A stretch of DNA of 64,000 bases from assembly GCF_017798165.1 (NCBI RefSeq), contig NZ_CP059068.1, forward strand, positions 4,340,001 to 4,404,000. The letters are read 5' to 3'. The notes under the pieces were generated by a model. It worked only from the letters and a program-made list of their open reading frames with translations. It was not told the origin of the DNA and did no database searches. Origin of the DNA: Rhodoferax sp. AJA081-3. GTDB taxonomy: Bacteria; Pseudomonadota; Gammaproteobacteria; Burkholderiales; Burkholderiaceae_C. The position numbers and the translations under genes were made by a program. This document shows positions 1 to 64,000 of the stretch, piece by piece. Within the stretch, counting starts at the first letter, position 1, and the number at the start of each line of letters is the position of its first letter.

Positions 1-1432
1 TGCAGACCTGGCGCTGGCCGCCCAGGTGCAATTGCTCGGGGTGGGCCACCAGGTGGTCCACCCGGTTGGGTGACACATAACGCGCAAAGGCACTGCGCAG
101 CCAGCGCTGCTGGCGCTCGCCCACCCAGTGGTGCATGCCGCTGGCCAGGCCAAAGACCAGCAGCATGGCCCATGTGGGGTTGACCGCATCCAGCAGCAGC
201 TGGGCGTGCACAAAGGCATACCAGGCACCGCCCCAGGTGGCGGCCAGTGCCGCCAACAAGGCCAAGGCCGCCCTGCGTGCCGACAGGGCCAAACCCAGCA
301 AGCCCAGCAGCAGGGTGCTACCCAACAGCACCACGGCCTCCAGCCCGGTCGCCCAGGACGGGCGCTGCAAATGGTGGCCCAGCAGCATTTGTTCTACCGC
401 CAGCGCATGGGCCAACACGCCGGGCATTTGCTGGCCCAGGGGGTTGCTGCGCACATCCATCAGGCCCGCGGCCGAGCTGCCCACCAGCACCACATGGCCT
501 TGCAACTGGTCGGCGGCAACGGTGCCGTTCAATACCTGGGCCGCGGACACCACACGCGCTGTGTGGGGCTGGGTGTAGTGCAGCCAGATCTCGCCCTGGG
601 CGTTGGTCGGCACGGTGACCGCGCCGATGCGCAGGTCTTGCACTCCGGCTGCCTGGCTGCGCAGCAGGTAGTTGCTGGCGCCCTGGGCCACCCGCAGGGC
701 TTCGGCGCTCAGGCTGGGCACGGGGGTGGCATCCACACGCAGCAACAAGGGCACGCGGCGGACCACACCGTCGGCGTCGGGTGCTGCGTTGAGCGCGCCC
801 ACACCCTTTGCGTTGGCGGTCAGCGCGGGCAGGGGCCACAGTACGGTGTCATAACGCTGCAGCCAGGCGCTGGCCGTAGGGTCGCCACTGCTGACCAGGC
901 GGTAGGGTAGCAGGGGCGTGGTGGCGGGCAGGGCCGCTGTGCTGCCCACTGCCTGGCGCGCCAAGCTGCTGCCCAGCACCACCGGGCTTATGAGCAGACT
1001 CTTGGCGAGTGTGAGGTCTGGGTCGGGCAGGTGGGCCAGTGCGGCGTTGGCCTGTGGGTCTTGCCAGAGCTGGGCCATGGCGCTGGGGGCGTTGCGGTCA
1101 GGCTCACTTAGCAACACGTCCAGCGCAATGGCGCTGGCACCGGCGCCATGCAGCCGCTCCACCAGCTCGGCCACACGTGTGCGCGGCCAGGGCCACTGCC
1201 CATAGGCCTGCAGGGCGGCTTCGTCAATATCCACCACCCGCACCGGCACCGGTGTGTAGGGGCGAGGGTGCCAACGCTGCAACTGGTCAAACTGCGCCAG
1301 GCGCAGGTTTTGCACGGCTATGGGGTCGGCCAGGTACAGGGCGAGTGCAGCCAACACCAATACGACGACCCCGCACAGAGCCCACAGGTGGGACAGGGCG
1401 CCAGGCAGGGTTGGGAAGCGGCTGGGTGTCAA
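1..1432 (-). CDS. CHASE2-domain adenylate/guanylate cyclase, C-terminus cut by window edge
   Basis: Reading the minus strand gives an N-terminal membrane segment (GVVVLVLAALALYL), then a CHASE2 extracellular sensor domain beginning at VRVVDIDEAALQAYGQWPWP and running for about 300 residues. Two or three membrane segments follow (AVVLLGSTLLLGLLGLAL and ALLAALAATWGGAWYAF), and then RSAFARYVSPNRVDHLV, the linker that precedes a class III nucleotide cyclase domain in CHASE2 cyclases. The catalytic domain itself lies beyond position 1, so cyclase activity is inferred from family architecture. No ATG exists between the in-frame TAG upstream and the first conserved residues. I use TTG at 1432; TTG at 1438 is equally possible. 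It is divergent from the HD-type gene, with about 110 bp between them. Confidence 0.8.
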   Translation of the reverse strand, partial: MTPSRFPTLPGALSHLWALCGVVVLVLAALALYLADPIAVQNLRLAQFDQLQRWHPRPYTPVPVRVVDIDEAALQAYGQWPWPRTRVAELVERLHGAGASAIALDVLLSEPDRNAPSAMAQLWQDPQANAALAHLPDPDLTLAKSLLISPVVLGSSLARQAVGSTAALPATTPLLPYRLVSSGDPTASAWLQRYDTVLWPLPALTANAKGVGALNAAPDADGVVRRVPLLLRVDATPVPSLSAEALRVAQGASNYLLRSQAAGVQDLRIGAVTVPTNAQGEIWLHYTQPHTARVVSAAQVLNGTVAADQLQGHVVLVGSSAAGLMDVRSNPLGQQMPGVLAHALAVEQMLLGHHLQRPSWATGLEAVVLLGSTLLLGLLGLALSARRAALALLAALAATWGGAWYAFVHAQLLLDAVNPTWAMLLVFGLASGMHHWVGERQQRWLRSAFARYVSPNRVDHLVAHPEQLHLGGQRQVC

Positions 1433-1546
1433 TGGCAAAAAGAGTTGGTGTGCAAGAGGTGCACGGAGGTGAAGAGGCGGCTATATTCTGGCATCAAACG
1501 GGCCTGCACCGGCTGTGCCTGCACCCTTGCCAAGGAGTGGATCCCA

Positions 1547-2911
1547 GTGGCCATTTCCACCATCAACCGTTTTATCTCTCTGTTCGACACGGCGTTTCGC
1601 GCGTTGCCGACCACCGTCAGCATGGCGGACACCGAGCGCCTGGCCATGCTGGTCCACCACGCCATGGAGTCCACCCAGCGGGTCTACCACAAGTCTGGCC
1701 ATGTGTTTGGTGTGTGTGAGGGCATGGGCCCGTTGCAGGTGCTGGCGGGTCTGTTCCATGACATCGTGTACTACCAGCTGGACCAGGGCTTTCCCCAGCA
1801 CTGCCGCTACTGGCTGCGCGATGTCACGCGTGAGGTGGGTGACACCCTGGTTCTGCAGCCCATACCCGAAGATGACACCGCGCTGGCGCTGTGCGCGCAA
1901 CTGTTTGACTTTGCGCCGGGCCAGGTCTTGCCCCTGTATGGCGGCATGAATGAGTTTTTGAGCGCCGTGGTGGCGGCCCGTTTGTTGCAACCCCATGTGG
2001 GCGTGGCTGATCTGATTGCCGTGGTGGCGTGTATCGAGGCCACGGTGCCGTTTCGCGCACCCGACAGCCAAGGCCACACCGCACCCCAGCGCCTGGCCCG
2101 GCGGGTGTACCAGGCCTACTGTGACCGGGTGGATGGTGCTGACGCACAGGCGGCACAAGCCTTTGCCGACCGGGTGGTGCGGGACGCCGTGGCGCTGACC
2201 AACCGCGATGTGGGCAGTTTTGCCGAGGCCGACCCGGGGCTGTTTTTGTCCAGCACCTGGTTGTTGATTGAAGAGTCCAACGCGCCGCTGGCCGTGGCCG
2301 GCATGTACACGGTGCAGGAGTACCGGCTGGGCCTGTCGCGCATGGAAGGGTTTCTGCGCAGACTGGACCCCCAGCATGTTTTTCACCAGTACCAGGGCCA
2401 GCCCAGTGCCCAGGAGTATTTGGAGCTCTATGCCGCGGCCCGCAACAATATTGGCTTTGCGACCGATTTTCTGGGGGCCAAGATCGCCTCCATTGCCATT
2501 GTGGAAGCGCTGGCGCTGTGCACCGGTACCGATGCGCCCATTGCCATGTTCCTGGGTGAAATCCGCAGTGCCTATGGCCGACCCGAACGGGTGGAGGACC
2601 ATCTGCCCGCGGTGCCCGCCAAAGCCGATGTCAACCCCCACCTGCTCCAGGCCTTTGAGAAGGGCCGCACACTGGAATCCAACAACGACCTGACGGCTTC
2701 CCCCATCACGGCTTTTGTGTACCGTTATGTCGGCCACCAGGGTACGCTGGATATGCTGGCACTGGCCCGTGAGATGTTTGAGGGGAAGCGCACACCTCTG
2801 GCCTTTTTGCAGGCGCTGGACCGGGTGATGGTTTGCGCCATCGTGCGCGGCTGTGCGCAGATTGCGTTGTCGCGGCGGGCGGCTTTGCAAACGCTGGAGC
2901 AAAGTCTGTAG
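1547..2911 (+). CDS. HD-domain-like protein of unknown function
   Basis: The 454-residue product starts at GTG, chosen because AAGGAG sits nine bases upstream (1532-1537). Near the N-terminus H48 and H52 (VYHKSGHVF) are followed by LAGLFHDI with H71-D72, the spacing and HD doublet of metal-dependent HD phosphohydrolases. The remaining 370 residues are helical and I do not recognise them. No signal peptide or membrane segment is evident, so it should be cytoplasmic. Its divergent neighbour is a membrane nucleotide cyclase, which makes a nucleotide-signalling role conceivable but unproven. A strong hairpin follows the stop codon. Confidence 0.75.
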   Translation: MAISTINRFISLFDTAFRALPTTVSMADTERLAMLVHHAMESTQRVYHKSGHVFGVCEGMGPLQVLAGLFHDIVYYQLDQGFPQHCRYWLRDVTREVGDTLVLQPIPEDDTALALCAQLFDFAPGQVLPLYGGMNEFLSAVVAARLLQPHVGVADLIAVVACIEATVPFRAPDSQGHTAPQRLARRVYQAYCDRVDGADAQAAQAFADRVVRDAVALTNRDVGSFAEADPGLFLSSTWLLIEESNAPLAVAGMYTVQEYRLGLSRMEGFLRRLDPQHVFHQYQGQPSAQEYLELYAAARNNIGFATDFLGAKIASIAIVEALALCTGTDAPIAMFLGEIRSAYGRPERVEDHLPAVPAKADVNPHLLQAFEKGRTLESNNDLTASPITAFVYRYVGHQGTLDMLALAREMFEGKRTPLAFLQALDRVMVCAIVRGCAQIALSRRAALQTLEQSL

Positions 2912-2917
2912 CGCGAT

Positions 2918-2941
2918 GTATCTGTGGTGCGCCACAGATAC
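2918..2941 (+). terminator. Perfect 10-bp hairpin after the HD-type gene
   Basis: GTATCTGTGG and CCACAGATAC pair perfectly around the loop TGCG, seven bases after the stop of the HD-type gene. There is no T-tract after it, so it could be a factor-assisted terminator, an mRNA 3' stabiliser or a palindromic operator. Confidence 0.5.
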
Positions 2942-3034
2942 TTCCCGACACACCTGCTTACCGCTTGACGCGGGTGAAGCGGCGATGCTGGGGCTTCGTT
3001 GGTATGAGGAGCCCTGGTATGAGGAGACCATTGC

Positions 3035-3433
3035 GTGGTACAGCCTGACAGACGCAGAGCGCAGGACGCGCCGGCATCCGCACCCATTCCTCTGGAACAG
3101 CTGGTGCAAGATGTCTACGCATCGTCGCCGCCCGAGGCACAAAAGCTAATACTGGTCCGCCTGGTAGACAAGGTGTATGAGACAGCGCCCGCCCCCTTGC
3201 AAAGCCTGGGCGATGGCGAACAGCGACCGGTGCGCCCCGCCGATGTGGTGGCCATGGTCGAGCATGCCTTGCATGCCGGAGGGGCTGCGCTGGTTGGTTT
3301 GACGCGCAGGCTGGCCCATGTGCTGGCCCATACGCCGTCGCTGGCGGGTTCTGGTGCGGCTGCCGTGTTGGTTGCCCTGATGCACAAGCGCACCCACCAG
3401 CGCAGGGCAGAAGACCGCGATTTGGTGGACTGA
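3035..3433 (+). CDS. Small hypothetical protein
   Basis: The 132-residue product starts at GTG with GAGGAG (3017-3022) twelve bases upstream. The central part (PIPLEQLVQDVYASSPPEAQ, then LILVRLVDKVYETAPAPLQSL) reads as an amphipathic helical protein. The C-terminal third has a weakly hydrophobic segment (LAGSGAAAVLVALM) followed by a basic tail. I recognise no family. It lies between the HD-type gene and the metallopeptidase on the same strand. The antisense frame over it is longer but gives a low-complexity product, so I prefer this strand. The segment just upstream carries a 12-bp direct repeat (TGGTATGAGGAG twice) that duplicates the ribosome-binding site. Confidence 0.55.
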   Translation: MVQPDRRRAQDAPASAPIPLEQLVQDVYASSPPEAQKLILVRLVDKVYETAPAPLQSLGDGEQRPVRPADVVAMVEHALHAGGAALVGLTRRLAHVLAHTPSLAGSGAAAVLVALMHKRTHQRRAEDRDLVD

Positions 3434-3465
3434 AGGAGCGCCAGGGCTTCTGCTGATAATGGGCC

Positions 3466-4551
3466 ATGGCCCACTCCAAACGCATCACCGTAAGCGTTCT
3501 TGCCGCAATCCTGTTGGTGGCCGGCTGCGCCGACACCGCCTACCTGGTGGGCTCGGCCACAGGCCATCTCAAAATTTTGCAGGCCGCGCGGCCGGTGGAC
3601 GACTGGCTGGCAGATGAACAAACACCCGCGGCATTGAAGCAGCGCCTGCAGCTGGCGCAGGAGATACGCCGCTTTGCCGTAGACCAACTGCACCTGCCCG
3701 ACAACGCCAGCTACCAGCGTTATGTGCAGCTGCAGCGGCGCGCGGTGGTGTGGAATGTGGTGGCGGCCCCGCCCTATTCACTGACGCTCAAGACCTGGTG
3801 TTTTCCGGTGGCGGGGTGCGTGGGTTACCGCGGGTACTTTGACGAGCAGGATGCCAAGCAGGAGGCCGACGCGCTGCGTGCCCAGGGCCTGGAGGCCAGT
3901 GTCTACGGCGTGCCCGCCTACTCCACGCTGGGCTGGATGAACTGGCTGGGCGGAGACCCGCTTCTGAGCACCTTTATCCAGTATCCGCAGGGTGAGCTGG
4001 CGCGCATGATTTTTCACGAACTGGCGCACCAGGTTGTTTATGTGAAGGATGACACCGCGTTCAACGAATCCTTCGCCACGGCGGTCGAGCGCCTGGGTGG
4101 TGCCGCCTGGCTGGCACACCAGGCCAACCCCGCGGTGCAGGCGGAATACGCCAGCCTGGATGCGCGGCGACGCGCCTTTCGGGCACTCACCGCACAAACG
4201 CGCATGCGGCTCAGGGCGCTGTATGCGGATAACAAGCCCTCCGATGGCGCTGCACAAGAGGCCATGAAACAGGTTGCGTACGCCGAATTCCGCCAGGCCT
4301 ACGCACAACTCAAACAAGGGTGGGGCGGCCAGGGGCCGTATGACGTGTGGGTGGCCAACGCCAATAACGCAGCCTTTGGCGCACTGGCGGCATATGACGA
4401 CTGGGTGGCCGCGTTTGAAACCTTGTATGCCCGCCAACCGGGTGATTGGCGGGCCTTTTATGCCGCTGTGCAGCAGCTCGCGGCGCTACCGCGCGACCAG
4501 CGCACCCAACAGCTGCAGCAGTTGTTGGGTGAAAAGTCGTCCTCGCCCTAG
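3466..4551 (+). CDS. Putative aminopeptidase lipoprotein (COG4324 type)
   Basis: This 361-residue protein begins with a lipoprotein signal peptide (ILLVAGCAD, lipobox Cys21). It carries the zinc-metallopeptidase motif HELAHQ at 184-189 followed by NESFATAVE with E201 as probable third zinc ligand, the arrangement of the predicted aminopeptidase family COG4324/Aminopep. Length is normal for the family. It is expected to be anchored in the envelope and to act on periplasmic peptides; the substrate is unknown. Its stop codon overlaps the stop of the convergent TonB-dependent receptor in the shared tetranucleotide CTAG. Confidence 0.85.
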   Translation: MAHSKRITVSVLAAILLVAGCADTAYLVGSATGHLKILQAARPVDDWLADEQTPAALKQRLQLAQEIRRFAVDQLHLPDNASYQRYVQLQRRAVVWNVVAAPPYSLTLKTWCFPVAGCVGYRGYFDEQDAKQEADALRAQGLEASVYGVPAYSTLGWMNWLGGDPLLSTFIQYPQGELARMIFHELAHQVVYVKDDTAFNESFATAVERLGGAAWLAHQANPAVQAEYASLDARRRAFRALTAQTRMRLRALYADNKPSDGAAQEAMKQVAYAEFRQAYAQLKQGWGGQGPYDVWVANANNAAFGALAAYDDWVAAFETLYARQPGDWRAFYAAVQQLAALPRDQRTQQLQQLLGEKSSSP

Positions 4552-7415
4552 AACTTGTAGTCCAGCCCGATGCTGATGAAGCGGCCAATGGCGCCGGCCT
4601 GGTGCAGCGACGGGTTGTATGGCGCGCCACTGCCACCACTGCTGCCGTTGGCACCCGTACCGCCATAGGTGTTCAGGTCCACGGGCGGTGCCGCGTCAAA
4701 CAGGTTGACGATGGCGCCACGGATGGTCAGGTCCTTGCTGTACTTGTATTTGACCGACAGGTTGGTCGACGAGAACGCACCCACCGTGCAGTACTGGGAC
4801 GGCACGTCGGCATGGTTGGCAAACTGTGCGTTGTAGGCGGTAGCGCCGGTGTTGCAATCGTCCACATGCAAAGACGGGTCAGTCAGGTTGTACGAACCCA
4901 CGTAGTTGGTGGTGGATGTCACGTTCCACGGTCCATTTTCATATGCCAGTGTGAACTGGGCGCGGTTCTGCGGATTGGCCGTATTGCCACCGACGACTGT
5001 TGGACCATGGGTGCCCGCAAGGTTGTAGGGAACACCGTTGATGGTCTGGATGTAGTCAAACATGCGGCTCATCTGTATGCCCACCGTGAGTGCGCTCTGG
5101 GTGCTCAGTTTGAACTTGTACTTGGTCTCAAACTCCAGCCCGCTGGTGGATGTGGCTTGTGCATTCACATAACCCGTGGTTGCGTACTGGATGGGACCGA
5201 TGCTGGACGTGCCCGTGCGGCCATCGCCAAAAGTCACGCTTTGTGGCGCGGCCCGTACGATGTGCTGCAAGGGGTCGTAACCTGGTGTGGATGACTCGGA
5301 CACAATTTGCCCGTCTATCGTGATCTTGTAGTAATCCAGCGTGGTAGACCAGCCTGCCACCGGCTCCAGTATCAGCCCCAACGTGAACGACTTGGACTTC
5401 TCGGGTTCCAGCGTCTTGGAGGTTGTTTGCAGGTAGGTGGGGTTGAAGTTACAGAACGCCGGTACGTTGCCGCCTGATGTCAGGTTAGGCGTGCCATTGG
5501 CATTGCTGACGGGGCACAACAAGGGGTCGCGTATGGTGTTGAACGCAAACTGCGAACCCGCGTCACCGTTCTCCGATGGGCCAGGTGCCCGGAATCCCCA
5601 GGCGGCGGTTCCCCGCACGGTGAACATTTTGGTGGGCGCAAATTTGAAAGCCACCTTGGGTGTGGTGGAGTTGCCGTAGGTGTCAAATTTGTCGTGGCGC
5701 AGGGCCGCACCCAGCTCCAGGTTCTTGGCTACCGGGGCCACCACTTCTACAAACACCGAGTTGGATGTTTCTTTGCCCGCCGAATACGCGCCAGGCAACG
5801 CCATGGCGCCGGTCGATGTTTCCGTGGCGTTGGGTGCATAACTCTTCTTGTAGGTGTAGGAGTAGCCCACCCCCACACCCAGAGGGCCACCGTCCAGCTG
5901 CGCCAGTTCACGCGAGGCCTTGGCATCCACAAACGTGAGCTCCGACGTGGTGGTGTTGTTCACCTCGGGGGCGACCCGGTTCAGCATGGCCTGGCTGTTG
6001 CCACCTGCCAGCAGGAAGGGGTTGCTCAGGTCATTCAAGGCGGCGGCCAGGTTGGCAAAGTGGATGTAGCCCTTGAACTTTTGCGTAGTCTCCACCTTGG
6101 AGTAACCCGTGGCGACATCGACATCCCAGCCGGCAACATTGCCATTGAGTTCAGCAGCGGCACGTGATGCAACCGTCTTCACGTCGATGTGGCGTGTGTC
6201 GAAATCCGGCATCGCACCGCGGATGTTGGCCGCCACACCCAAGGTGTTACCGGGGTAGTTGGCGGGCACACGGAAGTTGGGATTGGCGCCCACCACAGCG
6301 GGTGTCTGGCCCAGGCCAATGGCCGTCACACCCGCGAAGGTGCCGGTTGGAATGGCGGCCTGGGTATTGGCGATCAGCGTGCGGCTCTCAAAACGCGAGC
6401 CCGTCAGGCGCAGGTCCCAGTCGTTGCCGAGCTTGCTGTTCCAGCGGCCCACCAGGTTCAGGTTGTCGGTCTCGGGTTGCAGCTGCGACCAGGTGTTTTC
6501 GTACTGGCAGGCGCTGGCCCGCCATTGGGCATGGGTGCAACCGGGCAGGAATACAAAGTTGGCAGCATCTGCAGTGGAGGTGCCGGGTGCCTGCAGCATG
6601 GGGCGCGAGACGCGGGGGCTGGGCACGGCGTCATTGCGTGCGCCAGGGCGGAGGTCCAGACCACCCTCTGGGCGCCAATCAAAACGTGTCCAGTCGCCCG
6701 AGCGCTGGTTCAACTTGACCGCGTCGCCATGGCGCGCTTCCAGCGCGATGTAGCCGCTGTTGCCGCTGTCCATGTCACCAAATCCGTGGGAGAGGCTGAC
6801 GCTGCGCGTGGAGCCACCGCCGCGCTGGGTGGTGCCCGCTTCGGCCGAGATGTTGGTGCCCGACACATGCTTTTTCAGGATGACGTTGATCACGCCCGCA
6901 ATCGCGTCCGAGCCATAGACCGCAGACGCGCCGTCCTTTAGCACTTCAATACGCTCCACTGCCGCAAAGGGAATGGACGAGATGTCGACAAAGGAACGCT
7001 GGGCGTCGTCTGCCAGCGGGTAGGGCGCCATGCGGTGTCCATCCACCAGGATCAGCGTGCCGCCCAGGGACAGACCGCGCAGCGAGACGCCGCTGGCACC
7101 GGATGCAAAGGCACCGGAGAAGCCCTTGCTCAGCGTGCCCTGGCCGTTGGCGGTCAGGTTTTGCAGTACCTCGTTCACCGTGGTGTAGCCCGAACTCTTC
7201 AGGTCTTCCGCGGTCAACACCTGCACCACGCTGGGTGTCTCACGGTCGCCGCGCGGGATGTTGGAGCCCGTGACCTCCACCCGCTGCAGGCTATTGGTCG
7301 TCTGGGAGAAACTGGTGGTGGGCGCCAGCGCCATCGCTCCGAATGCGAGGGTCAGTGCATGGGCCATCAGGGTCTTGTGCAGGGTGGGGGCTTTAGGGTA
7401 CTTATTACGTTCCAT
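4548..7415 (-). CDS. TonB-dependent outer-membrane receptor
   Basis: A 955-residue receptor with signal peptide (ending near TTSFSQ), an N-terminal plug (VQVLTAEDLKSSGYTTVNEVLQ; ERIEVLKDGASAVYGSDAIAGVINV) and a long beta-barrel ending in the aromatic C-terminus IGLDYKF. The plug sequence is typical of receptors without an N-terminal signalling extension. The substrate is not identifiable; these proteins import siderophores, heme, B12 or glycans. I start at the ATG at 7415 because AAAGGA lies just upstream, and not at the ATG six codons earlier. It is divergent from a DoxX/two-component operon and shares a regulatory region with two pairs of 11-bp-spaced direct repeats, so control by that system is likely. 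Confidence 0.93.
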   Translation of the reverse strand: MERNKYPKAPTLHKTLMAHALTLAFGAMALAPTTSFSQTTNSLQRVEVTGSNIPRGDRETPSVVQVLTAEDLKSSGYTTVNEVLQNLTANGQGTLSKGFSGAFASGASGVSLRGLSLGGTLILVDGHRMAPYPLADDAQRSFVDISSIPFAAVERIEVLKDGASAVYGSDAIAGVINVILKKHVSGTNISAEAGTTQRGGGSTRSVSLSHGFGDMDSGNSGYIALEARHGDAVKLNQRSGDWTRFDWRPEGGLDLRPGARNDAVPSPRVSRPMLQAPGTSTADAANFVFLPGCTHAQWRASACQYENTWSQLQPETDNLNLVGRWNSKLGNDWDLRLTGSRFESRTLIANTQAAIPTGTFAGVTAIGLGQTPAVVGANPNFRVPANYPGNTLGVAANIRGAMPDFDTRHIDVKTVASRAAAELNGNVAGWDVDVATGYSKVETTQKFKGYIHFANLAAALNDLSNPFLLAGGNSQAMLNRVAPEVNNTTTSELTFVDAKASRELAQLDGGPLGVGVGYSYTYKKSYAPNATETSTGAMALPGAYSAGKETSNSVFVEVVAPVAKNLELGAALRHDKFDTYGNSTTPKVAFKFAPTKMFTVRGTAAWGFRAPGPSENGDAGSQFAFNTIRDPLLCPVSNANGTPNLTSGGNVPAFCNFNPTYLQTTSKTLEPEKSKSFTLGLILEPVAGWSTTLDYYKITIDGQIVSESSTPGYDPLQHIVRAAPQSVTFGDGRTGTSSIGPIQYATTGYVNAQATSTSGLEFETKYKFKLSTQSALTVGIQMSRMFDYIQTINGVPYNLAGTHGPTVVGGNTANPQNRAQFTLAYENGPWNVTSTTNYVGSYNLTDPSLHVDDCNTGATAYNAQFANHADVPSQYCTVGAFSSTNLSVKYKYSKDLTIRGAIVNLFDAAPPVDLNTYGGTGANGSSGGSGAPYNPSLHQAGAIGRFISIGLDYKF

Positions 7416-7535
7416 CTTGTTTCCTTTGAACACAGGTCAGCAGAACGGCGCGTAGGTTGCGCCGCTGAAGTCCCTTGGCACACACGCATTTGTGGCCAAG
7501 GTCTGCAACCGAGAAGGCACTCTAGGTTGCGGATA

Positions 7536-7617
7536 CTTAGCACTTACTTAGCGTGGCGCGGCCACGTTGTTGCAAAGGTACTAAGCGCCGGACCGAAAAA
7601 GCTAAGCGCTTTCTAAG
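7536..7617. promoter_or_regulatory. Two divergent PmrA/QseB-like direct-repeat operators
   Basis: CTTAGC occurs at 7536 and 7547, exactly 11 bp apart. The reverse-complement motif CTAAGC occurs at 7581, 7602 and 7613, the last two again 11 bp apart and the first 21 bp before the second. Direct hexamers with an 11-bp period are the binding layout of OmpR/PhoB-family regulators, and CTTAA(G/T)-N5-CTTAA is the described PmrA box. One pair faces the TonB receptor gene and the other faces the operon that encodes the OmpR-type regulator, which suggests autoregulation. A CGTGGC-GCG-GCCACG palindrome (7552-7566) lies between them. Confidence 0.6.
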
Positions 7618-7639
7618 CTTGGGCTGCGTACACTGGGTG

Positions 7640-8053
7640 ATGAATCTCAGTTTTCCTTTCCTCTCTCTACACCAGGCCCTTGCCATCCTGCGTATCGGCA
7701 CGGCGCTGCTGTTCATGGCCCACGCGGTCACACGCATTGCCAATGGCACCATCCCCCGGTTCGCGGGCTTTATGACCAACCTCGGTTTTCCGGAGGGGCT
7801 GGCGGTGGTCTGGGGTATCACTGCTGTAGAAATCGTGGCCGGTACGCTGCTGATCGTGGGGTATAAAACGCGGTATGCAGCCAGCGCACTGTTTGCCATC
7901 GCCCTGGGGGGCGTTTTCCTCATCCACCGGCACAAGGGCTGGTTCGTGGGTGAACATGGATCGGGCGGCTGTGAATACAGTGTCAGCCTGATGATGGCCT
8001 TGCTGGTCATTGCCGCGGCAGACCCCACACGGCTTGCAAAAGACAAGGCCTGA
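7640..8053 (+). CDS. DoxX family membrane protein
   Basis: A 137-residue integral membrane protein with four hydrophobic segments (ALAILRIGTALLFMAHA, LAVVWGITAVEIVAGTLLIVG, YAASALFAIALGGVFLI, SVSLMMALLVIAAA), matching DoxX/DUF4890-like quinone-linked membrane proteins in length and in the N-terminal LRIGxALLF..HA pattern. I start at ATG 7640; GTG 7637 is an alternative. It is the first gene of an operon with a response regulator that starts at the base after its stop codon, so it may be co-regulated with envelope-stress sensing. Its biochemical role is unknown. Confidence 0.8.
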   Translation: MNLSFPFLSLHQALAILRIGTALLFMAHAVTRIANGTIPRFAGFMTNLGFPEGLAVVWGITAVEIVAGTLLIVGYKTRYAASALFAIALGGVFLIHRHKGWFVGEHGSGGCEYSVSLMMALLVIAAADPTRLAKDKA

Positions 8054-8719
8054 GTGATGCATCTCTTGCTGGTGGAAGATGATCTGGAACTGGGCACGGA
8101 AATGCTGCACGCCCTGGTGGCGCGTGGCTTTACCAACGAATGGGTGCGCACGGCGCGTGCCGCGCTGGACCTGGTGGACCAGGTGGATACCCTGTTTGCC
8201 TGCGCCGTGCTGGACCTGGGCCTGCCCGATAGCGAGGGCCTGGACGTGCTCAAGGAGTGGCGCCGCCGGGGGGTGAAGTTTCCAGTCATTGTGCTGACGG
8301 CGCGGGACGCCTTGCAGTCCCGTGTGTCCGGCCTGGATGCCGGGGCCGACGACTACGTGATCAAACCCGTGGAGCCCGAAGAGCTGGTGTCGCGCATCCG
8401 CGCCGTGACGCGGCGTGCCGGTGGGCACACCAGTTCGTTGTGGTCGGTCGGCTCGCTGCAAATTGATTTGAATGTGCGTGAGGTCCACCAGCAGGGCCGA
8501 CCCGTCGACCTGTCGCGGCTGGAGTTTGATGTAGTGGCCGAGCTGGCGCGCCATGCGGGCAAGGTGGTGTCCAAACACCGGCTGGTGCGGGCGCTGGCGC
8601 CGCTGGGTGACCCCATGGAGTTCAACGCGCTGGAGGTACACATCCACAACCTGCGCAAAAAAATGGGTGCCAGCAGCATCCTTACCGTACGCGGCGTGGG
8701 CTACCGTATAGGCCTATGA
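8054..8719 (+). CDS. OmpR-family response regulator (QseB/PmrA-like)
   Basis: The 220-residue product has a receiver domain with acidic pocket (VEDD), phosphoacceptor Asp in VLDLGLPDSEG, LTARD and the switch lysine in VIKPVEPEEL. A C-terminal winged helix (LSRLEFDVVAELARHAGKVVSKHRL ... VHIHNLRKKMG ... VRGVGYRIG) completes the OmpR/PhoB architecture. It starts immediately after the DoxX stop, at GTG 8054 or ATG 8057, and its stop overlaps the kinase start (ATGA). The 11-bp-spaced repeats upstream of the operon are its most likely targets. Confidence 0.92.
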   Translation: MMHLLLVEDDLELGTEMLHALVARGFTNEWVRTARAALDLVDQVDTLFACAVLDLGLPDSEGLDVLKEWRRRGVKFPVIVLTARDALQSRVSGLDAGADDYVIKPVEPEELVSRIRAVTRRAGGHTSSLWSVGSLQIDLNVREVHQQGRPVDLSRLEFDVVAELARHAGKVVSKHRLVRALAPLGDPMEFNALEVHIHNLRKKMGASSILTVRGVGYRIGL

Positions 8720-10110
8720 CCGGCGGCTTTAGCTTCGGCTTTTTCAAACCCTCCCTGCGCCGGCGCATTGCTCTTGTACTGCTGGCTGCCTGCCCGCTGG
8801 TCTGGGGTGCGGTGTACTTGCAGGGCATCTACCTCACCCATAGAAACGTGACGGGTGTCTATGAACGGGCGCTGGTGCTGATGGGCGACACGGTGGCCGG
8901 TGTGGTTGACCAGTGGCCCGATCCCGAACGGATGCCCGTGGCCCTGGGGGGCCTGGAGGCCTTTGTGGACGCGGACAACCGTGTGGCCGACGTGCCGCAT
9001 GAGTTCAACCTCTTTTATGTGTGGGATGCCAAGGGCAAACTGGTTCAGGCACGCCGGGGCGCCGATACCAGCCGCAGCCAGATGTTTGGGGTGGTGGGTT
9101 TCAGCGACCAGCACTTTGGCGGCAAGGTGTTGCGGGTGTACGGACTGTGGTCACCCAGTTGCCGCTACTTTGTCGAGGTCACCCAATCCACCGAAAGCCG
9201 CCGTTCCTTTTTCCACACCATCATGTTGAGCGGCGAGAGTGTCAATATTCTGGTGTTTGCGATGTTATGCCTGTTGCCAGTCCTGCTGGTGGTGCAATCG
9301 GGCCTGCGCCCGCTGACTGTGTTGGCCAAGGAGCTGGCCCAGCGCCGCCCCGGCGACCTGAGCCCCATCCGGTCACCCTCGCAGTACCTGGAAATCGCGC
9401 CGCTGGTGGACGAATTTAATGCGACGTTGGCCAGGCTGGGGGCCTTGCTGGAGCGGGAGCGCAATTTTCTGGCCGATGCCGCCCATGAGCTGCGCACACC
9501 CCTGGCCGTGGTGACGGCCCAGGTGGATACGCTGATCCTGGCCCAGGACCCCGCCGCGCGCGAAGAGGCGGCGCAGCGTCTGCGCCGCGGCCTGACCCGC
9601 GCATCACGCCTGGTCAACCAGCTGCTGGCCCTGGCCCGCCTGGAGGCCCGGCTGGAGGCGCAGTCGGGTGAGGTGGATGTGGCCGACGTCATCCGCGATT
9701 GCCTGGCCGCCCATGCCCAGGCTGCGGGTGCGCGGCGCATGGAGTTGTCCTACACCGGTGCGGAGCACCTACCGCTGAAGCTGCCCATACAGGCCGTCGA
9801 ATCCATACTGGACAACCTGATTGGCAATGCCGTGCGGTATGGGCGTGATGGGGGCGTGGTGGAGGTCCGTGCCAGTCGCACCCCAGACGCCTTGCATTTG
9901 GCCGTCTTGGATGACGGACCTGGCGTGGGACCAGAGGACCAGGCCAAACTGTTTGAACGATTCCACCGTGGCAACCACCAGAACATTTATGGGTCGGGAC
10001 TGGGCCTGGCCATCGTCGCCTCTGCGGCCAAGCAGATTGGTGCCCAGATTGCCGTAACCGAAGGGCTGGGTGGGCAGGGCATTGGTTTTTGCATTGATAT
10101 TCCCTGCTGA
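8716..10110 (+). CDS. Sensor histidine kinase (QseC/TctE-like)
   Basis: A 464-residue inner-membrane kinase: a membrane segment near 19-38, a periplasmic domain of about 135 residues, a second membrane segment near 175-195, a HAMP-like linker, a HisKA helix with phospho-acceptor H257 (ADAAHELRTPLA), and an HATPase_c domain with N box (ILDNLIGNAVRYG), G1 (LDDGPGVG) and G2 (GSGLGLAIV). The start codon overlaps the regulator stop by four bases, so the two are translationally coupled. The signal is unknown. The gene is followed by a dispersed intergenic repeat, across which it converges with the MATE gene. Confidence 0.92.
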   Translation: MTGGFSFGFFKPSLRRRIALVLLAACPLVWGAVYLQGIYLTHRNVTGVYERALVLMGDTVAGVVDQWPDPERMPVALGGLEAFVDADNRVADVPHEFNLFYVWDAKGKLVQARRGADTSRSQMFGVVGFSDQHFGGKVLRVYGLWSPSCRYFVEVTQSTESRRSFFHTIMLSGESVNILVFAMLCLLPVLLVVQSGLRPLTVLAKELAQRRPGDLSPIRSPSQYLEIAPLVDEFNATLARLGALLERERNFLADAAHELRTPLAVVTAQVDTLILAQDPAAREEAAQRLRRGLTRASRLVNQLLALARLEARLEAQSGEVDVADVIRDCLAAHAQAAGARRMELSYTGAEHLPLKLPIQAVESILDNLIGNAVRYGRDGGVVEVRASRTPDALHLAVLDDGPGVGPEDQAKLFERFHRGNHQNIYGSGLGLAIVASAAKQIGAQIAVTEGLGGQGIGFCIDIPC

Positions 10111-10119
10111 TTACCCACC

Positions 10120-10195
10120 GCCTCAAGCAATATAATTGCTATATTTTAGATAGCAATACAGTCATATTTATCGGGGGCTAGAGGCTGTTTTTGCT
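10120..10195 (-). repeat. Dispersed intergenic repeat, copy A
   Basis: On the minus strand, AGCAAAAACAGCCTCTAGCCCCCG is followed by an AT-rich tail holding a perfect hairpin (TTGCTAT ... ATAGCAA). The same core recurs at four other places in the window. It lies between two convergent genes and overlaps the end of the MATE gene: the MATE stop codon TAG is part of the core. Confidence 0.75.
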
Positions 10196-11644
10196 CATAA
10201 CGGTCCCGCCAAAAGGGCTTTCCTGTCGGTGCACCCAGGCCAGAAGGGCACACAGTGACACCCCTGCGGCCACCAGCCCGGCCGTGCTCATGGCCCAGTA
10301 ACCCTGGGCGCCCTGCAGGGCCGGCGGCGCCCAACGGCTGGTGGTGACCCAGTAGCCACCCAGCAGGCCTACGCCCCACAGGGATGTGACGTAAATGACC
10401 AGCGGCATCAGCGTGACGCGGTGGGAGCGCAGCACAAAGTTCGCCATGGTCTGCGCGGCATCGGCCACGTGGAACCACCACACCCAAACCAGCAGCGGCA
10501 GGGCGCTGGCGATGATGGTGGGGTTGTCGGTGTAGAGGTGGAGTACAGGCTCGCGCAGCAGGTAGACCAGCGCCCCAATCACTGCAGCAATACCCACCCC
10601 TATCTCCACCCCATGCCAGCCGAGGCGGCGGGCCTCCGCGTGGTCGTGGGCACCCACCCGTTGCGCCACCAGCGTGGCCGTGCCATTGGCCAAGGCCAGC
10701 GGCACCATGAACATCATGGACACCAGGTTGACCGCCAACTGGTGGCCGGCCACGGCTTCACCACTGTGGCGTGCAATCAGAAAGGCCATGGAGCTGAAAC
10801 CCGTCACCTCGATCATGATGGCCGCCCCCATGGGTATGCCCAATTTGAGCTGCGCCCGGATGGCCGTGAAATTGGGGCGGGAAAAACCCTTGGCATGCAG
10901 GCCAAAGGGCGCGTAAAACGGGTCGCGGCGCATGATCACCCAGGCACTCAGGGCCTGTGCCCACATCACCAGCGCCGTGGCCAGCCCACAGCCCACCACC
11001 CCCATGGGTGACACCTGCCAGGTTCCCAGACCACCGGGCAGTGGCAGAGTCCAACCGTAGATGAACAAGGCGCTGAGCGGAATCTTCACGGCCAGGCCGC
11101 CGATCTGTACGGCCATGACTGCCTTGGGGCGCGACACGGCGGTGTTAAAACCGCGGTACACCGTGAACAGCAGCGAGGCGGGTAGTGAAAACGCCAGCGC
11201 CGCCAGGTAGCCACGTACCTTGTCCGAAATCTCGGGGCTGGTCTTGGCCAGAGCCAGAAACGGCCCGGGCAACAGCAGCAGTGTGCTGCCCACCATTGCA
11301 AGGCCCAGGGCCAGCCAGATGGCCTGGTGCACCTGCTGTCCCGCTGCCTGCAACTTGCCCGCGCCAAACAGCTGCCCCGCCATGGGGCTGATGGCCAGGA
11401 CCATGCCCATGAAGCCAATAAAAATCGTGATGTAGGCCGCTATGCCAATGGACAGCGCGGCCAGGTCGCTGGCCGCAAAACGCGCCACCAGTATGGTGTC
11501 TACCGTGCTGAAACCCAGCACCGCCAACTGGCCCACCAGCACCGGCCAGGCCATGGGCAGGATGCGCGAAAAACTGTCGCGCAGTGACGCGAAGTAGCTG
11601 GCGTGGGTGGGAGGGATTGCGGTGGTGTTTGGCGTGTCAATCAT
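10178..11644 (-). CDS. MATE family efflux transporter
   Basis: The 488-residue polytopic protein has twelve predicted membrane segments in two related halves, with the N-terminal MATE signature (MAWPVLVGQLAVLGFSTVDTILVARF, GMVLAISPMAGQLFGAG). Such proteins export cationic drugs and metabolites in exchange for Na+ or H+. No substrate can be assigned. I start at ATG 11644; ATG 11680 is in frame and would add twelve residues. Neither has a clear ribosome-binding site. The last codons (SKNSL, stop) are encoded by the dispersed repeat at its 3' end. Confidence 0.9.
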   Translation of the reverse strand: MIDTPNTTAIPPTHASYFASLRDSFSRILPMAWPVLVGQLAVLGFSTVDTILVARFAASDLAALSIGIAAYITIFIGFMGMVLAISPMAGQLFGAGKLQAAGQQVHQAIWLALGLAMVGSTLLLLPGPFLALAKTSPEISDKVRGYLAALAFSLPASLLFTVYRGFNTAVSRPKAVMAVQIGGLAVKIPLSALFIYGWTLPLPGGLGTWQVSPMGVVGCGLATALVMWAQALSAWVIMRRDPFYAPFGLHAKGFSRPNFTAIRAQLKLGIPMGAAIMIEVTGFSSMAFLIARHSGEAVAGHQLAVNLVSMMFMVPLALANGTATLVAQRVGAHDHAEARRLGWHGVEIGVGIAAVIGALVYLLREPVLHLYTDNPTIIASALPLLVWVWWFHVADAAQTMANFVLRSHRVTLMPLVIYVTSLWGVGLLGGYWVTTSRWAPPALQGAQGYWAMSTAGLVAAGVSLCALLAWVHRQESPFGGTVMSKNSL

Positions 11645-11682
11645 TGACGTGCAAGTATCGCTGATGGGTGACGCTGGCATCA

Positions 11683-11758
11683 ATCGGGTAGCAGGTTTTG
11701 CTCCGTGTCCCCCGGCCTTCGGCCTCCTCCTTTACCTACGCAAAACCCACTACCCGAT
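11683..11758. terminator. Large imperfect inverted repeat with nested hairpin
   Basis: Two 19-base arms (11683-11701 and 11740-11758) are reverse complements at 17 of 19 positions. Between them is a second small hairpin, GGCC-TTC-GGCC (11714-11724). The element sits just after the 3' end of the seven-gene electron-transfer operon and directly before the MATE gene, both on the minus strand. It probably terminates the operon or insulates the MATE gene; a cruciform-type regulator site is an alternative. Confidence 0.55.
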
Positions 11759-11772
11759 CGATGCCGTGTGGC

Positions 11773-14283
11773 TTACCGCTTAGTACCCGCGTACTGCAGA
11801 AAGTTTTCCGGACTGACCCGCAGCGCCGCACCGGTGGGGCAGGCGCGCACGCAGGCCGGGCCGGCCTTGAGGTCCTTGCACATATCGCACTTGACGGCCT
11901 TCTTCTGGCTGGTCTTGTCACTGTGGTCCACGCCGTGGTCGCTGCCGGGCGACTGGCCTATGCCAAACAACAACCAAGCCAGCAGACCCGCACCACCACT
12001 GCTCTTTTTCTGGGCCGACAGCGGTGCCATCTGGATCACGTCATAAGGGCAGTTCTTCTCGCAGTTGCCGCAGCCTATACAGGCGTCGCTGATGTAGACC
12101 TCGCCATTGGGCGAGCGGTGGATGGCGTCGGGTGGACAGTCCTTCATGCAATGCGGGTGCTCGCAGTGCCGGCAGGACGTGGGCACATGCAGGTTGGCAA
12201 AGGTGGGGCCAGCCTCACGGTCCAGGCGGGAGAAACCGTCGTGGGTGCTGGCGCAAGCCCGCTCGCAGTGGTCGCAGCGCACACACAGGGACTCGTCGAT
12301 CAGCAGCACATCGGTGGCTTCGCCCACACCCTGCTTCAGCAAAAACGAGATCAGGTTGCCCGACTGCGCATCGTCAGCCACGGCCTGGTTGGCCTGGACC
12401 CGCTGGTTGTACTGCGCATTGAGTTGATGGCGCATGCCGGTGTTGCGCGCCAGGATCTCCATGAACTGCTTGGGGTCCAGCAGAATGGCCTCGGTGGGCA
12501 CGGCGGCACGCACCGTGGCCGAGCGGGGTGCGTTCATCATCAGCGCCATTTCGCCCACATAGTTGCCGGCCGACACGTAGGACATCACTACCTCGCGGCC
12601 GCCCAGCACGTGGGAGACCATGACCGAGCCGCGGCGTATCAGGTACAGGCCGTCGGCCACATCACCTTCGTTGAACAGGGCCTCGCCGGTTTTGTATTGT
12701 TTGATGCTGGCACTGGCAACCATGGCGCTGAGGTCGGCTTCGGTCACGTTGCCCGCCACGTATTTGCGCACGGCACGGCGCAGGGCCACCAGGTCCAGGT
12801 TGCGGCGCACCGCATCCACCGTGGCCAGCAGTTTGAGCATGGCGCGCCGCGGGGTCTCTACCAGCATGCAGTCCAGCCCTGCAACCGCGGTGGCGGAGCG
12901 CCGCCGCCCGGAGATCAGTCCCATCTCGCCAAAAAACTGCCCGTGTTCCAGCAGGATGTCGTTGGCCTGGGTGTCGCCCAGGATTTTGACGGTGCCGGAG
13001 ACGATGGAGAAAAACGAGTTGCTGTAGTCGTTGCGTTTGAAAATTTCGGTGCCGGAGCGCAGCAGGCGCAGCTCGCTATCCAGCATCACATCGCGCAGTT
13101 GCAGGGCGGTGAGGCCCTCGAACAGGGGCACACTGCGGGCCACCAAATCCAGCACACCGCTGACACCGCCCAGGTCGGGGAACTGCTTCAGGATTTCGGC
13201 AAACTTCTGGCGCAACAGGGGTTCGTCGGCCGACTCCACGGCGCGGCCCATGATGGTCTCCACCACCTCGTAGCCCTGGTTCATGGCCTGTTTGATCAGC
13301 GGGTAACCGCCCAGCGCACCAATCACATACAGGCCCGGCACACTGGATTCGTAGGTGGTGGACAGCTCGGGCAGTGCCGTGGCCTCGGTGCTGGTAAAAC
13401 GCACACCAAAACTCTCCACCAGTTTGCGGGGTGGTGTGGCACCCAGGCGCGCAATGACGCGGTGGCACTCCACCCGTTCTTCACCACTGGGGGTGTTCAG
13501 CACCACAGAAAGTCGAGGCTTGCTGCGCTTGCCGGCCTGGCGCCGGGACAGGTCCACATGGGAGACCATCATGGTCTTGTTCATGTCGGTATCACCCATG
13601 CTTTGCTGCACGGCTTCGATATGGTCGACCTGGGTGCTGAAGCGGCAGCTGACCAACTGGCTGCGTTCGGCGGCCTGGATGGCGGTCAGGTTGCCGTCCT
13701 TGCAACGGGTGAACTCTTCGTTGCGGTTGAGCAGGATGACGCGGTTGGACGCCTGGGCCAGGGCCAGCGCGTTTTCAATCGCCGCGTCCCCTGCGCCGAC
13801 CACCAGTATGGTCTCCTCACGGTATTCCTCAGGGTTGTCCAGTTGGTACTGGATACCCGGCAGGTGTTCGCCGGGTACGCCCAGCGTGCGCAGGTTGCCT
13901 TGCAGGCCTATGGCCAGCACCACGTGCGCCGCCGACACAATCTCCGAACTGGCCAGTTCGATCTGGAACAGGCCTTTGGCGCCGGTGATGCTGACCACCT
14001 GGGCGTTGTGCTGCACCTGCACGCCGAGCTTGACCACCTCGTCGTTCCATTGGCCCAATATGCTCTCGCGCGAACCGGCCGCAAAACTGACCGGGCTGCG
14101 CAGGCCCAGTATGGCGGGCTCGGCCATCACGTGTTTGCCCTTTTGGTATTTGTAGATGGTGTCGGCCAGATGGTCCTGGGCCTCCAGCAGAATGTGGCGT
14201 ATGCCCAGTGATGCGCAGTGGCCAGCGGCAGAAAGACCGGCGGGGCCGGAGCCGATGATGGCGATGGTGAAGTCAGCTTCCAT
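11773..14283 (-). CDS. Fusion: NAD(P)/FAD oxidoreductase + two cNMP-binding domains + DmsB-like 4x[4Fe-4S] protein
   Basis: An 836-residue cytoplasmic protein with three modules. Residues 1-350 are a thioredoxin-reductase-like flavoprotein with FAD motif GSGPAGLS (11-18) and a second dinucleotide motif GAGDAAIE (163-170). Residues about 385-490 and 515-615 are two cyclic-nucleotide-binding domains, each with the GEM(G/A)L...RRSAT/PRSAT phosphate-binding cassette. Residues 665-820 carry four cysteine clusters (667-677, 704-716, 735-746, 799-816) spaced as in DmsB/NrfC four-cluster ferredoxins. It therefore looks like an NAD(P)H-linked electron entry or exit point whose activity could respond to cAMP or another cNMP. 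No signal peptide is present. It is the last gene of the multiheme operon, 12 bp after the pentaheme gene. Confidence 0.88.
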   Translation of the reverse strand: MEADFTIAIIGSGPAGLSAAGHCASLGIRHILLEAQDHLADTIYKYQKGKHVMAEPAILGLRSPVSFAAGSRESILGQWNDEVVKLGVQVQHNAQVVSITGAKGLFQIELASSEIVSAAHVVLAIGLQGNLRTLGVPGEHLPGIQYQLDNPEEYREETILVVGAGDAAIENALALAQASNRVILLNRNEEFTRCKDGNLTAIQAAERSQLVSCRFSTQVDHIEAVQQSMGDTDMNKTMMVSHVDLSRRQAGKRSKPRLSVVLNTPSGEERVECHRVIARLGATPPRKLVESFGVRFTSTEATALPELSTTYESSVPGLYVIGALGGYPLIKQAMNQGYEVVETIMGRAVESADEPLLRQKFAEILKQFPDLGGVSGVLDLVARSVPLFEGLTALQLRDVMLDSELRLLRSGTEIFKRNDYSNSFFSIVSGTVKILGDTQANDILLEHGQFFGEMGLISGRRRSATAVAGLDCMLVETPRRAMLKLLATVDAVRRNLDLVALRRAVRKYVAGNVTEADLSAMVASASIKQYKTGEALFNEGDVADGLYLIRRGSVMVSHVLGGREVVMSYVSAGNYVGEMALMMNAPRSATVRAAVPTEAILLDPKQFMEILARNTGMRHQLNAQYNQRVQANQAVADDAQSGNLISFLLKQGVGEATDVLLIDESLCVRCDHCERACASTHDGFSRLDREAGPTFANLHVPTSCRHCEHPHCMKDCPPDAIHRSPNGEVYISDACIGCGNCEKNCPYDVIQMAPLSAQKKSSGGAGLLAWLLFGIGQSPGSDHGVDHSDKTSQKKAVKCDMCKDLKAGPACVRACPTGAALRVSPENFLQYAGTKR

Positions 14284-14295
14284 GGCGCATCCTTG

Positions 14296-15639
14296 TTAAC
14301 GTGCGGCAACCAGGCTGCGAAATTCGCGCAAGCGCGACACAAATTCAGCGGGCTTGTAGGCCTCGTCCTTGACCAGCACCGCACGCAGCTGGGCCAGGCC
14401 CTTGTTGTAGGCCGCTGGGTTCTTGATGCTGCCAGTTTGCTGCATGGCGCTGCTCAGGCTGCCCAGCGCCATGGTGGCCTGTTCGGCGCCCACATAGTCG
14501 GGGTACAGGCCGGCCAGGCCGTCGTCTACCAGTAACAAGGCCATGGCGCGCAGGGTGTTGCCGTCAAAGCTGGACATGTTGATCTTTTCACTAGCGGCCT
14601 GTGCCTGTTGGCGCAGTGCCAGGGCTTTGTCGTTCAGCTTGCCACTGCCCGCCAGGGCCTTGTTGAGATCCTGTGCGGCCTGGTTGAAGCGGGTGTACAG
14701 GTCGGCATCCAGCTGGCGCAGGATCAGGCGCAGCATCAGTGCATTGGCATCGTTCAGCCGTATCAGACCCGGTGCAATGCTGGTACCAAAGGCCGTGCGG
14801 GGTTTCCAGCGCTGGTCAGCCATGGGGTGGTGGCAGGCGTGGCAGTCAAACAGCGTGGGCTCGGGGAACACACCGTCGCGGCCGCGCACCGGGTCCACCA
14901 GAATGTCCATCTGGGTACTGACCGCCAGCGCCTGGCCCAGTGCCCAGATCTTGGCATGGTTGCTGGCACCGGCGCCTTTGCGCAGGGTGTAGTCCTTGTC
15001 CGCGGTGAAGTGTGCCGGTTGCAAGTTGGTGAAAGTGGTCAGCTCAAAACTCAGGCGCGGGTGGCCGGCGGCCATGGTGCGGTGGTTGACGTACTTTTCA
15101 GCCGTGCCGAAGTGGCAGGACATACACAGCTTGGCCCGCGCCTGCGGCGCTGCCGCAGGGTACAGGCCGTGGGCCAGGTTGTCCGCATGTGTGACACCGG
15201 GCGCGGTGTGGCTGGCGATCCATTTTTCGGAAGGTCCGTGGCAGCCTTCACACGCCACGCCGTCGGTGATCTTGTGCCGTGCATCCACACGTTCGGGCAT
15301 CGGGTTGTGGGCATGGCAGCCCAGGCATTCACTGGACTCGTGGGCCGGTTTGGCCAGGCCCAGCTTGCTGGCAATGCTGCGCGAACGTTCGTTCAGCAGC
15401 ACGTGGTAGGCCCGTGCGTGTTTGTCCAGCCGGGACCAGACCACGTATTCGTTTTGTGCCACCGGCGAGCTAGGCCAGGTATTGACCGAACCGTGGCACA
15501 GGGAGCTGGCGCAGTTCACCACGCCCAAGGTCTTGTCGGGCGATTGGTCGGGCAGGGGCTGGCCGTGGCTGGTAGCCGAGATGGCCAGTACCAGGAACAG
15601 GGCAAGCCGTCTTGCCAGGGAAGAGATCAGGCCAGTCAT
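14296..15639 (-). CDS. Multiheme cytochrome c, cytochrome c554-like (4 CxxCH + 1 CX4CH)
   Basis: A 447-residue secreted protein: signal peptide (ALFLVLAISATSHG), then heme motifs CASSLCH (43-49, a C-X4-CH form), CLGCH (105-109), CEGCH (130-134), CMSCH (172-176) and CHACH (266-270). The early NCASSLCHGS and CEGCHGPSEKW patterns resemble the cytochrome c554 family. The C-terminal 170 residues are helical and heme-free. It probably shuttles electrons in the periplasm between the membrane-anchored decaheme protein and the outer-membrane side. The ATG at 15639 overlaps the TGA of the preceding decaheme gene (ATGA). Confidence 0.87.
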   Translation of the reverse strand: MTGLISSLARRLALFLVLAISATSHGQPLPDQSPDKTLGVVNCASSLCHGSVNTWPSSPVAQNEYVVWSRLDKHARAYHVLLNERSRSIASKLGLAKPAHESSECLGCHAHNPMPERVDARHKITDGVACEGCHGPSEKWIASHTAPGVTHADNLAHGLYPAAAPQARAKLCMSCHFGTAEKYVNHRTMAAGHPRLSFELTTFTNLQPAHFTADKDYTLRKGAGASNHAKIWALGQALAVSTQMDILVDPVRGRDGVFPEPTLFDCHACHHPMADQRWKPRTAFGTSIAPGLIRLNDANALMLRLILRQLDADLYTRFNQAAQDLNKALAGSGKLNDKALALRQQAQAASEKINMSSFDGNTLRAMALLLVDDGLAGLYPDYVGAEQATMALGSLSSAMQQTGSIKNPAAYNKGLAQLRAVLVKDEAYKPAEFVSRLREFRSLVAAR

Positions 15640-18600
15640 CGTGTGGCTCCCAGAGGTGCTGCTGACAGGGCTTTGCTGCCGGGTTGCGGTGTGTCCGCCA
15701 CGGTCCATACGCTGCCATCCTTGCGCAGGTAGAGCTTGTGCATTTCCGGCAGCGTGAAGGGGCGCGAACCTATGCGCCCGAACACGGCTATCTGACCGCC
15801 GGTCTCGTCCACCGCGCGGTCCCGGTCCAGACCCTTGGACAATGCCAGCGCACGTGATGCGGTGGGCCGCCAGGCCACCACCTGCGGTGCGGGGGCTGGC
15901 GAAAAGCCGTAGAACTTGGGCTGGGTATCGGGTGCGGTGAGCTGCACCACCTTGAGGCCGTTCACACCGTCAGCCACATAGGCAAACAGCGAGGCATTGG
16001 TGGAGCCGACGACCACATCCTGCGTGTCGCTCAACGTGCCGCCCATGTCCGCCTTGCCTGTTGTATCGGTGTTGGTAAAGCGTTGTGCGACCAGTGGTTT
16101 TTCGGGCCTTTCTATATCGACCACCACCAGGCCCTCGGCGCCTGCCGCCACATAGGCATAGGTGCGGGCCAGGTAGACCTTGCGGGCGTCGCGCAACCCT
16201 ACCCGGGCCTCGGGCACCAGGCGCGGTTTGGCGGGGTGGGTGATGTCCACCAACTCCAATCCCGCAGCCGTGGTCACCCACAGATAACGAAATTGCACGG
16301 CGCTGGCGCGCGCATCCTGCAGCGGCACGACGGCGGCCACGCTGGGTTTGAGGGGGTCGTCCACGTTGACAACGACAAGCCCTTTGTCGGCTGTGATGTA
16401 CAGGTAGTGGCCGGCCACCACCACATGGCGCGCACCATCCAGAATGCCGGGTTTGCGGGTGTCGCCGTTCCAGGTCAGCGCACGCTGCAAGAAGTTGTTG
16501 CGGAACTCCCCGTCGGCCAGCGTGTCCACGTTCACAACAATCAGACCTTCTTTCGCATCGCTGATGAAGGCGTAGTGGTAGATGGCATGGAAAGGCTGCT
16601 CCTGGTTGGTGCTGCGCATCAGCTCACCCTGGTTGCGCAGTGGTGCGATGGGCTGGTTGGTCGGCAGGGCGACGCAAGTGGCGTTGCTGGAGGCGATATG
16701 GGTCTGCTGGCCCAGCTTGGAGAAGGGGGCGGAAATGATGCGCTGTGAGACGCCTTTGTTGGCGATGGACGCCACGTCATAGACCCTCATGCCGCCTGCG
16801 CCCTCGGCTGCATACAAGTACTCGCCACGCAGGCTGATGCACTGGGCGGCCCCCCCCGTGCCGTGGCTGTGCGCCTCTTGTAGTTTGCCGTCGGCCTTCT
16901 GGTGGTTCTGGTACCAGTCCGGGTAGGCGTAGCGGTGCAGGTAGCTGCCGATCACGGCCTGCGGTTCATCCCATTCGGTGACCTGCACGGCCTCCACATG
17001 TTCTGCCTCGCCCACCCAGGTGTTGTGGCCTATGAAGTTCACGAAGTTGGTGCCTTGCAATAGCAGCTGCGCCATGATGGCGTTGTTGTCATTGGCCTGG
17101 CTGATGTGGCAGTCGGAGCAGGTCTTGGTCTCGGTCTTGCGCTCGGTGTGCGGGTAGTGGGGCGCAAAGGCCTGTGACGAGAATCCGCTGGCCGCCACCG
17201 GTGCCTGCTGGATATAAATCTTTTCGCGGTTGGCATTGGTGGACGACAACACCAGCGCGGAGCTGGAGCGTATGGGTGACACCTTGGCACCTTTGACGGG
17301 GCCGTGGCGCCCTAGTTGGAACACGTCTTCGCGCACCACCTGCGGGTTGTAGGTGGCGTAATTGCGGGTTTCGCCACCCTCGTAGTGCAGGCGCTCGGTC
17401 TTGGCATTGGCCTGTATCGGCAGGTGGCAGCCGGAGCAACTGGTGGTCCACGACAGGTGGCAGCTGTAACAGGTCATGTTGTCGTCACCGTGGGCATACG
17501 CCTGGCCGGTGGCGGCGGCGCCCCATTTGCCGTTTTGCCCCGCTTCGCCGGCATGCATCAACTTGGCACGGGCGGCCTTTTCGTTGTACTGCGCGTGACC
17601 TGGCGTCACCGAATCCTTGACCAGGGACATTTCCCACTCCAGCGCCGGGTCGACCGCCGAGCGCTGGAACAGCTTGCCCCCGCGCCACTCAAAACGCTTG
17701 CGCCCGTCCTGCGTGCGCAGCAGGGCCATGTCCATGCCGCCGGGCCGAGCGGCCGGGCCGGTGGTGAAAAGTTTGGGGTAGGCGTTGGCGCTGCCGTGGC
17801 AGTCCTTGCAGTCCACTTCAATGGCGGCGGCCACTTCGCCATAGATATGGCCGTTGCCGTGGTTGTCTTGCGAGAAATGGCAGTCCACACAGTGCATGCC
17901 CACGTCCAGATGAACCGAAGTCAGGTGCACGGCCTTTTTGAATTTTTGTGGATCGGTGTCGGCAACGGGCTGGTTGTCGGTATCCAGCAGCGTGCCTTTG
18001 CGGTCGCGCTTGAACACCTGGCGAAAATTCCAGCCGTGGCCGTGGTAGTCGGCAAACTGCGTGTCGTTGAGGGTCGGGTTCAGCTCCGACACTTTCTTCG
18101 AGAACTCAGGATCGCCCCACAGGCCACGGGTGGCGGCTTCTTCGGGGTTGCGTGCCAGTATCTTGCGGGACTCTTCGGCGGAGGGGTATTTCTGTTGTTT
18201 GGGCCACATGCTGGGGGCGTCGGTCTCGTAGTCCCACATGGTGGTGCCGTAGAAAGAGTTCACAAACACATTGGGCTGGTGCATGTGGCAGGTCATGCAC
18301 TGTGAGGACGGTATGGCACGTGTGAACTGGTGCGAGATCGGGTGGCCGGATTGATCCTTGGGAATGGTGGCGTCGCGTGTGGCCGCTTTGCCCTCGTGGC
18401 CAAAACGCGCATACGGTCCCGAATGTTTGGGGTCCCTATCGTTGGCATAGGGGCTGTGGCAGGCAGTGCAACCGGAAGAGCGGTAGTCGCCAGGCTGCTC
18501 GTTGGTGCCTAGAAACCACAGGTGAGGGTCATTCAGCCGGGTCTTGGTGATGTTGATCAGCGGCACGGCGATGCGGCTGCCGGTGCCGGGTCCGCGGTTG

Positions 18601-19469
18601 GATTGTTTGATGTCGGGGCGGCCCGGTTCGTCCAGCTTTTGCAGGCCACCACTCAGGTTGGGCTGGCCGATTTCGGGGAACTGTGTGCCGATGACGCGGC
18701 CCCCACGTTCAAACACGCGGAACACATCGGCGGGCGGCACGGTTTCCCAGGCGGGCAGGGGCAGCAGCATGTCCAGGATGCCCATGCCCACCATATGCGG
18801 ATTGGTGGGCAGGGGGTTCTTCAGCAATGCGGGTTCGCTCAGCGCGGTGTAAGACTCACCCAGCCGGTAACGCTTGTAGGGCAGGATGCCGTTGTTGTAC
18901 GACGCTCCACCCCACAGCATGGCACTGGTGGCCATCAGGCTGCGTTCACTGGCCTGCACGGTGGCCAGGTGGCAGGCACCGCAGGCCTGGCGCGCTACCC
19001 GCATATCGCCGGGGTTGATGAAGCGTATGAAGGCGGGTGACTCGCGGTTGAGCTGGGTGAAGCTGCCCGGCGGATTGGCCGACGACGGGTAGTTCCACTG
19101 GATGGGAAAACGTGGCAACACATGGGCTGCCTTTAGTGCGCTTTGGTACGGGGCATCGGCTGCCTTGGTTTGGGCTGGCTTTTGGATGGAGGCATTGCCG
19201 CCGTGGCAATCGGTACAGCCCAGCACCACGCCGGGGTTGGCATGCATGCTGCGGTGGTCTTTGGCGGCGCTTGCATTGGTGTCGCCCAGGCCGGTATGGC
19301 AGGACTCACAGCCCACCGACTTCTCCAGTGCCTGGGCCAGGGTTTGGCGTGCCGGTGCATCGGGTGCAACCATCGGTGTTTCGCCGCCTTGAACCGCCCA
19401 CAGCGACGCCGCGACCGTGACCATCAGCAAGCCGCACAACCACAGAGCAGATTTGAAGGGCGTGGTCAT
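15636..19469 (-). CDS. Decaheme cytochrome c with C-terminal LVIVD beta-propeller
   Basis: A 1277-residue exported protein. An N-terminal signal/anchor (ALWLCGLLMVTVAASLWA) precedes ten CxxCH sites near residues 54, 85, 163, 334, 391, 527, 554, 667, 678 and 784. From about 850 to 1220 the protein consists of LVIVD-type repeats (YLYAAEGAGGMRVYDVAS, LYITADKGLVVVNVDDPLKP, YAYVAAGAEGLVVVDIERPEKP), which fold as a surface beta-propeller. No class-specific active-site motif of nitrite reductase or HAO was recognised. It may be the outer electron-exchange or substrate-binding subunit, with the propeller mediating contact at the cell surface. It lies 15 bp after the barrel gene and overlaps the next gene. 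Confidence 0.9.
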   Translation of the reverse strand: MTTPFKSALWLCGLLMVTVAASLWAVQGGETPMVAPDAPARQTLAQALEKSVGCESCHTGLGDTNASAAKDHRSMHANPGVVLGCTDCHGGNASIQKPAQTKAADAPYQSALKAAHVLPRFPIQWNYPSSANPPGSFTQLNRESPAFIRFINPGDMRVARQACGACHLATVQASERSLMATSAMLWGGASYNNGILPYKRYRLGESYTALSEPALLKNPLPTNPHMVGMGILDMLLPLPAWETVPPADVFRVFERGGRVIGTQFPEIGQPNLSGGLQKLDEPGRPDIKQSNRGPGTGSRIAVPLINITKTRLNDPHLWFLGTNEQPGDYRSSGCTACHSPYANDRDPKHSGPYARFGHEGKAATRDATIPKDQSGHPISHQFTRAIPSSQCMTCHMHQPNVFVNSFYGTTMWDYETDAPSMWPKQQKYPSAEESRKILARNPEEAATRGLWGDPEFSKKVSELNPTLNDTQFADYHGHGWNFRQVFKRDRKGTLLDTDNQPVADTDPQKFKKAVHLTSVHLDVGMHCVDCHFSQDNHGNGHIYGEVAAAIEVDCKDCHGSANAYPKLFTTGPAARPGGMDMALLRTQDGRKRFEWRGGKLFQRSAVDPALEWEMSLVKDSVTPGHAQYNEKAARAKLMHAGEAGQNGKWGAAATGQAYAHGDDNMTCYSCHLSWTTSCSGCHLPIQANAKTERLHYEGGETRNYATYNPQVVREDVFQLGRHGPVKGAKVSPIRSSSALVLSSTNANREKIYIQQAPVAASGFSSQAFAPHYPHTERKTETKTCSDCHISQANDNNAIMAQLLLQGTNFVNFIGHNTWVGEAEHVEAVQVTEWDEPQAVIGSYLHRYAYPDWYQNHQKADGKLQEAHSHGTGGAAQCISLRGEYLYAAEGAGGMRVYDVASIANKGVSQRIISAPFSKLGQQTHIASSNATCVALPTNQPIAPLRNQGELMRSTNQEQPFHAIYHYAFISDAKEGLIVVNVDTLADGEFRNNFLQRALTWNGDTRKPGILDGARHVVVAGHYLYITADKGLVVVNVDDPLKPSVAAVVPLQDARASAVQFRYLWVTTAAGLELVDITHPAKPRLVPEARVGLRDARKVYLARTYAYVAAGAEGLVVVDIERPEKPLVAQRFTNTDTTGKADMGGTLSDTQDVVVGSTNASLFAYVADGVNGLKVVQLTAPDTQPKFYGFSPAPAPQVVAWRPTASRALALSKGLDRDRAVDETGGQIAVFGRIGSRPFTLPEMHKLYLRKDGSVWTVADTPQPGSKALSAAPLGATR

Positions 19470-19484
19470 TGTGGTCTTGTGCTG

Positions 19485-21293
19485 TTAGAAGGTGAGCAAC
19501 AGGTTGACCAGCACCGAGTAGGGCCGCTCGCCGCTATCAAACAATTGCCTGTAGCCCCGACCGGGCTCCAGCGTGGCCACCGACGCGTTTATCACCACGT
19601 TTTGTGTGCTGAAGGGGCGGACCTGCACACCCACGGAGAGGTCGGTGCCCAGGTGGCGATCCACCGGCCCTTGGTTGCGCAGGTACTGCAACACGGAGGT
19701 GTCGGCAAAGGAAATGCTGGACAGGTTGACGAGCACCCGCACCTGCGGCGTTATGTCCATGTCTGCGCCCACACCCAACAACTGCAGGCCAGGGTTCACA
19801 AAATTGGATTGCCCCTGGTCCTTGCTGGAACGCAGGCTGGGCAACACACCATTGCGCCCGGACAGGGCCACACCACCACCGCCGATCAACGGAATAGCCT
19901 GGCGTATCCAGTAACTGGTGTCCGCCCCGGCAATTTGCGGGTTCTCGAAGATGGCATCAAAGCCGGTAGCGCGGCCGTCAAACGGGTCTTTGTCACCGGT
20001 GGACAGGATGCAAGTGGCGCGCAGGCGCAGCCAGTCAAAGTCGCGTGACAGTTCGGCCGCCGCAAAACCGGCTTCAATGCGCTGGGATTGTTGGGCGATG
20101 GGGTCGTAGCTGGCGTTACCCACGGCGGCATACAGCGCGGTCGTCAGGTTCCAGCGGCCAAAGTGGCCATCGCCGTTGGCGCCGAGGTAGGTCACGTCGT
20201 AGTCGCGGCCACGTACATCGCCGGTGATGGCCGGGCGCACCTGAAAGCCATTGCGGTCGTAGTAGTCATCGCCACCCTCGCGGTTGCGGTTGTGGGCGAT
20301 GGTGAGTTGTGTGGTGTGGCCCAGCACCGGCCAGTCCTGCTGGTAGGCATTGGCGACAAACGTGTCGTCGCGGCGCATGCGCTGGGACACATCGTTCAGC
20401 CCCGAATTGGTGTCCTTCTCAAAGCGCCGCAACCAGGCCAGGTTGTACTGCAGGCGATTACTGTTGCGGTTGCCAAACAGGCGCGCACCCAGGGCCTGGT
20501 CATTGAACAGGAAGCCGCGGAAATCGGTGGTGAAGGGCTGTATGCCAACGCGCAGCGAGTCAAAGTCGTAATGGTCCGACACATTGCGCAGGTGCACATC
20601 GGCAAAGGCCTCCTGCACACCAAAGTGCCGGTCCTGGCGCGTGGTGCCTGTGCGTGGATCAACGTTCAAGCCACGCACTTCTTCTAAGCGGGCATCGGTC
20701 GCGTTGAAAGCGCCGGTGAACTTGAACTCGTAGTCTGGTGGTTTGAAGGTGGTGTTGCCCTTCACCACCGAGGCGCTAACGATGACGGTTTGTGCGAATA
20801 CGGTCTGGCGGCCCTGGCCAAACACATCGTTGGCCTGTGGTCGCGCCGCCGACTGCGCGCCTACGGGTGTAGGCAGGTTGCGGGCTTCGACCAGGGTGTC
20901 CGACACCACACCCAGGTTCAAAAACCAGTCCGGCCCCCAACGGCGAAACGGTTCAAACGGGCGGTCACCTTTGAGCGTGTTCTGGTTGTACGGGTCCCAG
21001 CGACGATCCGGCACGCCCAGCTGTTCCACCAGCCGCCAGCGGTCGGGAATGGGCAGGCTGACGCGTGGGTCCAGCCGCTCGGGTGGGGGTACTTGGCGGG
21101 GGTCGATGTCGGGCAGTGTGAAGGTAAGCGGCTCGGACTGGGCACGTTTGAGTTCGATGGCGGGCTCGTTCTCAGATGGTGGTGGTACAGCCTGCGCGCA
21201 GGCCCAGGACGCCGTCAGCGCAGAGACCGCCAGCGACAGGGCGGTGCGCCGTGCTGGGCCCGGTTTCAAGAAGGGTGTCACAAGCCGGCGCAT
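19485..21293 (-). CDS. Outer-membrane beta-barrel protein of the multiheme operon
   Basis: A 602-residue protein with a signal peptide (LSLAVSALTASWACAQ) and a series of alternating amphipathic strands rich in Tyr, Phe, Asn and Arg (FNATDARLEEVRGLNVDP, NRLQYNLAWLRRFEKD, GHFGRWNLTTALYAAVGNASYD), ending in the barrel signature SVLVNLLLTF. It lacks the N-terminal CxxC of MtrB-type porins, so the family is not MtrB as far as I can see. Its position between the lipoprotein and the decaheme gene suggests a porin that houses or docks the cytochromes in the outer membrane. Its first bases overlap the preceding gene by 16 bp. Confidence 0.8.
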   Translation of the reverse strand: MRRLVTPFLKPGPARRTALSLAVSALTASWACAQAVPPPSENEPAIELKRAQSEPLTFTLPDIDPRQVPPPERLDPRVSLPIPDRWRLVEQLGVPDRRWDPYNQNTLKGDRPFEPFRRWGPDWFLNLGVVSDTLVEARNLPTPVGAQSAARPQANDVFGQGRQTVFAQTVIVSASVVKGNTTFKPPDYEFKFTGAFNATDARLEEVRGLNVDPRTGTTRQDRHFGVQEAFADVHLRNVSDHYDFDSLRVGIQPFTTDFRGFLFNDQALGARLFGNRNSNRLQYNLAWLRRFEKDTNSGLNDVSQRMRRDDTFVANAYQQDWPVLGHTTQLTIAHNRNREGGDDYYDRNGFQVRPAITGDVRGRDYDVTYLGANGDGHFGRWNLTTALYAAVGNASYDPIAQQSQRIEAGFAAAELSRDFDWLRLRATCILSTGDKDPFDGRATGFDAIFENPQIAGADTSYWIRQAIPLIGGGGVALSGRNGVLPSLRSSKDQGQSNFVNPGLQLLGVGADMDITPQVRVLVNLSSISFADTSVLQYLRNQGPVDRHLGTDLSVGVQVRPFSTQNVVINASVATLEPGRGYRQLFDSGERPYSVLVNLLLTF

Positions 21294-23179
21294 ACGTTTT
21301 GTGCGTCGCTGTTGTTATACGGGGCCTGCGGGCATTGCACATAACGCAGCGGTCCGCCGGGCAGGGCCAGGCTGTCGGCTCGCATGTTGGTGGGGGCGTG
21401 GCCCAGCCCTGTACCCAAAATGCGTGATGCGTTGGCAATGCCCAGGAAGGCGACCATATCGTCCTGGTCCACCCCGTCACCCGATACACCGACTGCACCA
21501 ACCAGCTGTGCCGTACTGCCGCTCACACGGTACAGCGGAAAGCCACCAGGAAAGATCTGCAGCCCATTCTTCAGGTTGGGTAGGCCAGTGCATCCTACGG
21601 CGGGCAGGGGTGGTGTGCCGGTAATGGCATTGATGGAGAGGTCCAGCTGCAGGCCGGTGCTGAAGGGGCTCCACGCCGGAAGCGGTTTGGACAGGGGCCC
21701 GTTGCCGGTGGCGGTTATGCCGTCAGGGAAGAGTGGGCGGGCTAGGTTGCCCACGCTGCGGGCACTAAAGGCCAGGCCGTCCGACAGCGCAGTGGGTCGG
21801 TTCAGAAAGTTGCGCAGCTGGGTCACATAGCTGCCTATGGACGATGTGGCGACAGGATTCAGGTAGCTGGCATCGGGCAATGCCTGCAGTGCAGCGCCAC
21901 TGCCGGGGTTGGAAAAAAAGGCGGCGCTGCGGGCCTTTTGCACAGATACATCCAAGGAGAAGACCGGTGCATCGGGGGAGCGGGCAATCCCCAGTATGTC
22001 GCCATCCACACCCACGACCGAGACGGTAATTTGGGCGGTGGAGCCGGAGGGTTTGCGAATCTGTGCACGGCTGCGGTTGGCCACGTCCAGCGCAGAAGCC
22101 AGCAACTGGCGGGCTTCGGTGGCGGTAACCAGGCCGTCGGTGCTTGCACGGGGCGGGTACAGGTTGTTGTTGGCTCCGTCCACCACGATATAGGCGTTGT
22201 GTGTGGCAAAGCCTGCGCTGTCCGCACGCAAGCCCGAGTCCACACTGCCAAAGGCCACACCTGGCCGGACGGGTGGATCGAAATAGCCCGCCACCGCCAG
22301 CAGGCTGCCCGGCAGTGTGGACAGCCCGGGTGTTGCTGTGCTTGCACCGCCGGCGACTGCATCCACATAACGCAGGCTGCGCCCATCCAGTGTGATGCGG
22401 TTGGCGGTGATGTCGGCTGGCGCCTCGAAGCCCCGCACCGCAGCCAGCGCGAGCTGTTCATCGAGGTCGTTGTCGATATTGCGGATGTCCACATCCAGCC
22501 CGTACACACCATCGGCCATTACACCCACGCCGCCGACCAGGCGCCCACCCTTGTACACCGGCAGCCCACCAGGATCGGCAGACAGGCCCAGGGGGGCACG
22601 CTTGGGTCCCAGGCTGGCGTCGGACTGCTTGCGCATCAGGTCAGAACAACCCAGCTGTGAAAACTGCACACCAAACAAAGGCCCCGACGGCTGGTTGGCC
22701 TCCTGCGGGTTGAAGTTTTGCTGCACGATTTGGCTGGCAGTGCGGGTGGAAAAAGCATTGCCCGCGCTGGACAGATAGGCGCCGGTCAGGGCCTTGCTGA
22801 TAGCGGCCAACGTGCTGGGCAATGTGTCCACCTGCTCCAGCCCGCCGCGCACGCCGCGGCCACCGTTTATGCGAAAGGTACTGGCCGCGCCGGGCATGCT
22901 GAACACCGCCAGCACATTGCCCACGCGGTCGGTCACCGCAATGGTGGCGCGTGCACCCAGGGCCTGGGCTTGCACAACGGCCTGGGACACCAGGGTTTCC
23001 ACCTCGGCAGTACTTAGTGTGTCGGCGGCACAGCTATTGCCGCAGCCGGGCACGACCGCAGGCGCCGCTGCAGGGGCGCTACCACCGCTACCACCGCAGG
23101 CCAGCAGCGTCAGGGCCAGTGCCCAAACCAGCCATTTCCCACGTTGGGCCCATGGGGGCTGAGTGATGGGCGTTGTCAT
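21278..23179 (-). CDS. Lipoprotein with two GlcG/HbpS-type heme-binding-like domains
   Basis: The 633-residue product has a lipobox (LTLLACGGSGG) and an Ala/Pro-rich linker. Two divergent copies of the GlcG/HbpS (DUF336) fold follow: residues about 55-270 (LVSQAVVQAQALGARATIAVTDRVGNVLAVF ... LVGGVGVMADGV) and about 360-620 (LLASALDVANRSRAQI ... ISVVGVDGDILGIAR-like ... LVGAVGVSGDGVDQDD). HbpS-like proteins bind heme or act as redox-sensing partners. Both copies carry long insertions. It likely sits on the outer membrane next to the barrel. It overlaps the FHA-cytochrome gene (ATGA) and the barrel gene (16 bp), so it is translationally coupled. Confidence 0.8.
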   Translation of the reverse strand: MTTPITQPPWAQRGKWLVWALALTLLACGGSGGSAPAAAPAVVPGCGNSCAADTLSTAEVETLVSQAVVQAQALGARATIAVTDRVGNVLAVFSMPGAASTFRINGGRGVRGGLEQVDTLPSTLAAISKALTGAYLSSAGNAFSTRTASQIVQQNFNPQEANQPSGPLFGVQFSQLGCSDLMRKQSDASLGPKRAPLGLSADPGGLPVYKGGRLVGGVGVMADGVYGLDVDIRNIDNDLDEQLALAAVRGFEAPADITANRITLDGRSLRYVDAVAGGASTATPGLSTLPGSLLAVAGYFDPPVRPGVAFGSVDSGLRADSAGFATHNAYIVVDGANNNLYPPRASTDGLVTATEARQLLASALDVANRSRAQIRKPSGSTAQITVSVVGVDGDILGIARSPDAPVFSLDVSVQKARSAAFFSNPGSGAALQALPDASYLNPVATSSIGSYVTQLRNFLNRPTALSDGLAFSARSVGNLARPLFPDGITATGNGPLSKPLPAWSPFSTGLQLDLSINAITGTPPLPAVGCTGLPNLKNGLQIFPGGFPLYRVSGSTAQLVGAVGVSGDGVDQDDMVAFLGIANASRILGTGLGHAPTNMRADSLALPGGPLRYVQCPQAPYNNSDAQNVCAGL

Positions 23180-24945
23180 GGCGCAGAAGCCGCTGGGCTT
23201 GGGCGGGCCTGCCCGGTCTTGGTGGCAGCAAAACTGGCATGTACAACGGGGCTGTGGAAGTCATGGCAGCTGTTGCACTGGCTGATTACCTTGTCCGGCA
23301 GGGCCACGTTCAGGTTGAGCCGGTGGGTGCCGATGTGGCAATTGCGGCAGGTGGTGATGGAGGGAATCAGGATATCCGTGCTGGCCTTGGATTGTGCGGC
23401 TGCGTGGCAACTGCTGCAGGTGGCGTTGGCGTGTTGTGCATGGGCAAATTTGGATTTGGGCAACCAATGGTCATTGCCCAAAACCGGCTGCACCTGCCAG
23501 TCCGGCAGACTATCGGCGCCCGGGCTGGCCCCGCGGGTGATGCTGTGGCAGGTCAGGCAGGTGCCTTTGGGGTTTTCAAACATGTCGGTGGCGGCGGCCA
23601 GCGTCTTGTCCTGCACCCAGCGTGCGGCGGTGCTGGAGAGGGCGCGTGTTGCAGGGATCTGTGGGCCCTGCAGCAAGGAGTTGACGGTGACCACCTGGGA
23701 GGGCGTTTTTTCCAGCACCAGCGCAGAAAAGCGGTCGCGCAAAGCCTGGGTGACCGGCGCGGGCTTGGCATGCGGCACCTGGCGGGCGGGGCTTTGGGCG
23801 TCCATGCCCAATTGGTGGCAACGGATACAGGCCTGCTCCATTCGGACCGGCTGGAAGCGGACCTGGGCGCTATCGAGCAGGTGGCAACTGTTGCACTGCA
23901 GGACAACCCGCCCGCCCTTGCCGCTGGGGCCATCAGGGCTTCTGACGCCCAGGATGGACAGGTGGACGTCGTGCGGAAATTTGAGGCCGCTGGCCTCCTG
24001 GAGCGTAGGCGTGTGGGCGAAGCGCTGTAGCACATCCGGGTTGGCGCTGACCTTCATGGTCAAGCGAAACTCGGGGTGGGAGGTTGCAAAGTCGCCCACA
24101 TTGGGCAGGTTGCTGGTGGGGGCCACGGTCTGGACATTGCTGTGGCATTGTTCACAGCCCACCGCATCAACCTTTTTCATGCTGTCCTCGCCCTGGTGCT
24201 CCTTGTGGCAGTTGGCGCAGCGCTCAGCGCCAAAAACCTTGGCCTGCAGGCTCCTGTGGGACGGTATGTGTGGCCCCGCAGACTGGTGGCACGAGACACA
24301 TGCCAGGTCACGCACCCGTTCAAACGGTTTGGTGTGGCAGTTCTGGCATTGGTTGCCAATGGGTTTATGGGCCGAGGAGATGGGGCCAGGGTTCCAGATG
24401 GCGTCCAGCTTGACAGGGGCCGGGCCCTCCAGCGTCAACACCATAGGCTCGTAAGCCTGCCAGAGTGGCAGTACCAGCAATACCAGGCCCAGCAGCAGTG
24501 CCGCCAACCACGACAGGCTGCGCAGGCCGACCAGCGACCGGCGAAAGCCGCCTTGTGAGGGGGCCGTGTCGGCACGGGTTTGGCGCACCGGTTTGTGGGT
24601 GAACTGCAGCTTGAGCAGGGGCTGGGTGATGTCAGGCCCGTGGTCCACTTCCGTGACGACAAACTCAAACGGCCCGATCAGGATCACCTGCCCGGGTGCC
24701 AAGCGCACTAGGTCTGCCGCGCGGCCGTCTACCTGTACCGTGCCACCCACACCTTCCAGAATCAGGTAGCCGTCCTCGGCGCGGCGGATACTGGCGTGCT
24801 CCAGCCGCACCTGGGGCTCTGGCAGGTAAATCTTGCAGGCGGCGGCGCGCCCCAGGCTCAGGGTCTCAGATACCGTAGCCCGTGCCACCCGGGAGGCGGT
24901 TTCTCCGCCCTGCGCCGTGGTTTCTACGATGGTGCAGCGGATCAT
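23176..24945 (-). CDS. FHA domain - transmembrane - decaheme cytochrome c fusion
   Basis: A 589-residue protein with no cleavable signal. Residues 1-105 form an FHA phosphothreonine-binding domain (SLGRAAACKIYLPEPQVRLEHASI). Residues 145-162 are a single membrane helix (LAALLLGLVLLVLPLW). Residues 200-561 carry ten CxxCH motifs (200, 216, 243, 264, 351, 373, 463, 510, 533, 557). This predicts an inner-membrane cytochrome with its FHA head in the cytoplasm and its hemes in the periplasm, comparable in position to NapC/CymA but unrelated in sequence. The FHA head could dock a phosphorylated partner. It lies 6 bp after the cytochrome b gene. Confidence 0.9.
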   Translation of the reverse strand: MIRCTIVETTAQGGETASRVARATVSETLSLGRAAACKIYLPEPQVRLEHASIRRAEDGYLILEGVGGTVQVDGRAADLVRLAPGQVILIGPFEFVVTEVDHGPDITQPLLKLQFTHKPVRQTRADTAPSQGGFRRSLVGLRSLSWLAALLLGLVLLVLPLWQAYEPMVLTLEGPAPVKLDAIWNPGPISSAHKPIGNQCQNCHTKPFERVRDLACVSCHQSAGPHIPSHRSLQAKVFGAERCANCHKEHQGEDSMKKVDAVGCEQCHSNVQTVAPTSNLPNVGDFATSHPEFRLTMKVSANPDVLQRFAHTPTLQEASGLKFPHDVHLSILGVRSPDGPSGKGGRVVLQCNSCHLLDSAQVRFQPVRMEQACIRCHQLGMDAQSPARQVPHAKPAPVTQALRDRFSALVLEKTPSQVVTVNSLLQGPQIPATRALSSTAARWVQDKTLAAATDMFENPKGTCLTCHSITRGASPGADSLPDWQVQPVLGNDHWLPKSKFAHAQHANATCSSCHAAAQSKASTDILIPSITTCRNCHIGTHRLNLNVALPDKVISQCNSCHDFHSPVVHASFAATKTGQARPSPAASAP

Positions 24946-24951
24946 GCGGTG

Positions 24952-25803
24952 CTACCAGTAAATGAATACTGACACGATGTGCGCCACCAGCGCCACCAGC
25001 AGCCCCATGGACAGCGGAACATGCAGCCACAGCCACAGCCGCAGCTTGGCCGTCAGGCGGTGGGCCTTGCGGATCCGGTCAACCAGGCCTTTGCGCCGCA
25101 CCATTTCGCCATAGATCTCGCGGCCTGCGCGGGCAGATGCCGCGTCTATGTTCTGGTTCAGCCGCTCCATAACGCTGATGGCGGCCGTCGTCGGACAGCC
25201 TTTGGCGACCGTGCCTAGCAGGTTCTCCAGTGCGGTACCCTGCAGCCGGGTGTTGTTGGCGGCGTCCAGTATCAGCGTGTTGTATTGGTCGGGCAGGGTG
25301 AGTGCCAGGCGCTGGGCCTGCGCGTCGATGTCCTGCAACTGCAGCATCATGGACGACAGGGTGTCGTCACCCATGGTGGCGGTCAGACGCGAGGGCACAC
25401 GGCTGAAAACTACCACTCCATAGATGCCGCTGCCAACCACCACCCACATCAACAGGTAGGCTGCGGAGTGGTTGTTCCAGCCCAGCTCAAAACCGCTGTG
25501 CAGGGTGGCCACAATGACCACGGCGCATCCCAGGTAGACATGGGCCGACAACCAGCCCTGTGTGTTGGAACTGCTGGTGTAGTGGCGCTTGCGAATCCCC
25601 AGCCACGCCAGCCAGACCACCATGCTGGTGGCGACCACTCCGAAAAAATAGCCGGGCCAGGTTCCGCCGTAACTCATCTTTCCCGGTGTGTGGAAGACAT
25701 ACAGGCGGTGCCACACATAAAACAGGGTGCTCAGGGCAACCAGCCACCACGCCAGCTTGAGGTAGCGGAAATGCCGATACTCCAGAAAACCCAGATGTTT
25801 CAT
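24952..25803 (-). CDS. Di-heme cytochrome b-like membrane protein
   Basis: The 283-residue product has five membrane helices. H88 and H102 lie on helix 3 (AHVYLGCAVVIVATLHSGF) and H261 and H275 on helix 5 (LHVPLSMGLLVALVAHIVSVF). Two His pairs, each 14 residues apart on two helices, are the standard ligand set for two stacked b hemes in quinol-oxidising membrane subunits. A soluble helical segment of about 110 residues separates helices 4 and 5. As the first gene of the operon it is the probable quinone-linked gate to the multiheme chain. I start at ATG 25803; an in-frame start at 25827 would add eight residues. Confidence 0.85.
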   Translation of the reverse strand: MKHLGFLEYRHFRYLKLAWWLVALSTLFYVWHRLYVFHTPGKMSYGGTWPGYFFGVVATSMVVWLAWLGIRKRHYTSSSNTQGWLSAHVYLGCAVVIVATLHSGFELGWNNHSAAYLLMWVVVGSGIYGVVVFSRVPSRLTATMGDDTLSSMMLQLQDIDAQAQRLALTLPDQYNTLILDAANNTRLQGTALENLLGTVAKGCPTTAAISVMERLNQNIDAASARAGREIYGEMVRRKGLVDRIRKAHRLTAKLRLWLWLHVPLSMGLLVALVAHIVSVFIYW

Positions 25804-25979
25804 GCAGGCCCCTGTCAGATCCCGCACGGTGTACGGAGGAAATGGGATTTCAGATCATACGGGCAGACCACCAGCCAGCGGTACATTCGTAACAATTTGA
25901 TGCACGGACGCGACGGCGCTGCGCGGTTGGGCATTGGGTATAGTGCTGCGGTGTTCAACCGTCCACTGAGGAGCCGACC

Positions 25980-26522
25980 ATGGTCAAGAAAATTGTTGTG
26001 GGGCTATTGGCCGCCATTGCGCTGCTGCTCATCTTTGCCGCCACCCGCCCTGACAGCTTTCGCGTAGAGCGCCGCATTGCCCTCCAGGCGGACCCTGCCA
26101 AGGTCTATGCCTTGCTCAATGACTTTCACCATTTCCCTAGCTGGTCCCCCTGGCAAAGCCTAGACCCTTCTATGAAGGTCACCTACAGCGGTGCCGCGAG
26201 TGGGCAGGGCGCGGTCTACGAGTGGTCGGGCAATGACGCCGTGGGTGCAGGGCGCATGGAAATACTCAAAACCGTGCCCAACACCAGCGTGACCGTCAAG
26301 CTTGACTTTCTCAAACCCTTTGAAGCCCGCAACACCGCCGAATACACAGTGGCCGCTGCCGGTGGCACGACAACGGTGACCTGGGCCATGTACGGCCCCA
26401 GTCCCTTCATCTCCAAAGTCATGGGCGTGTTTGTTAGCATGGACAGCATGATTGGCAAAGACTTTGAACGCGGTCTGGCCAATCTCAAGGCCGTTGCCGA
26501 AAAGCCAGCCGCTGCCCCCTAA
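25980..26522 (+). CDS. SRPBCC (START/polyketide-cyclase fold) protein
   Basis: A 180-residue protein with an N-terminal signal anchor (IVVGLLAAIALLLIFAATRP) followed by a SRPBCC lipid-binding fold (FRVERRIALQADPAKVYALLNDFHHFPSWSPW ... TTTVTWAMYGPSPFISKVMGVF). Such proteins bind hydrophobic ligands; no enzyme activity is assigned. ATG 25980 is preceded by AGGAG. It is divergent from the multiheme operon, with about 175 bp between them, and lies 42 bp before serC. Confidence 0.85.
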   Translation: MVKKIVVGLLAAIALLLIFAATRPDSFRVERRIALQADPAKVYALLNDFHHFPSWSPWQSLDPSMKVTYSGAASGQGAVYEWSGNDAVGAGRMEILKTVPNTSVTVKLDFLKPFEARNTAEYTVAAAGGTTTVTWAMYGPSPFISKVMGVFVSMDSMIGKDFERGLANLKAVAEKPAAAP

Positions 26523-26564
26523 CCCTTTGGGTTTCCACTTTAGATTTTTCGACCCGAGACCACG

Positions 26565-27683
26565 ATGCAACCCACGGTTAAACCCCAGAACCCCCACTTT
26601 TCTTCAGGCCCCTGCAGCAAGCGCCCGGGCTACGATGTTTCCAAGCTGCAACTGGATACGCTGGGCCGTTCACACCGCTCCGCGATAGGCAAGAAGGCGC
26701 TGGGTCTGGCCTGTTCCGAGACGGCCCGTATCCTGGGCCTGCCTGCCGGCTACCGGGTGGCGGTGGTGCCCGCATCGGACACCGGTGCGGTGGAGATGGC
26801 GTTGTGGTCCCTGCTGGGGCCACGCGGTGTGGATGTGCTGGCCTGGGAAACCTTTGGCGCCACCTGGGTCAACGACATCGTCAACCAGCTCAAGCTGCCC
26901 GGTGTGAATGTCATCGACGCGCCCTATGGTGTGCTGCCGGACTTGGGCCGCGTGAACTTTGACAACGATGTGGTCTTTCCCTGGAACGGCACCACCTCGG
27001 GTGTGAAAGTGCCCAACGGCGACTGGATTCCGTCAGACCGTGCCGGCCTGAGCATTTGCGACGCCACTTCGGCTGTATTCGCGATGGAACTGCCCTGGGA
27101 CAAGCTGGACGTCGCCACCTTCTCCTGGCAAAAGGTGTTGGGTGGTGAAGGCGGGCACGGCATGCTGGTGCTGAGCCCACGCGCCGTGGCCCGGCTGGAA
27201 AGTTACACACCGCCCTGGCCCCTGCCCAAAATCTTCCGCATGACGGCCAATGGCAAGCTGATGGAAAGCCTGTTCCAGGGTGACACCATCAACACACCGT
27301 CCATGTTGTGTGTGGCTGACTACCTGGACGCACTGGCCTGGGTGGACAGCCTGGGGGGTGTGCAAGCCGTCATGGCGCGCAGCCAGGCCAACCTGAAGAT
27401 CATCGAGGACTTCGTCGCCACCCACGACTGGATTTCCTTTTTGGCCCAGGACCCGGCCACCCGCTCCAACACCAGTGTGTGTTTGACGCTGGCCGTCAGC
27501 GATGCGCAGGTCAAGCAAATGGTGGCCCTGATCGAGGCCCAGGGCGTGGCCTATGACATTGGCGCCTACAAAGACGCACCGGCGGGCCTGCGTATCTGGT
27601 GCGGCGCCACGGTGGATGCGGCGGACCTGCAGGCCCTGCTGCCCTGGTTGGTCTGGGCCTATGCACAGGTGACTGCAACCTAA
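26565..27683 (+). CDS. serC: Phosphoserine aminotransferase
   Basis: A 372-residue PLP enzyme of class V aminotransferase fold, of the SerC subtype found in alphaproteobacteria, archaea and some betaproteobacteria ([15 protein letters not shown] start; [35 protein letters not shown] with the PLP lysine in WQK). It converts 3-phosphohydroxypyruvate and glutamate to phosphoserine and 2-oxoglutarate in serine synthesis. No other serine genes are adjacent. Repeat copy B follows and separates it from the convergent kinase gene. Confidence 0.9.
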
Positions 27684-27714
27684 GCGGGCCGCTGCAGAGC
27701 GGAAAATTGCAAAC

Positions 27715-27795
27715 AGTGTCAACTAATATGCTATAAATAGTATAGCTATTAAGTGAGTGTTCACGGGGGCTGGAGGCATATTTTGCTAACAAGAG
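27715..27795 (-). repeat. Dispersed intergenic repeat, copy B
   Basis: On the minus strand, AGCAAAATATGCCTCCAGCCCCCG is followed by a tail with TAGCTATA/TATAGC half-sites that can form a hairpin. It lies between the 3' ends of serC and the convergent kinase gene and is oriented as if read out of the kinase gene. Confidence 0.75.
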
Positions 27796-27804
27796 CCCGG
27801 CCAG

Positions 27805-29649
27805 TCAGCCTAGCAGGATCTCTACCTCGGTTTTTCCGGCCTGGCTGCTGATATGCAATTGCGCACCGATGGCAATGGCTCGGTCTTCCATGGATGCAAG
27901 GCCTTTGCGCGTCACCGTCCGGGTATCAAAACCCAGACCGTTGTCGCAGACACGGATGCTCACGCCACCGGCGCTGTGCAACGCAGGGGTGGCCTCAATA
28001 CGCAGCACACTGGCCTGTGCATGCTGCATGGCGTTGGACAGGGCCTCGAACAGGATGTACTGCAACTGGCGCATGGCGCTGGCGTCCAGACGTGGTACGG
28101 TGGGCAGCGGTACTGTGGCCCACTCCAGCGACAGGCCCATGGCCTTGAAGCGTGGTTCCAGCCGGTAGCGCAGGTTGGCCAGCAAGGCCGTCACGTCGCC
28201 CGGTGGCAGGTTCAGGGCATCGATGGACAACTTGAGCTGATCCAAAGAGTCCTGCAAGGTCAGCAATATCTCGTCGGGGTTGGCATGGCCCGACCGCAAC
28301 TGCCGTATGGCCGACGTGATGTGGGAGCCCACGCCGTCGTGCATGTCCCGCAGGATGCGGGCGCGTTCCTGTACACGTTCTTGCTCGCGCGCAATCGCCT
28401 CCATGCGCTGGTAGGTGCGGGACAGTTCCTGCTCCTTGTCCAGCACCCGCACGGCCAGCGAATCCAGCATGTCACGCACCCGCAGGTTGGCGCTGCGAAA
28501 ACGCTCGATCGCGATAGCCCCCAGCGCCAGACCAAACAGGGTCGCCGTGTAACGCAGATAGGCCTGGTTCCCAAAGGCTTCGCCAATGCGCATCACATAG
28601 AAGTCATGCACACCCACTGGGACATTGATGACAAAGGCCAGTGCGACCATGCGCTGCATGCCACCTCTGCCTTTGCGCAGAGCCTGGGTCACAAACAGCA
28701 GGCTGGAGGGCACAAAAATCAATGCAAACGCCGCCTGCCACAGTGTCAGCAGCAGCGGCTTGTGCAGGGAAATGGCGAAGTAGGCCACCAGGGGCCCTGC
28801 CAGTAACAGCCCACCCAGTATGGCCTGCACCCATTGGCTGGCAGGCCGGCCTGCCCAGCCCGCAATGGTGTGGCAGAACATGAGCAGGGCGCTGAGCCAT
28901 ACGGCGAGCGCCGTATTGATCGTGACGGACCACCAGGCCCAGGGCAAGGGCGGGCGCTCAATCAGCGTATCACCGATGAAGAAGGCCCAGGCAAACTCGG
29001 CCAGTGCAGCAAACAGGTACAGCCGGTCCCGCACACCACGGCGCTCCGGCCGTGGGTCTGTTTGTGATACCCAGAGCACAAAGGCAAAAACGCCCACAAC
29101 CAGGCTGAAGACGGTAAAGACACCAGAGCCCCCCACGCGGATGGCGTACTCTCGCTGGTACAGGGGTTCCAGTTCGTCCTTGGGGCCGACCCAAACCGCG
29201 GGTACGCCAGAGCGGCGCCCGCTTTCGGAGCGAATGGTGACCTCCAGCTGGTTGTGCGGCAGCAGCACACCCGCCGGTATGCGAACAAAGCGGGGAACCT
29301 TGGCGTAGTCGCTGCCGGTGGCTTCGCTGATGGACCCATTGGCATCCAGCACCACACCATTGAGTTTGACCTGGTAGGCGTTGCCCAGGCGGTGAAAGTA
29401 CAAGGCCCACGGTGAAGGGACGGTGATAGGACCTTCAAAGGCCATCACAAATCGGCCTACACCGGCCTGACCCTTGTGGTGAAAGTCCCATCCATAGGGC
29501 AGTTGTACGTCGACTGACTGGGTCTGCTCGCCTAGCGTGAGCGTAGCCTGGGCTGTACGCAGTTGGAGCACCGCCGCATGCGACACCGTAAGCCAGGCAC
29601 AACACAAGACCGACAGCAGGCACCGCGACGAACAGGCAATAACGCGCAT
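27805..29649 (-). CDS. 7TM sensor histidine kinase (NarL-type, HisKA_3)
   Basis: The 614-residue product has a signal peptide, an extracellular jelly-roll-like sensor domain of about 150 residues of the 7TMR-DISM type, seven membrane segments, a coiled-coil (AVRVLDKEQELSRTYQRMEAI), a HisKA_3 helix with the phospho-acceptor in LRDMHDGVGSHI, and an HATPase_c domain (FEALSNAMQHA, VCDNGLGFD, GLASMEDRA). No NarL-type response regulator is next to it, so it is an orphan kinase here. It is divergent from phoX across 132 bp. The start is set at ATG 29649. Confidence 0.88.
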   Translation of the reverse strand: MRVIACSSRCLLSVLCCAWLTVSHAAVLQLRTAQATLTLGEQTQSVDVQLPYGWDFHHKGQAGVGRFVMAFEGPITVPSPWALYFHRLGNAYQVKLNGVVLDANGSISEATGSDYAKVPRFVRIPAGVLLPHNQLEVTIRSESGRRSGVPAVWVGPKDELEPLYQREYAIRVGGSGVFTVFSLVVGVFAFVLWVSQTDPRPERRGVRDRLYLFAALAEFAWAFFIGDTLIERPPLPWAWWSVTINTALAVWLSALLMFCHTIAGWAGRPASQWVQAILGGLLLAGPLVAYFAISLHKPLLLTLWQAAFALIFVPSSLLFVTQALRKGRGGMQRMVALAFVINVPVGVHDFYVMRIGEAFGNQAYLRYTATLFGLALGAIAIERFRSANLRVRDMLDSLAVRVLDKEQELSRTYQRMEAIAREQERVQERARILRDMHDGVGSHITSAIRQLRSGHANPDEILLTLQDSLDQLKLSIDALNLPPGDVTALLANLRYRLEPRFKAMGLSLEWATVPLPTVPRLDASAMRQLQYILFEALSNAMQHAQASVLRIEATPALHSAGGVSIRVCDNGLGFDTRTVTRKGLASMEDRAIAIGAQLHISSQAGKTEVEILLG

Positions 29650-29699
29650 CGGTTGATCGTACCCGCATGCCATGGGCCTGTCGTTGCAGATTCACGAAA

Positions 29700-29728
29700 A
29701 CGTCATCGATTCGACACGGAGACGTCAC
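29700..29728 (+). promoter_or_regulatory. Possible Pho box (three 7-bp direct repeats, 11-bp period)
   Basis: ACGTCAT, TCGACAC and ACGTCAC start at 29700, 29711 and 29722, exactly 11 bp apart with 4-bp spacers. This is the geometry of a Pho box (CTGTCAT-N4-CTGTCAT). Matches to the consensus are five, three and four of seven, so it is a weak but well-placed candidate about 55 bp before phoX. Confidence 0.35.
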
Positions 29729-29781
29729 GGCCGCTCACTATCGTTGGCGATCGCTTAACCAACTACCTTAGGACACGCCCC

Positions 29782-32004
29782 GTGAGCACACTGAACGACT
29801 TCAACAACGAGAATTCCAACACCTCGGACAACCCCACATTTGACAGCGTATTAAAGGCCCGCCTGAGCCGCCGCGGCATGTTGCTGGGCAGCATGGCCTC
29901 GGTTGGCACCGCCGTTCTGGGTGGTACTGCGCTGACCGCCTGCGGTGGTGGTGGCACAACAGCCGTGGCAGCTACCACACCGGTTGCCGCAGCCATCACG
30001 CTGGGCTTTGGCGCAGTGGCCAAGAGCCTGGCCGACAAAGTAACCGTGCCCGCGGGCTACACCGCAAGTGTGATCTACGCCCTGGGTGACCCCATTTTGA
30101 ATGGCGCCTCCGCCTTCAAGAACGATGGCAGCGACAGCGACTTCGAGAACCGCGGGGGTGACCACCACGACGGCATGGAGTGGTATGGCCTGAGCGCCAC
30201 CGGCCAGCCATCGCTGACATCCACCGACCGCGGCCTGCTGGCTATCAACCACGAAGCCACTACGGACGAGACCCGCAGCTCCTTCTTCCTGCACACCAAC
30301 GGTGGTACATCCACGCTGCCACGGCCTGCCGCCGAAGTGGACAAAGAAGTGGCCGTACACGGGATTGCGGTGGTCGAGGTCAAAAAGACCGGCGACAGCT
30401 GGGCCTATGTCAAAGACTCGGCCTTCAATTTCCGCCTGACACCTTTGAGCGATGTGGAAATGGCCGGCCCCGTGCGTGGCAATGCGCTGATGGTGACCAA
30501 GTACTCCACCAATGGCACCCGCACCCGTGGCACGTTGAACAACTGCGGGACCGGCAAGACCCCTTGGGGCAGCTTTTTGACCGGTGAAGAAAACTGGGCG
30601 GGCTACTTCTTCCGCAACGCCACCGACAACACGGCCCGCGCCAACGACAAGAGCGTGACCGCGCTCAACCGTTATGGCCGCGCACAGGGCGCCGCTTCAC
30701 GCCACGGTTGGGAGACCGGTGGCAGTGCCGACAAGTACATGCGCTGGGACAACAGCAAGCTGGGCACCAGCACGGACGGCAGTGACGACTGCCGTAACGA
30801 GATGAATGGCATGGGCTACATCGTCGAAATTGACCCGTACGACAAGACCCGTACCGCCAAGAAGCGCAGTGCCCTGGGCCGCTTTGCGCATGAAAGCGCG
30901 GCCTTCAGCGTGCCCACCGCCGGCAAACCGCTGGGCGTCTACATGGGTGACGATTCCCGCAACGAATACATCTACAAGTTTGTGTCCGCTGCCAACTGGG
31001 ATGCCGCCGATGCCGCCCCCGCGAACCGCATGGCCGCTGGCGACAAATACCTGGACAACGGCAAGCTTTACGTAGCCAAATTCAACAGCGATGGCACTGG
31101 CCAATGGATTGAGTTGTCCATCAGCAACCCGACGATTGCAGCGTACGCCGGCTACAAGTTTGCCGACCAGGCCGATGTGTGTGTGAACGCCCGCCTGGCA
31201 GCCGATGCCGTTGGCGCCACCAAGATGGACCGCCCTGAGTGGTGCGCGGTGAACCCCGCCAATGGCGAAATCTACTACACGCTGACCAACAACAGCAACC
31301 GTAATGTCAACGCTACCGGCAGCAGCCAGTTGGTGCCCGACAGCACCAACCCCCGTGCCTACACCGACATGAAGGGCAGCAGCGCCCAAAACGGCAACCC
31401 CAATGGTCACATCCTGCGTGTGAAGGAAGGTGCCGCCGGTGCCGCCGCCACCACGCTGACATGGGATATTTACGCCTTTGGTGCTGAGTCGGGTGCCGAT
31501 ACCAGCAAGGTCAACCTGTCCAGCCTCACCAGCGACCAGGACTTCTCCAGCCCAGACGGTCTGGTGTTCAGCCCCAGCACCGGCATCATGTGGATTCAGA
31601 CGGATGACGGCGCCTATACCGATGTGACCAACTGCATGATGCTGGCTGCCCTGCCAGGCCAGGTGGGTGACGGTGGCAAGAAGACCCTGAACTACACCAA
31701 GACCGATGGCAGCACATTGGCGGTCGATACGTATGTGGGCAAAACCCCCACCGCGACCACACTGAAGCGCTTTTTGGTGGGCTCGGCCGCCAGCGAAATC
31801 ACGGGCCTGTGCGAAACGCCAGACGGCAAGGCCATCTTCATCAACATCCAGCATCCGGGCGAAAACACCAAGATGGCGGATATTGCAGACCCCAGCAAAT
31901 ACACCAGCCAGTGGCCCAGCAACGCGGGTTATGGTGCGGGCAAACGCCCCCGCTCCGCCACCATCGTGATCACCAAGAACGACGGCGGCAAGATCGGCAC
32001 GTGA
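29782..32004 (+). CDS. phoX: PhoX-family alkaline phosphatase, Tat-exported
   Basis: A 740-residue protein with a twin-arginine signal (LSRRGMLLGSMASVGTAVLGG ... LTACGG) and a PhoX (DUF839) body: GDHHDGMEWYGL, LLAINHEATTDE, TPWGSFLTGEENWAGYF, NPANGEIYYTLTNN, SPDGLVFSPSTGIMWIQTDDG. PhoX enzymes are calcium- and iron-dependent phosphomonoesterases of the periplasm that release phosphate from organic esters. The cysteine after the signal (TACGG) could make it a lipoprotein. I start at GTG 29782, preceded by TTAGGA. A possible Pho box lies upstream. The gene converges with a pirin gene across a hairpin. Confidence 0.88.
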   Translation: MSTLNDFNNENSNTSDNPTFDSVLKARLSRRGMLLGSMASVGTAVLGGTALTACGGGGTTAVAATTPVAAAITLGFGAVAKSLADKVTVPAGYTASVIYALGDPILNGASAFKNDGSDSDFENRGGDHHDGMEWYGLSATGQPSLTSTDRGLLAINHEATTDETRSSFFLHTNGGTSTLPRPAAEVDKEVAVHGIAVVEVKKTGDSWAYVKDSAFNFRLTPLSDVEMAGPVRGNALMVTKYSTNGTRTRGTLNNCGTGKTPWGSFLTGEENWAGYFFRNATDNTARANDKSVTALNRYGRAQGAASRHGWETGGSADKYMRWDNSKLGTSTDGSDDCRNEMNGMGYIVEIDPYDKTRTAKKRSALGRFAHESAAFSVPTAGKPLGVYMGDDSRNEYIYKFVSAANWDAADAAPANRMAAGDKYLDNGKLYVAKFNSDGTGQWIELSISNPTIAAYAGYKFADQADVCVNARLAADAVGATKMDRPEWCAVNPANGEIYYTLTNNSNRNVNATGSSQLVPDSTNPRAYTDMKGSSAQNGNPNGHILRVKEGAAGAAATTLTWDIYAFGAESGADTSKVNLSSLTSDQDFSSPDGLVFSPSTGIMWIQTDDGAYTDVTNCMMLAALPGQVGDGGKKTLNYTKTDGSTLAVDTYVGKTPTATTLKRFLVGSAASEITGLCETPDGKAIFINIQHPGENTKMADIADPSKYTSQWPSNAGYGAGKRPRSATIVITKNDGGKIGT

Positions 32005-32009
32005 TGTAG

Positions 32010-32035
32010 GCGTGGGGGCTAACGAGCTTCCACGC
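32010..32035. terminator. Bidirectional hairpin between phoX and pirin
   Basis: GCGTGGGGGCT pairs with AGCTTCCACGC (nine Watson-Crick and two G-T pairs) around the loop AACG. It begins six bases after the phoX stop and contains the pirin stop codon, so it can serve as a shared 3' end for both convergent genes. Confidence 0.5.
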
Positions 32036-33044
32036 GCCCATCGGCATGTTTGGCAAAGCGCCCCTGCTCGCGGGGGTGCACCGGGTCGCTGGCGGGCCAG
32101 GGCCAGCCACCGAATTCCGTGCGGCGGTAGTCCAGAAAGGCCTGCTGGATCTCGGCCTGCGTGTTCATGACAAAAGGACCGTACTGCGCGACCGGTTCGC
32201 CAATGGGCCGACCCTGCAGTACCAGCACCTCGGTCAGATCGTTGCCGCAGACCAGCTCCGCGTCGGCTCCCGCCCGGAGTTCGACTGCGGACGCCGGCGG
32301 CACCGCCTGTCCGGCGATGGTTAGTGCTGAGCCCTTGAAGAAATACAACATGCGCCGCGTGCCCTGGCCCGTGGCGGCGGGCAGCGTCCAGCGGGCGCCA
32401 GGCTGCATCTTGATGGTCCAGATGGCGAGGTCGGCGTCGGGCTGGGATGCCCATGAATCCGGCGGTGGTGGCAGGCCCCGGGCATTGCCCAGGCTGCCGG
32501 CTACGCAGGCTACATCGGTGGCCTTGCCGTTGGTATCCACGGCGTTGACATGGGCAATGTCTTCGTGCCAGAACATCGTGAAGTGGGGTTGCACCATCTT
32601 GCTGCGAGCGGGCAGATTCAGCCAGATCTGAAACAGCTCCGCCGGGTTGGGTTGGTCGGTGTGCACCAGCGGAAACATTTCGCAGTGCACGATGCCCTTG
32701 CCGGCCGTGAGCCACTGCACATCTCCGACACCAAACCGTGCGGTAGCGCCTAACGAGTCGCTGTGGTCAATCAAACCTTGGCGGGTGATGGTGACCGTTT
32801 CAAACCCGCGGTGCGGGTGGGACGGAAAGCCGGGTATGGTGTCGCCGTGGTACATGCTCCAGCCATCTTTGCCCGCAAAATCCTGGCCGATATTGCGCCC
32901 GGCCAACGATGCCGCCGGTCCCATGGCGGCATTGCCCTGCGGGTAGGCGTCGTTGTGGTGCACACAAAAAAGAAATGGGTCCAGGGTCTGCCACGGAAAG
33001 CCCAGAGGCTGCATGCTGAGGATGGTGGGTGTAGTCATGCCCAT
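32019..33044 (-). CDS. Pirin family protein
   Basis: A 341-residue bicupin. The N-terminal cupin holds the pirin metal-binding motif (FPSHPHRGFETVTI, then GIVHCEMF with the His and Glu ligands), and the C-terminal cupin carries PIGEPVAQYGPFVMNTQAEI. Pirins are iron-binding; some have quercetinase activity and others regulate transcription. Nothing in the context chooses between these roles. I start at ATG 33044; ATG 33038 is possible. Confidence 0.9.
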   Translation of the reverse strand: MGMTTPTILSMQPLGFPWQTLDPFLFCVHHNDAYPQGNAAMGPAASLAGRNIGQDFAGKDGWSMYHGDTIPGFPSHPHRGFETVTITRQGLIDHSDSLGATARFGVGDVQWLTAGKGIVHCEMFPLVHTDQPNPAELFQIWLNLPARSKMVQPHFTMFWHEDIAHVNAVDTNGKATDVACVAGSLGNARGLPPPPDSWASQPDADLAIWTIKMQPGARWTLPAATGQGTRRMLYFFKGSALTIAGQAVPPASAVELRAGADAELVCGNDLTEVLVLQGRPIGEPVAQYGPFVMNTQAEIQQAFLDYRRTEFGGWPWPASDPVHPREQGRFAKHADGRVEAR

Positions 33045-33155
33045 GATTTTCACCGCAAGGTGATTCGCGCATGAGGGGCGGGGCTTTGGCCAGCACCTGC
33101 CACTCACCACCTGCCACTAAGATACCGGGGTTCCAACCACCCTGAGCGCCACGAA

Positions 33156-34343
33156 TTGTTTGTATTGACCTTAGTCCAATCTGCCTACTGGCGCCTGTTG
33201 TGGGCCGTGGTGGCCGTGGGTGTGGTGCTGGTGGCGGACCTGTGGCAACGCCCCCGCCCGCCGTCTATGGCGCTTGCAGCGCCCCCCCAGTCCACCGCAC
33301 CTGCTGACAGTGCGCAACTGCAAGTGGTTGCCAAAGGTGAGATTCCCATGCCAGCCGGCATGGCTGCCGCCCATGCCAGCAGTTTGTTGCCCATGCCCGC
33401 GGGCCACGCGGCGGCGCTCACCATCTTCTGGTTTTCGGGTGACCGTGAGAGTGGGCCCAATGTGCAGATCGCCGCATCGCAATACCTGCGGGCCACCGGG
33501 CAGTGGACCCCGGCACGGTTTGTCGTGAACCGTTTTGTGGCCGGTGAACAGTTGGGCCACGGCCTGCGCCGCCTGGGCAACCCGGTGGCCTGGATGGATG
33601 GCAAGGGCCGGGTCAACCTGTTTGTGGTGGCGACGGGTTGGGGGGGCTGGGCCGCGTCACGCATCCTGCACCTGCGCCAGAGCAGTGTGGGTACCAGTTT
33701 GGCCGAACTGGCGTTTGAGCCCGTGCGTGTGCTGCCGCTGTCGTGGTTGTGGAACACCAGTTTTTTGGTTCGCAACGCGCCGCTGGGCTTGCAAGACGGG
33801 GGCATGGTGTTGCCCGTGCATTTTGAGCTGGGCATCAAATACCCCATGGCTTTGCGTTTTGACCACGAAGGGGGCTACCGGGGCATGGTGCGTATGTCGC
33901 GGCGGCCCTATATGCTGCAGCCCAGTGTGGTTGCACAGACGCCCCAGCAGTGGCTGGCCTTTATGCGTGATGGTCGCCCCGATGGCAAGGTTGGCGTGGC
34001 ACACACGATGGATGGTGGCCAGCACTGGACGGAACTGCCGGACCTGGCGTTGGACAACCCAGACGCAGCCGTGTCCGGCATAGCTGCAGCACCCGGCGAG
34101 ATGCTGCTGGCCCACAACTCGTCCATTGCATCCCGCGGAACGCTGGACCTGAGCGCCTCCCGCGATGGCCGCAATTGGACCTTGGTCAAGACCCTGGAGC
34201 AGGGCGGGTTTGACGACGAGTTTTCCTACCCCGCACTGCTGTGGGCTGAGGGCAGTTTGTGGATCAGCTACACCGTGGACCGCAAGCGTATTGCCTGGCA
34301 ACGTATGGCGTCGGTTGCTGCACCGGCGGGGGGCAAGCCATGA
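33156..34343 (+). CDS. Sialidase-fold (BNR/Asp-box) exported protein
   Basis: The 395-residue product begins with a hydrophobic anchor (LLWAVVAVGVVLVADLW), then a six-bladed-propeller-like domain with Asp-box traces (HTMDGGQHWTEL, SASRDGRNWTLV) and the sialidase-like pieces FSGDRESGPNVQI and LRNAP-like VRNAPLGLQDGGMVLPVHFELG. This resembles the exo-alpha-sialidase family, but the full catalytic Arg triad is not obvious, so the substrate is open. The start is uncertain: TTG 33156 is the first usable codon and lacks a good ribosome-binding site. Its stop overlaps the start of a membrane protein (ATGA), implying a functional pair. Confidence 0.75.
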   Translation: MFVLTLVQSAYWRLLWAVVAVGVVLVADLWQRPRPPSMALAAPPQSTAPADSAQLQVVAKGEIPMPAGMAAAHASSLLPMPAGHAAALTIFWFSGDRESGPNVQIAASQYLRATGQWTPARFVVNRFVAGEQLGHGLRRLGNPVAWMDGKGRVNLFVVATGWGGWAASRILHLRQSSVGTSLAELAFEPVRVLPLSWLWNTSFLVRNAPLGLQDGGMVLPVHFELGIKYPMALRFDHEGGYRGMVRMSRRPYMLQPSVVAQTPQQWLAFMRDGRPDGKVGVAHTMDGGQHWTELPDLALDNPDAAVSGIAAAPGEMLLAHNSSIASRGTLDLSASRDGRNWTLVKTLEQGGFDDEFSYPALLWAEGSLWISYTVDRKRIAWQRMASVAAPAGGKP

Positions 34344-35056
34344 GTGGGCCTATGAATGACTGGCTGGCACACGTGCTGGCGACCAACACCCCCGCTCTGC
34401 CGTCAGCCATGGCCCTGCAGATCTGGTTGCACCTGGGCTGGAGTGTGGTGCTAGCCTGTCTGGGGGCCAACTTGGTAGGCCGGTGGCGGGTCGGCAGGCC
34501 GGGCAAGCTGGATGGATTGCAATGGGGCGTGGCACTTGCCCTGGGGCTGTGGGCCTGGCTGCCTGGCCCCTATTCACCCGCCTACTGGTTGGGGCTGGCG
34601 TTTCAAGCCCCCAGCATTGCTGTGGTGCTGTTGTGTGATGCCTTGCTGCGCAGCCGGTTTTTCTCCACCCGAACGGGGGCCAGCATCAACGAGCCCACCA
34701 ACCCCGTAGCCTTGGCGCTCGCGGTAGCGGGCGTGTTGCTGGGTTGGGCGCTGTTGCTGGACAGTTTGGCCTTGCTACCGGTGCAGCTATATGCCTGGGG
34801 CTTCAGCCCGGCTGCCTTAGGGCTGGTTCTGTTGGCGGGGCTGGTGCCATGGGTAGTCGGCGCCGGAAAACCTCCCATGGGTCGTTCCCGGATGTGGGTG
34901 CTACCGGTTGCCGTGCTGGTGTTTGTGGTCTGGCGCCTACCCTCCGGCAATGTGTGGGATGCCGTGTTGGACCCGTGGTTGTGGTTGGTACTGCATGTTT
35001 TTGTGGCACGCGCGTTGCGCCGGGCATGGCGCCGTCACGGGGCCTCAAAGCGGTAA
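34340..35056 (+). CDS. Polytopic membrane protein coupled to the sialidase-fold protein
   Basis: A 238-residue protein with about seven hydrophobic segments (LGWSVVLACLGANLVG, GVALALGLWAWLPG, AFQAPSIAVVLLCDALL, LALAVAGVLLGWALLL, AALGLVLLAGLVPWVVG, WVLPVAVLVFVVWRL, LWLVLHVFVARAL) and a basic C-terminus. I recognise no family. Four-base overlap with the upstream gene indicates translational coupling. Its 3' end overlaps the convergent cyclase gene by 22 bp. Confidence 0.75.
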   Translation: MSGPMNDWLAHVLATNTPALPSAMALQIWLHLGWSVVLACLGANLVGRWRVGRPGKLDGLQWGVALALGLWAWLPGPYSPAYWLGLAFQAPSIAVVLLCDALLRSRFFSTRTGASINEPTNPVALALAVAGVLLGWALLLDSLALLPVQLYAWGFSPAALGLVLLAGLVPWVVGAGKPPMGRSRMWVLPVAVLVFVVWRLPSGNVWDAVLDPWLWLVLHVFVARALRRAWRRHGASKR

Positions 35057-35622
35057 ACAGTGCGGGTGCCAAACAGCACCCCACACTCCACAAACGGTTC
35101 ACTGGCCAGCTCTAGGCGCAAGGTGTCTGTCGCCAATATTTGCCCGCCCTTGGCCATATCTTCCCCCAGCTTGGAGGCCGCGTTGACCTCGGCTCCCCAC
35201 ACCTCGTTGGCGCCTACACGCAGCACGGTGCCATAACCCAGGCCTATGCAGACTTCTATACGGTCCTCGGGTGCCCGCCCGGGGTTGACGGCCGCGGTGG
35301 CCGCCACCATGGCCCTTGCAGTGGCCAGCGCCTGGTGCGGGGCGTCGAAAACCACCAGCAGTGAATCCCCCTCGTGTTTGATACACACACCGTCCTGTTG
35401 AGCGATCAGTGGCATGAACAGCGTCTCGGACTCCTGGATCAGCTGCAAAAAATGCACGATGCCAAATGCCTCCACCACGCGTGAAAACCCCACCAGGTCG
35501 GTGAACATCACCGCCTGCACCCGCCCAAAGCGGGCGAAGATTTCCGCGTCTACAGCGGCACGGTCTGCGCCGGTCTGGCGTCGCCGGGTCAATAGGGATG
35601 CAAGTTCTTGTGCGTCAGTCAT
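35035..35622 (-). CDS. Soluble class III nucleotide cyclase
   Basis: A 195-residue protein consisting of one cyclase homology domain. Metal-binding Asp residues are present as D42 (VMFTDLVGFSR) and D86 (KHEGDSLLVVF), and the substrate-selecting lysine is in IKHEGD (K82). The position usually Asp before WG is Glu (EVWGAEVN), and the transition-state Arg of the NxxxR motif is Lys (N147-AAS-K151). It may be an active cyclase with altered kinetics or a degenerate one. It has no membrane or sensor domain. The start is set at ATG 35622; ATG 35631 is in frame. Confidence 0.8.
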   Translation of the reverse strand: MTDAQELASLLTRRRQTGADRAAVDAEIFARFGRVQAVMFTDLVGFSRVVEAFGIVHFLQLIQESETLFMPLIAQQDGVCIKHEGDSLLVVFDAPHQALATARAMVAATAAVNPGRAPEDRIEVCIGLGYGTVLRVGANEVWGAEVNAASKLGEDMAKGGQILATDTLRLELASEPFVECGVLFGTRTVYRFEAP

Positions 35623-35764
35623 GTTCTGCATTTTTACACTGCTGCAGGTACACCTCAAGCCTCAGTGCCTACATACAAGGTCTGGCAGTTGCTGTATCCA
35701 TTTGTTACGAACTATTGGCGATAAAAGGATTAACCTGCCCCATCGGTAAACCGAAGGAGAACCT

Positions 35765-36478
35765 ATGAACACGTGGCAGGGTGACTTGCTGGGCATGGCT
35801 GACACGGCCTGTACCGTGGACCAGGTTTTTGAAAAAATCACGCACGCCTCGCAGGCTTTGGGCTTCGAGTACTGTGCCTACGGTCTGCGCTTGCCGACCC
35901 CGATTTCCAACCCCCGCACCATGATGCTGAGCAACTACCCGTTGGCTTGGCAGACGCGTTATGCAAGCCAAGGCTACCTGGCAGTGGACCCCACGGTTGC
36001 ACATGGGCGCCATTCGCAATCTCCACTGGTCTGGTCCCACGCGGTGTTTGCCGCAACCCCTGATTTGTGGGACGAGAGCCAGTCTTTTGGCCTGCGCTTC
36101 GGATGGGCCCAGTCCAGCCTGGATGCGGTGGGTGTGGGTGGCATGTTGTCGCTGGCACGCTCAAGCGATGCCTTGTCGGGGGCGGAGTTGGCCACCCAGG
36201 AGGTGAAGATGCGTTGGCTGGTCAATATTTCACACCTTGCCCTGTCCCGTCTGTTTGTGTCTGAGCTGGTCAAGGAGGCGCAGCCCGATCTGACCGGCCG
36301 GGAGATTGAAGTTCTCAAGTGGACGGCAGATGGCAAATCGTCCAGCGAGATTGCGGACCTGCTGTCCATCTCGGAAAACACCGTGAACTTCCACATCAAA
36401 AACTCTGTCATCAAACTGCGCACGGCGAACCGCACCGCCGCAGTGGTGCGCGCTGCCATGCTCGGGCTGCTGAACTAA
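35765..36478 (+). CDS. LuxR-family quorum-sensing transcription factor
   Basis: The 237-residue product has an N-terminal autoinducer-binding domain with the conserved AHL-pocket residues (LAWQTRY, GYLAVDP with Tyr/Asp-Pro, LVWS) and a C-terminal GerE-type helix-turn-helix (LTGREIEVLKWTADGKSSSEIADLLSISENTVNFHIKN). It is a canonical LuxR that should bind an acyl-homoserine lactone and act at lux boxes. ATG 35765 is preceded by AAGGAG (35754-35759). The synthase gene lies 490 bp downstream on the same strand with a lux box between. Confidence 0.93.
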   Translation: MNTWQGDLLGMADTACTVDQVFEKITHASQALGFEYCAYGLRLPTPISNPRTMMLSNYPLAWQTRYASQGYLAVDPTVAHGRHSQSPLVWSHAVFAATPDLWDESQSFGLRFGWAQSSLDAVGVGGMLSLARSSDALSGAELATQEVKMRWLVNISHLALSRLFVSELVKEAQPDLTGREIEVLKWTADGKSSSEIADLLSISENTVNFHIKNSVIKLRTANRTAAVVRAAMLGLLN

Positions 36479-36491
36479 GGGCACTTGTCCC

Positions 36492-36875
36492 ATGCACCTG
36501 TCGCCCGATGGACTGATACGCCTGACCGTTGACCAGTTGTTGTCAACGCCGTTGGAGCACCTGGTTTCGGGCGTGGACCTGGATGCCAATGGCCAGGCTG
36601 CAAGCTGCGGTACACAGACGTCGCTTTCGGGTTATACCGAGTGGATCAGTACCCGCGACCCCACGATTTCCATCGGTTGGGACTGGCGCCTGCAAACCCT
36701 GGCATCCGGTGTGCGCTGGGTGCGCGTGGGCTTGCCACGCAGCAACCTTATGTTGACGCAAGACACCGGCGCCGACACCTCCTGGCACGGCAACCTGGAA
36801 ATCCTGGGCACCATCGTCGACGCCCTGGCGTGGCGCGAAATCTTGCCCGATGTGGTGGCCGCCCGTTACGCTTGA
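36492..36875 (+). CDS. Conserved small protein between luxR and luxI (DUF4902-like)
   Basis: A 127-residue soluble protein (LSPDGLIRLTVDQLLSTPLEHLVSGVD ... GYTEWISTRDPTISIGWDWRL ... WHGNLEILGTIVDALAWREIL). The pattern resembles DUF4902 proteins that accompany LuxR/LuxI pairs in beta-proteobacteria; this match is from memory and uncertain. It starts 13 bp after luxR, so it is probably co-transcribed with it. A role in tuning quorum sensing is plausible by location only. Confidence 0.7.
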   Translation: MHLSPDGLIRLTVDQLLSTPLEHLVSGVDLDANGQAASCGTQTSLSGYTEWISTRDPTISIGWDWRLQTLASGVRWVRVGLPRSNLMLTQDTGADTSWHGNLEILGTIVDALAWREILPDVVAARYA

Positions 36876-36894
36876 TTACTTATTTTTTGAGAAC

Positions 36895-36910
36895 CTACCA
36901 AATCTGGTAG
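36895..36910 (+). promoter_or_regulatory. lux box upstream of the AHL synthase gene
   Basis: CTACCA and TGGTAG form a perfect inverted repeat around AATC; the wider AACCTACCAAATCTGGTAGTTA adds one more symmetric base pair. The site is 59 bp before the synthase start, a normal activating position for LuxR proteins. Confidence 0.7.
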
Positions 36911-36968
36911 TTACCCCGTAAAGATAGCCGCGCTTCAATGAATCTCCTCTTGTGAAAAAGGAGATGAC

Positions 36969-37565
36969 GTGAACATCGTGACCGGAACACCCGCAGATCT
37001 TTCGGTAGAGATCATGGCCGGCGTTGCACGCTACCGCCACAGAGTCTTTGTAGAAAAACTGGGCTGGCAGCTACGGTGCGAAAACGCATTGGAATACGAC
37101 CAGTTTGACCGGGATGACACGGTGTATGTTGTGGCCCATAACGCACACCACGAGGTGGTAGGCACTGCACGCCTGCTGCCCACCACACGCCCCTATCTGT
37201 TGGACGAGGTTTTCCCCCAGTTGCTGCATGGCATGGCGCCACCCCATTCACCCGACGTTTGGGAGTTGTCGCGGTTTGCGGCGGTGGACTTTAGCGTGCA
37301 GGGTAGCTCGGCCCTGGCGCAGTTTTCGTCACCCATTGCGGTTGGGCTGTTGCAGGCCTCTCTGGAGTGTGCCGCACGCCACGGTGCCAAACGTTTTATT
37401 ACGGTTTCTCCCCTGGGCGTGGAGCGCCTGCTGCGTATTGCGGGTTTTCGGGCCCACCGCCTGGCGCCCCCGATGATCGTGGATGGAAACCCCGTATTTG
37501 CTTGCTCGATTGGCTGCGAGACCCACGGTGCCCCTACGGCTGCCAGAGAGTTGGCCTTATGCTGA
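36969..37565 (+). CDS. Acyl-homoserine-lactone synthase (LuxI family)
   Basis: The 198-residue product carries the conserved LuxI residues: Arg, Phe and Trp in YRHRVFVEKLGW, the Asp residues of EYDQFDRDD, Arg in GTARLLPTTRPYLL, and Glu/Arg in VWELSRFAAVD. It makes an AHL from S-adenosylmethionine and acyl-ACP. It starts at GTG 36969 with AAGGAG at 36958-36963. Between the two lies ATG-ACG-TGA, a two-codon reading frame whose stop overlaps the GTG. The end of the gene overlaps the ATG of the kinase gene, so quorum control of the lux box should extend to the downstream operon. Confidence 0.92.
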   Translation: MNIVTGTPADLSVEIMAGVARYRHRVFVEKLGWQLRCENALEYDQFDRDDTVYVVAHNAHHEVVGTARLLPTTRPYLLDEVFPQLLHGMAPPHSPDVWELSRFAAVDFSVQGSSALAQFSSPIAVGLLQASLECAARHGAKRFITVSPLGVERLLRIAGFRAHRLAPPMIVDGNPVFACSIGCETHGAPTAARELALC

Positions 37566-39703
37566 ACCTTGGCAAGTACCGATTGGTCATTCTGCTCACC
37601 GGATTGTTTCTGGTGATCTTTGGTGCGGTGATGGTGCTGACGTTTGTGATCTCGCGCCAGATTGCCACCGACGCGGTGTCGCTCAATCTGGCCGGTCAGC
37701 AGCGCACCCAGGTGCAGCAGTTGGTGAAGACCGTGCTGTTGCTGGAACAGGGCAACACCCAGGGTGTGATCGACAGCAATGGCGCCACCAGCTTTTCGGA
37801 ACTGAAAGATCTCTACTCCACGGTAGATGCATTGAACGCCGCGCTGACTGCTTTTCGCGAAGGCGGCATGCAACTGGAGAGCGGAGCGCGGGTAGCGTTG
37901 ACCCCACAAGACGACGTGCAAGCGGCAGCGTTCTTCAAACTGCTGGATGAGTTGTGGGCGCCCATCAACCAGCAAGTGCAGGCGTTGCGCAAGAAAGAAA
38001 ACCCCACTTCCGATGATTTTGGCGCCCTGCTGCAGGTGCTGGTGCCCGACAACCTGAACTTGCTGGAGACCTCGAACCTGCTGACCTCGCGTATGGAAGC
38101 CTTGTCGGCGGGCAAGGCTGCCACCTTGCGCCAGATTCAGACCGGCGGGATTGCGCTGGCTTTTCTGAACTTTGCGCTCATCGTGTACGTTTTCTTGGGC
38201 CGCCTACGTGCCAGTGATAGCGAAGTGGAGCGTATGCAGGTGTAGACCGAGAACATTCTGCGCACCATGCAGGAAGGCCTCTTCCTGCTGGACAACAACT
38301 TCCAGATCGGCAGCCAGACCTCCAATGCGCTGAGCCAAGTGATGGGCACCACGGTCAAGCCCGGTGGCGATTTCCTGGCATTGCTCAAACCCATGGTGTC
38401 GCAAAAGACGCTGGACACCACCAAGGAGTACATCGAACTGCTGCTGCGCTTTGATGTGAAGGAAAAACTGGTTGCCAGCCTGAACCCGCTGGATGCGCTG
38501 GAGATCAACACCACCCGCGAGAACGGAACGGTGGAGACCCGCTACCTGAACTTCCGTTTCAACCGTGTGGTGGACAAGGGCAAGATCACTCACCTGCTGG
38601 TTACGGCATCCGACATTACACGCCGCGTCAAGCTGGAGCGTGAGCTGATCAACAGCGAACGCCAAGTGCAGGACCAGATGGCCATGATGGTCTACATCCT
38701 GCAGGCCGATCCCGGCCAGATGCGGGACTTTCTGGAAGGGTCGGTGGCCGGCCTCAACCGCATCAATGAGGCACTCAAGGGGGGATCGACGTCCGGCGTC
38801 GCCACGGCGGATATTGACCACTTCTTCCGTATTGCGCACCGCATCAAGGGCGACGCCGCGGCCCTCAACCTGCAGGCCATTGCAACATCGCTGCACAGCT
38901 TTGAAGACCTGTTGCAGGGCCTGCGCAACAAACCACAACTGCAGAACGAAGACCTGTTGCCGGTGATTGTGCGGGTGCGCTCCATCTATACCGAGCTGCA
39001 TGCCATCCAGGAGGCGATGGCGCGGATTGCCCAAGTGCGGGGTGTGGTGAATGTGGAGCCACCCAAGCCGGCGCACGACCCGGTGCGGCAAAACTCGCCC
39101 TTTGTGGCCCATTGGCGCAACCTCACACAGCAAATTGCCAGCCGCAAAGGCAAGAAGGTGGATCTGACCTATCAGGGCGTAGACCTGGAAAAGATCACCA
39201 AAGCCATGCGCGAGACCATAGACACCATCGTCACGCAGTTCATCCGCAATGCGGTCACCCACGGTCTGGAAACCCCCCAAGAGCGGGCACACCAGGGCAA
39301 GCAGGAGCAGGGTGCTATTGCCGTGTATTTGTCGGAAGCCGGTGACGGTGCGCTGGAGCTGAGCTTCCGCGATGACGGCGCGGGCATCAATGTCGAGAAG
39401 CTGCGCGAGGCCGCGGTACGCATTGGCGCCTTGAACGCCGAGAAGGCCAAGGTGGCAGACGTGCGCCAGTTGACCGAACTCATTTTTAAACCGGGGTTCT
39501 CGACGCACGAATCGGTCGATGAGGACGCGGGGCGTGGTGTGGGGCTGGATGTGGTCAGAGACCTGGTGGCGCGGGTGCGGGGGCGCATCCATATCGGGAC
39601 CGCGCCCGGAAAGTACTGCCACTTCCGGGTGCAGATTCCGTCGCACCTGTTTGCCTCATCCAATCTGGCAACACTGGCATTGCAGGCGGAGGCACATAGC
39701 TGA
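37559..39703 (+). pseudogene. CheA-like sensor kinase interrupted by an in-frame TAG codon
   Basis: Two open segments in the same frame join into one 714-residue protein. The first (37559-38245) has two membrane helices flanking a PilJ-like periplasmic four-helix domain (NLAGQQRTQVQQLVKTVLLLEQG). It stops at TAG (38243-38245), 17 bp before the next ATG (38267). The second encodes a PAS-like region, an Hpt domain with phospho-acceptor in FRIAHRIKGDAAAL and an HATPase_c (QFIRNAVTHGLE, DDGAGI, GRGVGLDVV), without a CheW-like P5 domain. The sequence across the stop (ERMQV-stop-TENILRTM) reads naturally if TAG was CAG. No ribosome-binding site precedes 38267. It may be a pseudogene, a read-through gene or a base error. 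It overlaps luxI at its start and the CheY gene at its end. Confidence 0.8.
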
Positions 39704-40071
39704 TGGAACTCAAACTCATGATCATCGACGACTCCAACGTCATCCGCGGCAAGATCTCGCGCGCCCTGACGCGGCACAACATGCGTGTGGTGGCCACCGC
39801 CGCCAATGGAGAGGAAGCTGTGGAGCGTTTCCTGCCGGAGAAGCCCGACATCGTCACCATGGACCTGACCATGCCGCGCATGGACGGTCTGGAGTGCATC
39901 CGCAAGCTCAAGAAGATCAAACCGGATATCAAGATATTGGTGGTGTCCGCATTGGCCGACAAAGCCACCGCCATCCAGGCGCTGAAAGAAGGCGCACAGG
40001 GTTTCCTGTGCAAACCCTTTTCGGATGACGATTTGACCGAAGCGATGGACGAACTCTTATCAGGGGCTTGA
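39703..40071 (+). CDS. CheY-like single-domain response regulator
   Basis: A 122-residue receiver domain with acidic pair IIDDSN, phospho-acceptor Asp in VTMDLTMPRMDG, conserved Ser in VVSALAD and Lys in CKPFSDDDL; no output domain. Its start shares a base with the kinase stop (TGATG). It is the likely phosphate acceptor of the adjacent CheA-like kinase, and the adjacent CheX-like protein would dephosphorylate it. Confidence 0.93.
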   Translation: MELKLMIIDDSNVIRGKISRALTRHNMRVVATAANGEEAVERFLPEKPDIVTMDLTMPRMDGLECIRKLKKIKPDIKILVVSALADKATAIQALKEGAQGFLCKPFSDDDLTEAMDELLSGA

Positions 40072-40072
40072 C

Positions 40073-40519
40073 ATGGACGAAGACCAGCTACGCATCTTTG
40101 TGGGAATCGTTCAGAAGTACTTCGAGAGCGAGACCGGTAAAGGGCCGGACACCGGCAGCCCTTACCTGGGCGACGTGACCGACCTGCCCATGCTCGACTT
40201 CACGGGTGTCATTGGCATATCGGGTGTGCGCCAGGGCTGTGTCTACATCACGGCTGGGCCGGACCTGCTGCGCGCCTTGCTGCTGCATGTGGGGGAGACC
40301 GATGTGTCGGACCACAACCTGTGTGACCTGGCGGGTGAGATTGCCAACACCATTGCCGGCAATGCCCGTTTGCACTTTGGCCATGAATTCATGATCTCGG
40401 TCCCGGTCATTGTGCGGGGTGCCGCCCAGGCCATCCACATGCAGCGCAATTCCAAGGCCTATGTGATTCCGTTCCGGTGGCGTAAGCATCCGGCTTCGCT
40501 GGTCGTCAGTCTGCAGTGA
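40073..40519 (+). CDS. CheX-like phosphatase domain protein
   Basis: The 148-residue product has the CheC/CheX/FliY phosphatase signature DLAGEIANTIAGNA with the Glu and Asn that position the attacking water, and the fold-typical VRQGCVYITAGPDLLRALL. CheX removes phosphate from CheY-type regulators. It begins one base after the CheY-like gene. Confidence 0.85.
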   Translation: MDEDQLRIFVGIVQKYFESETGKGPDTGSPYLGDVTDLPMLDFTGVIGISGVRQGCVYITAGPDLLRALLLHVGETDVSDHNLCDLAGEIANTIAGNARLHFGHEFMISVPVIVRGAAQAIHMQRNSKAYVIPFRWRKHPASLVVSLQ

Positions 40520-40535
40520 TGGGAGAGCCCCTTTT

Positions 40536-41549
40536 ATGAATGCCTTGATCGTTATGCGCGCTGCCATAGCAGCGGCCCTGGTCCACGGACTGACGCCCGC
40601 TTGGGCAGACACGGTTTTGACCAATGCCTCCTACACCGCAACCAAGGAAATGTTTGCCGCCTACAACCCGGCGTTTGCGCGGTATTGGAAGGCCAAAACA
40701 GGCGAGGGGGTGCAGATCAACCAGTCCCACGCCAACTCCAGCACACAGGCCAGTCTCATCAACAGTGGATTCGCTGCGGATGTAGTGACTTTGTCCGTGC
40801 CGCTGGATGTGGACGAGATTGCCAGCAACCGCCTGGTGCCCGAGAACTGGAAACAGCGCCTGCCACAAAGCTCTACGCCCTATTACTCCACCATCGTGTT
40901 CCTGGTGCACAAGGGCAACCCCAAGGCCATCAAGGACTGGCCTGATCTGGTGCGCTGGGGTGTCCGTGTGGTCATGTCCAACCCCAAGTCGTCGGGCGGG
41001 GCGCGTTGGAGCCATCTGGCCGCCTGGGGTTATGCGCTCAAGAAGCCGGGCGGCAGTGAGGCCAGCGCGCGCGACTACCTGAAGCGGCTGTACAACAACA
41101 ACAAGGTTCTGGAGTACACCGCGCGCGGCGCTTCCAATACCTTCGTGGGTCGCAAGCAGGGGGATGTGATGGTGTCCTGGGAGAACGAGGCCTTCCAGAT
41201 CGTGGCTCAGTTCCCTGATCTGTTCCAGATTGTGGTCCCCTCCATTTCGGTGATTGCCGAGCCACCGGTTGCCGTCATCGACAAGGTGGTGGACCAGCGC
41301 GGATCGCGAAAGGTGGCAGAGGCCTATCTGCAATACCTGTACAGCGCGGAGGGGCAGTCCATTGCCGCCAGCCACTTCTATCGGCCGTCCGACCCGGCTG
41401 TGGCCAGCCAGTTCGAGAAGCAGTTCACCCCGCTCAAGCTGTTCAAGGTGGGCGACCTCTACAAAGACTGGCAAACCATAGACCGTGTCCATTTTCAGGA
41501 CGGCGGAATTTTTGATCAGGTCTATGACCAGTACCGCAATGGATCATGA
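40536..41549 (+). CDS. Periplasmic sulfate-type substrate-binding protein (Sbp/CysP-like)
   Basis: A 337-residue protein with signal peptide (AAIAAALVHGLTPAWA) and the Sbp family body: LTNASYTATKEMFAAYN, FAADVVTLSVPLDVDEIA, IVFLVHKGNPKAIKDWPDL, NPKSSGGARWSHLAAWGYA, VSWENEAFQIV. Family members bind sulfate or thiosulfate for ABC uptake. No permease or ATPase gene is near, and it sits between chemosensory genes and other secreted proteins, so a role as ligand sensor for the kinase is more likely here than transport. Confidence 0.88.
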   Translation: MNALIVMRAAIAAALVHGLTPAWADTVLTNASYTATKEMFAAYNPAFARYWKAKTGEGVQINQSHANSSTQASLINSGFAADVVTLSVPLDVDEIASNRLVPENWKQRLPQSSTPYYSTIVFLVHKGNPKAIKDWPDLVRWGVRVVMSNPKSSGGARWSHLAAWGYALKKPGGSEASARDYLKRLYNNNKVLEYTARGASNTFVGRKQGDVMVSWENEAFQIVAQFPDLFQIVVPSISVIAEPPVAVIDKVVDQRGSRKVAEAYLQYLYSAEGQSIAASHFYRPSDPAVASQFEKQFTPLKLFKVGDLYKDWQTIDRVHFQDGGIFDQVYDQYRNGS

Positions 41550-41591
41550 CCGTTGCATAACTTTTGGACCCCGTTGCATGAAGGAGTTTCT

Positions 41592-42650
41592 ATGAAAACC
41601 GCAAAGCCCGGCTTCATTAAGTTATTGCCTGTTGCCGCCTGCCCCTTGGTCCTGCTGGCCCACTCTTCGTTGGCAGTTGCGCAGGACCGGGCGGTAGAGG
41701 CCGCCATCACGCGTGACGTAGGCTTGATGGCCGCCCGCCTGGCGCAAATGTGCCCCGTTGCAGAGGCCTACAGCCAAGATGCCTTCGATACCTGCCGCAA
41801 GGGTCTCTTTGTCAGCCCGCAGGTACAGGCCATGCTAGGCCCCATCACCCTGTGGGGGCGCCAGCGCGAGCAAGGCGCTTTGTTGAAGGAAACCCACCTG
41901 ACCCAGTTTGCGCCGGAAGTACTCACGGGTATGTATATGCCCTTGTTCATGTTTGATGGCAGCTACTCGGTCAGCTACTCGGTGCCCAATGCCATGTATG
42001 TGGCACGGTTGGGTGTTGGGTTCCGTAACAGGCTGCAGCCAGGGCAGTTTCCCTATCCCTTCTGGCATGAGGCCAACAAGTGGAATACCTATGAAAACGC
42101 GAAAGCCATGTTGTTTTGGTTTGATGCCAAATCCCTTAAGGCCCGCGTCGTTCAGTTCACGCAGCTGGGGGAGGGGGCGCCCTTGGTGGCGGTACAGCCT
42201 GTAGCCACGCCGGCATTCGAAGGCAAATGGATGTGGACCGACGCGCAAGGTAAAACGCAGCCTGCGGTCACGCTGTTTGATGGACTATTCAGTGAATCCA
42301 ATCCCTATAAGCGCGATCTGGATGCGTCTTACCGTGTGTTGGCGTTGTCACTGCGAGAGAGCCAGTGTCTGCAATGCCATGTGCCCAACAACCCCCAGCG
42401 CTCGACCAAACTGGTGTTGTTGCAGTCTCCAGCCCATGCGGCGGCAGAGATCAAACGTTTGCTGAAACAGGTGCAGACCGACCGGATGCCCGTGGATGAC
42501 TATGGCGTGGAGGAGTCGTTAACCGCAGAGGCCAAGACACTTCTGCTGGAGCGGGGCCGTGTGTTCGAGCAATTTGTTGACAAGGCCCATGCCTGGGAGC
42601 GTACACAGCGGCTTTCCAGCACAACAGCGGCCACAGGCAGCGTGCAGTAG
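41592..42650 (+). CDS. Exported monoheme c-type protein of unknown function
   Basis: The 352-residue product starts at ATG 41592 with AAGGAG just upstream and has a signal peptide (AACPLVLLAHSSLAVAQ). One heme-binding motif, CLQCH, lies at 259-263 in RESQCLQCHVPNNPQRSTK. The region 80-230 is rich in aromatic residues and may form a sensor-like pocket. I do not recognise the family. Position between two binding-protein genes suggests a redox- or gas-sensing accessory of the same operon. Confidence 0.78.
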   Translation: MKTAKPGFIKLLPVAACPLVLLAHSSLAVAQDRAVEAAITRDVGLMAARLAQMCPVAEAYSQDAFDTCRKGLFVSPQVQAMLGPITLWGRQREQGALLKETHLTQFAPEVLTGMYMPLFMFDGSYSVSYSVPNAMYVARLGVGFRNRLQPGQFPYPFWHEANKWNTYENAKAMLFWFDAKSLKARVVQFTQLGEGAPLVAVQPVATPAFEGKWMWTDAQGKTQPAVTLFDGLFSESNPYKRDLDASYRVLALSLRESQCLQCHVPNNPQRSTKLVLLQSPAHAAAEIKRLLKQVQTDRMPVDDYGVEESLTAEAKTLLLERGRVFEQFVDKAHAWERTQRLSSTTAATGSVQ

Positions 42651-42669
42651 TTTCTTATCTGGGGGATGT

Positions 42670-43707
42670 ATGGGATTGAAATTTCCGCTCTCACTGTGTA
42701 CCGCCTTCGCGGTGGTGGTGCTCGCCGTTCCTGGTGCGTGGTCTGCTGAGGTACTGGGTGCCGGTGCCTCGCTTCCCGCGCCGGTGTATGCCAAGTGGGC
42801 CAAGGCCTACAAACAATCGTCCGGTACCAAGGTGGTGTACCAGTCCATAGGTTCCGGCAGCGGCGTGGCGCAGATCACGGCCAAGTCCGTTGACTTTGGT
42901 ACCTCGGACAGCCCCTTGTCGAGTGCCGTTCTCGAAAAAAATGGTCTGCTGCAGTTCCCCACCATGCTGGGCGGCGTGGTGCCCATCGTTAACCTGCCCA
43001 ACACCAAGCCGGGTGATGTCAAACTCACCGGCCCTGTTCTAGCGGACATCTACTTGGGGAAGATTGTGGTCTGGGATGACAGTGCCATCACCCAGGTCAA
43101 CCCGGGTGTTTCATTGCCCAATCTGGCCATTGCAGTGGTACGGCGTTCCGACAGTTCCGGCTCCACCTTGCTCTTCACCGACTACCTGTCCAAAGTCAGC
43201 CCTGAGTGGAAGACTCGCCTGGGCCGCGGTGTCACCGTGCCGTGGACGGTGGGGCTGGGTGGCAAGGGAGACGATGGCGTCAGCAAGTTTGTACAGCGGT
43301 TGCCGGGTGCGATTGGTTTTGTGGACTATGGCTTTGCCCTGAACAACGCACTGAACTACACACAGCTCAAAAACCAGAGTGGTGTGTTTGTGGCCCCCAA
43401 CCCCCAAAGCCTGGCTGCAGCTGTCAGCAGCAACTGGGAAAACTCAGGCTTTTCAGACATCCTGACTGAAGAGCGCAGCCAGGGTGCCTGGCCCATCACC
43501 GGGGCTACGTTCGCGTTGATCCGCAAGGTGCAGGACAAACCGGAACAGGCCCGTGAAATCATCAAGTTCTTCAATTGGGCTTTCAAGGAAGGCGGCAAGT
43601 CGGCCACGGAGGCGAACTACGTGCCGCTGGCCGATAGCACCGCCAAAGCAGTCACGGCCCAGTGGCAGGTGGTGCGCGACGGTACGGGCAAGCCGTTGTA
43701 TGAGTAG
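42670..43707 (+). CDS. Phosphate-binding protein, PstS family
   Basis: A 345-residue protein with signal peptide (TAFAVVVLAVPGAWSA) and PstS motifs: LGAGASLPAPVYAKWAKAY, QSIGSGSGVAQITAKSVDFGTSD, VVRRSDSSGSTLLFTDYLSKVSPEW, GAIGFVDYGFAL. It should bind phosphate in the periplasm. The pstCAB transporter genes are absent, as are permeases for the Sbp-like protein two genes upstream, so I infer a sensory role. It is the last gene of the quorum-linked operon. Confidence 0.88.
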   Translation: MGLKFPLSLCTAFAVVVLAVPGAWSAEVLGAGASLPAPVYAKWAKAYKQSSGTKVVYQSIGSGSGVAQITAKSVDFGTSDSPLSSAVLEKNGLLQFPTMLGGVVPIVNLPNTKPGDVKLTGPVLADIYLGKIVVWDDSAITQVNPGVSLPNLAIAVVRRSDSSGSTLLFTDYLSKVSPEWKTRLGRGVTVPWTVGLGGKGDDGVSKFVQRLPGAIGFVDYGFALNNALNYTQLKNQSGVFVAPNPQSLAAAVSSNWENSGFSDILTEERSQGAWPITGATFALIRKVQDKPEQAREIIKFFNWAFKEGGKSATEANYVPLADSTAKAVTAQWQVVRDGTGKPLYE

Positions 43708-43767
43708 TGCCAACGCTGGGTAACATAAAGAAGGCAGAAGGCGTGCTAGTGGTTTTCCCTCGATTGC

Positions 43768-43795
43768 TTGACATCTAAAGGTTTAAGCCTAAACT
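43768..43795 (+). promoter_or_regulatory. Promoter with overlapping inverted repeat for the aminobenzoate operon
   Basis: TTGACA (43768-43773) and TAAACT (43790-43795) are 16 bp apart, a plausible sigma-70 promoter. GTTTA-AGCC-TAAAC (43781-43794), a perfect inverted repeat, covers the spacer and the -10 element. This is the expected place for the operator of the MarR repressor encoded in the operon. Confidence 0.6.
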
Positions 43796-43839
43796 AATTG
43801 CAAATCCCACCCCGAGTCGCAAGGCTTCCTGGAGTTGCA

Positions 43840-46194
43840 ATGAATATCGTGTGCATAGGCGGCGGCCCCGCTGGGCTGTATTTCGCACTGCTGATGAAGC
43901 AGGCCAACCCGTCACATGACATCACGGTGGTGGAGCGCAACAAGCCTTATGACACCTTCGGCTGGGGTGTGGTGTTCTCCGATGCGACCATGGACAACAT
44001 GCGTATCTGGGACCCGGCCAGCGCGGCCGAGATCGAACAGGCCTTTAACCATTGGGACGATATCGAACTGGGTATCAAGGGCGAAGTTATACGCTCTGGC
44101 GGCCACGGCTTTGTCGGTATTGGTCGCAAAAAGTTGCTCAACATCCTGCAACGCCGTTGTGAGGCGCTGGGCGTCAAACTGGAGTTTGAGGTCGATGCCG
44201 AGTCCGACTCGCAGTACCCCGATGCCGACCTGATCATTGCCAGCGACGGCATCAACTCCCGCATTCGCAACCAGCACGAAGACATCTTCAAGCCCGATAT
44301 CGTGGTGCGGCCCAACCGATTCATCTGGCTGGGCACCCAGAAACTGTACGACGCCTTTACCTTTCTGTTCGAGAAGACCGAGCACGGCTGGTTCCAGGCC
44401 CATATCTACAAGTTTGACGAAAACACCACCACTTTTATCGTGGAGTGCCCGGAGCACGTATGGCAGGCCCACCGCCTGGACCTGGCGGACCAAGAAGAAT
44501 CCATCGCCTTTTGCGAGAAGGTTTTTGCGAAGAACCTGCAGGGCGCCAAGCTGATGACAAACGCGCGCCATCTGCGCGGCTCGGCGTGGTTGAACTTTCA
44601 GCGCGTCAAGTGTGAGCAGTGGTCGTTCTTCAACGGCCGCAGTCATGTGGTGCTGATGGGCGATGCGGTGCACACGGCGCACTTCGCCATTGGCTCGGGC
44701 ACCAAGCTGGCGATTGAAGACGCGATTGAGCTGGCCCGCCAGTTCCGCGACCAGGGTGACACGGCCGAACACATACCCGCCGTGCTGGCGCGTTACCAGG
44801 CGCTGCGCCATGTGGACGTGTTGCGCCTGCAAAACGCCGCGTGGAATGCGATGGAGTGGTTTGAGGCCTGTGGCGAGCGTTACTGCGACCAGCTGGAAGG
44901 TCCGCAATTCATGTACTCCATGCTGACCCGCAGCCAGCGCATCAGCCACGAGAACCTGCGCTTGCGCGATGCCAAATGGCTGGGCGACTTTGAGGCCTGG
45001 TTTGCCCAACGCGCCGGTATGCAACTGGCGCCTGGCCAGACTGCACCACCGCCCATGTTCACACCTTACACCGTGCGCGGTCTCACGCTGAAGAATCGTG
45101 TCGTGGTGTCCCCCATGGCCCAATACTCTGCGGTCGATGGCGTCGCTGGTGACTACCACCTGGTGCACCTGGGCGCCCGCGCCATGGGTGGCGCAGGCAT
45201 GGTGTTTGCCGAGATGACCTGTGTCAGTGCCGAAGGCCGCATCACGCCCGGTTGCCCTGGCCTGTATGCGCCCGAGCACACCACCGCGTGGAAACGTATC
45301 GTCGACTGGGTGCATGCGAATAGCGATTGCAAGTTTGCGATGCAGTTGGGCCACGCGGGCGCCAAGGCGTCTACTCGCGTGGCGTGGGAGGGTATAGACC
45401 AACCGTTGCCCGCTGGCAATTGGCCCATTGTGTCGGCCTCCGAGCAGCAGTATCTGGAATGCGTGAGCCAGACCGCACGCGCCATGACCCGCGCTGACAT
45501 GGACGAAGTGACGGCCCAGTTTGTTGCCAGTACACAGGCCGCCGCTGAGATTGGTGTGGATTGGCTGGAGCTGCACTGCGCCCACGGTTATCTGTTGTCC
45601 AGTTTTATCTCCCCACTGACCAACCAGCGTGATGACGCTTACGGTGGCAGCCTGGAAAACCGGCTGCGGTATCCGCTGGAGGTATTCACCGCCGTCCGCG
45701 CCGCCTGGCCCGCGGACAGGCCCATGTCGGTGCGTATCTCGGCGCACGACTGGGTGGAGGGTGGAATCACGCCCGATGACGCGGTGGAAATTGCCAAGGC
45801 CTTCAAGGCTGCGGGTGCCGACCTGATCGACTGTTCATCCGGCCAGGTCAGCAAAAAAGAGAAGCCGGTTTATGGACGCATGTTCCAGACGCCCTTTGCC
45901 GACCGCATCCGCCAGGAGGCCGGCATTGCCACCATCGCGGTGGGTGCCATCAGCGAGGCGGACCACGTGAACAGCATTATCTCCGCCGGCCGAGCCGACC
46001 TGTGCGCCGTGGCGCGTCCGCATCTGGCAAACCCCGCTTGGACGTTGACCGAGGCCGCAAAGATAGGCTACACCGCACTCGCGTGGCCCAAGCAATACGT
46101 TTCGGGAAAGGCCCAGATGGAAGCCAACTTCCAGCGCGAAAAGGCGCAAGCCGCAGCGGCCGCCCAGTCCCCTGCACGTGCGGCCGAGGCGTGA
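43840..46194 (+). CDS. 2-Aminobenzoyl-CoA monooxygenase/reductase (bifunctional, salicylyl-CoA hydroxylase-like)
   Basis: A 784-residue fusion of two flavoenzymes. Residues 1-390 are a class A FAD monooxygenase ([42 protein letters not shown]). Residues 400-770 are an old-yellow-enzyme-type FMN reductase ([59 protein letters not shown]). This architecture is known for 2-aminobenzoyl-CoA monooxygenase/reductase of Azoarcus evansii and for salicylyl-CoA 5-hydroxylase. The linked CoA ligase and beta-oxidation genes favour anthranilate as substrate. The enzyme hydroxylates and then reduces the ring of the CoA thioester. It is the first gene of a MarR-containing operon. Confidence 0.88.
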
Positions 46195-46199
46195 AGACC

Positions 46200-46982
46200 A
46201 TGCACGTTGCTGCCAACACTTTGCAGAGCCGCCACGCCGTGGTCACCGGTGGCGGTCAGGGCATAGGCGCGGCCGTAACCCGCCTGCTGGTCGCGCACGG
46301 CGCAAACGTCACCGTGCTGGGCCGTAAGTTGGAGACGGTGCAGGCTCTTGCCGCCGAGCAACCCGAGCGTATGCATGCGGTCACCGCCGATGTGTCGGAT
46401 GCCGATCAGGTACAGGCCGCATTTGCCAGTGCCCGCCAGCGGTTTGGCCCCATCACCATCCTCATCAACAACGCGGGCCAGGCCAGCAGCGCACCATTCC
46501 TCAAAACCGATGCCACGCTGTGGAGCCAGATGCTGGCCGTCAACTTGACCGGCACCATGTTGTGCACACAAGCCGCCGCGCCGGACATGCTGGCCGCCCA
46601 GTGGGGCAGGGTTGTCAACATCGCCAGCACAGCTGGCCTGACCGGTTACGCCTATGTGGCCGCCTACTGTGCCGCCAAACATGGCGTGGTGGGTTTGACG
46701 CGTGCACTGGCTTTGGAATTCGCCAAGAAAGGCCTGACCGTCAACGCAGTCTGCCCCGGTTATACCGAGACCGACATCGTGCGCGACAGCATTGCCAACG
46801 TCATGGCCAAGACGGGCCGTACCGAAGAGCAAGCCCGCGCGGAATTCACGGCCGGCAACCCCCAAGGCCGACTGGTGCAGGCCGATGAAGTAGCCGACAC
46901 CGTGGCCTGGTTGTGCGGCCCCGCGGCCAGCGCCATCACCGGCCAATCCATTGCTGTCTGCGGCGGGGAAGTCATGCAATGA
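46200..46982 (+). CDS. Short-chain dehydrogenase/reductase
   Basis: The 260-residue product has the SDR NAD(P) motif TGGGQGIG, NNAG, and the catalytic Ser/Tyr/Lys set (NIASTAGLTG; YVAAYCAAKHG). C-terminal GGEVMQ ends the fold. In this operon it is the probable 3-hydroxyacyl-CoA dehydrogenase acting after hydration in ring-product beta-oxidation. It starts 5 bp after the monooxygenase gene, and its stop overlaps the MarR start. Confidence 0.92.
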   Translation: MHVAANTLQSRHAVVTGGGQGIGAAVTRLLVAHGANVTVLGRKLETVQALAAEQPERMHAVTADVSDADQVQAAFASARQRFGPITILINNAGQASSAPFLKTDATLWSQMLAVNLTGTMLCTQAAAPDMLAAQWGRVVNIASTAGLTGYAYVAAYCAAKHGVVGLTRALALEFAKKGLTVNAVCPGYTETDIVRDSIANVMAKTGRTEEQARAEFTAGNPQGRLVQADEVADTVAWLCGPAASAITGQSIAVCGGEVMQ

Positions 46983-47518
46983 GCAAAACTGATCACAGCC
47001 GCACATTACTGAACGACGCCGACGAATTGGGCCACGAAGCCCGCTCCAGCGGTGGTGACCATGCCGCGCTCAAACTCTGGCTGCGCATGCTGGCTTGCAC
47101 CACACAAATCGAAGACGAAATCCGCAAGCGCCTTCGCACACGCTTCGACATCTCATTGCCACGCTTCGACTACATGGCCCAGCTCTACCGCCAGCCCGAG
47201 GGTCTGAAGATGAGCGAGCTGTCGCGCTTCTTGATGGTGACCGGCGGTAATGTGACTGGCGTGACCGATGAGCTGGAGCGCGAAGGCCTAGTCTCGCGCA
47301 TCAACAACCCACAAGACCGCCGCGCCTGGATCGTGTGTTTGACCGCCAAGGGCCGCGACACCTTTGAGGCCATGGCCCAGGAACACGAGCAGTGGATTCT
47401 GGAGTTGTTCGCCGGCTTGCCTGCCAACACCGTGCAGCAGCTCTACAACCAGCTCGGCACCCTGCGTGTGCAGCTGGTGCGCCAACAAGATACCCCCATC
47501 AAGGAGAACAACAAATGA
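46979..47518 (+). CDS. MarR-family transcriptional regulator of the aminobenzoate operon
   Basis: A 179-residue winged-helix protein ([70 protein letters not shown]). MarR proteins in aromatic-CoA operons usually repress until the CoA thioester binds. The most likely operator is the GTTTA/TAAAC inverted repeat over the operon promoter. Four-base overlaps at both ends show it is translated with the catabolic genes. Confidence 0.9.
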
Positions 47519-48381
47519 CATCAGACGCCAACACCTCAGTGCTGGACCCCGCACTCCAAGCCGGCAACCACAAACCCCTGGCGGGCTACCAGCCGCTGCA
47601 CTTCTTGTGGACGCTCGAAGCCGGAGTAGCCACCATCACGCTGAACCGCCCGGACCGCAAGAACCCGCTGACCTTTGATTCCTACGTGGAGTTGCGCGAT
47701 TTGTTTGGCCAGTTGAAATACGCCACCGATGTGCATGCCGTGGTTGTCACCGGCGCGGGCAATAACTTTTGCTCAGGTGGCGATGTACATGAAATCATTG
47801 GCCCGTTGATCCAGCTGAAGGCGCCCGAGCTGCTGATGTTCACCCGCATGACCGGTGATCTGGTCAAGGCCATGCGCGCCTGCCCGCAGCCTATCATCGC
47901 CGCGGTGGACGGTGTGTGTGCTGGCGCCGGCGCCATCATCTCCATGGCATCCGACATGCGCCTGGGCACCGAACGCAGCAAGACAGCCTTTCTGTTCAAC
48001 CGCGTGGGCCTGGCCGGCTGCGACATGGGTGCCTGCGCCATGTTGCCACGCATCATCGGCCAGGGTCGCGCCAGCGAATGGTTGTACACCGGCCGCTCCA
48101 TTGGCGGTGCCGAGGCCGAGCGCAGTGGTTTCTTCAACCGCCTGTGCGCGCCCGAAGAGCTGGCTGCTGCAGCGCATGCCTTGGCCAATGATCTGGTTGC
48201 CGGCCCCACCTTTGCCAATGGCATGACCAAGACCATGCTGCACCAGGAATGGTCCATGTCCATAGACCAGGCGATTGAAGCTGAGGCCCAGGCCCAGGCC
48301 ATTTGTATGCTGACGCAGGACTACCACCGTGCGTACGCAGCTTTTGTTGTCAAGCAAAAGCCTGTCTTCCAAGGCAACTAA
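47515..48381 (+). CDS. Enoyl-CoA hydratase/isomerase family protein
   Basis: A 288-residue crotonase-fold enzyme: [36 protein letters not shown] (oxyanion hole), [44 protein letters not shown]. In this operon it probably hydrates or opens the non-aromatic CoA thioester formed by the monooxygenase/reductase. Its start overlaps the MarR stop (ATGA). Confidence 0.9.
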
Positions 48382-48393
48382 GAGAAACACGAT

Positions 48394-49560
48394 ATGAGCG
48401 ACACCGCATACCTGGACTGGCCCTTCTTCGCGCCTCAACACGGCGACCTGGCCCGCACGCTGGACGTCTGGGCCACCGAGCACATTTCACAAGCGCATGG
48501 CCACGATGTGGATGCCGAATGCAAGGCCTTGGTGCGCACGCTGGGCGCTGCCGGTTGGCTGAAGTATGCTGTGGGCGGAACAGCCTACGGTGGCGTGGCC
48601 GATGCTATCGACACCCGCTCGATCTGCCTGATCCGCGAGACGCTGGCCCGCCATTCCGGCCTGGCCGACTTTGCGTTTGCGATGCAGGGCCTGGGCTCTG
48701 GCGCCATCAGTCTGGCCGGCACACCGGAGCAGAAACAACGTTACCTGACCAAGGTTGCACGCGGTGAATCCATTGCCGCATTTGCGCTGAGTGAACCCGA
48801 TGCCGGTTCCGACGTGGCCGCCATGCAATGCAGCGCCCGCATCGAAGGGGACCATGCCGTGCTGAACGGCAGCAAGACCTGGATTTCCAACGGCGGCATT
48901 GCCGACTTTTATGTCGTGTTTGCCCGCAGTGGTGAGGCTGCTGGTGCCCGTGGCATCAGCGCCTTTATTGTGGATGCCGACACGCCAGGATTTGAAATCG
49001 CCGAACGTATAGACGTGATCGCTCCCCACCCCTTGGCCACATTGCGTTTCACCGAATGCAAGGTGCCGTTGACCCAGCGGGTGGGCGCGGCGGGGGAGGG
49101 CTTCAAGGTCGCCATGCGCACGTTGGACGTGTTCCGCACATCGGTGGCAGCCGCCTCCCTGGGTTTTGCCCGCCGCGCTTTGGACGAAGCCCTTACCCGC
49201 GCAACCACACGCAAGATGTTCAACCAGACGTTGGCGGACTTTCAGCTGACCCAGGCCAAGCTGGCTCAGATGGCCACCACGGTAGACAGCAGTGCTCTGC
49301 TGGTCTACCGCGCCGCGTGGCAGCGGGACCAGGGTCGCAATGTGACACGCGAGGCGGCCATGGCCAAGATGGTGGCCACAGAAGGTGCACAACAGGTCAT
49401 TGACGCCGCCGTGCAGATCTGGGGCGGCATGGGTGTGGTCAGCGGCCATATTGTCGAGCGCCTGTACCGAGAGATACGCTCATTGCGCATTTACGAAGGT
49501 GCTACGGAGGTCCAGCAGTTGATCATTGCCAAAGACTTGCTCAAGGAAAAATCGTCTTAA
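48394..49560 (+). CDS. Acyl-CoA dehydrogenase
   Basis: The 388-residue product has the family signatures [17 protein letters not shown] and [19 protein letters not shown]-terminal [43 protein letters not shown], and normal length. It oxidises an acyl-CoA intermediate with FAD and passes electrons to ETF. It lies 12 bp after the hydratase gene, in the 2-aminobenzoyl-CoA operon. Confidence 0.92.
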
Positions 49561-49604
49561 TTCCGAAGGTTTCTGTCCCGCAAGAACGCAGTAAGAGATT
49601 CACC

Positions 49605-51218
49605 ATGCCCAGTGCCCACATCGACACCTTCGCCCGCGACAACCTGCCGCCCGTTGAACAACAGCCGCAGTTCATCTTTGACCTGCCGGAGCTGCAGTTC
49701 CCGCCCCAGCTGAATTGCGCGTACGAGCTGCTGGACCGGCATATCGCAGAAGGCAACGGTGCCCGCATCTGCATTCTGGCCCCCGGTGGTCTGAGTTGGA
49801 CCTATGCTGATTTGCAAGACAAGGCCAACCGCATCGCCAACGTGCTGGTGCAAGACATGGGTGTGGTGCCCGGCAACCGTGTGCTTTTGCACGCCCCCAA
49901 CAACCCGATGATGGTGGCCTGCTGGTTTGCCGTCATCAAGGTGGGCGCTATTGCCGTGGCCACCATGCCGCTGTTGCGCGCCAAGGAGTTGAAACCCGTC
50001 ATCGACAAGGCGCAGATCCGCCATGCGCTGTGCGACTTCCATCTGGCCGCTGAAGTGCAGAGCGCGGCCCAGCAATGCCCCACATTGCAGAGCATTCGCT
50101 ACTTCAACGATGGCAGCGCGGACGGGCTGGACGCCGCCATGGCCCGCCACAGCCCGGTGTTTGCCAATGCCAACACGGCGTCGGACGACACCTGCATCAT
50201 TGCTTTCACCTCGGGCACCACCGGCATCCCCAAGGCCACCATGCACTTCCACCGCGACGTGATGGCCATCTGCGCCTGCTGGCCGCGCCATGTGCTGCGC
50301 GCCACGGCCGACGATGTGTTTATGGGCAGCCCGCCGCTGGCATTTACCTTTGGCCTGGGCGGTTTGGTGTTGTTCCCCCTTTCGGTGGGGGCGTCCACCG
50401 TGTTGCTGGAGAAGGCCGGTCCACCCCAGTTGCTGGAAGCCATACAGGCCTTTGGCGCCACCGTATTGTTCACCGCCCCCACGTCCTACCGCGCCTTGGC
50501 GCCGCAGGGTGAAGGCTTGCGCAATGGCAGTTTGCGCCACTGCGTGTCAGCGGGAGAGGCCCTGCCGGTTTCCACTCGCACCTTGTGGCGTGACGCCACC
50601 GGCATCGAGCTGATAGACGGCATTGGTGCCACCGAGCTGTTGCATATCTTTATCTCGGCGGATGAAGAACATGCCCACCCCGGCGCTACCGGCAAGGTCG
50701 TGCCCGGCTACCAGGCGCAGGTGCAGGACGATGATGGCAACGCAGTGCCCGTGGGCACGGTGGGCAAGCTGGCTGTGCGCGGCCCCACCGGTTGCCGCTA
50801 CCTGGCCGACGAGCGTCAGACCAAATACGTGCGCAACGGCTGGAACCTGACCGGCGACGCCTACAAGATGGATGCCGACGGCTACTTTATCTACCAGGCC
50901 CGCACCGATGACATGATTGTCTCCAGCGGCTACAACATCGCCGGCCCCGAGGTCGAAGACGCCTTGCTGCTGCACCCGGCCGTGGCCGAGTGCGCGGTGA
51001 TTGGTTGCCCAGATGACGAGCGTGGCCAGATCGTCAAAGCCTTTGTCACGCTGCGTGCCGGCCATGAAGGCAATGAGGCCATGGTCAAGGCGCTGCAGGA
51101 CTTCGTGAAAAACACCATTGCCCCCTACAAGTACCCGCGGGCCATCACTTTTGTCAGTATGCTTCCCCGCACCCAGACCGGAAAGCTGCAGCGTTTCAAG
51201 CTGCGCGAGCTGGCCTGA
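49605..51218 (+). CDS. 2-Aminobenzoate-CoA ligase (benzoate-CoA ligase family)
   Basis: A 537-residue ANL-superfamily ligase with phosphate loop IIAFTSGTTGIPKATMHFH, the benzoate-CoA ligase-like SAGEALPVSTRTLW ... GIELIDGIGATELLHIFIS, the hinge GRTDDMI-like ARTDDMIVSSGYNIAGPEVED and the C-terminal lysine in TGKLQRFKL. It activates an aromatic acid with ATP and CoA. Pairing with the flavin monooxygenase/reductase points to anthranilate over benzoate. It provides the substrate of the first gene in the operon. Confidence 0.9.
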   Translation: MPSAHIDTFARDNLPPVEQQPQFIFDLPELQFPPQLNCAYELLDRHIAEGNGARICILAPGGLSWTYADLQDKANRIANVLVQDMGVVPGNRVLLHAPNNPMMVACWFAVIKVGAIAVATMPLLRAKELKPVIDKAQIRHALCDFHLAAEVQSAAQQCPTLQSIRYFNDGSADGLDAAMARHSPVFANANTASDDTCIIAFTSGTTGIPKATMHFHRDVMAICACWPRHVLRATADDVFMGSPPLAFTFGLGGLVLFPLSVGASTVLLEKAGPPQLLEAIQAFGATVLFTAPTSYRALAPQGEGLRNGSLRHCVSAGEALPVSTRTLWRDATGIELIDGIGATELLHIFISADEEHAHPGATGKVVPGYQAQVQDDDGNAVPVGTVGKLAVRGPTGCRYLADERQTKYVRNGWNLTGDAYKMDADGYFIYQARTDDMIVSSGYNIAGPEVEDALLLHPAVAECAVIGCPDDERGQIVKAFVTLRAGHEGNEAMVKALQDFVKNTIAPYKYPRAITFVSMLPRTQTGKLQRFKLRELA

Positions 51219-51272
51219 GCGGACCAACCCCTTCCCTTGTTCTCGTCCATTTGTTTCACCAAAGGAATCACT

Positions 51273-52472
51273 GTGAACCGTAAACCCAACTCCTCGAACT
51301 TCCTGCGTACCCTGGTCGCTACCGCCGCCGCCGTGACCGCGCTGTCTGCAACGGCGCAGACGTCCGAACCCGTCAAGGTGGGTCTGCTTAGCACCTTGTC
51401 TGGCCCGGGTGCCGGGCTGGGTGTGGACATTCGCGATGGCTTCCAACTCGCGGTCAAGCTCGGTGGCGGCAAGCTGGGCGGCCGTGCGGCCGAGGTGGTG
51501 ATCGCCGATGACCAGGCCAGCCCCGACGTGGGCCGCCAGACGGCAGACCGCCTGATCAAGCGCGACAAGGTCGACTTTTTGACCGGCATCGTGTTCTCCA
51601 ACGTGATGCTGGCCGTGGGCGCACCCACCTTCCAGTCCAAGACCTTCTACATCAGCGCCAATGCCGGTCCCTCGCAATATGCGGGTGAGCAGTGCAACCC
51701 CTACTTCTTCAGCGCATCCTGGCAGAACGACAACCTGCACGAAGCCGTGGGCAAGACCGTGGCGGACAAGGGCTTCAAAAACGTGGCGCTGATCGCCCCC
51801 AACTACCCCGCAGGCAAGGACGCGCTGACAGGCTTCAAGCGCTTCTACAAGGGAGCCATCGCGTCCGAGAGCTTCACCCAGCTCAACCAGTTGGACTACG
51901 GCGCGGAGATCTCGCAACTGCGCGCCACCAAGCCCGATGCGGTCTATATCTTCCTGCCCGGCGGCATGGGCATCAACTTCATCAAGCAGTTTGTTGGTGC
52001 GGGCCTGTCCAAAGACATGACACTGTTTGGCCCCGGCTTCTCGGCCGATGAAGATGTCATCAAGGCCGTGGGTGAACCCATGCTGGGCATGTTCAACAGT
52101 TCGCAATGGGCGCACGACCTGGACAACGCGGCCAACAAGACCTTCGTGGCTGCGTTTGAGAAAGAATACGGCCGCATCCCATCGCTGTACGCAGCGCAGG
52201 GTTATGACGCGGCCAAGCTGATAGACGCCGCCGTGCGCGACAGCAAAGGCATGCTTTCTGACAAGGCCGCCGTGCGCAAAGCCCTGGAAGCGGCCAAGTT
52301 TGACTCGGTGCGTGGCGCCTTTAAGTTCAACACCAACCACTTCCCCATCCAGGACTACTACCTGCGCGTGGTCACCAAAAACGCCCAGGGCAAGGTCACC
52401 AACCGCACGCTGGGCACGGTGTTCAAGAACCAGCCCGACGCCTACGTTGGCAGCTGCAAGATGGCTTCGTAA
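51273..52472 (+). CDS. Liv-type ABC transporter substrate-binding protein
   Basis: The 399-residue product starts at GTG 51273, preceded by AAAGGA, with a signal peptide (TLVATAAAVTALSATAQ). The type I periplasmic binding fold (EPVKVGLLSTLSGPGAGLGVDIRDGFQLAVK; NVALIAPNYPAGKDALTGFK) is that of LivK-like proteins that often bind aromatic acids in Burkholderiales. The permease and ATPase genes follow, so it probably captures aminobenzoate or a related compound. Confidence 0.92.
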   Translation: MNRKPNSSNFLRTLVATAAAVTALSATAQTSEPVKVGLLSTLSGPGAGLGVDIRDGFQLAVKLGGGKLGGRAAEVVIADDQASPDVGRQTADRLIKRDKVDFLTGIVFSNVMLAVGAPTFQSKTFYISANAGPSQYAGEQCNPYFFSASWQNDNLHEAVGKTVADKGFKNVALIAPNYPAGKDALTGFKRFYKGAIASESFTQLNQLDYGAEISQLRATKPDAVYIFLPGGMGINFIKQFVGAGLSKDMTLFGPGFSADEDVIKAVGEPMLGMFNSSQWAHDLDNAANKTFVAAFEKEYGRIPSLYAAQGYDAAKLIDAAVRDSKGMLSDKAAVRKALEAAKFDSVRGAFKFNTNHFPIQDYYLRVVTKNAQGKVTNRTLGTVFKNQPDAYVGSCKMAS

Positions 52473-52493
52473 ACACAGGAGTAGCCGCGCGCC

Positions 52494-53414
52494 ATGAACA
52501 CCATCCTGATCCTGGAGCAAATGCTCAACGGCCTGCAGTTCGGCTTGATGCTGTTCCTGCTGGCCGCTGGGCTCACCTTGGTGTTCGGCATCATGGACAT
52601 GATCAACCTGGCCCACGGTTCGCTGTACATGGTGGGCGCGTATCTGATCGCGTCCATCGCCCAGGCCACCGGTTCATTCTGGCTGGGTTTAGGCTTTGGC
52701 ATTGTGGGTGCTGCTGTCTTTGGCATGCTGCTGGAGATGACGGTGTTGCGCCGCCTATACCAGCGGGACCATGTGTCCCAGGTACTGGGCACGTTTGCCA
52801 TTTTGCTGATGTGCAATGAAGGCGTACGCATGATCTGGGGCTCGCAACCCCTCTCGCTCAACCCTCCAGCGGCCTTGTCCGGTCCGGTGGAGTTGATGGC
52901 TGGTTTCTACTATCCCGCCTACCGCCTGTTCATCATTGGGGTGGGCCTGCTGGTGGCGGGCTTGCTCTACCTGCTGATTGCCCACACCCGTGTTGGCATG
53001 CAGGTGCGCGCTGGGGCCGCCAACCGCGAGATGGCCATGGCCATGGGCACGAATGTCAAGACACTGTTCACGGCCGTGTTTGGCTTGGGTGCCGCGCTGT
53101 GCGCCGTTGCCGGTGGCATGCTGGGGCCGCTGCTGGCGGTGCAGGTGGGCATGGGTGAAAGCATCTTGATCCTGGCCTTTGTTGTCATCGTCATTGGCGG
53201 CATTGGCTCCATACGCGGCGCTCTGCTGGGTGCTTTGCTGGTGGGCATTGTGGACACGGCAGGCCGCACGCTGATACCGCCTTCGCTGGGTTATCTGGTC
53301 GGGCCCGAGGCTGCTTCCAATGCCGGCCCGGCGGTCGCCTCCATATTGATCTATGTGCTGATGGCCGCCGTGTTGTTCTTCAAACCCCGGGGCCTGTTCC
53401 CCACCCACGGCTAA
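52494..53414 (+). CDS. livH: Branched-chain-type ABC transporter permease LivH-like
   Basis: A 306-residue membrane protein with eight hydrophobic segments and the LivH pattern (ILEQMLNGLQFGLMLFLLAAGLTLVFGIMDMINLAHGSLYMVGAY; RAGAANREMAMAMGTNVKTLFTAVFGLGAALCAVAGGMLGP). It forms half of the membrane channel with the LivM-like protein. Despite the name, operon context points to an aromatic acid substrate. Confidence 0.92.
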   Translation: MNTILILEQMLNGLQFGLMLFLLAAGLTLVFGIMDMINLAHGSLYMVGAYLIASIAQATGSFWLGLGFGIVGAAVFGMLLEMTVLRRLYQRDHVSQVLGTFAILLMCNEGVRMIWGSQPLSLNPPAALSGPVELMAGFYYPAYRLFIIGVGLLVAGLLYLLIAHTRVGMQVRAGAANREMAMAMGTNVKTLFTAVFGLGAALCAVAGGMLGPLLAVQVGMGESILILAFVVIVIGGIGSIRGALLGALLVGIVDTAGRTLIPPSLGYLVGPEAASNAGPAVASILIYVLMAAVLFFKPRGLFPTHG

Positions 53415-53427
53415 GCCCTACGACCGC

Positions 53428-54405
53428 ATGCAGACCCAGAACCCCTCTGTGCCCAGCCTGCTGGACCATTCGCTGCAACTGCGCTGGTCTGTGCCTGTGC
53501 TGGCCTTGTTGGCCGCGCTGCCGGTATTGGCGTCACTGGCTGGTGACACGTTTTACGTGGGCCTGGCCACCCGCATCCTGATCTTCGCCCTGGCCGCCAC
53601 CAGCCTGAATCTGATTTTGGGTTTTGGTGGCATGGTCAGTTTTGGCCACGCCGCCTTTGTGGGCCTGGGTGCCTACACGGTGGCCATACTGATGCAAGGC
53701 GGCACGGTGTCGGCCTGGGCGGCTTGGCCCATTGCCATGCTGGTCAGCGCCGTGGCCGCACTGCTGATTGGCTGGGTCAGCTTGCGCACGCAGGGTGTGT
53801 ACTTCATCATGATCACGCTGGCCTTTGCGCAGATGTTGTACTACCTGGTGGTGTCGCTGAAGGCCTATGGGGGTGAAGATGGCATGTCGCTGGCCGGCCG
53901 CTCCAGCGTGGGTGCGGGTGTTGACTTAAGCAACGACACCCATTTCTACTACGCCACCTTGGCGCTGCTGGTGGCCGCCATCGTGCTGATCACCCGTTTG
54001 CTGAACGCTCGTTTTGGCCATGTGCTGCAGGCCATTCGCGAGAACGAGGTCCGCATGACGGCCATCGGCTTCCCCGTGTTCCGTTACAAGCTGGTGGCCT
54101 TTGTGCTGGCCGGTGCGCTGGCGGGCCTGGCCGGTGCGTTGTTGGCCAACCAGGGCAGTTTTGTCAGCCCGGCGCTGATGCAGTGGAGCCAGTCTGGCAT
54201 GCTGATGATCATGGTCATTCTGGGTGGTGTGGGCCATCTGTATGGCGGTGTGCTGGGTGCCATTGTTTTCCTGCTGCTGGAAGAATTTTTAAGCCACTAC
54301 ACCATCCACTGGCAACTGGGCCTGGGGGCTGTGCTACTGGGTGTGGTGCTGCTGGCGCCCAATGGCCTGACCAGCCTGCTGCGGCGCAAAGGAGCATCAG
54401 CATGA
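53428..54405 (+). CDS. livM: Branched-chain-type ABC transporter permease LivM-like
   Basis: A 325-residue polytopic protein with the LivM pattern (LAATSLNLILGFGGMVSFGHAAFVGLGAYTVAIL; VLQAIRENEVRMTAIGFPVFRYKLVAFVLAGALAGLAGALLANQGSFVSP). It partners with the LivH-like permease. The stop overlaps the start of the first ATPase gene (ATGA). Confidence 0.92.
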   Translation: MQTQNPSVPSLLDHSLQLRWSVPVLALLAALPVLASLAGDTFYVGLATRILIFALAATSLNLILGFGGMVSFGHAAFVGLGAYTVAILMQGGTVSAWAAWPIAMLVSAVAALLIGWVSLRTQGVYFIMITLAFAQMLYYLVVSLKAYGGEDGMSLAGRSSVGAGVDLSNDTHFYYATLALLVAAIVLITRLLNARFGHVLQAIRENEVRMTAIGFPVFRYKLVAFVLAGALAGLAGALLANQGSFVSPALMQWSQSGMLMIMVILGGVGHLYGGVLGAIVFLLLEEFLSHYTIHWQLGLGAVLLGVVLLAPNGLTSLLRRKGASA

Positions 54406-55175
54406 GCGGGGCTGCGAGTGAACTGATGTTGCAGGTGCAAGACCTGGTCAAACGCTTCGGCGGGTTGACCGCCACCGACCACGCTAGCCTGGACGTGCGC
54501 AAAGGCGAAATCCACGCATTGATTGGCCCCAATGGTGCCGGCAAGACCACGCTGATCCACCAGATATCTGGCGCGCTGCAGTCCGACAGCGGCCGCATTG
54601 TTTTTGCAGGTGCCGACATGGCCGGTTTGCCCATGCACCAGCGCGCACTCAAAGGCCTGGTGCGCTCCTACCAGATCACCAGCATCTTCAAAAAGTTGTC
54701 CGTGCTGGACAACATCGCGCTGGCCGTGCAGGCAGTGGACGGTAGCAGCATGTACTTCTGGCGCGCCGCGCGCAGTGAGCAGGCGCGTTATGCAGCCGCC
54801 GCTGCAGTGGCTGAGCGTGTGGGCCTGGGCGCGCATGGGAATCGCCTGGCAGGCGCCCTGTCACACGGCGAGCAGCGCCAATTGGAAGTAGGCCTAGCGT
54901 TGGCCACCAAACCCCAATTGCTGCTGCTGGACGAACCCATGGCCGGCATGGGTCCGGATGAATCCGAACGCATGGTGACGCTGCTGCAAAGCCTGCGCGG
55001 CGAGACCACGATATTGCTGGTGGAGCACGACATGGACGCGGTCTTCCGCCTGGCAGACACGATTTCGGTTCTGGTGTTTGGCAAGGTCATCGCCAGCGGC
55101 CACGCACAGGCCATACGCGATAACGCCGAGGTGCGCAAAGCCTACCTGGGTGATGAAGTGGAGGCTTCTGCATGA
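54402..55175 (+). CDS. livG: ABC transporter ATPase LivG-like
   Basis: A 257-residue ATPase: Walker A GPNGAGKTTL, signature LSHGEQRQLEVGLAL, Walker B LLLLDEPMAGMGP, and the switch His in LLVEHDMDAVF. It couples ATP hydrolysis to import through the LivH/LivM-like pair. Both ends overlap neighbouring genes by four bases. Confidence 0.93.
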   Translation: MSGAASELMLQVQDLVKRFGGLTATDHASLDVRKGEIHALIGPNGAGKTTLIHQISGALQSDSGRIVFAGADMAGLPMHQRALKGLVRSYQITSIFKKLSVLDNIALAVQAVDGSSMYFWRAARSEQARYAAAAAVAERVGLGAHGNRLAGALSHGEQRQLEVGLALATKPQLLLLDEPMAGMGPDESERMVTLLQSLRGETTILLVEHDMDAVFRLADTISVLVFGKVIASGHAQAIRDNAEVRKAYLGDEVEASA

Positions 55176-55882
55176 CCGCCTTGCTGGAAATCGACGACCT
55201 GCAAACAGCCTACGGCCCCAGCCAGGTGTTATTTGGCATCAGCCTGCGCATAGAGCAGGGCGGTGTGTCCACGCTGCTGGGCCGCAACGGCATGGGCAAG
55301 ACCACCACCGTGCGCTCCCTGCTGGGCCTGACGCCCAGCTTGAGCGGCACGGTGCGCTTCCGCGGTGAACGCATCGAGCGGCTCAGCGCCGACCGCATCG
55401 CGCGTATGGGCATGGCCGTGGTGCCCGAAGGCCGCATGATCTTCCCGACACTCAGCGTGGCCGAGAACCTGAGCGCCTTTGCCGGCAACCGCAACGCATC
55501 GAGCAACCCGTGGACGCTGGACCGCGTCTATGCGCTGTTCCCCCGCCTGGCCGAGCGTGCGCGCAACATGGGCAACCAGTTGTCGGGTGGTGAACAGCAA
55601 ATGCTGGCCATAGGCCGCGCGCTGATGACCAACCCGCACTTGCTGGTGCTGGACGAAGCCACCGAAGGCTTGGCCCCGCTGATACGCGAAGACATCTGGC
55701 GCTGCCTGGCCACGCTGCGCGCCCAAGGCCAGAGCATTCTGGTCATCGACAAATACGTGCAGCGCCTGGTGCAACTGGCCGACCAGCACACCATCATCGA
55801 GCGCGGCCGCGTGGTGTGGGCGGGCAATTCGCAGCAACTGGGGGCGGACCCTAGCCTGTGGCACCGCTACATCGGCGTCTAG
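55172..55882 (+). CDS. livF: ABC transporter ATPase LivF-like
   Basis: A 236-residue ATPase: Walker A GRNGMGKTTT, signature QLSGGEQQMLAIGRAL, Walker B LLVLDEATEGLAP. It is the second nucleotide-binding subunit of the importer. The H-loop position reads LVIDKYVQ where LivF proteins often have a similar non-His loop (D-K/Q), so this is not unusual. Confidence 0.93.
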   Translation: MTALLEIDDLQTAYGPSQVLFGISLRIEQGGVSTLLGRNGMGKTTTVRSLLGLTPSLSGTVRFRGERIERLSADRIARMGMAVVPEGRMIFPTLSVAENLSAFAGNRNASSNPWTLDRVYALFPRLAERARNMGNQLSGGEQQMLAIGRALMTNPHLLVLDEATEGLAPLIREDIWRCLATLRAQGQSILVIDKYVQRLVQLADQHTIIERGRVVWAGNSQQLGADPSLWHRYIGV

Positions 55883-55913
55883 GCCCATTCAAAAGACAGA
55901 GAGCGAGACCACC

Positions 55914-56327
55914 ATGACTACAACATCAACAACAAACAAGGTACTGCAGCCCGCCGACTGGGCCCGCCCCCGCGGCTATGCGAACGGCGTCATGGCCCGC
56001 GGCCAGACCGTGTACGTGGCCGGCATGATCGGTTGGGACGCGCAGTGCCAGTTCCACACCGACGATTTTGCCGGCCAGGTGCGCCAGGCGCTGCTGAATG
56101 TGGTGGCCGTGCTGAACGAGGCTGGCGCCAAGCCCGAGCACATCGTGCGCATGACCTGGTACGTGACCGACAAGCGCGAGTACCTGGCCGCCGGGCGTGA
56201 GATCGGTGTGGCGTTCAGAGAGATCATCGGCAGCTTCAACGCGGCGATGACAGCGGTGCAGGTGTCGGCGCTGATCGAGGACCGGGCCAAGGTGGAGATT
56301 GAGGTGACGGCGGTTATTCCGGAGTGA
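55914..56327 (+). CDS. RidA family enamine/imine deaminase
   Basis: The 137-residue product belongs to the YjgF/YER057c/UK114 family (YANGVMARGQTVYVAGMIGWDAQ; VVAVLNEAGAKPEHIVRMTWYVTDKREY; KVEIEVTAVIPE). RidA proteins hydrolyse reactive enamines and imines. Degradation of 2-aminobenzoyl-CoA produces amino-substituted non-aromatic intermediates, so a deaminase at the end of this operon makes chemical sense. Repeat copy C follows. Confidence 0.9.
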   Translation: MTTTSTTNKVLQPADWARPRGYANGVMARGQTVYVAGMIGWDAQCQFHTDDFAGQVRQALLNVVAVLNEAGAKPEHIVRMTWYVTDKREYLAAGREIGVAFREIIGSFNAAMTAVQVSALIEDRAKVEIEVTAVIPE

Positions 56328-56337
56328 GTGCTGGTCA

Positions 56338-56400
56338 AATGTGCCTCTAGCCCCCGTGGAATATAGGTTGTTCGCTATACATTTTGTATTTTCGGTGAGT
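56338..56400 (+). repeat. Dispersed intergenic repeat, copy C
   Basis: CAAATGTGCCTCTAGCCCCCGTG followed by an AT-rich tail containing ATACATTTTGTAT, a small inverted repeat. It follows the RidA gene in the same orientation that the other copies have to their upstream gene, and lies directly before the higBA module. Confidence 0.7.
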
Positions 56401-56412
56401 ACCCTTGTTTTG

Positions 56413-56427
56413 GTCCCAATTTGGGAC
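56413..56427. promoter_or_regulatory. 15-bp palindrome upstream of higBA
   Basis: GTCCCAA-T-TTGGGAC is a perfect palindrome ending 13 bp before the higB start. Antitoxins of this type repress their own operon by binding such sites, so this is the probable HigA operator. Confidence 0.6.
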
Positions 56428-56440
56428 TATCATCCAAGTG

Positions 56441-56749
56441 ATGCGAGTCATTGCCGTATCAACCCTCAAAGCCTTTTGGGAACAGCCCATCTACCGAGAC
56501 GCTGAGCAGCCCCTCAAGGCATGGTTTGAAGAGGTCAGCCACGCGAACTGGCAGCAGCCTTCGGACATCAAGGCGCAATACGGCAATGCCAGTATCTTGA
56601 AAAACCGCCGGGTGGTATTCAATATCAAAGGGAACGATTACCGCTTGGTAGTGGCTGTGTCGTACAAGATGCAGTTGGTTTTTGTGAAGTTCATTGGCAC
56701 CCATCGGGCGTATGACGCCATTGATGCCGAAACGATTGAGTTGGCCTAA
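56441..56749 (+). CDS. higB: HigB-type toxin (mRNA interferase)
   Basis: A 102-residue RelE-fold protein of the HigB subfamily (MRVIAVSTLKAFWEQ; NRRVVFNIKGNDYRLVVAVSYKMQLVFVKFIGTHRAYDAID). It should cleave mRNA at the ribosome unless bound by the antitoxin. The toxin gene precedes the antitoxin gene, as is usual for hig systems, with a 22-bp gap. The module is bracketed by two copies of the dispersed repeat. Confidence 0.9.
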   Translation: MRVIAVSTLKAFWEQPIYRDAEQPLKAWFEEVSHANWQQPSDIKAQYGNASILKNRRVVFNIKGNDYRLVVAVSYKMQLVFVKFIGTHRAYDAIDAETIELA

Positions 56750-56771
56750 ATCGGCCTAAGGAGTCATCACC

Positions 56772-57158
56772 ATGGAAATTAGTCCTATCCACACCGAGGC
56801 AGATTACAAGGCCGCCCTGCGCGAGATTTCCGCGTTGATGGACACAGACCCGGACCATGGAACTCCCGATGGGGATCGGCTGGATGTGCTGGCCATCTTG
56901 GTACAAGCCTATGAGGCAAAACACTATCCCATATCGGCTCCCGACCCCATTGAAGCGATCAAGTTTCGCTTGGAACAAGGCGGTTTGAGCATCAAAGACC
57001 TGGAGCCCATGATTGGCCGCAGCAACCGGGTGTACGAGGTGTTGGGCCGCAAACGCCCGTTGACGCTGGGCATGATCCGTCGCTTGCACAAAGGGCTGGG
57101 CATTCCGGCTGAAGTGTTGATAGCCGAAGCGGATGGCAAGTTCGCGTTGGCTGCTTGA
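56772..57158 (+). CDS. higA: HigA-type antitoxin
   Basis: The 128-residue product has an N-terminal helical region (IHTEADYKAALREISALMDTDPDHGTPDGDRLDVLAILVQAYE) and a C-terminal XRE-like helix-turn-helix (LSIKDLEPMIGRSNRVYEVLGRKRPLTLGMIRRLHKGLGIPAEVL), the arrangement of HigA antitoxins. AAGGAG precedes the ATG. It should neutralise HigB and repress the operon at the upstream palindrome. Confidence 0.92.
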   Translation: MEISPIHTEADYKAALREISALMDTDPDHGTPDGDRLDVLAILVQAYEAKHYPISAPDPIEAIKFRLEQGGLSIKDLEPMIGRSNRVYEVLGRKRPLTLGMIRRLHKGLGIPAEVLIAEADGKFALAA

Positions 57159-57221
57159 TGCACCACCGTGCGGAAGGTATGTGGAATCAGGATCTTTGCG
57201 CAGAGCGTTCAGCCTGAAGCT

Positions 57222-57290
57222 TTAAGCAAAATGAGCCTATAGCCCCCGTGCATATTGCCTGAATAGCTATCTATTTAGTAGCGTGTTTCT
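57222..57290 (+). repeat. Dispersed intergenic repeat, copy D
   Basis: AGCAAAATGAGCCTATAGCCCCCGTG followed by a tail with AATAGCTATCTATTTAGTAGC. It is in the same orientation as copy C on the other side of higBA. The tail overlaps the end of the AsmA-like gene: the last codons and stop of that gene are repeat sequence. Confidence 0.75.
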
Positions 57291-58542
57291 TGCCTTCCCC
57301 CGAGAACACATCCCCAATCGCACCCCCAATCCGCGCACCAATAGCCGTGCCAATACCCGGCAACAGCACCGTACCAATAGCAGCCCCGGCGTAGAAGCCG
57401 GGCGGCACCGATACCTTGGGCTTTTGCACCGGCCCACTTAACGTGATGGGCACGCCTACTGCACCCTCAATCCAGTCCAGGTTGCCGCTGGCTTCGATCT
57501 GGCCGTGGTAGACCATGGCCTTGCCGGTGGCGGTGAACTTGCCTGCGCGGGCGCGGATGTTGGTTACGGTCACGCGCATGCCCTCCGCACCGTTTTGTGT
57601 ATCCAGCTGGCCGGTCAGCTCCTGCAACGCGGTTTGGCCATCGTGTTCTTTGCCGCGGGTGCGTATAGCCTTGTCCAGGTCAAAACGCAGCACCGTGGCC
57701 GGGTTCACCGTGAAGCGGGTTTGGGTGTGCAGGGATCGGGTCAACAGGCCCACAGACTTGCCGCTGGCAGACAACACGGTCTGGCCGGTGGCTTTGCCGG
57801 ATACGGGGGAGCGCCGGTTGAAGGTCTTCAGTGCGCTGGCCACCTCAACATCACGCGGGGCCAGTTGGCCGCTCAGCTGCATGGTGCCGTCCTTGGTTGT
57901 CTTTAGCAGCACGTTGCCATGCGCAGTGCCACCGCCCACCACGATCTGTGTCTGCCAGCGGTCTGCGTCACCTTCGCGCACAAGGGTCAAGGTAAAGGGC
58001 GGGGTATGGCCAGGGCGGCGCAGTGTGGCATGGCGTGGCCGCCACTGCGGGTCAAAGCTGATGTCGCCATCAAAGGCCACCGCGATGCCGCTGTACGAGA
58101 TCCAGGTCAGGTTGCGAAACGCCAGGTGATCCAACGACGGCATACCAACAGCAGCACCGTTTTGCACGGCACCCGGTTTGGCCAGCAGCGCATGCACCGA
58201 ATTGCGTGGAATAGTGGCGTCATCCACCTGGATGCGGTCCAGTACCAGCTGGCGCTGCAACAGCTTGCGGATATTGGGGTATGCGCTCAGCGTGCCAATG
58301 ACCACCGGCTGCGCCTGCTGCGTGCGAAAGTCATGGACGGTGATGGCAGGCGCGGGCAGCAGTGACCAGTGCACCGCACCCATGTTCACCTGCACGCCAA
58401 GCATGTTGCTCGCTTCGGTGGTGAGCCGCCGGGCAAGCTCTTCGTCAGAAGGCAGCCACCAGGTGAGGGCAAGCATGGCGGTGCCCAGCACCACAAGGGT
58501 GGCAATGCTGAACCTGAGTGCCCACTGTTTCCAAACTTGCAT
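57271..58542 (-). CDS. AsmA-like envelope protein
   Basis: A 423-residue protein with an N-terminal membrane anchor (FSIATLVVLGTAMLALTWWL) and an AsmA-type periplasmic body (ASNMLGVQVNMGAVHWSLLPAPAITVHDFR; LTGQLDTQNGAEGMRVTVTNIRARAGKFTATGKAM). It ends in a glycine-zipper segment (FYAGAAIGTVLLPGIGTAIGARIGGAIGDVF) that could insert into a membrane. AsmA relatives help move or arrange phospholipids between membranes. The C-terminal HATK and stop derive from repeat copy D. Confidence 0.82.
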   Translation of the reverse strand: MQVWKQWALRFSIATLVVLGTAMLALTWWLPSDEELARRLTTEASNMLGVQVNMGAVHWSLLPAPAITVHDFRTQQAQPVVIGTLSAYPNIRKLLQRQLVLDRIQVDDATIPRNSVHALLAKPGAVQNGAAVGMPSLDHLAFRNLTWISYSGIAVAFDGDISFDPQWRPRHATLRRPGHTPPFTLTLVREGDADRWQTQIVVGGGTAHGNVLLKTTKDGTMQLSGQLAPRDVEVASALKTFNRRSPVSGKATGQTVLSASGKSVGLLTRSLHTQTRFTVNPATVLRFDLDKAIRTRGKEHDGQTALQELTGQLDTQNGAEGMRVTVTNIRARAGKFTATGKAMVYHGQIEASGNLDWIEGAVGVPITLSGPVQKPKVSVPPGFYAGAAIGTVLLPGIGTAIGARIGGAIGDVFSGEGKKHATK

Positions 58543-58573
58543 AGGGGGCCTCAGGTGGGGAAGGGTGTGGTAG

Positions 58574-59308
58574 CTACGAGGGCACTGTAACGGTCAGACG
58601 GTCCATGTCGTGGATTTCGCGCCCCGCTTTCGGGGCGCCTTGCAGCGCTATGGTCTGCCTGCCATCGTCATAGTCTACCGACGTAAATTGACGGCCAGGC
58701 AAATGCCCGTCGGTCGACGCAAACAACGCAAACACCTGGTCGCCCGCCAGCACGGCGGCCACGGCGTCCGCAACCGGTGCCACGGATTCGGCGCCTATCC
58801 ACAGGTTGGTGGTCGTGTCCACCCGGCCCCACTGCACGTGGGTGACGCGGCCGTCTGCATCCAGCCCGACCTTGGACACGGCGATCACGCTGCGCGCGCG
58901 TCGGCGCGACGAATAGCTCGATATGGATTTTCTGGGTTTGGCGCGGGTGTCCAGAGTGGCGATGTCGTGCAGGCTTGCCTGCGGTGCACCCGCCAGCCCT
59001 GGCCGCTTGGCCAGTGCCACCGTGTCGCTGCCGTCGGCGCGGCCAATGACCTCCAATGTCTGGTCCGGCAGCGGGGTGTGTGCAGGCGCAAACACCACAC
59101 GCACCTGAGCGCCATCACGCAGGGCGTCCACCACATCGCTGATGGGCACCATGACGGGCTCGCCCACGTCCAGGTTGGTGCGGGAGTCGACCTCGCTCCA
59201 TAAAACATGGGTTGCAAACCCATCGGCGTCCAGCCGGATTTTGGAAACAGAGAAGAACCGATTTGTCTCGCTCTCAAGTGGGCGAGACCGTGCGCCTTGG
59301 TATGTCAT
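58574..59308 (-). CDS. Protein with two tandem copies of an unknown domain
   Basis: The 244-residue product contains two copies of a domain of about 95 residues: the first from FFSVSKIRLDADGFATHVLWSEVDSRTNL, the second from VIAVSKVGLDADGRVTHVQWGRVDTTTNL. Each is followed by a conserved block with VADAV/VVDAL and a DG-rich strand. A basic Ser/Arg linker (RKSISSYSSRRRARS) joins them. I recognise no family, signal peptide or membrane segment. A perfect GCGCCCCG-CTTT-CGGGGCGC hairpin (58619-58638) lies in its last codons. I start at ATG 59308; a longer frame begins at 59356. Confidence 0.65.
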   Translation of the reverse strand: MTYQGARSRPLESETNRFFSVSKIRLDADGFATHVLWSEVDSRTNLDVGEPVMVPISDVVDALRDGAQVRVVFAPAHTPLPDQTLEVIGRADGSDTVALAKRPGLAGAPQASLHDIATLDTRAKPRKSISSYSSRRRARSVIAVSKVGLDADGRVTHVQWGRVDTTTNLWIGAESVAPVADAVAAVLAGDQVFALFASTDGHLPGRQFTSVDYDDGRQTIALQGAPKAGREIHDMDRLTVTVPS

Positions 59309-59491
59309 GGCGCCATCGTGGCGGCGGCGCAGGGCTTTGTATGTGCGCAATCGCACATTGCACAGGCATAGCCGCCTCTGTACAAATGAAACATCCCCTT
59401 ACCAAAAACGGAGCCCTTTTGGCACCGGGCCAAGTCAGAATCGCCCAGGTTTGAAAAGAGCCTCACACCTTGCAACTTTTAGGAAACACCC

Positions 59492-60187
59492 ATGCTTACA
59501 AAGATCGCAGTCGCATCCCTGATCGCACTACCCATGCTGATGGCCTGTGGCACCACATCGCAAGCCCCCGTGAATGACAGCACTGCACAGAAGGCGCCTT
59601 CGCCAGATGCCAACGTGGCGGTTCGGCAATTCGTCAGCGCCCACGCCGAAGTGATGGGTGGCCTGGCAGACATCAAGACGGCCAACCAGGGCATGAAGGC
59701 TGACCTGGATGTGATCAAGACCACCAGTCAGAAGTCTCTGGAGACGGCGCAGAACTCGCTCAAGATCATTGAGGAAATGTCCAAGCTGCAGGGTACCGGT
59801 GAACTCTCGGTCTTCTTCCCCAATGGGTCGGCCAACCTGGCACGTGGCAGCCTGGAGCATGACCGCCTGGTCCGCTTTGCCGATTTTCTGGCTCGCGAGA
59901 GCAAGGGACGCAAGGTGATCCTGCTGTCCATCGGCAGCGCGTCGGCCTATGGCAAACAAAAGACCAACACCGACCTGGCCAAGAAGCGCTCTGAAGTGCC
60001 GCTGGACATCATGGACAAGTACCTGGTCAACGTGCCCCACGAGTTCCACAAGGTGTTTGGCAATGGTGATCTGAACAGCCCCAAAGACGTGAAGATGAAA
60101 GAGCACCAGCGTTACCAGCACACCCGCATCATTGCCGTGTTCGACAAGGAGCGGGTGGCCAATATCAACCAGGTAGCGAGCCAGTAG
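59492..60187 (+). CDS. OmpA-like lipoprotein
   Basis: A 231-residue protein with lipobox (LPMLMACGTTS), a helical stretch likely to be coiled-coil (VMGGLADIKTANQGMKADLDVIKTTSQKSLETAQNSLKIIEEMSKL), and a C-terminal region that resembles an OmpA/Pal peptidoglycan-binding fold (LSVFFPNGSANLARGSLEHDRLVRFADFL ... GSASAYGKQKTNTDLAKKRSE). It is expected to link the envelope to peptidoglycan. AGGA lies upstream of ATG. Its last 23 bases overlap the convergent PEP-mutase-family gene. Confidence 0.78.
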   Translation: MLTKIAVASLIALPMLMACGTTSQAPVNDSTAQKAPSPDANVAVRQFVSAHAEVMGGLADIKTANQGMKADLDVIKTTSQKSLETAQNSLKIIEEMSKLQGTGELSVFFPNGSANLARGSLEHDRLVRFADFLARESKGRKVILLSIGSASAYGKQKTNTDLAKKRSEVPLDIMDKYLVNVPHEFHKVFGNGDLNSPKDVKMKEHQRYQHTRIIAVFDKERVANINQVASQ

Positions 60188-60986
60188 TAAACAACGCGTT
60201 CATCGCGTCGTACCCCACCGCGTTGTTAAACAGACCGGCAACACGGTGGTCCACCACCAGCGCCTGCGCCAGTGTGCGTGCATGGCCATACGCCGTTTGA
60301 AAGTTCGCGGGCCCGGCGGTCAAACGGCGGGCACCCGCAGTGAACAGGTCCGAGATGGTGGGCATGCTGGGCAACAGCATCAGGTTCAACGGCAGTGGTG
60401 TCTGGAGGGCCACGCGCGCCGTGTCTTCAACACTCGACATGCCCGGCACAAACAGGCCGTCTGCTCCGGCGGCGTGGTACAGCGCGGCACGCTCCAGTGC
60501 CATGGTTACAGCGTCATCGCCCGTGGCCATGCCGCGCAGGTAGACGTCGGTTCTGACGTTGATGAACAGGGGCGTGTTGCCCAGCGCCTGGCGCGATGCG
60601 GCAATCTTGTCTGCCAGCAGGGCGGGGGCCTGCGCTCCATCCTCCAGATTGATACCGGCCACACCCAGTGCGGCCACGTCTGCCACCAGGGTGGCGACGG
60701 CCTGTGGGTCCTTGCTGTAACCGTCTTCCAGGTCAATGGTGAGCGGGATATGGATGACGCGCTGGATGCGCCGAATGGCGGCCAGCAGCTCGTCGCGCGG
60801 CAAGGTGCCACCATCGGCATACCCCAGCGACCACGCCAGTGACGCACTGGACGTGGCAACGGCGCTGGCGCCTGCGTTCGCAAACAGGGCTGCGCTGGCT
60901 GCGTCCCAGGCGTTGGGGATGACGAGTGGCTGGGGCGCAGTGTGCAGGCTGGCGAACAGCGTGTGCAGAGTGGTGGTCTGTGGCAT
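60165..60986 (-). CDS. Isocitrate lyase/PEP mutase family enzyme
   Basis: The 273-residue product is a TIM-barrel protein of the PEP mutase/isocitrate lyase superfamily (PLVIPNAWDAASAALFANAGASAVATSSASLAWSLGYADG; IPLTIDLEDGYSKDP; GINLEDGAQAP; FINVRTDVYLRG). It lacks the KKCGH motif of true isocitrate lyases, so it is more likely a carboxyphosphonoenolpyruvate mutase-like or oxaloacetate-hydrolase-like C-C bond enzyme. The substrate is unknown. Confidence 0.88.
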   Translation of the reverse strand: MPQTTTLHTLFASLHTAPQPLVIPNAWDAASAALFANAGASAVATSSASLAWSLGYADGGTLPRDELLAAIRRIQRVIHIPLTIDLEDGYSKDPQAVATLVADVAALGVAGINLEDGAQAPALLADKIAASRQALGNTPLFINVRTDVYLRGMATGDDAVTMALERAALYHAAGADGLFVPGMSSVEDTARVALQTPLPLNLMLLPSMPTISDLFTAGARRLTAGPANFQTAYGHARTLAQALVVDHRVAGLFNNAVGYDAMNALFTTGSLPG

Positions 60987-61054
60987 GGGAAACGGTCGTG
61001 ATTAAAGACCCGCATGGTACGCAGACCAACTCGCCGTTTTCGGACCTATGCCCC

Positions 61055-61125
61055 TGATTGCTATATAATTTGTAGCTATATAGTGAATAATCGCGGGGGC
61101 TACAGCCCCATTTCGTTCAAGTCAT
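61055..61125 (-). repeat. Dispersed intergenic repeat, copy E
   Basis: On the minus strand, ACGAAATGGGGCTGTAGCCCCCG is followed by a tail with TATAGCTAC and TATATAGC half-sites. Here the core includes a perfect GGGGCT-GT-AGCCCC hairpin. It follows the cNMP-binding gene in the usual orientation. Confidence 0.75.
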
Positions 61126-61131
61126 TCCGTT

Positions 61132-61641
61132 TCAGGCAGCGTCCTTGCTGAGAAAGTCCACCAACGCGCCATTGACCCGGCGCAGGCGCTGGCTCAGCAG
61201 CCGCGTCACCCGCAGCAGCAGCTTGATGCCCAGGGCCTCGTTGACCATCAAAATGCGTTCAAACTGGGCCTTGGGCAGCAGGGCCAGCACACAGGCTTCG
61301 GTGGCGGAGCAAGAGGCAGATCGCTTCTCACCGTCAATAGCGGCCATTTCACCAAAGGTGCGCCCTGCCACGATATGGGTCACAAACTGGGCAACCCCTG
61401 CGGCATCCTGCTTGCGCACTTCGATCTGGCCGGACAGCAGCAGACCCATGGCATCACCGTCGTCGCCTTCTTCAAACAAGAGGTCGCCCGCTTTGGCGCG
61501 GTAACCGGCCATGTGGGAGCTGAGCGTGTCGAGCTCTTCCCACGACCAGTCCTTGAACAGCGGTGAACGCGACAGCGATTCGCAAACCTCAATGCGAAAC
61601 GCGCGGGACTTGGGGATGGCTTCGAGTGTGTGGGTGTGCAT
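61132..61641 (-). CDS. Stand-alone cyclic-nucleotide-binding domain protein
   Basis: A 169-residue protein with one CNBD (LFKDWSWEELDTLSSHMAGYRAKAGDLLFEEGDDGDAMGLLLSGQIEV ... AGRTFGEMAAIDGEKRSASCSA) and a C-terminal helix, but no DNA-binding domain. The phosphate-binding cassette GEMAAIDGEKRSA keeps the conserved Glu and Arg. It may be a cNMP-dependent regulatory subunit. Its effect partner is unknown; two cyclase genes are in the same window. Confidence 0.87.
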   Translation of the reverse strand: MHTHTLEAIPKSRAFRIEVCESLSRSPLFKDWSWEELDTLSSHMAGYRAKAGDLLFEEGDDGDAMGLLLSGQIEVRKQDAAGVAQFVTHIVAGRTFGEMAAIDGEKRSASCSATEACVLALLPKAQFERILMVNEALGIKLLLRVTRLLSQRLRRVNGALVDFLSKDAA

Positions 61642-61668
61642 GGGGGAGCAGTTTATCGGGTTGATCCG

Positions 61669-63015
61669 CTAGGGGGAAATTTTGCGGATGCGCTTGTTGC
61701 CCGAGTCCGCCAAGTAGATGTAACCCGCCCCGTCTACCGTTATGCCAGACAGTTTTCCGAAACGGGCGCCGTCGGCCGGTCCGTCGGTGTTGCCGAACTT
61801 GTTGAAACCGGTCAGGCTAAAGGAAGTACCCGTGCTGTCTACCGCGCGCACATAAGCCCATTGATCCAGATTGTTCCATCGCACACTGCCTGAAACGGCA
61901 TATTCAGCCGCATACACATTGCCATCGCGGTCGACTGCCACATGGAATGGGCCTCCCATTCCCCGCCCAGGATCCAGGTAGAGGCTGTCCAAAGTGCTGA
62001 CCAAGCCCTGCGAAGTGATCTTGCGAAGCCGTGATGCCTGTAGATCGGCCACATACACGTTGCCGCTGGCGTCCACGGTCAGCCCCTGTGGAAAATAGAA
62101 ACCGGCTTGTGTGCCCTGGCCGTCGGCAAAACCGGACATGTCACTACCAGCGAAGGTGGACAGCACACCCGCCGGTGACATCTTGAGCACCTTGTGGCCC
62201 ACAACAAAGTACAGGGCGCCCGCGTTATCGGCCGCAAAGCCCGCGATGAAGTCGTTGAACTTGGTGAGGGTGGTGACCACGCCCGCGGGCGAGATTTTTC
62301 GAATGTAGTACGTGCCAGTGCCTGGGATGTAGTCCGCCACATAGACGTTACCGGCTTTGTCGGTGCTTAGAAATGAGAGCACCTGGAAGCGCGCAGCCGC
62401 CCCTGTGGCGTCTACATAACCCGCCTCACCGCCCCCCGCCAGCAATGTGATGGCTCCCGAGGGTGCAATCTTGCGCACGGTGCGATCACCATTGTCGGCA
62501 ACGTATAGGTTGCCGGAATTGTCAGCGCCAATGCCGACCAGTTCCTTGAACTCCCAGGGCATGGTGCTGACGGTGTAGCGGCCTTTGTACTGGCCTGCGA
62601 AGGGGCGCGGCGCGCAGTTCACCGCGACCGAGAGAATGTTGGACTGCGCCACGGTGCCTTGGGGATTGTTGACTGTGCAGGCCAGCTTGCCGGCTGGCTG
62701 CTCCCCCACTGTGACGTTGTAGCTGGCGCCTTCGGCTGCCGCAGCGGCAAAGGCGAAGCTGGTGGCGTTGGCCGCAATAGCCAATACCTCAGACCCATTG
62801 ACCAGTGTGAGGCCGGTGCTGTTGTCCAGGCCGGTAATGCTGCCACCGACGCTGAGCCCCGTCGGCGTAGGCGGGGGCGCTGGTGTGGGTGTTGGTATGG
62901 GGTTTGGAGTTGATGTTGGAGCAGTGCCGGTGCTGCCACCGCCACCACACCCCGCCAGTAGCAGTAATGTCCCGCACACAACCATAGCTGCGCGCGCAAA
63001 TAGTGAGATTCGCAT
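61669..63015 (-). CDS. NHL-repeat lipoprotein
   Basis: The 448-residue product has a lipobox (LLLLAGCGGGG), a Thr/Pro linker (NPIPTPTPAPPPTPTG), a small Ig-like segment and five or six NHL repeats (VGIGADNSGNLYVADNGDRTVRKIAPSG; GLTVDASGNVYVADLQASRLRKI; GITVDGAGYIYLADSGNKRIRKI) predicted to form a beta-propeller outside the inner membrane. Function is unknown; such proteins bind ligands or partners. Confidence 0.85.
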   Translation of the reverse strand: MRISLFARAAMVVCGTLLLLAGCGGGGSTGTAPTSTPNPIPTPTPAPPPTPTGLSVGGSITGLDNSTGLTLVNGSEVLAIAANATSFAFAAAAAEGASYNVTVGEQPAGKLACTVNNPQGTVAQSNILSVAVNCAPRPFAGQYKGRYTVSTMPWEFKELVGIGADNSGNLYVADNGDRTVRKIAPSGAITLLAGGGEAGYVDATGAAARFQVLSFLSTDKAGNVYVADYIPGTGTYYIRKISPAGVVTTLTKFNDFIAGFAADNAGALYFVVGHKVLKMSPAGVLSTFAGSDMSGFADGQGTQAGFYFPQGLTVDASGNVYVADLQASRLRKITSQGLVSTLDSLYLDPGRGMGGPFHVAVDRDGNVYAAEYAVSGSVRWNNLDQWAYVRAVDSTGTSFSLTGFNKFGNTDGPADGARFGKLSGITVDGAGYIYLADSGNKRIRKISP

Positions 63016-63088
63016 AGTAATTTTGACTTGTGTCCCTGTGTGTTATTCACACGCAGTCCTCCCTGGATTGCGTCGCAGTAGTCTACCG

Positions 63089-64000
63089 TTACTCCGTTGC
63101 TGGAAGGGTAGACACCATGTAACCGAAACCCTGTGCGTGGGCGATGGAGTGGGCCTTGTCCCGCAACACCTGTGCGATAACCCGGTCCGTGCACGCTCGC
63201 GCTTGCAGCAGCAGAGCATCGGCAAGCATCTCCAGCAGGCCCGCGCCGTCCGCGATACGGGCCTGGCGCTGCGCCGCATGTTCCGCTGCCGTGTGGTCGC
63301 CATCCTGCAGCGCGATCTCGGCCTCTATGCCCGCCAGGCGCAGGTGCAGCAGTGGGTGGGCGCTGCGCTGGGTTATGTCGCGCAGTTGTTTTACAAATCC
63401 GCGGTCCACCGTTTGGCCCAGTTCAATCTGGGCTCGCACACGCAACCAGGCGTACAGCGATACACGCATGGGGTCGGCGCTGCCCCGCAGCATCGGCTCC
63501 GCGTAGTCTAGGTCATCACCGGCCAACGCGCCGTTGCCGCATTGCAGGTGCAGTCGCGCGCGGCGAACCAGGGCCTCTGCCTCAAACAGCGGGGAGGCCT
63601 GGGCCCGGCCGAGAAGTAGCGCGTTATCAAACGCCGCCAGTGCCTCGTCATGTCGGCCCGCGCTGGTCAGTATGGTGCCCAACACCAGCCAGGACAGTGT
63701 TTCGGTGTGTGCCACACCGGCCCAGCTTGCCAGGCTGCGCCGTGCCATCAGCTCGGCGCGCGGCAACTGGCCCAGTGCCTGCAGCATCACGGCCAGATCG
63801 TTTTCTATCGTCAACCCGCTGCAGTAATCCGGGTGCGCAGACAACAAGGCTTCAAACGCAGCACAGGCGGCTCGTGCATCACCCGCAAACCAGTGGATCT
63901 GTGCCGCAAAACTCAGTGTGGAGGGGCGGGCCGGGGCCAGGCGCTGCATTTGTTCCAGCAAGGCCCAGGCCGCCGGGATGTCGGGTTCACGCATGGCCAG
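63089..64000 (-). CDS. TPR-repeat protein, N-terminus cut by window edge
   Basis: Helical TPR-like repeats fill the visible 300 residues (AWALLEQMQRLAPARPSTLSFAAQIHWFAGDARAACAAFEALLSAHP; LVLGTILTSAGRHDEALAAFDNALLLGRAQ; AEHAAQRQARIADGAGLLEMLADALLLQARA). The pattern resembles the C-terminal part of MalT- or BTAD-type large regulators, but the diagnostic N-terminal part is outside the window. The frame continues past position 64000. Confidence 0.72.
   Translation of the reverse strand: MAMREPDIPAAWALLEQMQRLAPARPSTLSFAAQIHWFAGDARAACAAFEALLSAHPDYCSGLTIENDLAVMLQALGQLPRAELMARRSLASWAGVAHTETLSWLVLGTILTSAGRHDEALAAFDNALLLGRAQASPLFEAEALVRRARLHLQCGNGALAGDDLDYAEPMLRGSADPMRVSLYAWLRVRAQIELGQTVDRGFVKQLRDITQRSAHPLLHLRLAGIEAEIALQDGDHTAAEHAAQRQARIADGAGLLEMLADALLLQARACTDRVIAQVLRDKAHSIAHAQGFGYMVSTLPATE

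Follow-up and report, generated by a model that had tools for sequence, protein, structure and literature searches.

PCC4 was reported from iron-oxidising Zetaproteobacteria, and also from Hyphomicrobium in pyrite-oxidising and water-filter settings (He et al. 2017, PMC5566968). The passages on PCC4 in that paper describe a membrane protein with two WX3HX13H motifs and an SGXXG motif, a cNMP/Fer4 protein, a porin, and cytochromes with 4, 5 and 10 hemes, none evidently extracellular. In Geobacter, the ext cluster (extHIJKLMNOPQS) includes a porin, cytochromes with 4, 5, 10 and 12 hemes, a cytochrome b and an Fe-S protein, as set out in the relevant part of PMC5877670. MtrCAB/MtoAB-type conduits place a porin beside a decaheme cytochrome. 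A recent study of a metagenome from Sterkfontein ghost-rock (PMC13264449, June 2026) includes unnamed “group 1” porin-cytochrome clusters. Here, we describe a seven-gene locus from Rhodoferax sp. AJA081-3 that we compare with each of these systems. Its inner half resembles the chain proposed for iron-oxidising bacteria, and its outer half is a distinct, barely described module.

The window, a 64,000-nucleotide stretch of the Rhodoferax genome, carries all seven of the minus-strand open reading frames that a first-pass annotation had placed at 11773–25827. The packing is operon-like, with gaps as listed of 6, -4, -16, 15, -73 and 12 bp from the first gene, IMP, to the last, FADFeS, and each layer of the envelope has an encoded protein, as the annotation had claimed. 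The estimate of about 25 c-type hemes is matched by 25 motifs: ten CXXCH in FHA10, ten in LVIVD10, and four CXXCH plus one CX4CH in c5. Two genes probably start downstream of the longest-ORF start. For IMP (24952–25827), the probable start is ATG 25803, which is residue 9; homologues begin there, and AGGGG precedes it. For c5 (14296–15708), it is ATG 15639, which overlaps the LVIVD10 stop by 4 bp.

Homology to PCC4-type loci is clear for the inner half. IMP, a putative di-heme b membrane protein, shares with PCC4 the two WX3HX13H motifs (residues 92 and 265; alignment of 21 rows) and SGXXG (at 133, reading SGIYG), and its profile match is 99.5% (E 2.7e-23). PCC4-type loci, which were assigned here from the description in PMC5566968 and not from that paper's sequences, also hold homologues of FHA10 and c5 (99.5–99.9% for the three proteins). 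No relative of IMP rose above chance in a sequence search of solved structures. FHA10 (23176–24945) has Pfam matches to FHA and cytochrome c3/c7 domains, a transmembrane helix at 143–161, and ten heme His plus ten further conserved His, for its ten hemes. We disfavour a role for the FHA-like domain as a canonical phosphothreonine sensor. At the positions that we take to be the canonical key residues, Arg is present in 15 of the 19 rows that are not gapped at its site, Ser occurs at the presumed Ser site in 2 rows, and the presumed Asn site is divided between Asn (8) and Asp (8). The c5 protein is a c554-like cytochrome (PF13435) in which the cysteines and His of the CX4CH motif are invariant across the 16 rows aligned; among solved structures, part of its sequence matches cytochrome c554 (E 3.1e-05). 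Models for NrfH, NrfB-like proteins and HmcA matched the cytochromes below cut-off in every case, and these identities were rejected.

FADFeS (11773–14283), as delimited by domain search and alignment, fuses a Bdr/TrxR-like flavin domain, two cNMP-binding domains and a ferredoxin with four [4Fe-4S] motifs. Its flavin-domain profile matches the ferredoxin-NADP reductase chain 3ab1. The Gly, Glu and Arg of the first cNMP cassette are each conserved in 21 of 21 rows, and those of the second in 21, 17 and 21 of 21, respectively. The two cyclic-nucleotide-binding domains, like the HbpS-like domains of the lipoprotein described below, were absent from the first-pass annotation. In PCC4-type loci, the flavin component is encoded apart, as an FNR/2Fe-2S gene; the cNMP-Fer4 part is shared, and the FADFeS profile scores 168–206 bits in nine such loci.

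The two systems part company in the outer half, which consists of LP, OMP and LVIVD10. The heme counts of 4, 5 and 10 described for PCC4 compare with 10, 10 and 4+1 in the window; the 10- and 4-heme proteins have homologues here, whereas the five-heme cytochrome of 600–700 aa in the published description is missing. LVIVD10 is not its clear homologue (52.6%, E 1.4e-4). The PCC4-type porin is unrelated to OMP (hhalign probability 0.3%, E 0.19), and six complete PCC4-type regions contain no match to LP, OMP or LVIVD10. As in PCC4, no extracellular cytochrome is evident. For PCC3 (He et al. 2017), the IMP is weakly related (two loci, whose cytochromes have 21 or 24 hemes, score 62–79 bits); the cytochromes described there are very heme-dense, and G664 and G206 have no LVIVD10 match.

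OMP (19485–21293) is predicted to be an 18-stranded outer-membrane barrel (AlphaFold2 model, mean pLDDT 84.7). It has no match in Pfam or NCBIfam. The best solved match to the model is the alginate exporter AlgE, and the best 50 comprise AlgE, OprD/Occ-type and other substrate porins. The MtrB CXXC, which the annotation had reported as lacking, is absent from the window OMP and present in only one of 47 aligned rows. An MtrCAB/MtoAB-type conduit was rejected on the 18 strands and the lack of any MtrB/PioB match in Pfam or NCBIfam, even though a porin adjoins a decaheme in both. A scan of the host genome with TIGR03509 gave no match, and neither did its controls. Nor are the cytochromes MtrA-type, in agreement with the annotation: the DmsE-family model TIGR03508 scores 23.3 bits for FHA10 and 20.4 for c5, against a cut-off of 192.2. 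LP (21278–23179) is a predicted lipoprotein with HbpS-like domains (PF03928). An LLAC near its N-terminus, read by eye, falls outside the lipobox pattern that we used. In N-terminally trimmed rows, that pattern occurs in 9 of 20 LP, 3 of 45 LVIVD10 and 1 of 47 OMP sequences; 9 of the 16 c5 rows show it too, in part at least as heme-motif noise, and no lipidated cytochrome is evident.

LVIVD10 (15636–19469) is, by Pfam, alignment and model, a ten-heme cytochrome with a C-terminal LVIVD propeller. All ten CXXCH motifs are present in 45 of 45 rows, and it is the most conserved of the six proteins compared (mean identity 0.656). Its heme part, in which the model is weak (mean pLDDT 64.1), has about 86 residues per heme. 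This spacing and the high conservation are less typical of a generic wire than of an enzyme with a specific substrate. Neither LVIVD10 nor OMP matched any solved structure above chance by sequence. Relatives elsewhere have stop-to-stop frames of up to 1,512 aa.

The group 1 section of PMC13264449 describes a large decaheme gene of 4–5 kbp (3.8 kb for LVIVD10) adjoining a porin of about 20 strands (18 in our OMP model); in 7 of 11 clusters, a ferredoxin-NADP reductase lies close by. A lipoprotein, a b-type subunit, a propeller, and cNMP and FHA domains go unmentioned in that section. Compared by description, group 1 clusters probably include this outer-half arrangement. The suggestion in the annotation that the pathway is undescribed is only partly supported. 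It does not extend to the inner half, given its homology to PCC4-type loci, and group 1 probably weakens it for the arrangement as a whole, but it stands in that the PCC4-type porin is unrelated to OMP, and LP and LVIVD10 are absent from PCC4-type regions. A search of the open-licence PMC literature for LVIVD plus cytochrome surfaced only a methanogen paper, and we saw no account of this cluster in the consulted sections of PMC10654088, PMC7399161 and PMC10734462. Pfam and NCBIfam gave no characterised operon that the set matches over its full length.

The annotation had also asked whether the seven genes co-occur in related genomes. They do, and the set recurs in many genomes, well beyond Burkholderiales. 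Relatives with full flanks carry all seven genes in 24 of 33 cases and all but c5 in another 7 (31 of 33 in total); the outer half alone is found within 10 kb in the remaining two. This recurrence far exceeds chance. In a genome collection, relatives of LVIVD10 are encoded by 586 stretches or more. In a sample of 398 genomes, all 11 with a strong LVIVD10 match also had a strong IMP match; in G405, G272 and G450, IMP is unlinked to LVIVD10, being far off or on another contig. Distances for six proteins across 51 loci correlate at 0.735–0.876, and the highest permutation gave 0.194. Correlated distances can also come from shared operon inheritance alone.

What does the operon do? We favour the reading that it encodes one trans-envelope electron chain, linked to NAD(P)H or to quinone and ending at an outer-membrane oxidoreductase, with a probability of roughly 0.58. 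As read from the sequence, electrons would pass from NAD(P)H to the FAD domain of FADFeS and its four [4Fe-4S] clusters, and then, directly or by way of the quinone pool, to the two b hemes of IMP. IMP would reduce the membrane-anchored decaheme FHA10, which would pass electrons to periplasmic c5 and on to a complex that LVIVD10, OMP and LP would form at the outer membrane. This complex may exchange electrons with a putative partner on the outer membrane or beyond it. Electron entry is probably tuned by the two cNMP domains of FADFeS; to be gated by cyclic nucleotides would be an unusual feature in a chain of this kind. Outward flow is favoured. The single chain gains support from natural loci in which the inner half is paired with one or the other of two distinct outer halves. 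In G504 and G544, a window-type inner half accompanies a PCC4-type five-heme cytochrome and porin, with no LVIVD10 match; G504 was a seed of the PCC4 profiles, and G544 was not. Against it count the two loci with the outer half alone and several loci with the inner half alone: in G681 and G496, about 20 kb of sequence holds the inner half and c5, with no outer half seen, and a FADFeS-IMP fusion accompanies FHA10 in G094 and G212, again with no outer half seen in 18–20 kb.

An alternative is that the locus encodes a substrate-specific envelope oxidoreductase, in which the barrel admits a soluble compound, LVIVD10 reduces or oxidises this compound within the periplasm or on the inner side of the outer membrane, and electrons stay inside the outer membrane, similar to what is discussed for ExtI in the reduction of selenite and tellurite by Geobacter. 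We regard this as unlikely. The AlgE/OprD-like barrel model, the scarcity of lipobox matches among LVIVD10 rows and an LVIVD10 that is highly conserved and not wire-like weigh against electrons leaving the cell. Distant relatives of the heme part of LVIVD10, with 10–12 hemes, lie in five 19.5-kb regions, four of which hold no other multiheme gene; in the fifth, a five-heme gene adjoins. In Geobacter, ExtI matters for reduction of selenite and tellurite and not of Fe(III), according to the relevant section of PMC5877670, and LVIVD10 has a weak local match to ExtM. This match scores 70.6 bits, far short of the cut-off of 800, and membership in the ext cluster was rejected despite the similar overall plan; no other Ext model is among the matches listed. 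Moreover, 90% or more of the 45 rows conserve 15 His outside the heme motifs (alignment positions 37–749). These would suffice to ligate ten hemes, so that LVIVD10 shows no evident open heme. A further point against this alternative is that a proposed porin-cytochrome half can also accompany the inner half.

Carriers of the locus include Steroidobacter, Parahaliea, Duganella and Sphingobium, which are ordinary aerobic heterotrophs, and several carrier genera are, to our knowledge, not known as metal respirers. If the trans-envelope chain works as read, electron exchange across the envelope would be common among aerobic heterotrophs. These carriers also make it improbable that the chain runs in reverse, with Fe(II), Mn(II) or a cathode as donor and quinone or NAD(P)+ as acceptor, as the occurrence of PCC4 in iron oxidisers and in Hyphomicrobium (PMC5566968) and a locus whose title gives a Haliea MAG with the name Biocath (L075) might suggest. 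Of the 36 PCC-bearing MAGs in PMC13264449, only 3 are reported to have a carbon fixation pathway, and the relevant part of that paper favours export.

We tentatively raise a broader possibility, that of a modular Pseudomonadota system in which an NAD(P)H-fed, cyclic-nucleotide-gated inner-membrane module serves at least two unrelated outer-membrane terminal modules, with LP-OMP-LVIVD10 as a new, propeller-bearing kind of oxidoreductase. Since outer halves have been swapped on one inner half in nature, the role of the outer module is directly testable.

No promoter-like site was found upstream of the operon. One terminator-like site (11592–11577; 0.3 expected) lies within the next gene. The host encodes a CcmF/NrfE-type maturation protein, with a match above cut-off.

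The seven-gene minus-strand arrangement described in the first-pass annotation is present as seven ORFs at 11773–25827, in a genome assembled as a single 5.17-Mb contig. From IMP to FADFeS, the gaps between the longest ORFs are 6, -4, -16, 15, -73 and 12 bp. Two genes probably start later than their longest ORFs: IMP at ATG 25803, which follows AGGGG, and c5 at ATG 15639, with a 4-bp overlap (ATGA) between its start and the LVIVD10 stop. An 837-codon open frame antisense to FADFeS (11698–14211) is probably a shadow of that high-GC gene.

IMP contains two WX3HX13H motifs and SGIYG; He et al. 2017 (PMC5566968) take such a pair with an SGXXG signature as the mark of a di-heme b protein. Pfam places an FHA-like domain in FHA10, which also has one transmembrane helix and ten CXXCH motifs; besides the heme histidines, exactly ten histidines are conserved in ≥90% of 21 aligned rows. 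The predicted lipoprotein LP has HbpS-like domains (Pfam) and, read by eye, LLAC close to its start. OMP matched no family in Pfam or NCBIfam; it is modelled (mean pLDDT 84.7) as an 18-stranded barrel, with AlgE as best solved structural match. LVIVD10 includes an LVIVD propeller (Pfam; model) and has ten CXXCH motifs in 45 of 45 rows, and c5, a c554-like cytochrome, has four plus an invariant CX4CH. FADFeS is a fusion: its flavin domain is Bdr/TrxR-like, its two cNMP domains have conserved cassettes, and its ferredoxin part keeps all 16 cluster cysteines in 21 of 21 rows.

Electrons would pass from NAD(P)H to the FAD of FADFeS, through four [4Fe-4S] clusters to the b hemes of IMP, and then via FHA10 and c5 to LVIVD10, OMP and LP; this route, outward, is the favoured reading. 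An alternative, which we consider less likely, is that the operon encodes a substrate-specific oxidoreductase. The 18-strand, AlgE-like barrel of the OMP model speaks against an Mtr-like wire, as does the low heme density of LVIVD10 (~86 residues per heme, with the boundary at residue 860 estimated). The rarity of a lipobox in LVIVD10 and the very high conservation of the protein point the same way. Together, these properties keep the oxidoreductase alternative alive. Five loci, L115–L119, hold frames of 764–857 aa with 10–12 hemes that are distantly related to the heme part of LVIVD10. No second multiheme gene lies beside those in L115, L117, L118 and L119; that in L116 adjoins a five-heme gene, near genes that by eye resemble bc1 subunits.

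A genome-collection scan with an eight-row LVIVD10 alignment gave at least 595 pattern matches, at least 586 of which encode an LVIVD10 relative. In 41 of the best 80 of these relatives, retained as loci (47 shorter than full flanks), BLASTP recovered the complete set of seven proteins. Co-occurrence of the seven genes in relatives is borne out by the 33 full-flank loci from these best 80: 24 are complete, seven lack only c5, and two have only LP-OMP-LVIVD10. The order LP-OMP-LVIVD10 is constant in 33/33, and the remaining genes shift or invert. Five records (L050, L054, L058, L068, L082) are titled Bordetella parapertussis, Klebsiella pneumoniae or Marinimicrobia MAGs, labels that look doubtful for operon-bearing contigs.

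Across 51 loci, pairwise distances of six proteins correlate at 0.735–0.876 (top permutation value 0.194). Among 398 phylum genomes, LVIVD10 matched in 21 (11 strong, ten at ≤61.2 bits) and IMP in 33 (12 at ≥316 bits, three at 240–254, 18 at ≤72.4). All 11 strong-LVIVD10 genomes fall among the 12 with strong IMP; in the twelfth, G213, LP and OMP are followed by the contig end. In G405, G272 and G450, the LVIVD10 and IMP genes are far apart or on separate contigs.

A further set of 289 genomes, drawn from the class to which genome G358 belongs, had IMP matches in 43: 27 at ≥320 bits, 20 of these with LVIVD10 (one a fragment), and 16 at ≤79 bits, none with LVIVD10. We retrieved 12 stretches surrounding weak IMP matches, taken from the two draws. 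Six (L191, L205–L209) encode a five-heme cytochrome, porin, FNR/Fer2, four-heme c554-like cytochrome, cNMP-Fer4, IMP and ten-heme cytochrome. This set fits PCC4, assigned by published description alone: the parts of PMC5566968 used here describe 4-, 5- and 10-heme cytochromes, porin, IMP and redox genes. L186, L187, L188 and L190 have only part of it, some at contig ends, and L189 and L192, with 21- or 24-heme cytochromes, look PCC3-like. L186, L187, L191 and L194 seeded the PCC4 profiles and match them by construction; L205–L209 and L202 are independent. IMP, FHA10 and c5 are homologous to their PCC4-type counterparts by sequence profile comparison (99.5%, 99.9% and 99.5%). In contrast, OMP and the PCC4-type porin are unrelated (0.3%); LVIVD10 against the PCC4-type five-heme cytochrome gave 52.6%.

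In G504 and G544, two of the seven genomes that have strong IMP without LVIVD10, window-type FADFeS, IMP, FHA10 and c5 adjoin a PCC4-type five-heme cytochrome and porin. The non-seed G544 pair scores 832 and 545 bits with PCC4 profiles; the G504 pair are profile seeds, 35% and 27% identical to the L191 pair. We infer that two outer halves can share a single type of inner half. G555 lies in between: the ten-heme protein there scores 292 bits with the window-type profile and 194 with the PCC4 profile, and no FADFeS was seen in that stretch. Other strong-IMP genomes without LVIVD10 have LP at a contig end (G474), a contig 4.8 kb long (G650), or the inner half and c5 only (G681, G496). In L184 (6844–10203) and L185 (3046–6420), FADFeS and IMP are fused in a single frame of ~1,120 aa, and an FHA10 with nine hemes comes next; LVIVD10 had no match in either genome.

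The set had also been called apparently undescribed. Its inner half is covered in kind by He et al., as far as the consulted sections go, and its outer half probably by PMC13264449, whose consulted sections report 11 clusters with a large decaheme adjoining a porin of ~20 strands and a ferredoxin-NADP reductase near in 7/11; these are probably the present outer half, matched by description alone. We found no fuller account of the seven-gene set in the literature searched.

The operon is accessory and probably moves horizontally, given its patchy presence in the genus (LVIVD10 in 2/37 same-genus genomes, its own included), its absence between conserved neighbours, and its carriage on plasmids. 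In G022, ~3 kb separates the MATE gene from the SRPBCC/SerC genes, and this interval holds genes that by eye resemble regulators, and no operon; in G003, also lacking it, matches to 1–2902 and 25930–27676 are separated by ~130 bp. In G009, the operon and SRPBCC gene are on separate contigs. Five flanking genes were sought in the best 80 of at least 586 loci, and none was found. LVIVD10 matched 15 of 72,556 plasmids, with at least 80% of it in one place in 13 (12 Sphingobium, one Sphingopyxis); on an S. herbicidovorans plasmid typed as conjugative, its annotated neighbours fit the whole set. Elsewhere in the window are a TonB-dependent receptor (4551–7433), FAD_binding_3 fused to an NADH:flavin oxidoreductase domain (43798–46191), with a gene for an acyl-CoA dehydrogenase nearby, and a single-domain cNMP-binding protein adjoining an NHL-repeat protein (61135–63015).
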